Below, in pieces: positions 1-38,790 of a stretch of DNA of 38,790 nt; position 1 is the stretch's first letter, and each line of letters starts with the position of its first letter. The stretch is from Clostridia bacterium (GTDB lineage Bacteria > Bacillota > Clostridia > Oscillospirales > CAG-272): positions 1-38,790 of the forward strand of contig JAFQFS010000096.1 of the NCBI GenBank assembly GCA_017398585.1, read 5' to 3'. The notes under the pieces are model-generated. The model saw only the letters and a list, made by a program, of their open reading frames with translations, had not been told where the DNA came from and searched no databases. The translations under genes and the position numbers were made by a program.

Positions 1-200
1 AGCGGGTCGATCGCACGGTGCATCTTTTCGCAGTCGTTGATGTCGATGCCGCCTTCTTTGTCGGAGTCGATGGTGATGCGCAGGATCATGTCCGCGCCTT
101 CTCTGACGTATTCCACGTCCCAGAGAACATAGCCGAAGGATTCCGCCAGCGGCTCTGCGATGTCACGGACGGTATCCGCGACGTTCTTTTTCTGTTTCAT
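1..200 (-). CDS. rimP: Ribosome maturation factor RimP, N-terminal part (runs off the window)
   Basis: The minus strand from the ATG at 200 gives 66 codons that continue past the window edge. The translation includes FGYVLWDVEYVREGADMILR followed by ITIDSDKEGGIDINDCEKM and HRAIDPL, the typical RimP N-terminal domain (ylxS/P15A family). RimP helps 30S subunit maturation in the cytoplasm and usually leads the rimP-nusA-infB operon, so nusA would be expected just outside the window. A GAGG-like ribosome binding site lies about 6 bases before the ATG. It has its own promoter and a leader hairpin upstream. Only the family assignment and start are supported; the rest is not visible. Confidence 0.9.
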   Translation of the reverse strand, partial: MKQKKNVADTVRDIAEPLAESFGYVLWDVEYVREGADMILRITIDSDKEGGIDINDCEKMHRAIDP

Positions 201-258
201 AGTACCTCAATCCTGTCGGTGAACGCGCATTCCGCGCGGATTCACGCGTATAAATCAA

Positions 259-288
259 GAGAGTGGACTTTTTTTCTTGCCCACTCTC
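259..288 (-). promoter_or_regulatory. Hairpin in the rimP leader
   Basis: GAGAGTGG (259-266) pairs perfectly with CCACTCTC (281-288) across a 14-base loop that is T-rich on the plus strand. It sits between the rimP promoter and its start. No U-tract follows in the rimP sense, so it is more likely a leader structure than a terminator. Leader hairpins ahead of rimP are, as I recall, common in Clostridia, but this was not searched. The rest of 201-411 shows no gene and no clear terminator for the gene ending at 412. Confidence 0.5.
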
Positions 289-311
289 CATTACTTATGA
301 TCTTTGCTAAT

Positions 312-340
312 AGTATATCACAAACCGGTCGGAATTTCAA
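312..340 (-). promoter_or_regulatory. Promoter for rimP
   Basis: On the minus strand, TTGAAA (335-340) and TATACT (312-317) are 17 bases apart, and TGA precedes the -10 box (extended -10). It points at rimP with a leader of about 105 bases. Confidence 0.7.
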
Positions 341-411
341 CCCTATTTTGCTGTTCCGGCCAACAATTTTTGGAATCGCTTATGAGAAGGACAAGGGCAT
401 ATTGCCCAATG

Positions 412-1116
412 TTATCCTTCGATGCCCATTTCGGTGCGGAATTCTGCGAGATCGCGCACAACATGGGTCATGGTTTCTCGGGTGACATACGCCACGGCGG
501 GGACGAGCTCCGTCTCCAGCGCGACTGCGTCGTAGTCGTTGTCCGGCGTTTTGGTATTGTCCGTTGCGGCAGTGATGAGTGCGCCTGCGATGCCGGCGTT
601 GATGCCGGACATGCCGTCGATGAGACGGTCACCGACCATGATGCAGTCCTTTGGATCGAGGTGATTGCGTTCCATGATGGCAAGAACGGCATTCGGTGCG
701 GGTTTTGCGGGGAAATGTTCTTCGGAGGTGACGAAGTCCGCAAAAAATTCGGTCATACCGAAGCGGTCGAGGAAGGCGAGACCGGTGTTGTTGCGGTGGG
801 TATAGAGGTAGTTTTTTCCGCCGTTTTTCACGATGTCGGAGAGGAGTTCACGCATTCCTTCGAACGGAACGACCTTCGGTTCGATCTCGTTTTCGTCCAT
901 GATGTACTGATAATCGACAAAGCGGCGGTAGGTTTCCGTGGAGATTCCGGCGTATTTTCGTCCTTCGCCGTAATTGACGAGAAGGCGGCGCCAGAGTTCG
1001 GTATGGTCACAGGAGATGTTTTCTTCGGCGAGAACTTTTTCAAGGGAAGCGAGGACATGCGGATAGGAATCGAACAGAGTGCCGTCAAAGTCCCAGATGT
1101 AGTGGAGATATTTCAT
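412..1116 (-). CDS. HAD-family phosphatase (phosphoglycolate phosphatase-like)
   Basis: 234 residues, a usual length for HAD subfamily IA hydrolases. Motif I is DFDGTL at residues 9-14 (nucleophile Asp9, Asp11). Motif II is around Thr106 (YTHRN), motif III Lys138 (KPAP), and motif IV MVGDRLID near 160-167 with Asp163 and Asp167. The helical cap lies at about residues 16-85. It should dephosphorylate a small phosphorylated metabolite in the cytoplasm; the substrate cannot be read from sequence. It is last in an operon behind the TIM-barrel isomerase, 23 bases downstream, which suggests a sugar-phosphate substrate (inference). Its ribosome binding site is weak (AGAAAGAAG), consistent with translation within an operon. 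Confidence 0.85.
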   Translation of the reverse strand: MKYLHYIWDFDGTLFDSYPHVLASLEKVLAEENISCDHTELWRRLLVNYGEGRKYAGISTETYRRFVDYQYIMDENEIEPKVVPFEGMRELLSDIVKNGGKNYLYTHRNNTGLAFLDRFGMTEFFADFVTSEEHFPAKPAPNAVLAIMERNHLDPKDCIMVGDRLIDGMSGINAGIAGALITAATDNTKTPDNDYDAVALETELVPAVAYVTRETMTHVVRDLAEFRTEMGIEG

Positions 1117-1139
1117 GATGTGTCTTCTTTCTTTCGGAG

Positions 1140-1991
1140 TTACAGGAATCGTTTCAGGTATTCCATGCCCTGTTTTACGCCCGCTTCGTACGGTTCGGGG
1201 TGTTCGTTTTCGAATGCGAGAGCACCGGTGTAGCCTGCGTCTTTGAGAATTTTCATGCAGCCTGCAATGTCGAGGTCGCCGTGACCGATCATGGTATCAC
1301 GTACCCAGTTGCCGTGTCCGGTCCCGAGCCAGTACATGCCCGGAGAGACGGCGGTGTCGGTTTTGTAGAGATAATCCTTGATGTGGACGTGGCGGATCTC
1401 GCCGATGAATTCGCGGAAGAAGGGGACAGGGCTTTCGTCGACGAAGAGGACGTTTCCGACGTCGCCGCAGACGCCGACGTTGTTCGTACGTTTTTTGATC
1501 TCACGGTAAAAGCGGCCGAATCCGTCGACGCCGTTGGCGTAAAGACCCTGATCCTCATACAGGCAGGTGACACCGAGCGGTGCGGCGTATTCTGCGATCC
1601 GTGCGGCGGCGTCCGCGACGTTTTCGAGGGCTTCGTCGAAGGTTGGGGCGTTTTCGGGCAGTTTCAGCCATGGGACGAGGGTATGGTGTAGGAACGGCGA
1701 GCCGAGTTCGGAGGCGATTTCCGCCTGGTATTTCAGGGATTCCTCCGCTTCGGGACTGCGGTAGATGCAGGTTCCGACGGAATAGCACGCGACGGTCAGC
1801 CCATGTTCGCTGAAAATTCTGCGGATATTCTTTGCCGTTTCGCGGTCGGGGATGACGGACGGATGTCCGGGAGAGGTGGTTTCAAGAACTTCCACGGAGG
1901 AAAAGCCGAGGTTTGCGGCATAATCCGCCGTGGCATCTGCGCCCAGTTTTGAGAGCGTGGGATTAAAACGGGAATACATGGTAAACTGCAT
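1140..1991 (-). CDS. Sugar phosphate isomerase/epimerase (AP endonuclease 2-type TIM barrel)
   Basis: 283 residues, standard length for the xylose isomerase-like TIM-barrel family that includes IolE, IolI and tagatose 3-epimerases. Metal-ligand segments are visible in order: HHTLVPW near residue 101, CLYEDQG in the middle (Glu), CGDVGN (Asp), RHVHIKDY (His) and AFENEHP near the C terminus (Glu). It probably isomerises or epimerises a ketose or inositol-type substrate using a divalent metal. The start follows a strong AAGGAGG site. It lies between the cysteine desulfurase (21 bases upstream) and the HAD phosphatase in one operon. The exact substrate is unknown. Confidence 0.85.
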   Translation of the reverse strand: MQFTMYSRFNPTLSKLGADATADYAANLGFSSVEVLETTSPGHPSVIPDRETAKNIRRIFSEHGLTVACYSVGTCIYRSPEAEESLKYQAEIASELGSPFLHHTLVPWLKLPENAPTFDEALENVADAAARIAEYAAPLGVTCLYEDQGLYANGVDGFGRFYREIKKRTNNVGVCGDVGNVLFVDESPVPFFREFIGEIRHVHIKDYLYKTDTAVSPGMYWLGTGHGNWVRDTMIGHGDLDIAGCMKILKDAGYTGALAFENEHPEPYEAGVKQGMEYLKRFL

Positions 1992-2012
1992 GGCAAGTCC
2001 TCCTTGGTAATG

Positions 2013-3209
2013 TTATTTTTTCTGAAGATCGGCGATTCCGGAGCGGAGACCGTCGATGAGGGCGTCGATGTCGTCTTTCGTATTGGTATGGGACAGGCTG
2101 ACGCGGAGGGTGGAGTCGATGCGGTCGTCTTCCGCGCCGAACGCGGTGAGGGCATCGCTCTTTTTCTTCGAATGTGCCGAGCAGGCGGAGCCGGCGGAGA
2201 CGTAGACTTCCCGTGCGGAGAGGTGGTTGAGCATGGTTTCGCTGCGGACGCCGGGGACGACGATGCTGGCGATGCCCGCGAGCTGGCGTCCCTTGGGGAT
2301 GTTCTGGGTCACGCCGTATTCGGCGAGTTCCGCGAGGCGTTCGTTGAGGTAAGCACGGAGTTCGGCGACGGTTTTGCGGTTTTGTTCGCCGTCAGTGTAA
2401 CCGGATTCGGCAGCTGCGGCAAAAGCCGCGATGGAGACAAGGTTTTCGGTTCCGCTGCGGAAGCCGTCCTCCTGTCCGCCGCCGGGCATGACGGGGACGA
2501 TGTTCTTGCGCTTGATGACCTCACCGGAGATGTACAGTGCGGCAGCACCGCGGGGGGCATGGATCTTATGTGCGCTGACGGAGAGAGTATCCGCACCGAG
2601 GGTGGTCGGCGTGAAGCGGAGTTTGAGATAGCCCTGCACGGCGTCGCAGTGGACGACGGCGTCGGGAAAATACCGTTTCACGAGGGAGGAGGCCGCCTTT
2701 ACATCGTAGACCGCGCCGGTTTCGTTGTTAACGAGCATGAAGCCGGCGAAAACGACGGGAGCTGCATTGGATTTAGCGGTTTCAAGGGCGGTTTTGAGGG
2801 CATCGAGGTCGAGCACACCGCCGGTCGTGGGGACGCGGACGAGGGCATAGCCGGAATCCGCAAGGCGTTTGGCGGGATTGTCAATGGAGGGGTGTTCGCC
2901 GGCGGAGATGATGATCGTACCGAGGATGCCGTCGGCGTTCGGGGTACGCTTTTTGGCGGCGGCACAGCCGAGCATGGCGATGTTGTTGGATTCGGTGCCG
3001 CAGGAGGTAAAGAGGAGCTTGTCCGGCGAGAAACGGGGCAGGCCGAGGGTCTTGGCGACGGTGCGGCGGTATGCGGCGAGAGCGTCTGCGGCGGTTTTGC
3101 CGAGGTGATGGACGGAGGAGGGATTTCCCCAGTTGGCGAGCGCTTCGGTGACGGCACGGACGGCGGCTTCGCACGGCTGCGTGGTGGCGGAATTATCGAG
3201 ATAATGCAT
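2013..3209 (-). CDS. Cysteine desulfurase (NifS/IscS family)
   Basis: 398 residues starting at MHYLDNSATTQ, the canonical N terminus of this class V aminotransferase family. The frame stays open upstream, but that part overlaps the lipoprotein gene, so the ATG at 3209 is preferred. The PLP lysine is Lys215 in SAHKIHAP, the PLP-stacking His is His106 in GEHPS, the RSGTEN motif is at 251-256, and the catalytic Cys343 lies in SAGSACSAHS. It releases sulfur from cysteine as an enzyme-bound persulfide for Fe-S clusters or thio-modified tRNA. No IscU, SufU or MnmA partner is next to it; it sits between a lipoprotein and an isomerase, which is an unusual setting. Confidence 0.92.
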   Translation of the reverse strand: MHYLDNSATTQPCEAAVRAVTEALANWGNPSSVHHLGKTAADALAAYRRTVAKTLGLPRFSPDKLLFTSCGTESNNIAMLGCAAAKKRTPNADGILGTIIISAGEHPSIDNPAKRLADSGYALVRVPTTGGVLDLDALKTALETAKSNAAPVVFAGFMLVNNETGAVYDVKAASSLVKRYFPDAVVHCDAVQGYLKLRFTPTTLGADTLSVSAHKIHAPRGAAALYISGEVIKRKNIVPVMPGGGQEDGFRSGTENLVSIAAFAAAAESGYTDGEQNRKTVAELRAYLNERLAELAEYGVTQNIPKGRQLAGIASIVVPGVRSETMLNHLSAREVYVSAGSACSAHSKKKSDALTAFGAEDDRIDSTLRVSLSHTNTKDDIDALIDGLRSGIADLQKK

Positions 3210-3228
3210 GATGATGTTCGCTTTTCGG

Positions 3229-3768
3229 TTATTTGATGATGAAGTGCTGGAGCATCTGGGCAACTTCTTCGGTATGGAGGTCGTAGTTTTCGGGGATGGA
3301 GGTATACGTGAAGAGGTAAACGCTGGATCCCTTGATGCATGCGGCCTGCATGATCTTATAATTGAAGTTGCCGAGGCTTGCGGTATAGGTGTACTTCTTG
3401 CCGTAAACTTCGCTGAGGGTGATGTTTTCTTCCGATTCGAGCGTGAAGTTGTCGAATACGACGTTTACTTCGTCGACGTTGGTTGCCCACCAGTCGTCGA
3501 TGGTGGTGTCGGTATATTCAAGATCCCACGCCATTACGGACACGCTGGACGGGTCGGACGCACTGAAGTATGCACCTGCAGCGGCGGTGCTGTAGTCGAT
3601 CTGCCATTCGTCGGGCACGTACAGGCAGAAGTCCGCCTTCTCATCGGTCGCGCTGATCATTCCGGTCGGCGGTGCATACGGATCATTGCTGTTTCCGCAG
3701 GATGCAAGCGCAGCTGCGAACATCAGCAGAACGATGACAAGTGCTATTTTAAGGAGGATATTTTTCAT
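3229..3768 (-). CDS. Small lipoprotein, PsbP-like fold suspected
   Basis: 179 residues. The N terminus is a lipoprotein signal: two lysines, a hydrophobic stretch, and the lipobox LASC with Cys24, so the mature protein should be anchored outside the membrane. The remainder has a YVPDEWQID segment early and alternating short strands ending in a conserved-looking helix (EVAQMLQHFIIK). This resembles the PsbP-like or DUF lipoproteins of Clostridia whose function is unknown. It is first in its operon, behind a consensus promoter, with AAAGGAT before the start. The cysteine desulfurase follows after 19 bases. Family assignment is tentative. Confidence 0.75.
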   Translation of the reverse strand: MKNILLKIALVIVLLMFAAALASCGNSNDPYAPPTGMISATDEKADFCLYVPDEWQIDYSTAAAGAYFSASDPSSVSVMAWDLEYTDTTIDDWWATNVDEVNVVFDNFTLESEENITLSEVYGKKYTYTASLGNFNYKIMQAACIKGSSVYLFTYTSIPENYDLHTEEVAQMLQHFIIK

Positions 3769-3813
3769 GACTGATCCTTTCGGGATTCTTCTTTTTTTGA
3801 TGTATAATATTAT

Positions 3814-3842
3814 AGTATAAAAGAATTTGTTTATGCTGTCAA
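3814..3842 (-). promoter_or_regulatory. Promoter of the lipoprotein-desulfurase-isomerase-HAD operon
   Basis: Minus strand TTGACA (3837-3842), 17-base spacer, TATACT (3814-3819). It lies about 46 bases ahead of the lipoprotein start and diverges from the pyruvate kinase promoter. Confidence 0.8.
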
Positions 3843-3890
3843 GTATAAAATGTAAACATTGACGGGTGGGGGCAGGGGATGGAGTTTCCT

Positions 3891-3945
3891 GAGAGGAACC
3901 TTTTCGGCGGAAAGGTTCCTCTCAGACGCTCCTCTCAACCTCTTT
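3891..3945 (+). repeat. Dispersed hairpin element, copy R1 (divergent)
   Basis: A perfect 13-bp stem (3891-3903 with 3911-3923) with a 7-base loop, followed by a tail ending AACCTCTTT near 3945. Its stem core is GGAACC/GGTTCC. It is the most diverged copy and sits in the divergent intergenic region 3769-4093, with its hairpin side toward the lipoprotein gene. A second hairpin, CAGGGGGC (3948-3955) with GCCCCCTG (3975-3982), follows at once. Confidence 0.6.
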
Positions 3946-4049
3946 AACAGGGGGCTTTTATTTTAGTACAGCCTGCCCCCTGACTTCTGTTTCCGCCGAA
4001 CGAAAATTAACGCACTTACGAAATCCCTGTAGCATTTTCACGATATATG

Positions 4050-4058
4050 TGATATAAT
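4050..4058 (+). promoter_or_regulatory. Extended -10 promoter of pyk
   Basis: TGA followed by TATAAT (4053-4058), an extended -10. No good -35 box is visible 16-18 bases upstream. The start codon follows 35 bases later with GGAAGGA as ribosome binding site. Confidence 0.6.
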
Positions 4059-4093
4059 GATGGAAAGAACAAAAACGGAAGGAATAAAATGCC

Positions 4094-5530
4094 ATGTTGA
4101 AGACAAAAATTGTATGTACACTCGGACCGGCATCGAACTCGGCGGAGATGATCGAGAAGATGGTGCGTGCGGGGATGAATGTGGCGAGACTGAATTTTTC
4201 GCACGGGACACATGAGGAGCATGCAGAGGTGATCGAGCGGATCAAGGAGGTCAGAGAACGGCTTGCGGTACCGCTGGCGATTCTGCTTGATACCAAGGGA
4301 CCGGAGATCCGGCTCGGAAAATTTGAGAACGGTTCGGCGTTTCTGGAGAACGGAGCGTGGTTTACGCTCACGACCGACAATCCGGAGGAACTGGGCGACA
4401 GTTCGCACTGCTACATTACGTACAAGGATCTGCCGCGTCAGGTGGAACCGGGGTACGCGATCCTGCTCAACGACGGGATCATTGAACTCAATGTCCGTGA
4501 GGTGACGGAAACGGCGATTGTCTGCGAGGTCATCGCGGGCGGGGAAATCAAAAACGGCAAGGGCGTCAATGTGCCGAACGTTCCCCTCGATATGCCGCAC
4601 CTTTCCGAGAAGGATAAGGGCGACCTCCTGTTCGGTATCGAACAGGACATCGACTTTGTGGCGGCTTCGTTCGTTCGCCGCGCCGAGGATGTGCGCGGAA
4701 TGCGCAAGTTCCTCGACTACAACAACGGTCACGATATCCGTATTATCTCCAAAATCGAAAACCACGAGGGCGTCGAAAACTTTGACGAGATCCTCAAATA
4801 TTCCGACGGCATCATGGTCGCGCGCGGCGATATGGGCGTTGAGGTCGACTTCGAACGCCTGCCGGGACTCCAGAAACGCTTCATCAAAAAGTGCTATCAG
4901 GCGGGCAAGATGGTCATCACCGCGACCCAGATGCTCGAATCCATGATCGAAAATCCCACTCCGACCCGTGCGGAGATCTCCGACGTCGCCAATGCTGTCT
5001 TCGACGGTACCAGCGCGATCATGCTCTCCGGCGAGACCGCCGTCGGACGTTACCCGCTGCGCGCCGTTCGCGCGATGGCGAAAATCGCCGAACAGGCCGA
5101 AAAGGACGCGTTTGAGATGGATGCCTACGGCTCGATGAGCTATGAGATCGACTATACCGATATCACCAACGCGCTCTGCGACGCCGCCTGCACCACGGCG
5201 AACGATATCAAGGCGAAGGCGATCATCACGCTTACCACGACCGGCAAGAGCGCACGCCGGATGTCAAAGTTCCGTCCCGTTCAGCCGATCGTCGCCGCAA
5301 CGCCGCGTGTCAAGACGCTCAATCAGCTCGCGCTTTCGTGGGGCGTTTATCCCGTTCTCGCTCGGGTACAGAATTCGCTGGATAATCTCTTCCTCCATGC
5401 CATCGACTGCGCAAAGCAGGACGATATCGTCGCCGAAGGCGATACCGTTGTTATTGCTGCCGGTATTCCCGTGGATACTCCCGGCAATACCAATATCCTG
5501 AAGGTCGAGGTCGTCCGGAAACGTGACTGA
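4094..5530 (+). CDS. pyk: Pyruvate kinase
   Basis: 478 residues, the length of the short form without the extra C-terminal PEP-utiliser domain found in Bacillus. It converts PEP and ADP to pyruvate and ATP in glycolysis. Visible motifs: KIVCTLGPAS at the start, the NFSHG loop near 34-38, DTKGPEIR at 66-73, catalytic Lys220 and metal-binding Glu222 in SKIENHEG, Asp246 in ARGDMGVE, and the signature MLESMIENPTPTRAE from 280. The B domain lies at about 70-165. The start follows GGAAGGA. It is transcribed alone, ending in a strong terminator, and marks the left border of the phage-derived cluster. Codons shift toward C-ending ones after about residue 150; this is noted only by eye. Confidence 0.97.
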   Translation: MLKTKIVCTLGPASNSAEMIEKMVRAGMNVARLNFSHGTHEEHAEVIERIKEVRERLAVPLAILLDTKGPEIRLGKFENGSAFLENGAWFTLTTDNPEELGDSSHCYITYKDLPRQVEPGYAILLNDGIIELNVREVTETAIVCEVIAGGEIKNGKGVNVPNVPLDMPHLSEKDKGDLLFGIEQDIDFVAASFVRRAEDVRGMRKFLDYNNGHDIRIISKIENHEGVENFDEILKYSDGIMVARGDMGVEVDFERLPGLQKRFIKKCYQAGKMVITATQMLESMIENPTPTRAEISDVANAVFDGTSAIMLSGETAVGRYPLRAVRAMAKIAEQAEKDAFEMDAYGSMSYEIDYTDITNALCDAACTTANDIKAKAIITLTTTGKSARRMSKFRPVQPIVAATPRVKTLNQLALSWGVYPVLARVQNSLDNLFLHAIDCAKQDDIVAEGDTVVIAAGIPVDTPGNTNILKVEVVRKRD

Positions 5531-5607
5531 GTGACCCGGAAAAATACGAACAAATAAATGTTTCGAAATTGTAAATAATTAAGAGAATCAAAAATCGAGT
5601 TTGAACC

Positions 5608-5665
5608 AAAACAGCCGTTTTGTGGGGATTTTACCCCGTGAAACGGCTGTTTTCTGTGTTTTTAT
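5608..5665 (+). terminator. Intrinsic terminator of pyk
   Basis: A 13-bp perfect stem (5608-5620 with 5641-5653) contains an inner GGGG/CCCC pair (5624-5627 with 5634-5637). A T-rich stretch follows to about 5665. Confidence 0.88.
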
Positions 5666-5716
5666 GCCCGTTTTCAATTGTGAACGAACGTGGGAAAAAT
5701 GTGGGAAAAAGTCGGG

Positions 5717-5745
5717 ACGACAAAACGGAATCGCGGTGGTATAAT
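5717..5745 (+). promoter_or_regulatory. Promoter of the phage-derived operon
   Basis: ACGACA (5717-5722), 17-base spacer, TATAAT (5740-5745), preceded by TGG to give an extended -10. It is the only convincing promoter seen for the 12.4-kb operon and resembles host promoters in this window. Confidence 0.65.
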
Positions 5746-5753
5746 ATAGTCAC

Positions 5754-5767
5754 AACGAAAGTTCGTT
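5754..5767 (+). promoter_or_regulatory. Operator-like palindrome just downstream of the phage-operon promoter
   Basis: AACGAAAGTTCGTT is a perfect 6-bp inverted repeat with a 2-base centre, placed where transcription would begin. GAACGAAC also occurs at 5682-5689, upstream of the -35, as an inverted match to GTTCGTTC at 5761-5768. A regulator binding both could control the operon. This is inference from symmetry and position. Confidence 0.4.
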
Positions 5768-5827
5768 CGCCAAAAAGCGCACGATGATGCGGCACTTCGG
5801 GGGACGGCGGAAAGGAGAAACGGGTAT

Positions 5828-6217
5828 ATGGATGAAACGGAAGTGACGGAAAACGGCGGCGGCCCCGATCCGAAGCAGCGCGGTGTGGCGTATGCGATGG
5901 TGCGCGGAGAGAAGACGCTCGACGAGGTACTGGAACAGTTCGGGGTCGGCGAGGCAGAATTCACCGGGTGGGTGTGCGGCGGACAGTTCACGGATTACGC
6001 GGCGTCGCTGGCACGCGGGTTCGCGGAGGCGGATGCGCCGTATGTCTGGAAGGATCTGCTGGGGCTGATTCACGGCGGAAGCGTTCCGGCGATCCGGCTG
6101 TACTTTGATCTTCTGACAAAGAAGACGGCGGGACGCGGCTGTGAACGTCCGACAGCGGCAGAGCTTGCGGGACTGCGGGAAAGCATTTTCGGCGATCCCG
6201 CGGAGGGAACGTCATGA
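5828..6217 (+). CDS. Terminase small subunit
   Basis: 129 residues. The N-terminal half has a helix-turn-helix-like segment (KTLDEVLEQFGVGEAEFTGW), followed by a helical part ending SVPAIRLYFDLLTKK, a pattern seen in small terminases of Gram-positive siphophages. Small terminase recognises phage DNA and recruits the large subunit for packaging. In a gene transfer agent this protein typically has relaxed specificity. The start follows AAAGGAG by about 10 bases. Its stop overlaps the large-terminase start by 4 bases (ATGA), a sign of translational coupling. The call rests on position and weak motif similarity. Confidence 0.72.
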   Translation: MDETEVTENGGGPDPKQRGVAYAMVRGEKTLDEVLEQFGVGEAEFTGWVCGGQFTDYAASLARGFAEADAPYVWKDLLGLIHGGSVPAIRLYFDLLTKKTAGRGCERPTAAELAGLRESIFGDPAEGTS

Positions 6218-7530
6218 CAGTGCGCGGGGACGGATATGTGTTCGGCGGAAAGCACTGTGAGTACATGCGGCGTGCCTATCGTGCAACGGTCAATGTGGCG
6301 GAAGGCGCGGTACGCGCGGGGAAAACGGTCGACAACGTGTTCGTGTTTGCGGCTCTGCTTGAAGATTCACCGGACCGGTTCCATCTCGCGACCGGCTCGA
6401 CCATCGGGAACGCCAAGCTCAACATCGGGGACTGCAACGGTCTCGGTCTCGAACACATCTTCCGGGGACGGTCAAAGTGGACGAGATACCGTGACAACGA
6501 GGCGTTGTGCGTACAGACGAAACGGGGTGAGCGCGTGATTATCTTTGCGGGCGGAAAAAATTCCGATTCGTACAAGAAGATCCGTGGGAATTCCTACGGC
6601 ATGTGGATCGCGACGGAGATCAATCTCCACGCGGACACGATCATTCAGGAGGCGTTCAACCGCCAGCTTGCCGCACGCGACCGGCGGATTTTCTGGGACC
6701 TTAACCCCTGTACGCCGAACGCGCCCATCTACCGCGATTACCTCAACAAATATGAGGAAATGCGGCGGTCGGGGGAAGTGCGGGAGGATTTCTACAACTA
6801 CGCGCACTTCACCATCTTCGACAATCCGGTTATCACAGAGGAGAGGCTCGGCGAAATCGTCGCACAGTATGATAAATCGTCGGTATGGTACCGGAGGGAC
6901 ATTCTCGGAGAGCGGTGCGCGGCGGAAGGGCTGATTTACCGGAAATTCGCGGACGCTCCGGGGGAATTTCTCACGGATTCCGTGGATGTGAGGGACATCC
7001 GGTTCGTGAACGTCGGAATCGACTTTGGCGGAAACCGGTCGAAAACCACATTTGCGGCAAGTGCGTTTCTGGACGGAGGACGGATCGTTGTGCTGCGCGA
7101 CCATGCGGTCGCCGGCGGAAAGGGAGAGATCGATGCCGAGCGAATCAACCGCGAGTGCCTGCGGTTTCTGCAAGGACTGCGGCGGGACTATCCCGGGGTG
7201 TACATCAAGTACATTTTTGCGGACAATGAGGCACAGTACCTTATCAACGGACTGCGCCGGTATCTGGCAGCGTCCGGAGAGACGGCGAAGGTACAGGATG
7301 CGGCAAAACGCCGGATCTGCGACCGGATCGCGTTCGTGAATCACCTCATGGCGGAAGGAAAATTCCGCATCATGCGGGAATGCACAAGGCTGCGGGACGG
7401 CCTATGCGGAGCGGTATGGGATCCGGATTCGGCGGAGGACAAGCGGCTCGACGATTTTACGTCCGATATCGACATCCTCGATGCGATGGAATATTCGATC
7501 GAGCGGTACATGAATCGGACCAATTCATGA
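6214..7530 (+). CDS. Terminase large subunit (ATPase and nuclease)
   Basis: 438 residues, normal for TerL. The ATPase domain has a variant Walker A, EGAVRAGKT (30-38), and a Walker B with catalytic Glu in MWIATEIN (130-137). A coupling-type segment, WDLNPCTPNA, follows near 161. The RNase H-like nuclease has Asp270 in VGIDFGG, Asp337 in IFADNEA, and an acidic cluster DFTSDIDILDA around 414-424. All catalytic positions look intact, so this motor is probably functional. It cuts and pumps DNA into the prohead through the portal. It begins within the small-terminase stop; the portal follows after 15 bases. Confidence 0.95.
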   Translation: MTVRGDGYVFGGKHCEYMRRAYRATVNVAEGAVRAGKTVDNVFVFAALLEDSPDRFHLATGSTIGNAKLNIGDCNGLGLEHIFRGRSKWTRYRDNEALCVQTKRGERVIIFAGGKNSDSYKKIRGNSYGMWIATEINLHADTIIQEAFNRQLAARDRRIFWDLNPCTPNAPIYRDYLNKYEEMRRSGEVREDFYNYAHFTIFDNPVITEERLGEIVAQYDKSSVWYRRDILGERCAAEGLIYRKFADAPGEFLTDSVDVRDIRFVNVGIDFGGNRSKTTFAASAFLDGGRIVVLRDHAVAGGKGEIDAERINRECLRFLQGLRRDYPGVYIKYIFADNEAQYLINGLRRYLAASGETAKVQDAAKRRICDRIAFVNHLMAEGKFRIMRECTRLRDGLCGAVWDPDSAEDKRLDDFTSDIDILDAMEYSIERYMNRTNS

Positions 7531-7545
7531 AGGAGAAGGTATGGA

Positions 7546-8904
7546 ATGATCGACAATGAGATTCTGGAATTTCTCGGAGAGCGCGGGCTTGCGGCGGAAT
7601 CCGTGATGTACGCATACGTCCGGGAATGGGAAATGTGGTGGCGCGGGAAGAACCGGGCGTTCCACGAGTATCTCGAAAACAATGCCATGGGACGTCCGGT
7701 GCGCCGCGAGATGTTCCGCATGAACATGGCGAAGAAGATCTGCGAGGACTGGGCGGCGGTGCTGCTGAACGATCGCACGGTGCTGTCCGTTGCGGATGAG
7801 GCGGGGGATGCGTTCGTGAAGAAGGTCTTCGCGGAAAGCGGATTCCTGCGGCAGGCGAACCGTCTTGTGGAAAAGGCGTTTGCCGTCGGGACGGGTGCGG
7901 CGATCCTGCGCATCGCCGATTGTCCGGTGAAGGACAGTGTGCTGTCTGCAGACGAAGGAACGCGTCTGACGTTTGAATTCGTGGATGCGGCGCACATTGT
8001 CCCGCTGTCCGTGCAGAACGGCAGGATCACCGAGGCGGCGTTCGTATCCGAAGGTGTCGAACGCGGACGGGAGTATGTCTATCTGGAAACGCACACATTC
8101 GAGGACGGCGGATACTGTATCCGCAACGCGTTCTTTGACCGCGAGGACGGTGTGCTGAAGGAAAGGGACGGCGGAAAGTACGCGAACGTTATCAAAACAC
8201 GTTCGCCGGTACCGTTTTTCGCAATTCTTACGCCGAACATCGTGAACCACATCGACGAAGGGTCCGGCATGGGCATGTCGGTGTTCGCAGATGCGCTCGA
8301 CTGCCTGCGCGGTGTGGATCTGGCGTTCAACAATTTCTGCCGTGACATCAAACTGGGCGGGAAAAAGGTGTTCATCAATCAGTCCCTCGTCCGGCGTGAC
8401 GAGAACGGGAATGTGTACACGCCCGACGACGTGGCGCAGCAGCTGTTCGTGACCATCGGCGACACGGACATCGCAGATCATCCGATGATTACGGAACACA
8501 ATCCCGAACTGCGTGCAGCGGACAATGCAGAGGCGGTACAGAGCCAGCTCGACTATCTGTCTTTCCGCTGCGGACTCGGCGCGCATCACTACACGTTCGG
8601 CGGGATGGAGGGGCGTGCAAAACTGACCGCGACACAATATATGGGGGAACGGCAGGACATGATGCAGAACGCTGTGAAGCATCAGAAAAACGTGGACGCA
8701 TTTCTCCGCGGCGCGGTGCGTGCGCTGCTGTGGTGCGCGGCGGAAGTGTATCGGCTGCCGGTCGACGCTTCTGCAGAGATCACGGTGACGTTCGACGACT
8801 CGTACTTCACGGATACCGAAAGTCAGCGTTTGCGTGACCTCGACGAAGTGAAAGCGGGGATCCTGACGGTCGAAGAGTACAGAAGAAAGTGGGTTGAGGT
8901 GTAA
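7546..8904 (+). CDS. Portal protein (SPP1 gp6/A118 type)
   Basis: 452 residues, typical of SPP1-like portals. An N-terminal helical region contains EWEMWWRGKNRAFHEY, and the middle shows RMNMAKKICEDWAAVLLND and AFAVGTGAAILRI, segments often seen in this family. The later SGMGMSVFADALDCLRGVD stretch and the long helix AVQSQLDYLSFRCGLG fit the stem and crown regions. Twelve copies form the DNA entry ring at one capsid vertex. The start is preceded by GGAGAAGG with 6 bases spacing; an out-of-frame ATG at 7541 is ignored. Unlike A118-type phages, no MuF-like minor head gene follows. Confidence 0.9.
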   Translation: MIDNEILEFLGERGLAAESVMYAYVREWEMWWRGKNRAFHEYLENNAMGRPVRREMFRMNMAKKICEDWAAVLLNDRTVLSVADEAGDAFVKKVFAESGFLRQANRLVEKAFAVGTGAAILRIADCPVKDSVLSADEGTRLTFEFVDAAHIVPLSVQNGRITEAAFVSEGVERGREYVYLETHTFEDGGYCIRNAFFDREDGVLKERDGGKYANVIKTRSPVPFFAILTPNIVNHIDEGSGMGMSVFADALDCLRGVDLAFNNFCRDIKLGGKKVFINQSLVRRDENGNVYTPDDVAQQLFVTIGDTDIADHPMITEHNPELRAADNAEAVQSQLDYLSFRCGLGAHHYTFGGMEGRAKLTATQYMGERQDMMQNAVKHQKNVDAFLRGAVRALLWCAAEVYRLPVDASAEITVTFDDSYFTDTESQRLRDLDEVKAGILTVEEYRRKWVEV

Positions 8905-8905
8905 G

Positions 8906-9358
8906 ATGCCCAGAATTTCGGACATTTTCGGCAGCGAAAAGCTGTCGTACGAAGAATTTGTGAAAAAGGCGGCGGAGGCGGGCGGCGAGTTCGGCGATGT
9001 TGCGGAGATGCGTAAGGCACACACGGCGGAGATGAACCGTCTGCGGGTGACCGGTGCCGTGGAACGTGAGGCAATGCGTGCCGGCGCGAAAAACAGCGGT
9101 CTGCTCATGCGTGTGATCGACATGGGCAGCGTGACCGTGGACGACAGCGGCGTACACGGGATCGCCGAGCAGATCGGAAAACTGAGGGAAAGCGATCCCT
9201 ATCTGTTCGCGGAAAAGGAACCGGCACCCGTCCCCGTGAAGGAAACCGTAACGGTTCCCGCGATGACGGTCAGCACCGGCGCACCGCACGGCAGGGAGAG
9301 CGTGAATCCCGACCTCCTGAGCGACGCGGACTATTATGCCAGCCGCATGAAGCAGTAA
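8906..9358 (+). CDS. Capsid scaffold (phage GP20-like minor structural protein)
   Basis: 150 residues, somewhat short for the family (often about 180-200). The N terminus is a short unique segment, then a charged helical part, then GAKNSGLLMRVIDMGSVTVD and GIAEQIGKLRESDPYLF. This ending matches the conserved C-terminal block of GP20 scaffolds. These proteins form the internal scaffold for coat assembly. The start lies directly after the portal stop with GAGGTG as ribosome binding site. The C-terminal third is Pro/Val-rich and looks disordered. No head protease gene is nearby, in keeping with a scaffold that leaves intact. Confidence 0.8.
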   Translation: MPRISDIFGSEKLSYEEFVKKAAEAGGEFGDVAEMRKAHTAEMNRLRVTGAVEREAMRAGAKNSGLLMRVIDMGSVTVDDSGVHGIAEQIGKLRESDPYLFAEKEPAPVPVKETVTVPAMTVSTGAPHGRESVNPDLLSDADYYASRMKQ

Positions 9359-9371
9359 ACCATGCAGAAAT

Positions 9372-9445
9372 TCTGCAAATTCATTTGTTTAAAGTTTTTT
9401 GAAAAGGGTTCGGGAAAAACTTTTTTTCAAAAAAGTTTTCCCCGG
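9372..9445 (+). repeat. Dispersed hairpin element, copy R2, directly before the coat gene
   Basis: Core 9391-9445: AAAGTTTTTTGAAAAGGG, then a near-perfect hairpin (about 9412-9443) with a T-run/A-run stem top. An upstream TCTGCAA (9372-9378) matches the distal block of copies R6-R8 but is 12 bases closer. The hairpin ends 19 bases before the coat start. No U-tract follows on either strand, so it is not an ordinary terminator. Confidence 0.75.
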
Positions 9446-9464
9446 AAAAGAAAGGATTAATACT

Positions 9465-10556
9465 ATGGCTAAACTTGATTTTACCGTAAAGCAGATCGCG
9501 CGTGAGGCTCTTCCGCGTCTGATCGACAACCTTGTATTCCCGAATCTGGTCTACAAGGAAACCATTCCGGGCAATGCCGCGAAGAAGGGCGACGTCGTTT
9601 CCGTGCGCTGTCCCGTCCGTCTGGAAGCAAACGACTTTGACGCTTCCGCCGGTATCTCCGCGCAGAATCTTGACAACGACACCATCGACGTCAAGCTCGA
9701 CCACATCGCGACCGTTGACCTTCAGCTCGGTGCGATCGAAGCGGCGTGCGATTTCGATTCCGTGACCCGCCAGTTTATCGAACCGGCTGCGGCGGCGCTC
9801 GCCGAAAAGATCAACGCGGAAGGTCTCGCACTTTACCGCGACGTTCCCTACATTGCTGGCGAAGCGGGCACCGTTCCGGACGGTCTCGACGACATCGCTC
9901 AGGCTTCGTACATGCTCGACATGAACAAGGTCCCCTTTGGCGGCCGATGCGCGGTATGGAGTCCGCTTGCGACATCCAAGCTCAAGCAGGTTCCCGCCAT
10001 TGTGAACGCGGAAAAGTGCGGCTCCACGAACGCTCTCCGTACCGGCGCGATCGGCCGTGTGTTCGGCATTGACAATTACATGTCCCAGGCGGTCGCGGAT
10101 CATGCTCCGGCATACACCGGTACTCTGACTCTCGCGAATGCCGTGACCGACGCGGAGGAAGTGACCTTCACCGCGTCCGCATCCGGTACTCTTCAGCACG
10201 GCGACATCCTGAAGATCGGCGGCAAAACCTACGTCGTGAAGGCGGACGCGGCGGTGTCCGGTTCTTCCGTGACCGTGCAGATTTATCCGAAGCTGACCGC
10301 GGACAAGGATGCGGCTGCCGAACTTGTTCCGGCGCATTCCGCAAACCTGGTGTTCCACCCGAATGCATTTGCGTTCATCTCCCGTCCGCTTCAGACGCCC
10401 GCCGGTGTCGAATCCTACGTGACCAGCTACAACGGCATTTCCCTGCGCGTCGTCCGCGGCTACGACATCCGCTACAAGCGTGAGATCCTGTCCATGGATG
10501 TGCTGTACACCTTCCAGACCCTTTATCCGGAACTGGCGGTACGTTATCTCGGCTGA
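9465..10556 (+). CDS. Major capsid (coat) protein, P22 coat-like
   Basis: 363 residues from MAKLDFTVKQIAREALPRL. An in-frame upstream ATG lies inside the repeat and lacks a ribosome binding site, whereas this ATG follows AAAGGA by about 8 bases. The sequence LVFPNLVYKETIP, DVVSVRCPVR and DTIDVKLDHIATVDLQ matches the P22 coat-like HK97-fold family common in Firmicutes phages. An insertion between about residues 207 and 300 is rich in short strands (TLTLANAV, VTFTASASG), like the I-domain or a decoration-like insertion. The end ILSMDVLYTFQTLYPELAV is also family-like. It is the shell protein of the particle and should be made in the highest amount. Confidence 0.9.
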   Translation: MAKLDFTVKQIAREALPRLIDNLVFPNLVYKETIPGNAAKKGDVVSVRCPVRLEANDFDASAGISAQNLDNDTIDVKLDHIATVDLQLGAIEAACDFDSVTRQFIEPAAAALAEKINAEGLALYRDVPYIAGEAGTVPDGLDDIAQASYMLDMNKVPFGGRCAVWSPLATSKLKQVPAIVNAEKCGSTNALRTGAIGRVFGIDNYMSQAVADHAPAYTGTLTLANAVTDAEEVTFTASASGTLQHGDILKIGGKTYVVKADAAVSGSSVTVQIYPKLTADKDAAAELVPAHSANLVFHPNAFAFISRPLQTPAGVESYVTSYNGISLRVVRGYDIRYKREILSMDVLYTFQTLYPELAVRYLG

Positions 10557-10581
10557 TCCGATGCGGACGGGGGAGAAGTCA

Positions 10582-10932
10582 ATGACGACTTACGAATTTT
10601 ACCGTGACGTCTGCGGCGGACATGCGGACGAAGCTTCGTTCGATTCTGCCGTCGGCGCAGCAGACACGGTCATCCGTGCTCTCCTTTATCCGGCGGATCC
10701 GGACGGTTTTTGCGGCAGCCGGGCGGATGCGTTCCGTCGTGCGGTTTGTCTGCAGGTCGACCATACCCTTGAGGATCCGGGCCGCATGAGAGTTCGGAGT
10801 GAGTCCCTCGGCGACCGTTCCGTGACCTACGAGACGGAGGACGCGGGAGAAATTTTCGTGAAGGGCGTTTCCGTATCGCCGCAGGCGGTTTTGATTCTTG
10901 AAGTGTGCGGATGCCTGACGAGATGGGTGTGA
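10582..10932 (+). CDS. Head-tail connector (gp6/YqbG-like adaptor)
   Basis: 116 residues. It is mostly helical at the N terminus (EASFDSAVGAADTVIRALLY and RRAVCLQVDHTL), followed by a segment on which short strands predominate (DRSVTYETEDAG) and a C-terminal helix. This layout is that of the first neck adaptor protein that sits under the portal. The ATG at 10582 follows GGGGGAG; an in-frame ATG at 10561 lies upstream without a site. It follows the coat gene by 25 bases. Function is assigned mainly from position and size. Confidence 0.7.
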   Translation: MTTYEFYRDVCGGHADEASFDSAVGAADTVIRALLYPADPDGFCGSRADAFRRAVCLQVDHTLEDPGRMRVRSESLGDRSVTYETEDAGEIFVKGVSVSPQAVLILEVCGCLTRWV

Positions 10933-10939
10933 GGTGTAT

Positions 10940-11284
10940 ATGGGGCTGTTTGCGAAGGATTCCGCGGTGCTCCTGAAATACCGTCCCGATCCGGCGGCGG
11001 CGGTTCCGGTGTACGATCGGTATGTGCTCGAAAACGTGCTGGTACGTGAGACATTTGCGGCGGATGCGGAAGCTGTGGAGGACGACGGCGCGGTGCTGTA
11101 TTTTCTGGAAGATGCAAGCGTCTGCCGTACGGAAAACGGCGGAACCGTGGAGTTTCCGCGACTGGCGAAGGGGGACCGGTGCCTCCTTCACGCCGGGACG
11201 GACGCGGAAGTGTCCATGCGTGTGGCGGAGGCGGGATATTTTACCGGAAGTACGCTCGCGCATGTCCGCATCCGGCTGAAGTGA
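10940..11284 (+). CDS. Head-closure protein (Minor_capsid_1 position)
   Basis: 114 residues, mainly beta-type sequence with YVLENVLVRETF and a closing LAHVRIRLK strand. It occupies the position of the stopper or head-closure gene in A118-type neck modules. GAGG (10931-10934) precedes the ATG; a GTG at 10934 is an alternative start adding two residues. I do not recognise a family from sequence alone, so the role is inferred from order and length. Confidence 0.6.
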   Translation: MGLFAKDSAVLLKYRPDPAAAVPVYDRYVLENVLVRETFAADAEAVEDDGAVLYFLEDASVCRTENGGTVEFPRLAKGDRCLLHAGTDAEVSMRVAEAGYFTGSTLAHVRIRLK

Positions 11285-11295
11285 GGTGCAGACGG

Positions 11296-11652
11296 ATGGT
11301 GAAAGTGACAATTTCGGCGGATGGGATCGGAAATGCGCTGACGGCGCGTATCCCGTCCGCGTCACGGCAGGTGCAGGAGGCGGTGATCGCCTCATGCGAA
11401 CCGTTCGTCCCGTACCGCACGGGGGAACTGTGCCGCTCCGCTGTACCGGCGGGTTCGGGGGCGGACGGCATGGTCATCTACACCGCGCCGCACGCGGCAC
11501 TGTGCTATTATGCGGAACGGCCGTTTTCGAAAAAGGTACATCCGCAGGCGTGCGCGCGCTGGTTTGAGGCGGCGAAAGCGGCTGATCTTGCGAAATGGAT
11601 CGCAGCGGCTGCGTCGGCGCTGACGGATGATCGTGCGGGAAGGAGAGGATAA
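11296..11652 (+). CDS. Neck/minor capsid protein (Minor_capsid_2-like)
   Basis: 118 residues. The segment FVPYRTGELCRSAVP followed by TAPHAALCYYAE and HPQACARWFEAAK matches the HK97 gp10/Minor_capsid_2 pattern, in which a promise of two-sided neck contacts is made by a TGxLxxS motif, an aromatic YA(x)YYY-type turn and an HP...WFE segment. Such proteins join the head completion ring to the tail terminator. It starts 11 bases after the previous stop with GAGGTG upstream. The downstream gene begins 3 bases after its stop. Confidence 0.75.
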   Translation: MVKVTISADGIGNALTARIPSASRQVQEAVIASCEPFVPYRTGELCRSAVPAGSGADGMVIYTAPHAALCYYAERPFSKKVHPQACARWFEAAKAADLAKWIAAAASALTDDRAGRRG

Positions 11653-11655
11653 ACG

Positions 11656-12069
11656 ATGGAAAACGAACTTTACGTGATGGAGAAGATCCTCTGCGATTAC
11701 CTGGACGGCTGCGGGACGGTCTTTCTGCCCGAAACGTGGCGCGACGGGGCGGCCTGTGTGTCGCTGACCGGCGGTCAGAACGTGTACCGTACGTATGTGG
11801 ACGGCTCGTACCTCGCGGGGATCCCGTTTGATGTGCGCATCCGGAAGGAAAAATGCGCGGACAATGTGGCGGACAAGCTCGACGCGGCGGCGTTTTATGC
11901 GTCACTGGCGGAGTACATCCACGATACGCCGATGGCGGTGGAAGGATGGCGTGTTCTGCCGTCCTCGGGCAAGCCGTTCGGCGGGGCGTACGCGAAATCT
12001 GCCATCTACGACGACGGGACGGAAGAGTTCCGTGCGGGATATTTACTGGAATTTTATATCAAGAAATAA
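11656..12069 (+). CDS. Tail terminator (Minor_capsid_3-like)
   Basis: 137 residues with a strand-helix-strand composition: the N-terminal helix EKILCDYLDGCGTVF, then FDVRIRKEKCADNVADKL, and a closing AGYLLEFYIKK strand. This fits tail terminator proteins that cap the tail tube and join it to the head. The AGGAGAGG site at 11640-11647 precedes the start. Assigned from size, secondary-structure pattern and position directly before the tail tube gene. Confidence 0.7.
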   Translation: MENELYVMEKILCDYLDGCGTVFLPETWRDGAACVSLTGGQNVYRTYVDGSYLAGIPFDVRIRKEKCADNVADKLDAAAFYASLAEYIHDTPMAVEGWRVLPSSGKPFGGAYAKSAIYDDGTEEFRAGYLLEFYIKK

Positions 12070-12083
12070 GAAAGGGAGTTCTA

Positions 12084-12563
12084 ATGGCAATCGTCAACAG
12101 AGCGGAGAGAAAGCATTATCTGAACACCGGTACAGAGGAAAGTCCGGTGTGGAGTCCGATCGGGGAAGGGTTCACCGAGTTCATGGAGTCGAAGAACGCT
12201 GTGAGCTACGGCAGACGCTACATCCACGAGGCGACCAAGCGTACCGACGTGACCGGCTATGCGCCGGTTATTGACTACGAATTTGAAGTTTACCGCGGCA
12301 ACGCCGTGATCGAAGTCCTGCGCGAGATCACCGACCGTGAAATGTGCGGCGACCGTGCGCAGGTGGACGTTCTCACGGTCGACATGTTCGATGAGTCCGG
12401 CACGGGCGGCGCGTACCGCGCGATCCGCAGACGCTATTCCGTCATTCCCGACGAATGCGGAGAGGGTACGGATGCGCTCTGCTACACCGGCACGATGAAG
12501 GCGGTCGGCGATATCATTCCCGGCAAATACGTGGCGGCGAGCGGCGTGTTTACTGCGGACTAA
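12084..12563 (+). CDS. Major tail tube protein
   Basis: 159 residues, a typical size for a single-domain tube protein. The start AIVNRAERKHYLNTG followed by WSPIGEGFTEFMESKNAV, then YAPVIDYEFEVYRGNAVIEV, are segments common in tail tube proteins of Clostridia siphophages and related contractile systems. It polymerises around the tape measure to form the tail. AAGGGAG precedes the ATG. No sheath gene is present, so the tail would be non-contractile. Confidence 0.8.
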   Translation: MAIVNRAERKHYLNTGTEESPVWSPIGEGFTEFMESKNAVSYGRRYIHEATKRTDVTGYAPVIDYEFEVYRGNAVIEVLREITDREMCGDRAQVDVLTVDMFDESGTGGAYRAIRRRYSVIPDECGEGTDALCYTGTMKAVGDIIPGKYVAASGVFTAD

Positions 12564-12593
12564 GTGAAACACAGAAAGGAGGTTTGCGAACCA

Positions 12594-12977
12594 ATGGAAC
12601 ATACATGGAACTGGAACGGGACAGAATATCCGTTTGACATCAGCGAAAGTGAGAGTATGGCACGCATGTGCGAGGCTTTGAACGCGCTGCGCGGGGATAT
12701 CGGCATGCTTGGCGGCGAAGCTGTCAGCGCAAGCGACACGCTCCGCGAGCAGTGTCAGATCATCCGCCGCTTCTTCGATACCGTGCTCGGCGAGGGTGTG
12801 GGCGAGACGATCTGCGGTACGGCATACAGCGCAGATGCGCATACCACGGCGTACATGGAATTTATTCTGTTCGTCAACACACAGGTCGGCGCATTCCGCG
12901 AAAAGGTCGCGGCGGTGGAGGAAAAGTACATGAGCCGTGCGGCGGATCTGGAACAGGCCGGGGCATATGGCGCATAA
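12594..12977 (+). CDS. Tail assembly chaperone-position protein
   Basis: 127 residues, largely helical (SMARMCEALNALRGDIGML, then DTLREQCQIIRRFFDTVLG and a C-terminal EEKYMSRAADLEQAG). A perfect AAAGGAGG lies 9 bases before this ATG; a GTG at 12564 in frame is less likely. It stands where siphophages carry the first tail chaperone, between tube and tape measure. Its last 11 bases overlap the following Gp15-like gene. The two are related by a +1 frame step, so the classical -1 slippage fusion would not join them. Confidence 0.6.
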   Translation: MEHTWNWNGTEYPFDISESESMARMCEALNALRGDIGMLGGEAVSASDTLREQCQIIRRFFDTVLGEGVGETICGTAYSADAHTTAYMEFILFVNTQVGAFREKVAAVEEKYMSRAADLEQAGAYGA

Positions 12978-13575
12978 TCTTCTGACCGACCGGCTTCCCG
13001 ACAGCATTTCCGTCTGCGGAAGGCGGTATCCGATCTACACGGATCACAGACGGTGGATCCTTGCGGTCGAACTGTTCGCGGAAGACCTTGTAGATGTGGG
13101 CGTGAAGGTGGAGTGTGCGGTGAAGCTGATTTTTCCGGGAGAGAATCCCTTGAAGCACATGCGGAGTCTGCGGGGTGTGACGATGGAGAAGACCGTGGAC
13201 GTGTACCGGGAACTGGTGCGCGGCATCACGTGGTTTGCGTCCTGCGGAAGAACGCATGGCTTAGGAGAGGGTTCCGGCGGGGGACGTCAGGAGCCGGTGT
13301 TCGATTTCACGGCCGACGACGAGCGCATTTGCGCGGCGTTCCGGCAGGTCTACGGGATCGACCTGTGCGATCCGTTGGTGAAGCTGCATTTCTGGACGTT
13401 CATGGCGCTCCTGAGGAATCTGCCGCGGGAGACGGAATTTATGCGGGTCGTAAACCTCCGCATGACGGACACGGCGAGGATCGAAAACGACGATCTGCGC
13501 CGTCGGGTCCGTCGTGCCAAGGCAAATGTGAGAATCCGAAAAGAAGACAGAGAAAAGGAGAAAAACTATGGCTGA
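12967..13575 (+). CDS. Bacteriophage Gp15-family protein (second tail chaperone position)
   Basis: 202 residues. The N terminus RLPDSISVCGRRYPIYTDHR and the block FDFTADDERICAAFRQVYGI, DLCDPLVKLHFWTFMALLR and NLPRETEF are diagnostic of the Gp15 family of A118-type phages, which lies just before the tape measure. The C-terminal tail is highly basic (RRRVRRAKANVRIRKEDREK). It probably guides tail assembly. The ATG at 12967 overlaps the preceding gene and has no good ribosome binding site, so re-initiation is likely. Its end overlaps the tape measure start by 8 bases. Confidence 0.85.
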   Translation: MAHNLLTDRLPDSISVCGRRYPIYTDHRRWILAVELFAEDLVDVGVKVECAVKLIFPGENPLKHMRSLRGVTMEKTVDVYRELVRGITWFASCGRTHGLGEGSGGGRQEPVFDFTADDERICAAFRQVYGIDLCDPLVKLHFWTFMALLRNLPRETEFMRVVNLRMTDTARIENDDLRRRVRRAKANVRIRKEDREKEKNYG

Positions 13576-14356
13576 TGGATCGGTAACGATCGGCGTTGTA
13601 CTGGATACGGCGGCGTTTTCGGCGTCCGCTGCGGCGGTGCAGGGACAGATCAGCGGTCTGGCGGCGGGGATCAACCAGTCGCTGGCGAGCGCGTTTTCCG
13701 GCACGACCATTGACGCCTCCCTTGTTGCGGCGATCGCGAATCTGGCATCCGGCATCACGTCGGCGTCTGCGGGGGTGGAACAGTCGATGCTGGCACTTGC
13801 GCAGACATCCACGGGGGCGTTCGTAAACGGCGGCTGGGCGGAAGCCGGTCTGCAGGCGGCAGCGGCACTGGCCGGCGGGATTACCTCCGGCGGAGGTTCT
13901 GTCGTTTCGGCGGCTCAGTCGACCGCACGTTCGGCGGCTGCGTCGTTTGACGACGGCTCATGGGTGTCCATCGGGACAAACATGATGACTGGGATCGCAG
14001 AGGGGATTTACGCGGCGGGAGCGGAGGTCGTCGCAGCGATCCGCGAAGTGGCGAGCGAGGCGGAGGAGGCCGTGAAGGCATATTACGCGATCCGTTCCCC
14101 GTCCGCGCTGATGCGCGACGAAGTCGGCGTGATGATCTCGCGCGGGATTGCGGAAGGGATCCTGTCCGGCTCGGGCTTTGTGCGGGGCGCGATGGAGAAC
14201 GTCGGACGAAACACGGACCGTATGCGCAGGACGGAGGGGACATCCGCCGGGGGACGGAGTGTGACCCAGAACATTTATCTGCGCGACAGCGACGCGTCGC
14301 CGTACAAGACGGCGCGCCGCATCCGGAGGGAAAGTGAGGCAGTTTTCAGAATCTGA
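13568..14356 (+). CDS. Very short tail tape measure protein
   Basis: 262 residues. It is Ala/Gly/Ser-rich, without Cys, and almost wholly helical (QISGLAAGINQSLASAF; IREVASEAEEAVKAYYAI). The block YYAIRSPSALMRDEVGVMIS followed by RGIAEGI is the conserved ending of tape measure proteins (S-P-S...G..GI). The usual proteins of this type run to 700-1800 residues, so here only the start and the C-terminal block remain, with no lysozyme or peptidase insert. At about 1.5 angstrom per residue the tail would be at most some 39 nm. Reading frame and neighbours are intact, so it looks like a short version rather than a fragment. Confidence 0.75.
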   Translation: MADGSVTIGVVLDTAAFSASAAAVQGQISGLAAGINQSLASAFSGTTIDASLVAAIANLASGITSASAGVEQSMLALAQTSTGAFVNGGWAEAGLQAAAALAGGITSGGGSVVSAAQSTARSAAASFDDGSWVSIGTNMMTGIAEGIYAAGAEVVAAIREVASEAEEAVKAYYAIRSPSALMRDEVGVMISRGIAEGILSGSGFVRGAMENVGRNTDRMRRTEGTSAGGRSVTQNIYLRDSDASPYKTARRIRRESEAVFRI

Positions 14357-15221
14357 TATGGAGAAATACTATAAGATCCGGCTGACGTCCGGAGGACATA
14401 CCCTGGAACTTTCCCCCGACGCGCCTTGCCGTCTGCTTGCCGGCGGTCTGATCGGGTTTGACTGTACCGGACTGGACGTTTCTGTCCGTTCGTATGCGTC
14501 CCGCCACGGCGGTTATCCGGAGCGGAGACGCTTTGCGGAGAGGGAACTCGGTCTGGTGTTCGAGATTGACGCCGGTCCGGACGAAACCGAGGAGATCCGC
14601 CGCCGCATTGTGACGATGATGAATCCGGTGCAGACCTGCGAGATCGATGCGGAGATTTACGGCGTGCATCGGAAAATTTCCGTTATTCCCTGCGGCGAGG
14701 CACTGTTTGAGCGCGAGACCATGCACGACCGTCCGGAGGTCTCGCTGGAATTTATCGCACCGGATGTCTTTTTCCGTGCGGCGGAACCGGAGGAAATCGT
14801 GTTCCGCGATCCGGTCCCGCTTCTGACGGCACCGATGTCGTTCTTTGCGGGGGCGGGCATGACAACAGGTATTATGCGTACGACGGACACCACACGGCTC
14901 ATCAACGAAGGGGATGCAGAGTGCGGGATTGTTGCGGAAATTACGGCGGACGGCGGCGACATTGTGAATCCGGGGATTTCGTGCGGAGAGGAATTTGTCC
15001 TGTGTCCGGTGACGCTGTCTGACGGAGATACGCTCGTGATCGACACGCGCGACCGCCGGAAGAACATTTACCTCAACGGCGAGAGGTACTTTTACTTCGA
15101 CCGCCGCAGCACGTTCTTCAGCCTGCCGGCGGGGGAAAATATTGTGACCGTTCTCTGTGACGACGGAGCCGAGTACATCCGTGCGAGACTGGAATACGTG
15201 CCGCTCTACTTCGGCATCTGA
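14334..15221 (+). CDS. Distal tail protein (Dit, siphovirus tail component family)
   Basis: 295 residues from a GTG that has GGAGGG upstream and overlaps the tape measure by 23 bases; an in-frame ATG at 14358, right after the tape measure stop, is the alternative (287 residues) but has no clear site. The N-terminal half shows the Dit pattern with YPERRRFAERELGLVFEIDA and the DETEEIRRRIVTMMNP helix. The C-terminal beta-rich part has LINEGDAECGIVAEITADGG and VIDTRDRRKNIYLNGERYF. Dit forms the hub ring at the tail tip. Confidence 0.85.
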   Translation: MRQFSESDMEKYYKIRLTSGGHTLELSPDAPCRLLAGGLIGFDCTGLDVSVRSYASRHGGYPERRRFAERELGLVFEIDAGPDETEEIRRRIVTMMNPVQTCEIDAEIYGVHRKISVIPCGEALFERETMHDRPEVSLEFIAPDVFFRAAEPEEIVFRDPVPLLTAPMSFFAGAGMTTGIMRTTDTTRLINEGDAECGIVAEITADGGDIVNPGISCGEEFVLCPVTLSDGDTLVIDTRDRRKNIYLNGERYFYFDRRSTFFSLPAGENIVTVLCDDGAEYIRARLEYVPLYFGI

Positions 15222-15233
15222 CGGAGGTTGGAA

Positions 15234-16304
15234 ATGGATTTGTATTTTCTTGATGCGCAGTTTGAACCGGTCACCGGTGCGGTCGACGTGTGTTCGTCGG
15301 TCGTGTGGTCGGAACGGTATTTTGAAAACGGCTCATTTACCCTGCATTTTCCGAAGGAACTTCTGCCGTCCGTGTACGACGCCGTCTATGTCCGTACCGG
15401 AGTGGAAAACGGGCGGATCAAATGCGGACGGATCGCGTATGTGATCACGGACGATGAGGAGGAGAGCGGCGGATGTGAGATGGGCGGCAGCCTGCTCGAA
15501 TCCCTGCTGGATGACCGCATTCTTGCGGGAAAGGGCTGTTATACCGGTACGTTGACCGAAGCGGTCTGCGCGGCGGTTTCGGACAATCTCCGTGACTGCG
15601 GAGTTGTTCTCGGGGACAGCGTGTTCATTGACGACGCGGTCAGTCTGACGTACGAGTGGGACACGCTTTCGGAATGGCTGTACTCTGTTCTGCGTCCGTT
15701 CGGAGCGTCGTACCGGATTGAACTGGATCCCGACCGGAACGTGCCGGTGTTCCGCATCGTACGGGGACTTGACCGCAGTTCCGGCGTCGGCGATTCGCTG
15801 ACGGACCATTACAACACATGGCAGGCGGTGTTCTCCACATCCTTCGGGAACATTTCCTCCATCCGTTTTGAACGTGATACATCCGGACAGAAGAATGTTG
15901 TGTACGTCGAAGGTTCGGACGGCACGACGGTCACGGTGGACGGAAGCGGAGGCGGACCGAAACGTGAGATGTACAAGTTGGTGTCGGACGTAAAGCCTGC
16001 CGATTTTGCGGATACGGCTTCCTATACGGGCGCTCTGCAGATGCGCGGTGAGGAAATCCTCGCAAATTATACTGAAGTGTTCCACATTGCTGCCGAAACG
16101 GATGCTGGGGTTTCCCCGAAATACGGAGTGGACTACGCGCTCGGCGACATCTGCGACGTTGCGGATCATGCACTCGGACTAACGTTCGGTATGCGCCTGA
16201 CGGCGGTGGACGACGTGACAGAAAACGGTACGCGCACCCTGTACCCTTCGTTCGGTGAGGAACTCCGTCAGGTACGCCGTCTGATCGGCGGAAGACGGTA
16301 TTAG
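15234..16304 (+). CDS. Tail tip protein (ReqiPepy6 Gp37-like / Tal)
   Basis: 356 residues from the ATG with GGAGG 6 bases upstream. The N terminus has FEPVTGAVDVCSSVVWSERY and FENGSFTLHFP, then GRIAYVITDDEE and LLESLLDDRILAG, and the C-terminal NYTEVFHIAAETDAG and GVDYALGDICDVAD. This is the siphovirus ReqiPepy6 Gp37-like fold, similar to the N-terminal baseplate-hub domain of tail-associated lysins. No peptidase or lysozyme domain is attached, so it would close the tail tip but not digest the cell wall. It follows the Dit gene by 12 bases. Confidence 0.82.
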   Translation: MDLYFLDAQFEPVTGAVDVCSSVVWSERYFENGSFTLHFPKELLPSVYDAVYVRTGVENGRIKCGRIAYVITDDEEESGGCEMGGSLLESLLDDRILAGKGCYTGTLTEAVCAAVSDNLRDCGVVLGDSVFIDDAVSLTYEWDTLSEWLYSVLRPFGASYRIELDPDRNVPVFRIVRGLDRSSGVGDSLTDHYNTWQAVFSTSFGNISSIRFERDTSGQKNVVYVEGSDGTTVTVDGSGGGPKREMYKLVSDVKPADFADTASYTGALQMRGEEILANYTEVFHIAAETDAGVSPKYGVDYALGDICDVADHALGLTFGMRLTAVDDVTENGTRTLYPSFGEELRQVRRLIGGRRY

Positions 16305-16324
16305 ACGGGAGAATGACTGCCCGG

Positions 16325-16380
16325 AAAGGTTTTGGAAAGGGGTTCGGGGGAAACCTTTTCCTTAAAAAGGTTTCCCCCGG
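16325..16380 (+). repeat. Dispersed hairpin element, copy R3, directly before the first fibre gene
   Basis: AAAGGTTTTGGAAAGGGG leads into a hairpin (16345-16379) whose stem is CGGGGG plus AAACC/GGTTT. Both halves carry the CC variant, as in copies R1 and R4. The hairpin ends 27 bases before the fibre start codon. There is no U-tract on either strand. Confidence 0.75.
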
Positions 16381-16406
16381 AAAATTTCATTTTATAAGGA
16401 GAACTT

Positions 16407-17132
16407 ATGGCAGATATTATTCTTCCCGTGTTCGGCGGGATGTTTGATTCAACGACTGTTGTGGATACGGTGAACGGATTTCCGCGCGGGGACAAGGCGG
16501 TCGATTCCTCGTTTTTTGCGAAGATGATCTCCTCTTTTTATTCCGACGGTATTCTTGCGGCCGGTGACTACGCGCAGAACGGGTTCAAAGTTGTGCCTGC
16601 CGGCGGTCTGACCGTGACGGCGGCGCCCGGGATTGCATGGATCCGCGGATATATGGCGTGGATGCAGGAGGCGCAGAGTTTCGTTCTCAGCGCCGGCCAT
16701 TCGTATTCGGTTGTACTTCGTCTGAATACCGCTTCCGGGGAATTTACTCTGGTGGCGACAGAGACCACGTCCTCTGTTCCGGTCAGAACCGAACAGATCT
16801 GCGACCTTGTGTTAGCGGAGATCAGGATTCCGTCCGGTTCGGCGGAGTTGACGGAGAGCATGATCCGTGATACCCGCAGCAATTTGGAAAAATGCGGGTT
16901 CGTGACCTGTACCGTTGACGCGCTGCAGACGGTACCGTTTGCGGAGGACGCTGGTTCGGTTGGCGGCATACCCGGTAATGCGCTTGTACGCAGGGACGGC
17001 GGGACGATGAGCGGCAATCTTCGTGCCGCCCCGGAGATGACCGGGATTTCCGTCGTACGCAACATTGCCTACGGTACCGCACTTCCCGACGTAATGGAGG
17101 AAGGCGAGATTTTCATCCTCCTCTCGGAATAA
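16407..17132 (+). CDS. Tail fibre / upper baseplate protein
   Basis: 241 residues. The N-terminal part (RGDKAVDSSFFAKMISSFYS, then GILAAGDYAQNGFKV and GGLTVTAAPGIAWIRGYM) resembles the conserved N-terminal module of siphophage baseplate or receptor-binding proteins, which attach to Dit or Tal. The C-terminal segment SVGGIPGNALVRRDGGTMSG is a classical fibre-type repeat (DGGTMSG) found ahead of collar or receptor-binding tips. The protein ends shortly after, so the tip may be supplied by the next gene. The start has AAGGAG 6 bases upstream. Confidence 0.75.
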   Translation: MADIILPVFGGMFDSTTVVDTVNGFPRGDKAVDSSFFAKMISSFYSDGILAAGDYAQNGFKVVPAGGLTVTAAPGIAWIRGYMAWMQEAQSFVLSAGHSYSVVLRLNTASGEFTLVATETTSSVPVRTEQICDLVLAEIRIPSGSAELTESMIRDTRSNLEKCGFVTCTVDALQTVPFAEDAGSVGGIPGNALVRRDGGTMSGNLRAAPEMTGISVVRNIAYGTALPDVMEEGEIFILLSE

Positions 17133-17144
17133 CGGAGGTATGGC

Positions 17145-18233
17145 ATGGCGATTTTATTCCGTAATATATCCGATCTCACGATCGGCGGAATGACGGTACG
17201 TCTGACGGTTTATTCCGGTGCTTCGGGACGCATCCGTGTGGAGATTGCGCCGTACAACAGCGCAGTTACGACGGCATACACCGGTTCCCTGGATGTCACG
17301 GTCACGTACAACGGAGAGGCGAAAGCTCTCACAGCCAGTCCGTTCACCGGGGCCGTATCCGCGGTATTCGCAGAAGCGGATGGTGTAAAGAGCGTCACGC
17401 TTTCTTCCGCAGCTGCAATCGTCTGCAGAGGGGCATCGTCCTCTTCTCTTACCGTTTCGTGGAAGGGGGACGGCACCGTTGCGGCGCCGGAACTTGCGGT
17501 ATCCGATTATTCGGGTCTGCTGACCGGGCAATCTTCGCGCATCGAGTGGACGGTGGACGGGGTTCCGGAAGGATACCGTGCATATACCATCGGTATATGG
17601 TACCACTTTGCGCCGGCGACGAAGAGCAATCCCGCATATACACGGAGCTGTGTGATGGACGGAAAGACATCGCAGACTGCGTTTGAACATACCATCGCGG
17701 AACTTACGGATCAGAACGTTGTGTTCTACCGAATCGCAGTCGGACTATATCCGGAGGACACCGCGGAAACGGCGGGACGCGACGACTATGTCCTATATCT
17801 GGAGATGGACAGTCCGGCGTATGTCTGTTCCGGCAGCAGCGTCTATACGATCGCACCGGTCAATCTTCGTTACAGCGGCGTACGGAAGAACCGGACAGTC
17901 ACCCTCACCTGGGATACACTTTCCGTCGCGACGGCAACGGAAGGTTTCCAGATCGAATGCAGATACGATAATGCTGCGTGGGAATTGCTGTACTGGGGAA
18001 CCCTGAGCTCCAATTCCTATTATCACACGATCACCGGTGATCCGGAGACGGTGACGTTCCGGATCCGTTCGTACTCAAACCGCAGCAAGCACGAATTGTC
18101 CGCTTATCTGTACGGTCCGCAGGTGGAGGTCGGGCGATCCAATGTTTATGTCGGCCATGGCGGAACCGTTGTTCCGGCGGCGGAGGTATACATTGGTTCC
18201 GTAAGAACCGATGCGGTCCTGAACGTCGGATGA
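17145..18233 (+). CDS. Tail fibre tip / adhesin with Ig or Fn3-like domains
   Basis: 362 residues, nearly all beta-type sequence. An N-terminal domain (RLTVYSGASGRIRVEI) resembles a baseplate-binding strand domain. A second, Ig- or fibronectin III-like domain at about 240-320 has NLRYSGVRKNRTVTLTWD and GFQIECRYDN. The C-terminal stretch SNVYVGHGGTVVPAAEVYIG looks like a tip repeat. It is the last gene of the operon and the best candidate for receptor binding. GGAGG lies 6 bases before its ATG. No enzymatic motif is visible. Confidence 0.68.
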   Translation: MAILFRNISDLTIGGMTVRLTVYSGASGRIRVEIAPYNSAVTTAYTGSLDVTVTYNGEAKALTASPFTGAVSAVFAEADGVKSVTLSSAAAIVCRGASSSSLTVSWKGDGTVAAPELAVSDYSGLLTGQSSRIEWTVDGVPEGYRAYTIGIWYHFAPATKSNPAYTRSCVMDGKTSQTAFEHTIAELTDQNVVFYRIAVGLYPEDTAETAGRDDYVLYLEMDSPAYVCSGSSVYTIAPVNLRYSGVRKNRTVTLTWDTLSVATATEGFQIECRYDNAAWELLYWGTLSSNSYYHTITGDPETVTFRIRSYSNRSKHELSAYLYGPQVEVGRSNVYVGHGGTVVPAAEVYIGSVRTDAVLNVG

Positions 18234-18252
18234 TGGAAATTCCCCCGGATCG

Positions 18253-18290
18253 GGAAATAAAAAAAGCGTGTACTGTTTTTGCGGTACACG
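18253..18290 (-). terminator. Intrinsic terminator of the TRAP transporter operon
   Basis: On the minus strand CGTGTAC (18284-18290) pairs with GTACACG (18267-18273), followed by CTTTTTTTATTT. It lies beyond the plus-strand terminator, so the two convergent operons end in interlocked signals. Confidence 0.75.
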
Positions 18291-18320
18291 GCATATACTG
18301 ATAACACAGAGAAAGAACGG

Positions 18321-18380
18321 CGTAAGCACCGGCCGGCATCGTGAGAGATGCCGGATCCGGTGCTTACGTTTTTGTTTATT
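18321..18380 (+). terminator. Intrinsic terminator of the phage-derived operon
   Basis: A 12-bp perfect stem (18321-18332 with 18357-18368) encloses a second stem (18335-18340 with 18347-18352). TTTTTGTTTATTT follows. It closes the operon 88 bases after the last gene and overlaps no host gene. Confidence 0.85.
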
Positions 18381-18397
18381 TACAGGGAAAGAGAATG

Positions 18398-20395
18398 TTA
18401 TGCGGATTTTTTCGCGGAGTTCTTTCTCGGTTTGCGCACGAGCTGGAGAACAATGCCGACAACCAGCAGGGCGATACCGATGCCGTCGGTGATCAGGCTC
18501 GGGATGACGAGCAGGAGACCCGCTGCGATGAAGATCAGACGTTCCCAGATCTTTGCGTCAAGAAAGAGATAACCTTCCAGACCGGCGGAGATGCCGACCA
18601 TACCGATCACGGAAGTGATAACGATGCGGACAACTTCAAGGGCATCCGTATCGATCCAGAGGATTTCCGGGCTGGTAGCGAAGACGTACGGGATGATGAA
18701 CGCTGCAATGGCGAGCTTGGTCGCCTGAACACCGGTTTTGATCGGGTTCGAATGGGCAATCGCGGAACCTGCGAAGGCTGCGAGGGCAACCGGAGGTGTG
18801 ATATCCGCAACGATACCGAAGAAGAAGACGAACATATGCGCTGCGAGAACGGGAACACCCATTTCCACAACGATCGGTGCAGTGATCGTTGCCATGAGGA
18901 TGTAGTTTGCTGTGGTGGGAACCCCCATACCGCAGACGATGCACGCGATCATGGTCAGGAACAGTGCAAGGAAGACGTTCTGACGTGCGATCGGAACGAT
19001 GACGTTGAACAGAGTGGTCGCAAGGCCGGTGTAGCTGATAACACCGATGACGATACCCGCCATACCGCAGGCTACGGTAACGCCGATGGCGTTTCTTGCG
19101 CCGGTTTCGATGGTCTCAACGAGCTTGATAGGAGTGAAGCGGGTTTCCTTGTCGAAGAAGCTGACCACGATGGAGACGAGGATCGCGATGGACGCGGAGA
19201 GGGAGGCAGTCTTACCGGCGGACATGAGGCCGACGAGAGTAATGATCGGGAGAAGGAGATAACCCTTGCGGACGATCAGCTTGAAGAAGTTCGGGATGCT
19301 TTCCTTCGGAAGACCCTTCAGACCGATGCGCTTTGCCTCAAAGTGAACCATGAGGAAGATACCGGCAAAGTAGAGGACTGCCGGAAGAATCGCGGCGGTC
19401 GCGATGGTGGCGTAGGTGTAGCCGGTCATTTCGGCCATGAGGAACGCCGCGGCACCCATGATGGGGGGCATGATCTGACCGCCCGTGGATGCAGCCGCTT
19501 CAACCGCCGCCGCAAATTCGGGACGGTAGCCCGCCTTTTTCATGACGGGGATGGTAACGGAACCGGAACCGACCGTGTTTGCGACGGAGGAGCCGGAATA
19601 CATGCCTTCAAGTGCGCTGGAGATAACGGCAACTTTCGCCGGACCGCCGGCGGAGAAGCCCGCAATGGAGTTGGCGAGGTCGATGAAGAAGGTACCGATA
19701 CCGGACTTTTCAAGGAACGCGCCGAACAGGATGAACAGCACGATGAAGCCGACGCAGACGCTGATCGGCGAACCCATGATGGAAACGTTCGAGTAGAACA
19801 GCTGGTACACGATCGTACGGATGGTCTTGAGAAGGTCAAAGCCGCGTTCAACCGTACAGTGATAGAATATGTAGACGATGAAGCAGCCCGCAACGACCAT
19901 GATCGGTACGCCGGTGACGCGGCGGCAGAGCTCGAACAGCATGACAATGCCGACGAGGGCGATGATCATGTCGAGATTGGTAATCTTGGTCGCCTTTTCA
20001 ATGAACACGTTGACGTTCAGAGCGAAGTACAGGTAGGGGATGAACGCGATGACGGCGCAGAGAGCGTCCTGCCAGCGGATGTGCTTGAGGTGGACTTCCT
20101 GCTTCTTGGAGACCGGATAGAGAAGATAACCGGCGAGCAGGATGATGCCGAGGAAGAGGCTCTTGCGCGCACGTTCCTCGATATAGCCGTAGATGCAGTA
20201 GAAGATGAAGCCGATGAGGGCAATGAGGATGCCGCGGAGGATCCACTTGGAAACGGTGCCGCTGTAGCTGCGGATGTTGGACTCTTTGTCAAGATCCGCC
20301 AGCAGGGCGTCCGCGTCGAAGGCATCGTCTTCGGCGAGAAGATCCGCCATGGAGTGCATCTCGGTATCTTTGGGGTCAGTGATTTTCTTGGACAT
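18398..20395 (-). CDS. TRAP transporter fused permease (4TM/12TM, DctQM type)
   Basis: 665 residues, the length of the fused small and large membrane subunits used by TAXI-type TRAP transporters. It has many hydrophobic segments from about residue 48 onward. The large-subunit signatures include GSGSVTIPVMKKAGYRPEFA and AAVEAAASTGGQIMPPIMGA near the middle. It uses an ion gradient, not ATP, to import an organic acid, probably a dicarboxylate or amino acid-like ligand delivered by the TAXI protein. AGGAG precedes the ATG. The DUF1850 gene starts the pair 36 bases upstream; the terminator at 18253-18290 ends the operon. Confidence 0.93.
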   Translation of the reverse strand: MSKKITDPKDTEMHSMADLLAEDDAFDADALLADLDKESNIRSYSGTVSKWILRGILIALIGFIFYCIYGYIEERARKSLFLGIILLAGYLLYPVSKKQEVHLKHIRWQDALCAVIAFIPYLYFALNVNVFIEKATKITNLDMIIALVGIVMLFELCRRVTGVPIMVVAGCFIVYIFYHCTVERGFDLLKTIRTIVYQLFYSNVSIMGSPISVCVGFIVLFILFGAFLEKSGIGTFFIDLANSIAGFSAGGPAKVAVISSALEGMYSGSSVANTVGSGSVTIPVMKKAGYRPEFAAAVEAAASTGGQIMPPIMGAAAFLMAEMTGYTYATIATAAILPAVLYFAGIFLMVHFEAKRIGLKGLPKESIPNFFKLIVRKGYLLLPIITLVGLMSAGKTASLSASIAILVSIVVSFFDKETRFTPIKLVETIETGARNAIGVTVACGMAGIVIGVISYTGLATTLFNVIVPIARQNVFLALFLTMIACIVCGMGVPTTANYILMATITAPIVVEMGVPVLAAHMFVFFFGIVADITPPVALAAFAGSAIAHSNPIKTGVQATKLAIAAFIIPYVFATSPEILWIDTDALEVVRIVITSVIGMVGISAGLEGYLFLDAKIWERLIFIAAGLLLVIPSLITDGIGIALLVVGIVLQLVRKPRKNSAKKSA

Positions 20396-20431
20396 AGGTA
20401 GCTCCTGTGGGGTGGGATGGAGAAACAGCAG

Positions 20432-20938
20432 TCAGTTCTGCTGGTAAATTTCGATTTTCGTGTTTCTGCCGCAGAGTTCGCGGAGATTGATGCGTTCACC
20501 GTGGATGGTCAGATAATGGTCGTAGACTGTTCCGACGATGTAGTTCAGGCTGTCGTAGGTGTACGTGATCCCCGTGACGACGATCGCGCCGTCGTCGGCG
20601 TAGGAGAATTTCCACGTCGGCTGATCCGCTTCCGTCGGCATGCCCGCGCCGAAGGTGTAGTACCGTGCTTCGACCACTCGGATGATCCCGTCCGCCGCCT
20701 CGAACACGTCGATGACGGGGGATTTGTTCACCGAATGGGTGAAGTCGACTTCGAACCGCGTGCCGTCCGGGCAGTCATAGCGGGCGTACACTTCGCCGGT
20801 CTCCGCGTTGCGCACGACGAGAGTATCGCGGTGCGTGAGATGGATGGTGAGAAGGAGTCCGGCAGAAACAAACAGGGCCGCAGTGACAATCGCTGCGGCC
20901 GCTGCCTTTTTACCGGAGAAAAATGTTCGGATGTTCAA
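20432..20938 (-). CDS. DUF1850 protein, TRAP-associated
   Basis: 168 residues with one membrane segment near the N terminus (AAAAIVTAALFVSAGLLLTI) and an extracytoplasmic domain with DFTHSVNKSPVIDVFEA and EARYYTFGAGMPTE, typical of DUF1850. These proteins are found between TAXI-type binding proteins and fused TRAP permeases, role unknown. The only plausible start is TTG at 20938, 2 bases after the stop of the binding-protein gene, with no good ribosome binding site, so coupled translation is likely. The next Met is far inside the domain. Confidence 0.85.
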   Translation of the reverse strand: MNIRTFFSGKKAAAAAIVTAALFVSAGLLLTIHLTHRDTLVVRNAETGEVYARYDCPDGTRFEVDFTHSVNKSPVIDVFEAADGIIRVVEARYYTFGAGMPTEADQPTWKFSYADDGAIVVTGITYTYDSLNYIVGTVYDHYLTIHGERINLRELCGRNTKIEIYQQN

Positions 20939-20940
20939 AC

Positions 20941-21891
20941 TTAGCTGAGCTTGCCGATTTCCTTGAAGTACTTTTCAGCACCCGGATGGAAGGGAACGGA
21001 GATACCCTGAACACCGTTGTCAGCGGAGAGTTCTGCGCCCTTTGCGTGGGTAGCCTTGATTGCTTCAACGTTTTCGAAGATACCCTTGGTTACGTTGTAA
21101 ACGGTGTCTTCGGAGAGAGTGTCAGCAGCGATAAGGGTAGCCTTGACAGCAACGGTGGTTGCGTCTTCGGTCTGCTTGTCATAGGTGCCTGCAGTGAGGG
21201 TGTACTCGGTGTAGTAACCGTAGTTGTCCTTGAGGTACTGCATTTCGGTTTCGCCGATGGAGAGGATGACGAAATCGTTGGAGGTTGCGAGGTCGGTGAT
21301 GCAGGTGGTCGGAGCGCCTGCGGTTACGAAGAACGCGTCAAGCTGGCCGTCCTTGAACTTGTCAGCGGAGTCGGTGAAGCCGAGAGACTGCTTGTTGATG
21401 TCGTCGAAGGTCATGCCGTATGCTTCGAAGATCTGAGCAGCGTTGAATTCGGTACCGGAACCTGCGTCGCCTACGGAAACGGTCTTGCCCTTGAGGTCAG
21501 CAACGCTGGTGATGCCGGGCTTTGCAACGATCTGGATTACTTCTGCGTAAAGGGTTGCAACTGCGGAGAAGCCGGAGATTGCGCCTTCTTCTGCGAAGGT
21601 GTTGGTGCCGTTGAACGCGTAGTCCATAACGTCGTTCTGAACGATTGCCATGGAAACGTCGCCGTCAGCAACGAGCTGGATGTTTGCCTTGGAAGCGCCG
21701 GTGGACTGAACACCGAATTCCTGGCCGATCTTGTCCTTCATAACCTGACCGAGGGCGATACCGAAGGAATAGTAGGTACCGGTTTCACTGCCGGTAGCGA
21801 GGAAGATCTTTTCGCTTCCGCCGCCGCAGGAGGTGAGAACCATAGCAGCCATCATAACGACTGCGAGGAGCATAGAGAGAGTCTTTTTCAT
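20941..21891 (-). CDS. TAXI-family TRAP transporter solute-binding lipoprotein
   Basis: 316 residues from the ATG at 21891. It starts with a lipoprotein signal ending LTSC (Cys22). LATGSETGTYYSFGIALGQV is the hallmark TAXI N-terminal motif. Later segments (DLKGKTVSVGDAGSGTEFNA; DGQLDAFFVTAGAPT) are also typical. It captures the substrate outside the membrane for the fused permease encoded two genes on. It is first in its operon and has AGGGA before the start. The frame is open 25 codons upstream, but those residues do not look like a signal peptide. Confidence 0.94.
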   Translation of the reverse strand: MKKTLSMLLAVVMMAAMVLTSCGGGSEKIFLATGSETGTYYSFGIALGQVMKDKIGQEFGVQSTGASKANIQLVADGDVSMAIVQNDVMDYAFNGTNTFAEEGAISGFSAVATLYAEVIQIVAKPGITSVADLKGKTVSVGDAGSGTEFNAAQIFEAYGMTFDDINKQSLGFTDSADKFKDGQLDAFFVTAGAPTTCITDLATSNDFVILSIGETEMQYLKDNYGYYTEYTLTAGTYDKQTEDATTVAVKATLIAADTLSEDTVYNVTKGIFENVEAIKATHAKGAELSADNGVQGISVPFHPGAEKYFKEIGKLS

Positions 21892-21980
21892 AACATTCCC
21901 TGCTTTCGAATTAGTGATAGATTTTGAAATTTTTCCGGCGGAGGTTTCAAAAAACTGCCCCGCCAATCAAAATTAGTATT

Positions 21981-22009
21981 ATTTTACACCCATATTCTGA
22001 ATAAGTCAA
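21981..22009 (-). promoter_or_regulatory. Promoter of the TRAP operon
   Basis: Minus strand TTGACT (22004-22009), 17-base spacer, TAAAAT (21981-21986). The leader of about 85 bases carries a G/C-rich imperfect hairpin at about 21936-21964. Confidence 0.75.
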
Positions 22010-22041
22010 GCCCTTTTTATTCATTTTGGCAGTTTGCCCAT

Positions 22042-22074
22042 AAAAAATACCCCGCATGTCAATTTCTGCGGGGT
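22042..22074 (-). terminator. Intrinsic terminator after the glycosyltransferase gene
   Basis: ACCCCGCA (22049-22056) pairs with TGCGGGGT (22067-22074); on the minus strand an ATTTTTTA run follows. It ends the valS-murJ-glycosyltransferase transcription unit. Confidence 0.85.
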
Positions 22075-22104
22075 GTTGAAAATCAGAATGACCCGAAGAG
22101 GAAC

Positions 22105-23226
22105 TTATTTCCATCTGGCGACGGATTTCCGGTACAGTTCCTCGAGCTGCCGCGTCATGGCGGAGGCGGTGAATTTCTTCTCGTACATCTCACGGGCACC
22201 CGCGGAAAGTTTCTTCCGGAAGGCGGGATCGTCCATGATCTTCCGGATCGCCGCTGCCATGGCGGTGCTGTCCTTTTCGGGGACGAGCAGACCGTTTACG
22301 CCTTCGGTGATCATGTAGGGATTGCCGCCGTAGGTGGTCGCGACCGCGGGGACATACAGGCTCATGCCCTCCGACAGCGCGAGGCAGGATGTTTCCGTTC
22401 CCCACGAACAGTTGAGGTTCAGATCCATGATGTTGTAGTACGGCGCGACGTCATCGACGAAGCCGGTGAAATGGACATGATCCGCGATCCCGAGGGACTT
22501 TGCCTGTTCCTTCAGCTCCGCGTCACACGAACCGCCGCCGATGACGAGCAGAACGGTGTCGGGGTGAGCTGCCAGAACAGTTTTCATGGTGTCGAGGAGG
22601 TACGAATGTCCCTTGTACGGTTCAAGCCGCGCGGAGATTCCGCAGACGAACGTACCGTCCGCGATGTTCAGCGAACGACGGAGTTCCGCCCGTTCCTCGT
22701 CGGAAGTACGGCGCATTTCGTCGACGCCGTTGATAATGACGGTGATTTTCTTGGGATCCACGCCCGTGTCGGTCATGTTGTCGGCGGCGGCCTGTGCCAC
22801 GGCGACGATGTCCGTCGCGAGGGTGTTGTTGACGAATCCATTGATCTGCTTCCCAGGGAAGGTTGTCAGCTTCTTCGACGGCGGGAACGCGCTGTGGCGG
22901 GTATAGAAGCGGGACTTTACACCGCAGAGGTACGCCGCCATCTTGCCGTAGAACGCCGAGTGCGTGTGAACGATGTCCGGCTTCCATTCGCGGATGATCC
23001 GCTGGACCTCGCGCATGGCCTTGAAGTCCATGCTTTTGTCGCGTCCGTTTTTGATCTCGATGACGGGATAACCGGCTTCTTCGACGCATGGTTTCAGATC
23101 GGAGTTTTCCGGCAGTACGACGGCGGTTTCGAACTCCGTACGGTCGAAATTGCGCAGATAGTTCACGAGAAGACGTCCCGCGCCGCCGATGTTGGAGTCG
23201 GTCAGAATATTCAGCACACGAATCAT
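22105..23226 (-). CDS. Glycosyltransferase, GT4 family
   Basis: 373 residues from the ATG at 23226 with AAGGAG upstream; the frame continues upstream into the murJ region but that part lacks a site. The N-terminal Rossmann half has TDSNIGGAGRLLVNYLRNF. The C-terminal half has VCGISARLEPYKGHSYLLDT and an EGMSLYVPAVATTYGGNPY segment, where a Ser/Glu region substitutes for the usual E-x7-E catalytic pair (Glu near SEGM; a second Glu in TEGVNG). It should transfer a sugar from a nucleotide donor to a cell-surface polymer or lipid. It follows murJ, which fits envelope synthesis. Acceptor unknown. Confidence 0.88.
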   Translation of the reverse strand: MIRVLNILTDSNIGGAGRLLVNYLRNFDRTEFETAVVLPENSDLKPCVEEAGYPVIEIKNGRDKSMDFKAMREVQRIIREWKPDIVHTHSAFYGKMAAYLCGVKSRFYTRHSAFPPSKKLTTFPGKQINGFVNNTLATDIVAVAQAAADNMTDTGVDPKKITVIINGVDEMRRTSDEERAELRRSLNIADGTFVCGISARLEPYKGHSYLLDTMKTVLAAHPDTVLLVIGGGSCDAELKEQAKSLGIADHVHFTGFVDDVAPYYNIMDLNLNCSWGTETSCLALSEGMSLYVPAVATTYGGNPYMITEGVNGLLVPEKDSTAMAAAIRKIMDDPAFRKKLSAGAREMYEKKFTASAMTRQLEELYRKSVARWK

Positions 23227-23255
23227 GGTGTTCTCCTTGTATGGATGGGATTTCT

Positions 23256-23312
23256 CGGGGAAAACCCTTTTGAGGAAAGGGTTTTCCCCGAACCCCTTTC
23301 CGAAACCTTTTT
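23256..23312 (+). repeat. Dispersed hairpin element, copy R4
   Basis: A perfect 15-bp stem (23256-23270 with 23276-23290) with a 5-base loop. The stem core is AAAACCC/GGGTTTT and the tail continues AACCCCTTTCCGAAACCTTT to 23310. The hairpin side faces the glycosyltransferase start, 29 bases away. No U-tract is present. Confidence 0.8.
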
Positions 23313-23327
23313 TAACGGGAAAAGATA

Positions 23328-24863
23328 TCAGTGCTTCAGTTTTTTCAGAATGCTGTGCATTTCTTCGCTGCGCAGGACGGTCACGCAGACCGCGTAGACG
23401 ATCACGCCCGCCATGACGGACAGCGCGAATCCGACGATCATAGGCAGTCCCGACATCAGCGGGTACACGAACCATACCGCCGCACCCATGACGAGCGCGG
23501 AGACGACGGTTTTTGCGAGGTCCAGAACGTCCGCGCGGGATTTCGAGATCATGCCCGTGCGGTACGCGAAGATGAGGTTGACCGCCATGTTTACCGCCGC
23601 CGCGAGACCGGAGACGAGCGCGATGCCGCCGATGTGCAGCCATCCGCCGAAGACGGCGACCACGGCAACGTTGAACGTCACCGAAACAAGCGCCGCGATC
23701 ATGGGGTATTTCGTCTTTTCCGCCGCGAAGAATGCCTTTGTAAGCACTTCGCTGACTGCCGCGAAGACCATCCCGACGGAATAGAACCGCAGAGCGTTTG
23801 CCGTCCAGAGGGTGTCGGTCGCGTCAAACGCGCCGTTTTCGTAGATCAGCGAGACGAACGGTTCTGCAAGTACCGCTACTCCGACCGAGATCGGTGCGAT
23901 GATGAACGTCAGTACCTTCACGGACATACGGGTCATTCGGTCTTTTTCCGCTGTGTCGCCCGCCGCGTCTGCGCGCGCAAAATACGGGAACAGCAGATTC
24001 GTTGCGACGAACGAGAATAAGCCTACAATAATAATGTACAGCCGGTTCGCGTAGCCGAGCATACTGATCGCTCCCTCCATGCCGGAGGCGAGGCGGGTGT
24101 TGATGAGCGTGCAGACCGGCGTCGTCCACGTCGCTGCGAGGATGGGAAGGGCATTTTTCGCTGCACGTTTCGTCTCGGGCGTGAGAACGGGGGCGGTCAT
24201 CCGGTGACGGAAGCCGTGTTTCCGGACGGCGGGAATCTGGACCGCCGCCTGTGCCGCCCAGCCGATCAGCATCGCGATGGACAAGCCCGTCACGGAAGTC
24301 ATCGGATCGTCGGTGAACATGCCGGAGACGGCAAGGTAACCGACCATGATGAGGTTCGACACCAGACTGATGACGGCGGGAATGTTGTATTCCCCCTCGG
24401 ACTGCAGATAGCCGACGAACGTGAACGCAAGACCCACGAAAATGACCATCGGGAACATGATCCGCGTCAGCCGTACGGAGAGCGCCGCCGCTTCCGCGGA
24501 CAGATCCGGTGCGATGAACGAGACGAGTGCGGGGGCGAAGATCACGCCGGATACGGCAATGATACCGGTCAGCAGGAGGATGAGGTTCAGATAGGACTGC
24601 GTGAAGGCGGACGCTTTGTCCCGTCCTTCCTTCACGGCGATGCTGTTGTAGACGGGGATGAACGCGGACGTGACTACCCCGCCGAGGACGAAATCGAAAA
24701 TAGTGACGGGCAGACGGGACGCGGTCTCGTACGCCACGGCGTACATGGTCGTCCCGTATGTCCCGGCGACCATGATGTCACGTACCAGCCCCATCACCTT
24801 GGAGAGGAGGATGATGACGCCCATCAGCACGGCGGTTTTCGCAAAACCAAAGGATTTTTTCAT
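23328..24863 (-). CDS. murJ: Lipid II flippase MurJ (MATE/MOP superfamily)
   Basis: 511 residues, the usual length. At least 13-14 hydrophobic segments are visible along the protein. The N terminus KSFGFAKTAVLMGVIILLSK with MGLVRDIMVAGTYG holds the family-conserved GxxRD-type loop (Arg, Asp). The middle has SGMEGAISMLGYANRLY, also typical of MurJ. It flips lipid II across the cytoplasmic membrane for peptidoglycan synthesis. It starts 9 bases after the methyltransferase gene, with AGGTGG 14 bases before the ATG. The sequence TGGTATAAT that spans the stop of the gene upstream is an extended -10 look-alike. Confidence 0.92.
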   Translation of the reverse strand: MKKSFGFAKTAVLMGVIILLSKVMGLVRDIMVAGTYGTTMYAVAYETASRLPVTIFDFVLGGVVTSAFIPVYNSIAVKEGRDKASAFTQSYLNLILLLTGIIAVSGVIFAPALVSFIAPDLSAEAAALSVRLTRIMFPMVIFVGLAFTFVGYLQSEGEYNIPAVISLVSNLIMVGYLAVSGMFTDDPMTSVTGLSIAMLIGWAAQAAVQIPAVRKHGFRHRMTAPVLTPETKRAAKNALPILAATWTTPVCTLINTRLASGMEGAISMLGYANRLYIIIVGLFSFVATNLLFPYFARADAAGDTAEKDRMTRMSVKVLTFIIAPISVGVAVLAEPFVSLIYENGAFDATDTLWTANALRFYSVGMVFAAVSEVLTKAFFAAEKTKYPMIAALVSVTFNVAVVAVFGGWLHIGGIALVSGLAAAVNMAVNLIFAYRTGMISKSRADVLDLAKTVVSALVMGAAVWFVYPLMSGLPMIVGFALSVMAGVIVYAVCVTVLRSEEMHSILKKLKH

Positions 24864-24872
24864 TATTATTTA

Positions 24873-26093
24873 TTATACCACCTGGAACAGGTAGAATTTC
24901 AGATAATCCGTTTCCGGAACGTTCCAGAGGATCGGGTGATCCGGGGACTGTGTCCGGTGTTCGATCTGGCGCAGGCTGACACCGGCATCTCCTGCCGCGT
25001 CGGCGAGCATTTTTTCGAACAGCTCGGTCTTCATGAAGTGAGAACAGCTGCACGTTGCGAGGTATCCTCCGCGCGGGAGACAGCGCATCGCGCGCAGATT
25101 GATGTCTTTGTACCCGCGGTATGCGTCGCGGACGGTCGAACTGGACTTCGTGAATGCCGGCGGATCGAGGATGATGTAGTCGTAGTCATGGCGTTTTTCG
25201 TTCACCATGTCGGTCAGGAGCTTGAAGACGTCCGTGCAGAGGAAAGACATCCGGTCGGTCAGACCGTTCATTGCGGCGTTCTTTTTTGTCTGTTCGATCG
25301 CCGTTTCGGAGATGTCGACCGCGGTCACGTGTTCCGCGCCGCCCGCCGCACAGTTGAGCGCGAACGCGCCCGTGTGGGTGAAGCAGTCGAGGACGCGCCG
25401 TCCCTTCGCCAGCTTTGCCGCCGCCTGACGGTTGTACTTCTGGTCAAGGAAAAAGCCGGTCTTCTGTCCGTCGATGTAGTTTACATCATAGTGTATCCCG
25501 TTTTCCGTGATGGTAACGTGTCCGTCGGCATCTCCGGAGAACATTTCCGGTTTCCAGTAACCGCAGAACTGTTCCATGCCTTCGAGTTCACGGACGGCAA
25601 CGTCGCAGCGTTCGTAGAGTCTGCGGACGTTTACGCCGTATTCGGGCAGGACGCGGACGAGGGTCTCGAACAGCATATCCTTGATCTTTTCTGTGCCGAG
25701 GCAGAGGGTCTGCGCGACGATGATGTCCTCGAACAGGTCAACGGTCAGACCGGGGAACTGATCCGCCTCGCCGAAGATCAGCCGGGACGAACGGAAATCG
25801 TCTCCCATGACGGTCTTGCGGTAATCGAGGGCATAACGGATGCGGCGTTCGTAGAAATCCGCGTCGAACTTGTCGTTCGCGTTGCGGGAGATCAGGCGCA
25901 CACGGATCTTGGAATTGGAGTTGTAGTAGCCGGTGCCGAGAAACCGTTCCTTCGGAGAGAAGACATGGACGAGGTCCCCGTTTTCGGGCGTTCCGTCGAT
26001 CTTTACAACTTCGCCTTCGAATACCCACGGATGCCCGGACTTTGCGTGTCGTTCGCCCTTTTCGGTGATAAAAATACGCGGTAATTCGATCAT
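24873..26093 (-). CDS. Class I rRNA large-subunit methyltransferase (RlmI-like, PUA + Rossmann)
   Basis: 406 residues. An N-terminal PUA domain (about residues 1-75, with HAKSGHPWVFEGEVVKIDG) is followed by a linker with the DQKYNR motif and a Rossmann SAM-binding domain (VLDCFTHTGAFALNCAAGGA near 234; AVDIS; DYIILDPPAFTKS near 301). The DPPAF motif and KTGFFLDQ identify the RlmI/RlmK-like group, which makes m5C in 23S rRNA. A Cys in TCSCSHFMKTE is present as in that group. The site target is not proven. It starts behind AAAGGAT and ends 9 bases before murJ. Confidence 0.9.
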   Translation of the reverse strand: MIELPRIFITEKGERHAKSGHPWVFEGEVVKIDGTPENGDLVHVFSPKERFLGTGYYNSNSKIRVRLISRNANDKFDADFYERRIRYALDYRKTVMGDDFRSSRLIFGEADQFPGLTVDLFEDIIVAQTLCLGTEKIKDMLFETLVRVLPEYGVNVRRLYERCDVAVRELEGMEQFCGYWKPEMFSGDADGHVTITENGIHYDVNYIDGQKTGFFLDQKYNRQAAAKLAKGRRVLDCFTHTGAFALNCAAGGAEHVTAVDISETAIEQTKKNAAMNGLTDRMSFLCTDVFKLLTDMVNEKRHDYDYIILDPPAFTKSSSTVRDAYRGYKDINLRAMRCLPRGGYLATCSCSHFMKTELFEKMLADAAGDAGVSLRQIEHRTQSPDHPILWNVPETDYLKFYLFQVV

Positions 26094-26110
26094 ATATAAA
26101 TCCTTTTTAT

Positions 26111-26164
26111 CGGGGAGGGACTTTTTGAAAAAAGTCCCTCCCCGAACCCCTCTTCAAAAACTTT
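26111..26164 (+). repeat. Dispersed hairpin element, copy R5
   Basis: Stem 26111-26126 with 26129-26144, nearly without loop, core GGGAC/GTCCC; tail AACCCCTCTTCAAAAACTTT to 26164. The hairpin side faces the methyltransferase start, 17 bases away. It points toward copy R6, 73 bases on. Confidence 0.8.
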
Positions 26165-26205
26165 GAAACGATTCCGGAACAGGCAGTACGGCTGTTTGCC
26201 GCCGC

Positions 26206-26290
26206 TTTGCACATACTTCGTCCATTTACATCGTATAAAGTTTTTTGAAAGGGGTTCGGGGAAAACTTTTTCTCAAAAAAGTTTTCCCCG
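26206..26290 (-). repeat. Dispersed hairpin element, copy R6
   Basis: Core 26237-26290 with hairpin 26257-26290 (stem CGGGG plus AAAAC/GTTTT), extended by a TTTGCAC block at 26206-26212, 31 bases before the core. The hairpin begins 11 bases after the valS stop. Reading with valS, it is hairpin first, tail second. Confidence 0.82.
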
Positions 26291-26301
26291 AGAATCTCAT
26301 T

Positions 26302-28920
26302 TTAACCTAACTTTGCAATTGCGGCAATTACGCCTTCGCGCTTTTCCTTGTACTTTTCAAGCTTTGCGCGTTCCGCTTCGACAACGGCTGCCGGAGCGCG
26401 GCTGGTGAAGCCTTCGTTGTTCAGCTTGCCTTCGGCGCGCTTGATCTCGTTTTCAACGGTCTTGAGTTCGTTTTCGAGTCTCTTGCGTTCCGCTTCGAAG
26501 TCAACGAGGTCGCCGAGCGGGATGTGAACGGTTGCCGCGTCGGTGATGACACGTACGGCGGTGTCGTCGTCGTATGCATCAACGAGAGCAACTTCGGACG
26601 CGGATGCGAGCTTTTCGAAGAAGGATGCGCTGTTCGCGAACGCTTCCGGATACTTTGTTTCGATGAAGAGCTTTGCCTTGCGGGACGGAACAACGCCCAT
26701 TTCTGCACGGCGGGTACGGATTGCCTTGATGGCGTCGATGACCTTTTCCATGTTCGCTTCGTCTGCCGCGAATACGAGGTTTTCGTTGTAAACCGGGTAA
26801 TCCTTTACCATGATGCTGCCTTCTTCGCCCGGGAGACCGCTGTAGATCTCTTCGGTGATGAAGGGCATGAACGGATGCAGGAGCTTGAGGGTTTCACGGA
26901 GGACATACGCAAGAACATTCTGCGCGCATTCGCCGCGTTCGCCGCCGGCCGCAACGGACGGCTTGGAGAGTTCGATGTACCAGTCACAGTAGATGTCCCA
27001 CAGGAAGTCGTAAACGGAGGACAGAGCAACACCGATTTCGTAGTTGTCGAGGTTGGTGTTCACGTTCTGTACGCACTGTTCGAACTTGGTGAGGATCCAC
27101 TTGTCTTCTGCGGACAGCTTGTCGGCTGCGGGAAGTTCGATCTTGTCGATTGTAAGGTTCATCATGACGAAACGTGCCGCGTTCCACAGCTTGTTCGCGA
27201 AGTTGCGGGCCGCTTCAATGCGTTCGTCGGAGAAGCGCATGTCGTTTCCGGGGCTGTTGCCGGTCGCGAGAGCAAATCTGAGAGCGTCAGCGCCGTATTT
27301 TTCGATGATTTCGAGCGGGTCGATGCCGTTGCCGAGGGACTTGGACATCTTTCTGCCCTGCGCGTCGCGGACGAGACCGTGGATGAGAACGGTATCGAAC
27401 GGGATGTTATCGGTGTATTCCAGCGCGCTGAAGATCATACGGGATACCCAGAAGGTGATGATGTCGTAGCCCGTAACGAGGGTATTGGTTGGGTAGAAGT
27501 ACTTCAGGTCTTCGGTTTCTTCCGGCCAGCCGAGGGTGGAGAACGGCCAGAGCGCGGAGCTGAACCAGGTGTCAAGCGTATCGGGGTCCTGCGTCATGTG
27601 ACCGCCGCACTTCGGGCAGACTTCGCAGCCGTCCTTGTTGACCACGGTATGACCGCACGCGTCACAGTAGTACGCGGGGATTCTGTGACCCCACCAGAGC
27701 TGACGGGAGATGCACCAGTCCTGGGTGTTTTCCATCCAGTGGAAGTAGTTCTTGTCAAAACGTTCGGGGATGAACTTGATCCGGCCGTCACGTACCGCTT
27801 CGATCGCGGGCTTTGCAAGGGGTTCCATGCGTACGAACCACTGCAGGGAGATCATCGGTTCGATGGTGGTGCCGCAGCGGTAGCAGGTGCCGACTTCGTG
27901 GGTCAGGTCTTCGATTTCTGCAAGCCAGCCGCCCGCGCGGAGGTCTTCAATGATCGCCTTGCGCGCTTCGTAGCGGTCCATGCCGGCGTACTTCGGATAA
28001 TTTTCGGTGATCTTTGCGTCTTCGGTGAGGACAACTTCCATCGGGAGACGGCAGCGGCGTCCGACTTCGAAGTCGTTCGGGTCGTGTGCGGGGGTGATCT
28101 TTACGCAGCCGGTACCCTTGTCAAGCTGAGCGTGTTCGTCCGCAACGATCGGGATGCGTCTGCCTACGAGAGGGAGAACGACGTACTGACCGATCATGTG
28201 CTTGTAGCGTTCGTCGTTCGGGTTGACCGCAACGGCGGTGTCGCCGAGCATGGTTTCCGGACGGGTGGTGGCAACTTCAACGTATCCGCCGCCGCCGACC
28301 AGCGGGTAGCGGATGTGCCAGAAGTGACCCTTCTGTTCTTCATAGTCAACTTCGGCGTTGGAGATGGAGGTCTTGCAGTGCGGGCACCAGTTGATGATGC
28401 GTTCGCCGCGGTAGATCAGACCCTTGTCGTACAGTCTCTGGAAGACGTCGCGGACCGCGCTGCTGCATCCTTCGTCGAGGGTGAATCGTTCACGGGTCCA
28501 GTCGCAGGAGGTACCCATCTTCTTGAGCTGTTCGATGATACGTCCGCCGTACTGTTCCTTCCATGCCCATGCGCGCTTCAGGAAGCCGTCACGGCCGAGG
28601 TCTTCCTTGGTGAGGCCTTCCTTGCGCATTGCTTCAACGATCTTTGCTTCGGTCGCGATGGATGCGTGGTCGGTGCCGGGAACCCAGAGGGTGCAGAAGC
28701 CGCGCATTCTCTTATAGCGGATCAGGATGTCCTGAAGGGTGTTGTCAAGTGCGTGACCCATGTGGAGCTGACCGGTGATGTTCGGCGGGGGAATAACGAT
28801 GGAATAATGTTCCTTGGAGTGGTCGATGGTGGGAGTGAAGAGCTTCTGCTCGCACCAGTCGGCATAGATGCGTCCTTCAAATTCGGACGGAGAATATGTC
28901 TTGGGGAGTTCTTTTCTCAT
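26302..28920 (-). CDS. valS: Valyl-tRNA synthetase
   Basis: 872 residues, normal for the bacterial enzyme. It charges tRNA-Val. The HIGH motif is HMGH at 53-56, the KMSKS motif is at 524-528 in GRKMSKSLGN, and the CP1 editing domain lies at about 195-350 with TTRPETMLGD at 218. Zinc knuckles occur near 179-182 (CPHC), 346-349 (CYRC) and 419-439 (CDAC and CPKC). A C-terminal coiled-coil arm lies at about 810-865. The start has AAAGGATCC upstream. It is second in an operon behind a small kinase and a valine T-box that explains its regulation. Confidence 0.97.
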   Translation of the reverse strand: MRKELPKTYSPSEFEGRIYADWCEQKLFTPTIDHSKEHYSIVIPPPNITGQLHMGHALDNTLQDILIRYKRMRGFCTLWVPGTDHASIATEAKIVEAMRKEGLTKEDLGRDGFLKRAWAWKEQYGGRIIEQLKKMGTSCDWTRERFTLDEGCSSAVRDVFQRLYDKGLIYRGERIINWCPHCKTSISNAEVDYEEQKGHFWHIRYPLVGGGGYVEVATTRPETMLGDTAVAVNPNDERYKHMIGQYVVLPLVGRRIPIVADEHAQLDKGTGCVKITPAHDPNDFEVGRRCRLPMEVVLTEDAKITENYPKYAGMDRYEARKAIIEDLRAGGWLAEIEDLTHEVGTCYRCGTTIEPMISLQWFVRMEPLAKPAIEAVRDGRIKFIPERFDKNYFHWMENTQDWCISRQLWWGHRIPAYYCDACGHTVVNKDGCEVCPKCGGHMTQDPDTLDTWFSSALWPFSTLGWPEETEDLKYFYPTNTLVTGYDIITFWVSRMIFSALEYTDNIPFDTVLIHGLVRDAQGRKMSKSLGNGIDPLEIIEKYGADALRFALATGNSPGNDMRFSDERIEAARNFANKLWNAARFVMMNLTIDKIELPAADKLSAEDKWILTKFEQCVQNVNTNLDNYEIGVALSSVYDFLWDIYCDWYIELSKPSVAAGGERGECAQNVLAYVLRETLKLLHPFMPFITEEIYSGLPGEEGSIMVKDYPVYNENLVFAADEANMEKVIDAIKAIRTRRAEMGVVPSRKAKLFIETKYPEAFANSASFFEKLASASEVALVDAYDDDTAVRVITDAATVHIPLGDLVDFEAERKRLENELKTVENEIKRAEGKLNNEGFTSRAPAAVVEAERAKLEKYKEKREGVIAAIAKLG

Positions 28921-28953
28921 TCTATTGGATCCTTTCGGTAAGTTTACGGTTTA

Positions 28954-29511
28954 TTAGGTGTTCAGCTTTGCGAGAATTTTCGCGCCTTCCGCTTCGATGT
29001 CAAAGCCCCATTCGTTGTCCACGTGCCAGTCGGCATATCGTGCAGACGGGAGGGAATATTCCATCTCGCGGTAGCGGGCGCATTTGAGGTAGTAGCCGCC
29101 GATGAACTCGATGGTCTGTCCCTTCGTGACCACGTTGCGGGCAATCCGGCGGTAGATCCGCATCTCGATCGTCGCGTCTACGTAGATCTTCACGTCCGCA
29201 AGTTCGCGGACGCTTTCGTGACAGAAGATCGTGACCCCTTCGATGACGATGAAGTCGTAGTCCCCGGATTCCTTCGCTTCGTGTACCGCCGCAAGAAATG
29301 CGGGCATGTCCACGGAGTCGGGATGATTCCAGTCGGAGTATTCCTCACCGTCGGCGGGGGAGATCATCTTCGGCAGGTCCTTTTTGAAGTAACGGTCGGC
29401 GGCAATGACGCACACCCGCCCGCCCTTTGTTTCAAGATACGTTTTCAGTGCGTCCGAAAAGGTCGATTTTCCCGACCCGGATGCACCGGATACAGCGACA
29501 ATATACGGCAT
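28954..29511 (-). CDS. Uridine kinase-like P-loop kinase
   Basis: 185 residues. The P-loop GASGSGKST is at 9-17, followed by DRYFKKDLPKM and DWNHPDSVDMPAFLAAV, the pattern of the uridine kinase and nicotinamide riboside kinase family. A Lid-like basic stretch, RIYRRIARN, follows near 131-140. Start at 29511 with GGGAGG upstream. It phosphorylates a nucleoside-like or vitamin-like small molecule; the exact substrate is not visible. It stands between the valine T-box and valS, 33 bases ahead of valS, and so should be induced with it. That pairing is unusual. Confidence 0.82.
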   Translation of the reverse strand: MPYIVAVSGASGSGKSTFSDALKTYLETKGGRVCVIAADRYFKKDLPKMISPADGEEYSDWNHPDSVDMPAFLAAVHEAKESGDYDFIVIEGVTIFCHESVRELADVKIYVDATIEMRIYRRIARNVVTKGQTIEFIGGYYLKCARYREMEYSLPSARYADWHVDNEWGFDIEAEGAKILAKLNT

Positions 29512-29536
29512 GGCAAATCCTCCCGTTGATCTGAAA

Positions 29537-29824
29537 AAATAAAAAACGTCCTGCAGCATGACTACAGGACGCAGAACTTGCGCGGTACCACCCGGATTTA
29601 CTCAGAACAAAACCTGAGTACACTTATCGGGACACAGCGTCTGCCGATCCCTTTTCCCTGTAACGTGGGACATACGGCGCGGGCTACTCATGAAAATCAC
29701 GTTCGCCTGCGCGGCTCAGGGACTACTTCATCCGATGCTGACGGCAGGGATCCCAGCTTCCCCCGCTCTCTGTACGACGCACCCCGGATTACTTCTTCCC
29801 GTCACAGCCGTTAAATTATCTGTA
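29537..29824 (-). ncRNA. T-box leader, valine specific, controlling the kinase-valS operon
   Basis: The minus strand carries the T-box core GGGTGGTACCGCG at 29581-29593 and, after it, a terminator: 29547-29556 with 29562-29571, then a U-tract at about 29534-29546. Stem I is folded by GGCT..GGGA with TCCC..AGCC and, above the AGTA loop, ATCCG with CGGAT. The specifier position between CGGAT-GAA and G-TCCC reads GTA (29724-29726), a valine codon, in agreement with valS downstream. The UGGU bulge would pair with a discriminator A. Uncharged tRNA-Val should favour the antiterminator and read-through. Confidence 0.93.
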
Positions 29825-29830
29825 CATTAC

Positions 29831-29859
29831 ATTATATCACCGGCTGCGTCGTTTGTCAA
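29831..29859 (-). promoter_or_regulatory. Promoter of the T-box kinase-valS operon
   Basis: Minus strand TTGACA (29854-29859), 17-base spacer, TATAAT (29831-29836), with TGA before the -10. It is a full-consensus promoter. Confidence 0.92.
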
Positions 29860-29887
29860 TATGAAAATTTCGCATCTCCGCAATTTG

Positions 29888-30055
29888 TCACGCCAGACCG
29901 TAGATGTGGAACAGGGAGAGCAGAATCGTGAGAATCTGCACCACCCAGATGCCGGCAAGCGGTCCCTTCGAAAAACCGTTCTTTTGTTTCTCACGGGAGA
30001 CGAGAATCAGCGTAACAAGTGAAAAAAGAATCGTGACCACACAGATCGAAATCAT
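29888..30055 (-). CDS. Small two-helix membrane protein, 55 residues
   Basis: 55 residues, too short for ordinary ORF cut-offs. AGGAGG lies 5 bases before the ATG at 30055. There are two hydrophobic helices, SICVVTILFSLVTLILV and GIWVVQILTILLSLFHIY, joined by a basic turn with SREKQKNGFSK. No family was recognised. It is preceded by its own promoter, whose -10 lies in a 15-bp palindrome. It ends 29 bases before the T-box promoter. Good start site, codon pattern and regulation make it more likely a gene than chance. Confidence 0.7.
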   Translation of the reverse strand: MISICVVTILFSLVTLILVSREKQKNGFSKGPLAGIWVVQILTILLSLFHIYGLA

Positions 30056-30072
30056 AGAATGTCCTCCTGAAA

Positions 30073-30119
30073 ATGATACAATACATACTAAAATAGTATT
30101 TATATATGTATTGTATCAT
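30073..30119. promoter_or_regulatory. Operator-like inverted repeat over the small-protein promoter
   Basis: ATGATACAATACATA (30073-30087) and its exact inverse (30105-30119), 15 bp each, 17-base centre with a nested TACTA..TAGTA. The distal arm contains the -10 of the promoter for the small protein. Confidence 0.7.
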
Positions 30120-30138
30120 AGGCGGAAGTATTTGTCAA
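30110..30138 (-). promoter_or_regulatory. Promoter of the small membrane protein gene
   Basis: Minus strand TTGACA (30133-30138), 17-base spacer, TACAAT (30110-30115), extended by TGA. It lies inside the distal arm of the 15-bp palindrome, so a repressor there would cover it. Confidence 0.75.
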
Positions 30139-30199
30139 GGAGAAGACGATATTTTTTTAACAATATTTAATTATAGTTGTCATTATTCCGCCACATTTC

Positions 30200-30228
30200 T
30201 TGACAATTTTACAGGAATGTGATAGTAT
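30200..30228 (+). promoter_or_regulatory. Promoter of the solute-binding protein gene
   Basis: TTGACA (30200-30205), 17-base spacer, TAGTAT (30223-30228), extended by TGA. Leader about 55 bases, ribosome binding site GGAGA before the ATG at 30289. Confidence 0.75.
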
Positions 30229-30288
30229 TAATAAAGCGTCAAAACTTTCATTACTATATTCAAAATTATAAAAAAACGGAGAAATATC

Positions 30289-31818
30289 ATGAAAAAGGCA
30301 CTTACGCTCCTGCTCGTAGCAGCGATGCTGATCTCCCCGGTCCTGACCGCCTGCTCCGATGCAACGGATAACGCAGGCACTGCCCCGGACGCGTCCACGG
30401 TAAACACTTCGCCCGAAGCGGCTGCAGAAGAGGTTGAGGAAGAAGAACCTCAGGACTTCTACACCATGTCCGACCTGCCCCGCGACCTCAACCTTGAAGG
30501 TTACGAAGTCAAGTTCTCTCTTGAAGAAGGCGGCAACGGCGCGCTGACCGAACGTTCCGTATGGGTCGAAGAAGACACCGGCGACGTTGTGGACTCTGCG
30601 GTTTACCAGCGCAACCTTCACATCATGGAAGGGCTGAACTGCAAGCTGTCCATCACCTCCATCGGCGGCTCCGGCACTGCGACCGGCGCGATCCGCACAC
30701 AGGTACAGGCGGGTTCCGATGATGTTCAGATCGGCGGTCTGTATCAGTATTACGGTACCGGCATCGCGGCGGAAAACCTCATTTTCAACCTCGCAAACGC
30801 AGAACTGTTCCCCTACAACGATTTTGACCGCGAATACTGGGGCGTTCAGTACATCGACGACCTTTCCTACAAGGGATCGAACTTCTTTGTAACCGGTCCG
30901 ATGGCACTCCGCTACACCGGCGGCGTATACGTAACCTACATCAACTCCAGCAAGTGGAACGAATTCTATACCGACCAGAACATCTACGACATCGTACGTG
31001 ACGGTAAGTGGACGCTTGACAAGCTGTACGAATACTCCAACGGCGCATACGTGGACAAGAACGGTGACGGTACCGCGGACGCGGGCGACTTCTACGGCAA
31101 CGTTATCTCCTGCGAAGACCCGATGGACGGTATGGCAGCGGCAGCGAACGTCAAGTGGTCCGAAAAGGATGCGGACGGCAACATCATTCTGACTCTCAAC
31201 AACGAACACACCATCTCCTTCTACGAAAAGCTCTACAACATCATGTACAACGGTCAGGGTACATGGCTTGCTCCCAACGACGACAACGTATCCTCGATGA
31301 ATATGTTCGCGGCATGTCAGGCTCTCATCGCCGTCAACAAGATGTATCAGGCGGAAGTCTTTTTCCGTGACATGGCGGACGACTATGCAATCCTTCCCCC
31401 TCCGATGCTCGATGAAAACCAGGAATTCTACAACTCCTGTATCCACGACTCCTGCACGATCTTCTGCGTGCCGATCACGGTAGCGAACACCACCGCAGTC
31501 AGCGCGGTTCTCGAAGCACTCGCAGCGGAAAGCGCACGTCTCGTATCTCCCGCATACTACGAACAGGCTCTGAAGGTCAAGTACACCCGTGACTCCGACG
31601 CCGGCGATATGATCGACCTGATCTACTCCCACATCTCCACCGACTTCGCATTCCTGTACTCCAGCGCACTGTCCAACATGGCACACGTCTTCCGTACCAA
31701 CATCTCCTCGAAGAGCGAATCCCTCGCTTCCTCCATCGCAAGAAGCGAAAAGGCATGGAACAAGACCCTCGAACGTTTTGTCCAGAAGCTCGACGAAGTA
31801 GCCGAAAAGCAGGGTTAA
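30289..31818 (+). CDS. Extracellular solute-binding lipoprotein (family 1-like)
   Basis: 509 residues. The lipoprotein signal ends LTAC (Cys22), followed by an acidic linker. The body has QAGSDDVQIGGLYQYYGTGI, YINSSKWNEFY and DIVRDGKWTLDKLYEYSNGA, and the late block YYEQALKVKYTRDSD, which together fit the carbohydrate ABC binding-protein class common in Clostridia. It should bind a sugar or oligosaccharide outside the cell. No permease or ATPase gene adjoins it, so the transporter must be elsewhere. C-ending codons dominate, as expected for a highly expressed gene (by eye). Confidence 0.85.
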   Translation: MKKALTLLLVAAMLISPVLTACSDATDNAGTAPDASTVNTSPEAAAEEVEEEEPQDFYTMSDLPRDLNLEGYEVKFSLEEGGNGALTERSVWVEEDTGDVVDSAVYQRNLHIMEGLNCKLSITSIGGSGTATGAIRTQVQAGSDDVQIGGLYQYYGTGIAAENLIFNLANAELFPYNDFDREYWGVQYIDDLSYKGSNFFVTGPMALRYTGGVYVTYINSSKWNEFYTDQNIYDIVRDGKWTLDKLYEYSNGAYVDKNGDGTADAGDFYGNVISCEDPMDGMAAAANVKWSEKDADGNIILTLNNEHTISFYEKLYNIMYNGQGTWLAPNDDNVSSMNMFAACQALIAVNKMYQAEVFFRDMADDYAILPPPMLDENQEFYNSCIHDSCTIFCVPITVANTTAVSAVLEALAAESARLVSPAYYEQALKVKYTRDSDAGDMIDLIYSHISTDFAFLYSSALSNMAHVFRTNISSKSESLASSIARSEKAWNKTLERFVQKLDEVAEKQG

Positions 31819-31837
31819 GTTTATAAAATAGAGTTTT

Positions 31838-31924
31838 CGGGGAGGAACTTTTTGCAAAAAGTTCCTCCCCGAACCCCTCTTCAAAAAACTTTAAACAAAT
31901 AACAGGGACAAGGTTCCGTGCAGA
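31838..31924 (+). repeat. Dispersed hairpin element, copy R7
   Basis: Hairpin 31838-31871 with core GGAAC/GTTCC, then the tail GAACCCCTCTTCAAAAAACT to 31892, and a distal GTGCAGA block (inverse TCTGCAC) at 31918-31924. The hairpin begins 19 bases after the binding-protein stop. Confidence 0.82.
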
Positions 31925-31960
31925 CTTGAAGGATAGGAGTCTGTGCGGGACTTTTTTGTT
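31916..31960 (+). terminator. Terminator after the solute-binding protein gene
   Basis: CCGTGCAGACT (31916-31926) pairs with AGTCTGTGCGG (31938-31948), including two wobble pairs. CTTTTTTGTTT follows. The left arm contains the distal block of copy R7. Confidence 0.75.
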
Positions 31961-32997
31961 TAATTTTCGGATTTTAATTCGTTGTACATTTCCGTGAAGC
32001 GCGGGTCATTGCGGATGTTGTCGAAGTAGTCGTCACCCATGACGTCGAGCATCCAGTCCGTTCCCCATCCGCCGCTGCGGGTGAGTTCCAGTCCGGCGAA
32101 TGCCGCGGATTTCAGGCGGAAGCGGTCGTCTCTGAGCGTGCAGGATTTCCGCATGACGTCAAGCCAGTACATCGCTTTGTCTGCGTCTCCGAGCAGGCTG
32201 TAATGCTTTGCAAGCTGCCACGGAATGTGGGTCGGCTGCCAGTTGAAGAAGCATTCGCGGTCGTCGGGCATGAGTGCGCGGCTTGCTTCGGTCATCTGTT
32301 CCAGCATGGCGATGCGCTGTTCGCGGGTGAAGGTTTCGGATTCCAGAGAGAGCATATACACCTGCCAGTTCAGTTTGGTCAGCAGAGTGTAGGCGTTTTC
32401 CTGCATCAGACGGACTTTTTCTTCCCCTTCCGCAAGCTGGATTGCCATTTCCTGACGGACGTTATCATATCCGGGAAGTTTTTTCAGCAGTTCTTTCCCC
32501 TTGTCGATCATACCGGCGTCGCGGTACATTCCGAGCAGGGTATAGACGTCTTCGTACCCGTTTTCGTACAGGAATTCTGTCAGTGCGAGGGCTTCCTCAA
32601 GGATTTTCTTTGCCTTTCGGTCGGCGTGATCGTCCATATGGTTGTACATGCGGTAATACAGGCAGAAGGACAGCGCGGACATGAGGTCTTTGTTCCGGGG
32701 ATATTCCGCCAGTGCGGCGCGGAGCAGTTCTGCGGCTTCTTCGGGTTCGGCGGCGTTTGCCTTGTCGATGATTTCACGGATGCTTTCCTTCATCCGGACG
32801 GGATCGACTTCGAGGAGGTAATCGGTGGTCACGTCAAAGAGGTATGCGAGTTTTTTGATGACGGTATTGTCGGGGGAAGCCGCTCCGTTTTCCCAGCGGC
32901 TGACCGCCTGCGGGGTCAGCCCGAGGACTTCCGCGAGATCTTCCTGCGTCATATCGTTTTTACGGCGGAGGTGTTTGAGTATGGTGGAGAATGACAT
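31960..32997 (-). CDS. XRE-family regulator with helical (TPR-like) C-terminal domain
   Basis: 345 residues. The N terminus is an XRE helix-turn-helix (residues about 1-60: HLRRKNDMTQEDLAEVLGLT, then QAVSRWENG). The rest is made of many helices in the TPR-like style (EELLKKLPGYDNVRQEMAIQ, WQLAKHYSLLGDADKAMYWL) and probably senses a ligand or peptide. It regulates an unknown target. It is a paralogue of the gene just upstream. The start has AAAGGAT upstream, which lies in an inverted repeat that could hide it (see 33000-33090). Confidence 0.88.
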   Translation of the reverse strand: MSFSTILKHLRRKNDMTQEDLAEVLGLTPQAVSRWENGAASPDNTVIKKLAYLFDVTTDYLLEVDPVRMKESIREIIDKANAAEPEEAAELLRAALAEYPRNKDLMSALSFCLYYRMYNHMDDHADRKAKKILEEALALTEFLYENGYEDVYTLLGMYRDAGMIDKGKELLKKLPGYDNVRQEMAIQLAEGEEKVRLMQENAYTLLTKLNWQVYMLSLESETFTREQRIAMLEQMTEASRALMPDDRECFFNWQPTHIPWQLAKHYSLLGDADKAMYWLDVMRKSCTLRDDRFRLKSAAFAGLELTRSGGWGTDWMLDVMGDDYFDNIRNDPRFTEMYNELKSEN

Positions 32998-32999
32998 GG

Positions 33000-33090
33000 T
33001 GTGATATCCTTTCGTGATTTATATAAGATTTATATAACTTGATTTTTACATTCACGCGGTACCTTCGTGCTGTGCCTATAGGATATCACA
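33000..33090. promoter_or_regulatory. Leader with 11-bp inverted repeat hiding the ribosome binding site, plus tandem repeats
   Basis: TGTGATATCCT (33000-33010) and AGGATATCACA (33080-33090) are exact inverse copies 69 bases apart. On the minus strand the near one contains the ribosome binding site of the gene starting at 32997. Between them GATTTATATAA is repeated exactly in tandem (33016-33026, 33027-33037), one helical turn apart. No convincing -35/-10 pair was found here. Confidence 0.5.
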
Positions 33091-33141
33091 TCCGCCGCCG
33101 TTATGGAAGCGCGTGAGGATTTGCCGGAGGTAAATCTTGCG

Positions 33142-34191
33142 TTAAGGCAGAGGATATCCGTATTCCAGCAGGGTGGCTTCCAGTTCCTCCCGCATGGAGA
33201 TCAGACGCGGGTCGTCACGGATGTCGTCAAAACATCGGTTTGTATTCAGTACCTTCAGCATCCAGTCCTCATGCCACCTTCCGTTTCGTTTCCGGGGGAG
33301 TCCGCGGAATGTCGGGGAATTCAGAACACCGGCTTCGTTCTTGCTTGCTTCATACATGACGCCGAGCCAGTGGATTGCCTGTTCCCGGTCGCCGCTGACC
33401 GCATAAAGCTGCGCGAGCTGGAAAGGGATATGCGTCGCCTGCCATGTCCGGCTCGACAGAGGATCGTCCGGCATCAGGGTCTGTGAAGCTTCGAACATCT
33501 GCCGGAGCATGGAAATCCGCTGTTCCGCCGGGAGCGATTCCTCGCAGGAGAGGGTGTAGACCTGCCAGTTCAGTCTGGTCAAAAGGGTGTAGGCGTAGTC
33601 CTGAATCCGGCGGATGCGGTCTTCTCCTGTTGCCAGTTCGATGCGGAGCTCCTGAATATTGTAGTTGCGCAGCGTTTTCAGCAGTTCTTCCCCTCGTTCC
33701 GGAATGCCGAGGTCACGGTAGATGCGGAGCAGGGTTTCGAGGTCTCCTGTGCTTCCCGTGTGTTCGTAAAGCCATTCGACCAGAGTACGTGCTTCCCACA
33801 GGGCGTCCTTTGCCCCCTCGCTGTCCGGATTGTTCGAGTAAATTCTGTAATACAGAAGTCTGGACAGTGCGTAGATCAGTTCTTTGTTGCGCGGGTATTC
33901 TTTGAGTGCATCGCGGAGCATCTGCGCGGCTTCCTGCGGGTTCATTTCATCCGTTTTGAGGATCAGATTCCCGACGTCCCGCTTCACACGTTCGGGATCG
34001 ACTTCGAGCAGATAATCCGTCGTCACGTCAAAGAGATATGCCAGTTTCCGGATCACGGTGCTGTCCGGAAACGCCGTGCCGGTTTCCCACCGGCTGACCG
34101 CCTGCGGGGACATATCGAGCGCTTCCGCAAGCTCCTCCTGCGTCATGTCGTTTTTCCGGCGCAGGTTCCGGAGTACATCGGAGAATGCCAT
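33142..34191 (-). CDS. XRE-family regulator, paralogue of its neighbour
   Basis: 349 residues. It is close to the neighbouring regulator across the whole length: same HTH (NLRRKNDMTQEELAEALDMS), shared LAYLFDVTTDYLLEVDPERV, helical repeats, and a common late block (HEDWMLKVLNTNRCFDDIRD). This points to a tandem duplication followed by divergence, mostly in the helical middle. Such regulators often control peptide- or stress-related genes; the target is unknown. A -10 TATAAT at 34224-34229 (minus) lies 33 bases upstream without a clear -35. Confidence 0.88.
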   Translation of the reverse strand: MAFSDVLRNLRRKNDMTQEELAEALDMSPQAVSRWETGTAFPDSTVIRKLAYLFDVTTDYLLEVDPERVKRDVGNLILKTDEMNPQEAAQMLRDALKEYPRNKELIYALSRLLYYRIYSNNPDSEGAKDALWEARTLVEWLYEHTGSTGDLETLLRIYRDLGIPERGEELLKTLRNYNIQELRIELATGEDRIRRIQDYAYTLLTRLNWQVYTLSCEESLPAEQRISMLRQMFEASQTLMPDDPLSSRTWQATHIPFQLAQLYAVSGDREQAIHWLGVMYEASKNEAGVLNSPTFRGLPRKRNGRWHEDWMLKVLNTNRCFDDIRDDPRLISMREELEATLLEYGYPLP

Positions 34192-34223
34192 AATATCATC
34201 CTTTCTGTAATGAGGTTATCTGT

Positions 34224-34229
34224 ATTATA
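34224..34229 (-). promoter_or_regulatory. -10 box for the upstream XRE regulator
   Basis: TATAAT on the minus strand, 33 bases before the ATG at 34191. The -35 region (TGGTGA) is weak. Confidence 0.45.
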
Positions 34230-34290
34230 CCGCAATTCCGCCGTCGTCACCAGCGCACGGGCGAGCAGCCGGACTATACTTTCCGTTGAG

Positions 34291-34376
34291 TCTGCACAAA
34301 CTGTGTCTTTCTAACCGGCTGAAAGTTTTTTGAAAGGGGTGTGGGGAAAACTTTTTTTCAAAAAAGTTTTCCCCAC
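34291..34376 (-). repeat. Dispersed hairpin element, copy R8
   Basis: Core 34322-34376 (AAAGTTTTTTGAAAGGGG, then hairpin 34341-34376) with the TCTGCAC block at 34291-34297, 31 bases before the core. The outer stem reads GTGGGG/CCCCAC, where other copies have CGGGG/CCCCG: a compensated change. The hairpin begins 12 bases after the nucleoside hydrolase stop. Confidence 0.82.
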
Positions 34377-34388
34377 AAAAGTTCATAT

Positions 34389-35288
34389 CTATAAAATTTC
34401 CGCGCTTCCGTCGATGATGCTGTTGAGGATTTCCGCGAGTGCCGCTTCGTCCGCAAAACGGACGGTTCTTGCGCCCGTTCCTTCGGTGACGACTGCGGTC
34501 GCATCTTCCCTGTAGCGGATGCTGCACTCGTCGGAGAGGATCCAGCGTCCGTCGTCCGGATTGACGGCGTAATACACCGTCACGAGGTCCCACGAATTGC
34601 GCACGAATCCGCCGCCGAGGTAGTTCACATACGCCATGCGTACCGGATAATCCTCCGGACAGCCCTCGAGCGTCGCGCCCGTCAGGACGTGTTCGCCCGC
34701 TTCAAAGCCGCAGTAGACGATCGGCGCCGCGCACTTCTCCGTCATGAGCTGTGCCGCCGGGACGTCGCAGGCGATGTTGTACTCGCCGTGGGAGAAATTT
34801 TCGAAATTCCCGCCCATGACGATCACTTCGCGCACGGACTGTGCCACAAGTTCCTCACCCGTCAGCGGGGAAATGGCGTCCGCGGAGGATTTCAACAGGT
34901 CGCCCATGTTGTTCAGCGGACCCACGAACACGAGCGTTACGTCACGGTGTTCCGCGAGCAGACGGCGGAGCAGCGTCAGTGCGGGCTCGGTCTCCGCGGG
35001 AGCGTGGGTTTTGCGGTACGCTTCGGACACCGGAACGGTGTAGCGCATGACATCCGGCGTGCAGAGGAAGCCTTCGCGGGTCGTCTGGCCGATCGGGACG
35101 TTCACGCCATACCAGTCGTTGATGGACGCGATCACGTCTGCGCCGAGGACATCGGACGTGCAGTGGGTCACGGCGAGAAGCTCGCAGAGTCCCGCCTTGT
35201 GGAACCGGTCGAAAATAGCGAGCGCGCCGCAGTCGTCGCAGTCCGGACCGATGTCGGTATCGAGGATGAATTTGCGTGTTTCGGACAT
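34389..35288 (-). CDS. Nucleoside hydrolase (IunH-like)
   Basis: 299 residues, usual for this family. It hydrolyses the N-glycosidic bond of a nucleoside, giving base and ribose. The metal site DTDIGPDCDD (residues 10-19) is a variant of DTDxGxDD with extra residues, known in other uncharacterised members. A Pro-Leu-Asn motif in FVGPLNNMGDLL and an IVMGGNF segment are present. The C-terminal half has EYNIACDVPAAQLM, also family-like. AAGGAG precedes the ATG. It ends the operon with the SGNH esterase and the GH-like protein, 11 bases behind the latter. Confidence 0.88.
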   Translation of the reverse strand: MSETRKFILDTDIGPDCDDCGALAIFDRFHKAGLCELLAVTHCTSDVLGADVIASINDWYGVNVPIGQTTREGFLCTPDVMRYTVPVSEAYRKTHAPAETEPALTLLRRLLAEHRDVTLVFVGPLNNMGDLLKSSADAISPLTGEELVAQSVREVIVMGGNFENFSHGEYNIACDVPAAQLMTEKCAAPIVYCGFEAGEHVLTGATLEGCPEDYPVRMAYVNYLGGGFVRNSWDLVTVYYAVNPDDGRWILSDECSIRYREDATAVVTEGTGARTVRFADEAALAEILNSIIDGSAEIL

Positions 35289-35299
35289 GGTGTTCTCCT

Positions 35300-37444
35300 T
35301 TACTTGATTTTTACGTCAACGCCGTCGGGGCTGTTTTTGTACCAGATCCGCAGGATGCCGCCGTGATCCTTATCCGGGTTCTGACGGGACGTGGGCTTGT
35401 ACGGTTCGTAGTCCCACTTTGCAAGCACGTCTTCGCCGTGCAGGAGAGCGGTGACTTCCGCAGGTTTCCGCTTGACGGACAGAACGGTCACGCCGTTTGC
35501 GGCGGCACCGACCGCTTTGAATGAGATTGTCCGCGCCTTGACACCGAAGTGCGGCTTCACGAGACGTGCGGCGGAGGCGATGACCTGCGTCTGTGTCCGG
35601 TCGATTTTTGCGAGATTGTAATACAGTCCCGCGATCTTGTCGAGGACGGGATTTTCTACGGTTACCAGTTCATCGGAGAACAGGTCGATGTACGTGCCTT
35701 CGAGAACCGCCGATGCGGTTTCGTCCATGACGGAGGTGATTGTATAGGTGCCGCGTTCCATTGTGAGGATGGGGGAGTATTCCCATGCGATGCCGGTTTC
35801 CGCAAGGGTATCGCGCACGGTGTCGCGGAATTCCTCCGCAAGAGCGGCGTCTCTGGCGAATTCCGCCGGGTATTTGTCGATGATGTACACCTGACCGGCA
35901 CCGACTTTGTGCAGTCCGACGGCGTCTTTCGGGAGTCCGCACATTTCAAGGAGGTGTTCCGCGGGGTTCGCGTACTTTCCGCCGCGGTTCCACCATGCGC
36001 GGATGCCGTGATAGCTGTCTTTGCCGTCGCCGATATAGAACAGCGTACCGCCCTGTTTGACCCATTCTGCGATGACGTTGTTGATGTCGGGAGATTCGGG
36101 CTTCATGTATTCGTAGCTCAGGACGATCGTGCGGTACGCGTCAAGATAACCGACGGCGCGGCGCAGGTTGTCGAGCTGGACGGGACGGACGGCGGCACCT
36201 GCTTTCAGCAGCGGCAGCGCCATGCCGAAGAACGCGTCGAAGCAGTCGTCAATGTACTCCTTATGCGGATCGTCTGCAGGCGTCTGCTTCTGGAACATCG
36301 CGGAATCAGCGATCATCAGCCCGATTTCGGGATGATTTCCGACGAAATGCGCGTCCGGCTGTACCATGTCGCGCAGGACGTTCATAATCACCAGCAGATT
36401 TGTCCGGTATTCCTCCGGCATCGGAATGCGTTCCGGCAGACCGGTCTCGGGATCGATGTTCGGTCCACCGTATTTGCCGTTGAAGAAGCGGTTCGGCCAC
36501 GGGCAGACTTCGTAGGCTGCAACGTCCGGATGCATCAGCGATGCCGCGACGGTCTGGTAGTAATTGTAGCGGTAGTTTTCCCACGTGTAGCGCGGGTTGT
36601 CTTCGATGGGGTCGTGCAGGAACCACATTTTCCGTCCGGTGCCGCGCACCAGTTCCTGCATGACGCCGTATTCGAGGAATGCCGTTTCAAACGTGCGTTC
36701 CGCCGTTTCGCCGAGGTAGCGGTTTTTCGTGCGTGCGGTTCCCGTCCAGATCTGGGCAATGTAGCCGTCCACGCCGGGAAGGTCGATGAGGGCGGATTCG
36801 GGGGAAACGATGTTCCACTGTGCGTAGTTGATGAGCGAGTGCGTCGGGACATAGAAGCGCAGAACGCGGTTATATTTCACGAGGGCATACTCCTTGAGTT
36901 CGGAGCAGAGGCGGTCGAGCATGCGGGTATAGAGGTACTGCTTGAGCTTCGCGGAACGGTAGGAGGCTTCCGCAGATGAGCGGGGATCCTGCCATTCTTC
37001 TTTATAATACAGCCGCCATTCGCGCTTGAAGGCATCGGAGTAGCCGCCGCGCACCCAGAATTCGGGTTCTTCGAGGTGAATCGCCTCAACACCGCAGTCG
37101 ACGGCGTATTTCAGCTTGGAGGCGAGGTAATCAGCGAACGAGACGGCGGGCACCATGTAGGGGACTTCGAACCCGTGTCCGATGATTTCACCGCGTGCGT
37201 CGGTCTGGCTTTCATCCCAATGGAGACGTCCGTCGAACTTGCCCTTGAGGTAGTCCTGGTATTCGCCCCACGCCACGCCTGTCATGAGATGGATGACGTA
37301 GCCGTGCTTTTTCCAGATTTTCACGCGTTCTTTGAGGTTGTGGAAGCCGTAGACCATGATGAAATCGCATTGGGTATCGGTGGCAGGGGTGTACGGGGCG
37401 GCTTCCTGCATACCCGTACGTTCCTCGGTTCTGTCATAAAACAT
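35300..37444 (-). CDS. Clan GH-A-like protein with GH42-like C-terminal domains
   Basis: 714 residues, no signal peptide, so it is cytoplasmic. The N-terminal half looks like a TIM barrel, with VEAIHLEEPEFW (residues 119-130), a candidate acid/base Glu on strand 4, and a second region PGVDGYIAQIWTG and KMWFLHDPIEDNP. The part around 435-485 (TIVLSYEYMKPESPDINNVI, then GGTLFYIGDG) resembles the glutamine-amidotransferase-like domain of GH42 beta-galactosidases. The rest is beta-rich. I cannot name a family. Operon partners suggest degradation of a sugar or nucleoside conjugate. AAAGGAG precedes the ATG. Confidence 0.65.
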   Translation of the reverse strand: MFYDRTEERTGMQEAAPYTPATDTQCDFIMVYGFHNLKERVKIWKKHGYVIHLMTGVAWGEYQDYLKGKFDGRLHWDESQTDARGEIIGHGFEVPYMVPAVSFADYLASKLKYAVDCGVEAIHLEEPEFWVRGGYSDAFKREWRLYYKEEWQDPRSSAEASYRSAKLKQYLYTRMLDRLCSELKEYALVKYNRVLRFYVPTHSLINYAQWNIVSPESALIDLPGVDGYIAQIWTGTARTKNRYLGETAERTFETAFLEYGVMQELVRGTGRKMWFLHDPIEDNPRYTWENYRYNYYQTVAASLMHPDVAAYEVCPWPNRFFNGKYGGPNIDPETGLPERIPMPEEYRTNLLVIMNVLRDMVQPDAHFVGNHPEIGLMIADSAMFQKQTPADDPHKEYIDDCFDAFFGMALPLLKAGAAVRPVQLDNLRRAVGYLDAYRTIVLSYEYMKPESPDINNVIAEWVKQGGTLFYIGDGKDSYHGIRAWWNRGGKYANPAEHLLEMCGLPKDAVGLHKVGAGQVYIIDKYPAEFARDAALAEEFRDTVRDTLAETGIAWEYSPILTMERGTYTITSVMDETASAVLEGTYIDLFSDELVTVENPVLDKIAGLYYNLAKIDRTQTQVIASAARLVKPHFGVKARTISFKAVGAAANGVTVLSVKRKPAEVTALLHGEDVLAKWDYEPYKPTSRQNPDKDHGGILRIWYKNSPDGVDVKIK

Positions 37445-37478
37445 GGGGTGGCTCCTTTCGGCTATTGAGGGGGACGGT

Positions 37479-38450
37479 TTACAGTCCGTACCGTTCCTTC
37501 AGGATCGGGATCAGACGGTCGGCGATGATCTTATGACCGTCGGTCAGCGGATGCAGGGGTTCGAGCGGCACCCAGAGAGTGGCATCGACGAAGAAAATAT
37601 CGTCGTCATGGTCGGCATTGAACTCGTCAACAAGCTTGTGAAGAGCATCCGGGAACGCGCCGCAGAACGCAGTAAGGCAGATGATCTTTGCATCCGGATG
37701 AGTTTTGCGGACAAGTTCGAGCAGTCCGCGGTATTCGGCGATGTAGCGTTCCTCGCCGTTGCCGCGGTCGTTCGCGCCGTGGTTAATCAGGATATAGTCG
37801 GGATGGTCATAGGTGACAGGGGCGCCGTCCCAGCAGTAGGGGTATGCGTCTGCTGCCTTCGGAACGGAACCGCAGCCGGCGCGGGTCACACCGACGGCGC
37901 CGTAGCCCATATGGAGGGAACGCAGTCCAAGCCCCTGGGCGGTGAGCCAGCCGTACGTGCGGCAGACGTCGTCCTCGAAGACGCGGTTGTCCTGGTCGTT
38001 CGGGTAGTAGCGGCGGTCATAAGTGAGGACACCTTCGGTGATGGAGTCGCCGACAAGCTCGATGGTTTTGCGATCGTCCGGCCAGAGTTCGGCTTCCCCG
38101 TCGGCCTCATAACCGAGGAAGGAAAGCTTATTCTGGAGAGGCGCGTACCAGCGGTTCTGGATTTCTTTCGCGCCCTTGAAGATGATTTCGACGTAATGTT
38201 CGCCGTCGTCTTTGGTCTCAACGGTCAGCCAGCGGTCAACGGCAGTCTCAACGCGTGCGCCGCCGTCCGTGCGGATCCAGATATGCGGGAACGGCAGAAC
38301 ACAGTCGTCGATATTGAACGAAAGAACGATCTGGTTCCCTTTGAAAGCGATCTCAATGCGGGAACCGGTCGCGGTGGCGGTCATCGCGTCGCCGTCCGGC
38401 GCGAAGCGTCCGGTGAAGCGGACAGAATGGGAAGTATGGGGGATGAACAT
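37479..38450 (-). CDS. SGNH/GDSL hydrolase with N-terminal jelly-roll domain (CE2-like)
   Basis: 323 residues. The first about 115 residues are a beta-sandwich like the N-terminal domain of CE2 acetylxylan esterases. The hydrolase domain has block I VGDSIT (Ser136), block II GYGAVG (Gly185), block III NHGAND (Asn227) and block V LHP with His300. The usual Asp three residues before this His is Glu297, as in EPLHP. It probably removes acetyl groups from sugars, in the cytoplasm since there is no signal peptide. Start behind AAAGGAG, first in the operon. Confidence 0.85.
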   Translation of the reverse strand: MFIPHTSHSVRFTGRFAPDGDAMTATATGSRIEIAFKGNQIVLSFNIDDCVLPFPHIWIRTDGGARVETAVDRWLTVETKDDGEHYVEIIFKGAKEIQNRWYAPLQNKLSFLGYEADGEAELWPDDRKTIELVGDSITEGVLTYDRRYYPNDQDNRVFEDDVCRTYGWLTAQGLGLRSLHMGYGAVGVTRAGCGSVPKAADAYPYCWDGAPVTYDHPDYILINHGANDRGNGEERYIAEYRGLLELVRKTHPDAKIICLTAFCGAFPDALHKLVDEFNADHDDDIFFVDATLWVPLEPLHPLTDGHKIIADRLIPILKERYGL

Positions 38451-38483
38451 GGTGGTTGCTCCTTTTTCTGTAGTTTTTTCTTC

Positions 38484-38512
38484 ATTATACTACAGGGGAT
38501 GGGAGATTGCAA
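38484..38512 (-). promoter_or_regulatory. Promoter of the esterase-GH-nucleoside hydrolase operon
   Basis: Minus strand TTGCAA (38507-38512), 17-base spacer, TATAAT (38484-38489), 34 bases before the start at 38450. Confidence 0.8.
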
Positions 38513-38521
38513 GGGTGGCGT

Positions 38522-38544
38522 GAAGATCGTCGAAGACGATCTTC
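38522..38544 (+). repeat. Perfect small hairpin
   Basis: GAAGATCGTC (38522-38531) pairs exactly with GACGATCTTC (38535-38544) across a 3-base loop. It stands directly upstream of the esterase promoter and abuts the decayed copy R9. It could be an operator or an RNA hairpin; no U-tract. Confidence 0.6.
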
Positions 38545-38588
38545 GGGGGAGACGGTCGCTTTTTGAAAAAAGCTCCGCAAAAACTTTT
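38544..38588 (+). repeat. Dispersed hairpin element, decayed copy R9
   Basis: CGGGGGA, then GCTTTTTGAAAAAAGC and the tail AAAAACTTTT recall copies R5 and R7, but the outer stem is broken. The hairpin side faces the esterase gene. The rest of 38589-38790 holds no gene I can support. Confidence 0.45.
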
Positions 38589-38790
38589 CATCTGTGTAGC
38601 CGGTTTGTATGGCTGATATGGGTTAGTGGGGTAAAAAGAAGAAATTTTCGGTGGAGTATGGCTGAAATTTGTTCGGGCGATAGACGTGGAGGTATAAAAA
38701 TCATGAGGAATAGGGGAGTGACTTCTCAAAACTCCGTTTTGTTCAGCGCTCGGCACTTCTGTATCCGTGATTCAGTGCGCCCTTATAGAA

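Follow-up and report, generated by a model that had tools for sequence, protein, structure and literature searches.

The window, a stretch of 38,790 nucleotides from a Clostridia bacterium (CAG-272, Oscillospirales; GCA_017398585.1, JAFQFS010000096.1, positions 1 to 38,790; genome G000, 74% complete in 178 contigs), contains a phage head-and-tail gene set of ~12.5 kb flanked by pyk on the left and a TAXI-TRAP transporter on the right. Seventeen collinear ORFs, all on the forward strand (5828 to 18233), run from TerS to the fibers, and none is broken. The preliminary description of this DNA had reported 17 same-strand structural genes from terminases to fibers, free of stops, and no integrase, repressor, replication, holin, or lysin gene. 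All ORFs are indeed open, nearly all have family matches, and no integrase, repressor, replication, or lysis gene adjoins the cluster; ORF reading in related loci likewise revealed no replication or integration genes beside it. Neither an integrase nor repeats were seen at the cluster junctions of the window, which has no tRNA, and an Rfam scan of it gave a single match, a T-box (29562 to 29814).

The cluster begins with the small terminase subunit TerS (5828 to 6217; phrog_24579, 1e-7) and the large subunit TerL (6214 to 7530; phrog_2, 2e-22; PBSX-family TerL model TIGR01547, 3e-25, below cut-off). The Walker A motif, Asp270, Asp337, and the acidic cluster near residue 420 noticed earlier in TerL are present and conserved across 15 aligned TerL sequences. 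An A118/SPP1-type portal (7546 to 8904; phrog_533, 3e-85; TIGR01542, 6e-40, below cut-off), a scaffold (8906 to 9358; PF06810, 9e-15), and a P22-type coat (9465 to 10556; PF11651, 2e-41) follow, the profile matches agreeing with the A118-like portal and P22-like coat first proposed. Downstream are a head-tail adaptor (10582 to 10932; phrog_541, 3e-11), a probable stopper (10940 to 11284; assigned by position only, with no family match), a Minor_capsid_2 or minor head protein (11296 to 11652; PF11114, 7e-11; phrog_556), a weakly matched tail completion protein (11656 to 12069; phrog_3266, 0.02), a probable major tail protein (12081 to 12563; assigned by position; phrog_3099, 2e-41, function unknown), and a DUF6673 tail-assembly protein (12594 to 12977; profile match). 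Gp15, a probable tape-measure chaperone (12967 to 13575; PF06854, 2e-29), precedes a short tape measure protein of 262 amino acids (13568 to 14356), whose similarity to phage tape-measure profiles is confined to their C-terminal part (positions 944 to 1134 of 1224 in phrog_1686). The remaining genes encode the distal tail protein Dit (14358 to 15221; PF22768, 1e-8), a Tal-like or Gp37-like tail-tip protein (15234 to 16304; PF14594, 2e-30), fiber or tail-associated protein 1 (16407 to 17132; phrog_9534, 3e-25), and fiber protein 2, with a weak fn3 match (17145 to 18233; PF00041, 0.004, below cut-off).

Ahead of TerS lie a sigma-70-type promoter (ACGACA-17-TATAAT; 5717 to 5745, forward strand), with TG ahead of the -10 element, and a late-promoter signature of ~11-bp repeats on the same strand (5687 to 5722), which is of the GTGGGAAAAA type, ends in GGGACGACA, and includes direct repeats at 5687 to 5697 and 5698 to 5708. 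Past the -10 element, CGAAAGTTCGTTCG (5756 to 5769, forward strand) forms an imperfect SOS-box-like palindrome, shared with genomes G004 and G022, that does not match RAAC-N4-GTTY and whose function, if any, is putative. A pyk hairpin (5608 to 5653) lies at the left flank, and a probable bidirectional terminator (18312 to 18377; inverted repeat 18312 to 18332 and 18357 to 18377, 24-nt loop) marks the boundary with the TRAP genes. Of the one promoter and one terminator originally described, the promoter stands, whereas "one terminator" is inexact because a second strong hairpin of 17 pairs (16343 to 16381, forward strand) sits within the cluster, between Tal and the fibers.

All genomes compared are draft MAGs. 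Among 25 species of the genus examined, the cluster was found in 16, with one copy and a stop-free portal in each, and was absent from 8. Related clusters have collinear gene sets and full-length ORFs, coat identity between species is 54 to 95%, and the GC content of the cluster exceeds that of the flanks in 17 of 17 loci. Host genes directly adjoin the cluster on either side in every locus read, and its chromosomal site is constant within subclades and different between them. In two other species, pyk and the TRAP genes could be placed together: the junction of G022 holds the cluster, and that of the sister species G004 holds TerS and then TerL codons 1 to 349 fused to fiber codons 51 to 362, an internal deletion of ~10 kb from TerL to fiber. 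An empty pyk-TRAP junction with att repeats, which had been named as evidence against domestication, was thus found in neither, the G004 junction being rejected as an empty att site since it carries the within-cluster deletion instead. Relaxed selection and broken genes, as expected of a defective remnant, were seen only in G004.

The dN/dS ratio was below 0.48 in all 102 comparisons with unsaturated dS (105 gene-pair comparisons in all). For TerL, portal, and coat, where values near 1 would have contradicted the preliminary description, it was 0.06 to 0.32, well below 1; between sister species, the fibers changed faster than any other gene (fib2, 0.38 to 0.43). In the five compared pairs with unsaturated pyk, the dS values of cluster genes bracketed that of pyk. 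Cluster and host trees were correlated (Mantel r, 0.78; p, 1e-4; 16 genomes) and had in common the clades {G008,G017} and {G013,(G001,G014)}, their union, and {G000,G022}, {G005,G007}, and {G003,G011,G012}. However, the host placement of G005/G007 was rejected by the cluster trees (AU p, 5e-6) and the cluster's placement of them by ValRS (p, 0.04), and lateral transfer of the cluster probably occurred at least once, in G005/G007. This conflict, together with the relocation between subclades, disfavors strict vertical descent. With this lateral exception, the host lineage has kept the cluster under purifying selection.

A gene for a RinA/ArpU-like regulator (RinA, 3e-5, and ArpU, 9e-5, both below the cut-offs) lies on a different contig from the cluster in G000, G022, and G004. 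It was found in 17 of the 18 genomes with the cluster or a remnant (E value of 6e-25 or better) and, at comparable scores, in none of the 8 cluster-less genomes; the query alignment included 9 of the 18, and 8 of the other 9 matched. The gene is thus a candidate control gene outside the structural operon that tracks the cluster, with a predicted activator role. A whole-genome search for the pattern of the 11-bp-repeat promoter gave 14 exact matches in the 26 genomes, including positions 5693 to 5745 of the window. They fall in 10 genomes, every one with the cluster or a remnant; there were none in the 8 cluster-less genomes and none for the reversed control. This promoter lies ahead of TerS and, in some of the species, few in number, also of unlinked lysis, fiber, or replication genes, the last being a D5_N primase (G004) and a RepA_N initiator (G015). 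The motif was accepted at no more than two mismatches, because a threshold of three, which was dropped, gave matches in 22 of 26 genomes, among them genomes without the cluster, as well as some matches in the reversed control. A site within this limit in a cluster-less genome (G006 C187) was taken as chance, a two-mismatch site (G012 C33) has no clear gene downstream, and nothing recognizable was found at two weak sites (G014 C86 and G008 C15). A LexA-type box, RAAC-N4-GTTY, is present in 9 of 15 TerS promoters (shuffled mean, 0.15; maximum, 3 in 2,000) and absent from those of the window, G003, G004, G012, G022, and G023; GAAC-N4-GTTT occurs in 12 of 12 readable lexA promoters.

Unlinked lysis operons carry the 11-bp-repeat promoter type in G015 (C70) and G013 (C369) and the LexA-type box only in G008 and G017, and a fiber operon with this promoter type was found in G015 (C343). 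A candidate fiber/lysis operon of G000 (C38) has no late motif upstream. G022 contains a small island of an S24 repressor, a Lin1244-like gene, and fiber and lysis genes, with no head genes. As the missing release gene, holin family PF05105 (Phage_holin_4_1) was rejected, since G000 lacks it and its distribution does not follow that of the cluster; M23 endolysin was likewise discarded as a cluster marker because its homologues, occurring in 25 of 26 genomes, are too widespread to track the cluster.

The tape measure is 135 to 262 amino acids long in 13 of the 16 clusters of the genus and lost or minimized in G005, G007, and G013. Of the 39 related loci in which a homologue could be detected, 31 have one of 135 to 350 amino acids and 8, which are phage-like, one of 662 to 1004. 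Outside the genus, related clusters at seven loci include a lysis module consisting of a holin, an amidase, or both, and no integrase was seen by eye at these seven. The same genes accompanied by both an integrase and a lysis module had been named as evidence against domestication; the lysis module was thus encountered, in other genera, and the integrase was not. The closest portal from a deposited phage has 40% identity, and among the best 80 of 219 IMG/VR matches, longer portal-coat gaps appear below 49% identity. Two human fecal records, MT835795 and MT836120, were rejected as relatives of this kind, their arrangements looking like those of ordinary phages. No description of the cluster was found in the open-licence PMC literature.

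The genes of the cluster make up a complete, intact head and tail of short-tailed siphovirus type. They have long resided in the genus under purifying selection, together with a conserved promoter and an unlinked regulator resembling RinA/ArpU. The locus combines packaging and structural genes with no replication or integration genes, as in a gene transfer agent (GTA). An intact cluster across many species, a separate regulator, and no neighboring genes for independent phage life suggest a DNA-transfer particle, not a virus in decay, and we consider it probable, from sequence comparison, that these genes form the structural operon of a host-kept, domesticated, siphovirus-derived particle, most likely a GTA. 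The domestication and retention by selection originally proposed are supported (16 of 25 species, full-length ORFs, low dN/dS, regulator tracking, and no att-type empty site); the GTA label we apply conditionally. DNA damage would lift repression by a LexA-type protein at the regulator gene and at many operon promoters, after which the regulator would switch on the late promoter with its 11-bp repeats. A motor of portal and TerL, of the PBSX/SPP1/A118 kind, would load a P22-type head; since no phage genome remains, the cargo would probably be host DNA, and holin/endolysin genes elsewhere in the chromosome would mediate release. Phage tails measure ~0.15 nm per tape-measure residue, so that 262 residues would give a tail of roughly 40 nm attaching to sister cells. 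Tentatively, the GTA may have a dispersed regulon, in which an SOS-type switch acts through the unlinked activator on one 11-bp-repeat promoter at several sites (structural, lysis, and fiber operons and, in two species, replication genes, maybe of particle parasites). Its tail would have shortened stepwise, from a 262-amino-acid tape measure with its chaperone to one of 66 amino acids or none, without the chaperone; relatives in other genera would retain the ancestral arrangement, in which the operon itself includes the regulator and lysis genes. Such shortening along the genus would reflect a siphovirus particle becoming short-tailed under host control.

A host-made and released PBSX-like particle that carries DNA of the host, or little DNA, and serves to kill or probe competitors, with no gene transfer, would accord with the below-cut-off TerL match to the PBSX-family model and with the fast-changing fibers, and PMC12946183 leaves the same alternative open for the Faecalibacterium system FpGTA; the full, conserved terminase and portal set nevertheless argues that DNA packaging matters, and we regard this reading as unlikely. 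That the cluster is a defective prophage remnant on its way out is harder to accept: the lack of integrase, replication, and lysis genes beside it, the G004 deletion, the 8 species devoid of it, and the lost or minimized tape measures are what decay would leave, but the frames remain open with low dN/dS across species as divergent as their coats indicate, and 16 species retain the same gene set, with regulator and promoter co-retained.

Spread between hosts with the help of phages, as a capsid-forming satellite or a slow-moving structural cassette, is similarly improbable. The differing sites between subclades, the G005/G007 conflict, and the late promoter ahead of the primase and initiator genes would suit such an element; the lack of a visible integrase or repeat at the window junctions, the constant site within subclades, and the overall congruence of cluster and host trees speak against it. 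Least credible is an active temperate phage of which we see the structural half, its other modules being encoded at other chromosomal sites or not captured in the MAG. The incompleteness of G000 and the headless G022 island would allow this, but host genes directly flank the cluster in all loci read, and no self-contained phage with a related portal of >50% identity was found among the best 80 of 219 IMG/VR matches.

GTAs are known from few lineages. If the GTA reading is correct, a siphovirus-type system with a candidate activator has long resided in a ruminant-gut genus, its promoter signature finds unlinked regulon members from sequence, which would permit particle discovery in uncultured bacteria by pattern search, and the related clusters form a series for following tail reduction. 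As a warning, virus catalogues such as IMG/VR list contigs of this type as viruses.

Among known systems, RcGTA of Rhodobacter capsulatus is a chromosomally kept head-tail cluster with an unlinked direct activator, GafA, a short tape measure, and a GC content above that of its flanks. The present cluster resembles it in being a kept structural cluster with an unlinked, here candidate, activator, a short tape measure, and GC above the flanks, but differs in its P22-type coat and A118/SPP1-type portal, Clostridia host, RinA/ArpU-like regulator, and SOS-type boxes; with a PF11651 coat and a portal of that type, it falls outside an RcGTA-like family defined by homologous capsid and portal. PBSX of Bacillus subtilis, a defective phage, likewise has a Gram-positive host, and the TerL model of its family matches the window TerL below cut-off, whereas no contractile-tail genes were seen in the window cluster, whose tail is of siphovirus type. 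The ORFs flanking the window cluster include no integrase and no satellite regulators of the kind found in a cf-PICI. A118/SPP1-type siphophages of Bacillota and their gut relatives share the order of portal, scaffold, Gp15, and Dit/Gp37-like genes and a RinA/ArpU-type late regulator, but in the related phage loci portal and coat lie 3 to 4 kb further apart and the tape measures are long. PBSX and FpGTA are the only Gram-positive GTAs counted in PMC12946183. By description, FpGTA is the closest published system. According to that source, FpGTA I/II has a ~10-kb operon of TerS, TerL, portal, scaffold, and coat, without replication or integrase genes, and a second, unlinked operon with fibers, receptor-binding protein, holin, and endolysin; microscopy, proteomics, and sequencing revealed podovirus-like, tailless-looking heads of ~40 nm with 8.4 to 8.9 kb of DNA (PMC12946183). 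The two systems share a gut Clostridia host and a TerS-TerL-portal-scaffold-coat operon lacking replication and integrase genes, and they differ in that podovirus-like particles have been seen for FpGTA, whereas the particle predicted here is of siphovirus type, its genes including those for Dit, Gp15, and a short tape measure.

In the draft genome that contains the window (G000; 3.18 Mb in 178 contigs, 74% complete), 17 phage structural genes lie on one strand at positions 5828 to 18233, flanked by pyk (4094 to 5530) on the left and a TAXI-TRAP transporter (18398 to 21966) on the right. All 17 are open, so that reading of the ORFs bore out the same-strand structural set without broken frames proposed in the preliminary description. 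Profile matches were found for the terminase subunits, an A118/SPP1-type portal, a scaffold, a P22-type coat, and connector and tail genes, with Dit and a Gp37-like tail-tip protein at the tail end. For the tape measure (262 amino acids), the alignment to phage tape-measure profiles is confined to their C-terminal part. The TerL catalytic residues, previously described as intact, were conserved in 15 sequences at every position examined. A promoter with an extended -10 element (5717 to 5745) is located upstream of TerS, and a hairpin (18312 to 18377) ends the cluster. The earlier claim of one terminator is inexact, as a second strong hairpin (16343 to 16381) lies within the cluster, between the Tal and fibre genes, and is possibly an attenuator or a partial terminator. 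Elsewhere in the window, a T-box leader (29562 to 29814, minus strand; Rfam, 118 bits) was found upstream of a kinase-like gene and the ValRS gene (26302 to 28920).

A portal search of 98 genomes (G000 and relatives) identified close homologues in 16 of the 25 species of the genus and, outside it, in 1 of the family's 35 other genomes (G047); the portal of G006 is distant only and phage-type (26%). The named counterparts are metagenome-assembled genomes from the herbivore gut labelled Clostridia, Oscillospiraceae, or Ruminococcus (e.g., locus L046, water buffalo cecum). Gene order was the same in the stretches read around the clusters, certain small genes being absent in some species and contig ends interrupting three clusters (G011, G019, and G023). 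The tape measure is 135 to 262 amino acids long in 13 of the 16 genus clusters, and its position is taken by a 66-amino-acid ORF in G005, a fragment in G007, and an unrelated-looking 121-amino-acid ORF in G013. The Gp15 chaperone is also absent from G005 and G007; in these two (loci L029 and L028, respectively), Gp15 and nearly all of the tape measure are gone jointly while the head and tail-tip genes are still open, a pattern that may represent tail reduction.

Pairwise dN/dS (NG86; seven pairs, 105 gene comparisons, 3 of them with saturated dS) was below 0.48 in all 102 unsaturated comparisons, and the values for TerL, portal, and coat (0.06 to 0.32) agreed with the suggested retention under selection. 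The dS of the cluster genes was within the pyk range (0.49 to 1.12 versus 0.81 in the G000-G022 pair) and exceeded that of ValRS (0.27 in the same pair). The host tree (ValRS, 24 genomes) and the cluster tree (TerL, portal, coat, Dit, and Tal; 17 genomes) have in common the clades {G008,G017}, {G013,(G001,G014)}, the union of these two, {G000,G022}, {G005,G007}, and {G003,G011,G012}, and the host and cluster distance matrices were correlated (r 0.78, p 1e-4; 16 genomes). The single firm conflict concerns G005/G007, which group with G009 in the cluster tree versus a basal position in the host tree; the cluster genes reject the host placement (AU p 5e-6), and ValRS rejects that of the cluster (AU p 0.04). 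Presence and absence of the cluster on the host tree require at least three changes.

Genes at the chromosomal sites compared here were named by eye. In G022, the cluster occupies the identical pyk/TRAP site. At this site in G004, TerS is followed by TerL codons 1 to 349 fused to fibre codons 51 to 362, ~10 kb having been deleted. Because of this cluster and this remnant, the common ancestor of G000, G022, and G004 is placed with the cluster at pyk/TRAP. The cluster of G003, G005, G009, and G015 has a DUF1934-like gene on one side and a membrane protein and/or uvrA on the other, and in G023 its fibre end adjoins the same membrane protein. Both the uvrA-membrane protein pair and the PHP-EamA-DUF1934 group occur elsewhere in G000, G022, and G004 without the cluster, which therefore probably moved to a new site in this subclade. 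No cluster remnant was found beside uvrA and the membrane protein in five cluster-less species (G002, G006, G016, G018, and G024).

Several species have genes for a small Zn-ribbon protein and for a sigma-region-4-like protein, either directly upstream of TerS or some kilobases away. A profile of the latter, the regulator, matched 17 of 18 genomes with the cluster or remnant (E 6e-25 or better), its query alignment holding 9 of the 17 positive genomes and 8 of the nine genomes outside the query being matched. None of the eight genomes without a cluster reached this level (G006, 2e-16; G016, 0.003), and co-occurrence gave a Fisher p of 6e-6 for the whole table of related, nonindependent genomes. 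The regulator gene lies on a contig other than that of the cluster in G000 (C88, 19144 to 19491; the window is C90), G022 (C100), and G004 (C7). Its matches to the RinA and ArpU models fall short of the cut-offs; 5 of 15 members match Sigma70_r4_2 and 5 of 15 match DUF1492. The Zn-ribbon gene upstream of it in G000 and G022 (L304 and L305) lacks a standard start codon where one would be expected and could possibly start at ACG.

The region upstream of TerS contains ~11-bp repeats ending in GGGAYGACA, followed by TATAAT. This late-promoter pattern had 14 exact matches in 26 genomes (10 TerS promoters and 4 other sites), the reversed pattern had none, and each of the 10 genomes with an exact match has the cluster or remnant. 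RAAC-N4-GTTY occurred in 9 of 15 TerS promoters, compared to a mean of 0.15 and a maximum of 3 in 2000 simple dinucleotide-block shuffles, and was not found in those of G000, G003, G004, G012, G022, and G023. All 12 readable lexA promoters contain GAAC-N4-GTTT, so the box belongs to the LexA type of this genus. It is present in the unlinked regulator promoters of G000, G022, G007, and G014 and absent from those of G004, G012, and G019.

Of the four exact late-promoter sites away from TerS, one in G015 (C70) precedes what was judged by eye to be a lysis operon, encoding an M23 endopeptidase and two membrane proteins, one small and one of 71 amino acids; another in G015 (C343) precedes genes for fibre-like proteins. 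A lysis cassette in G013 (C369) has the same core and box as the TerS promoter of that genome, and the box also precedes lysis cassettes in G008 and G017. In G000, C38 encodes, between host genes, a beta-helix fibre, small membrane proteins that we read as holin-like, and an M23 endopeptidase; the late-promoter motif was not found at this operon, and a Pfam scan of two of its proteins gave no holin match. The remaining two of the four sites lie ahead of replication genes for a RepA_N initiator (G015 C22, L409) and a D5_N primase (G004 C109, L410), possibly parasites or helpers of the particle. A small island in G022 (C40, L446) has an S24-type repressor, a Lin1244-like gene, a fibre, and holin-like and M23 genes, with no head genes.

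Seven loci of other genera (L057, L058, L059, L061, L084, L087, and L094) begin with Zn-ribbon and/or regulator genes and end with an amidase, four of them also with a holin homologue, after which host-like genes follow; no integrase was recognised in them by eye. A tape-measure homologue was present in 39 loci, some of which come from the same genome; its length was 135 to 350 amino acids in 31 and 662 to 1004 in 8 (3 of these incomplete at the end), the long type belonging to loci arranged like phages. The closest deposited phage portals are at most 40% identical. Other families of the order have still shorter clusters, flanked by host-like genes (L044, L045, and L090 to L092), with TerL, portal, coat, connectors, and a tail-tip protein, some with an amidase or NlpC/P60-like endolysin. 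IMG/VR contigs of 4 to 14 kb bearing this cluster type (L099 to L118) are catalogued as viruses.

As a host-kept, structurally complete, non-autonomous particle operon that has its own unlinked regulator and promoter, the cluster is best explained as gene-transfer-agent-like; its particle may package host DNA, be released, and transfer that DNA. According to the report on FpGTA, the gene transfer agent of Faecalibacterium (PMC12946183), such systems are real in gut Clostridia, and the cluster in the window may share the two-operon logic of FpGTA.
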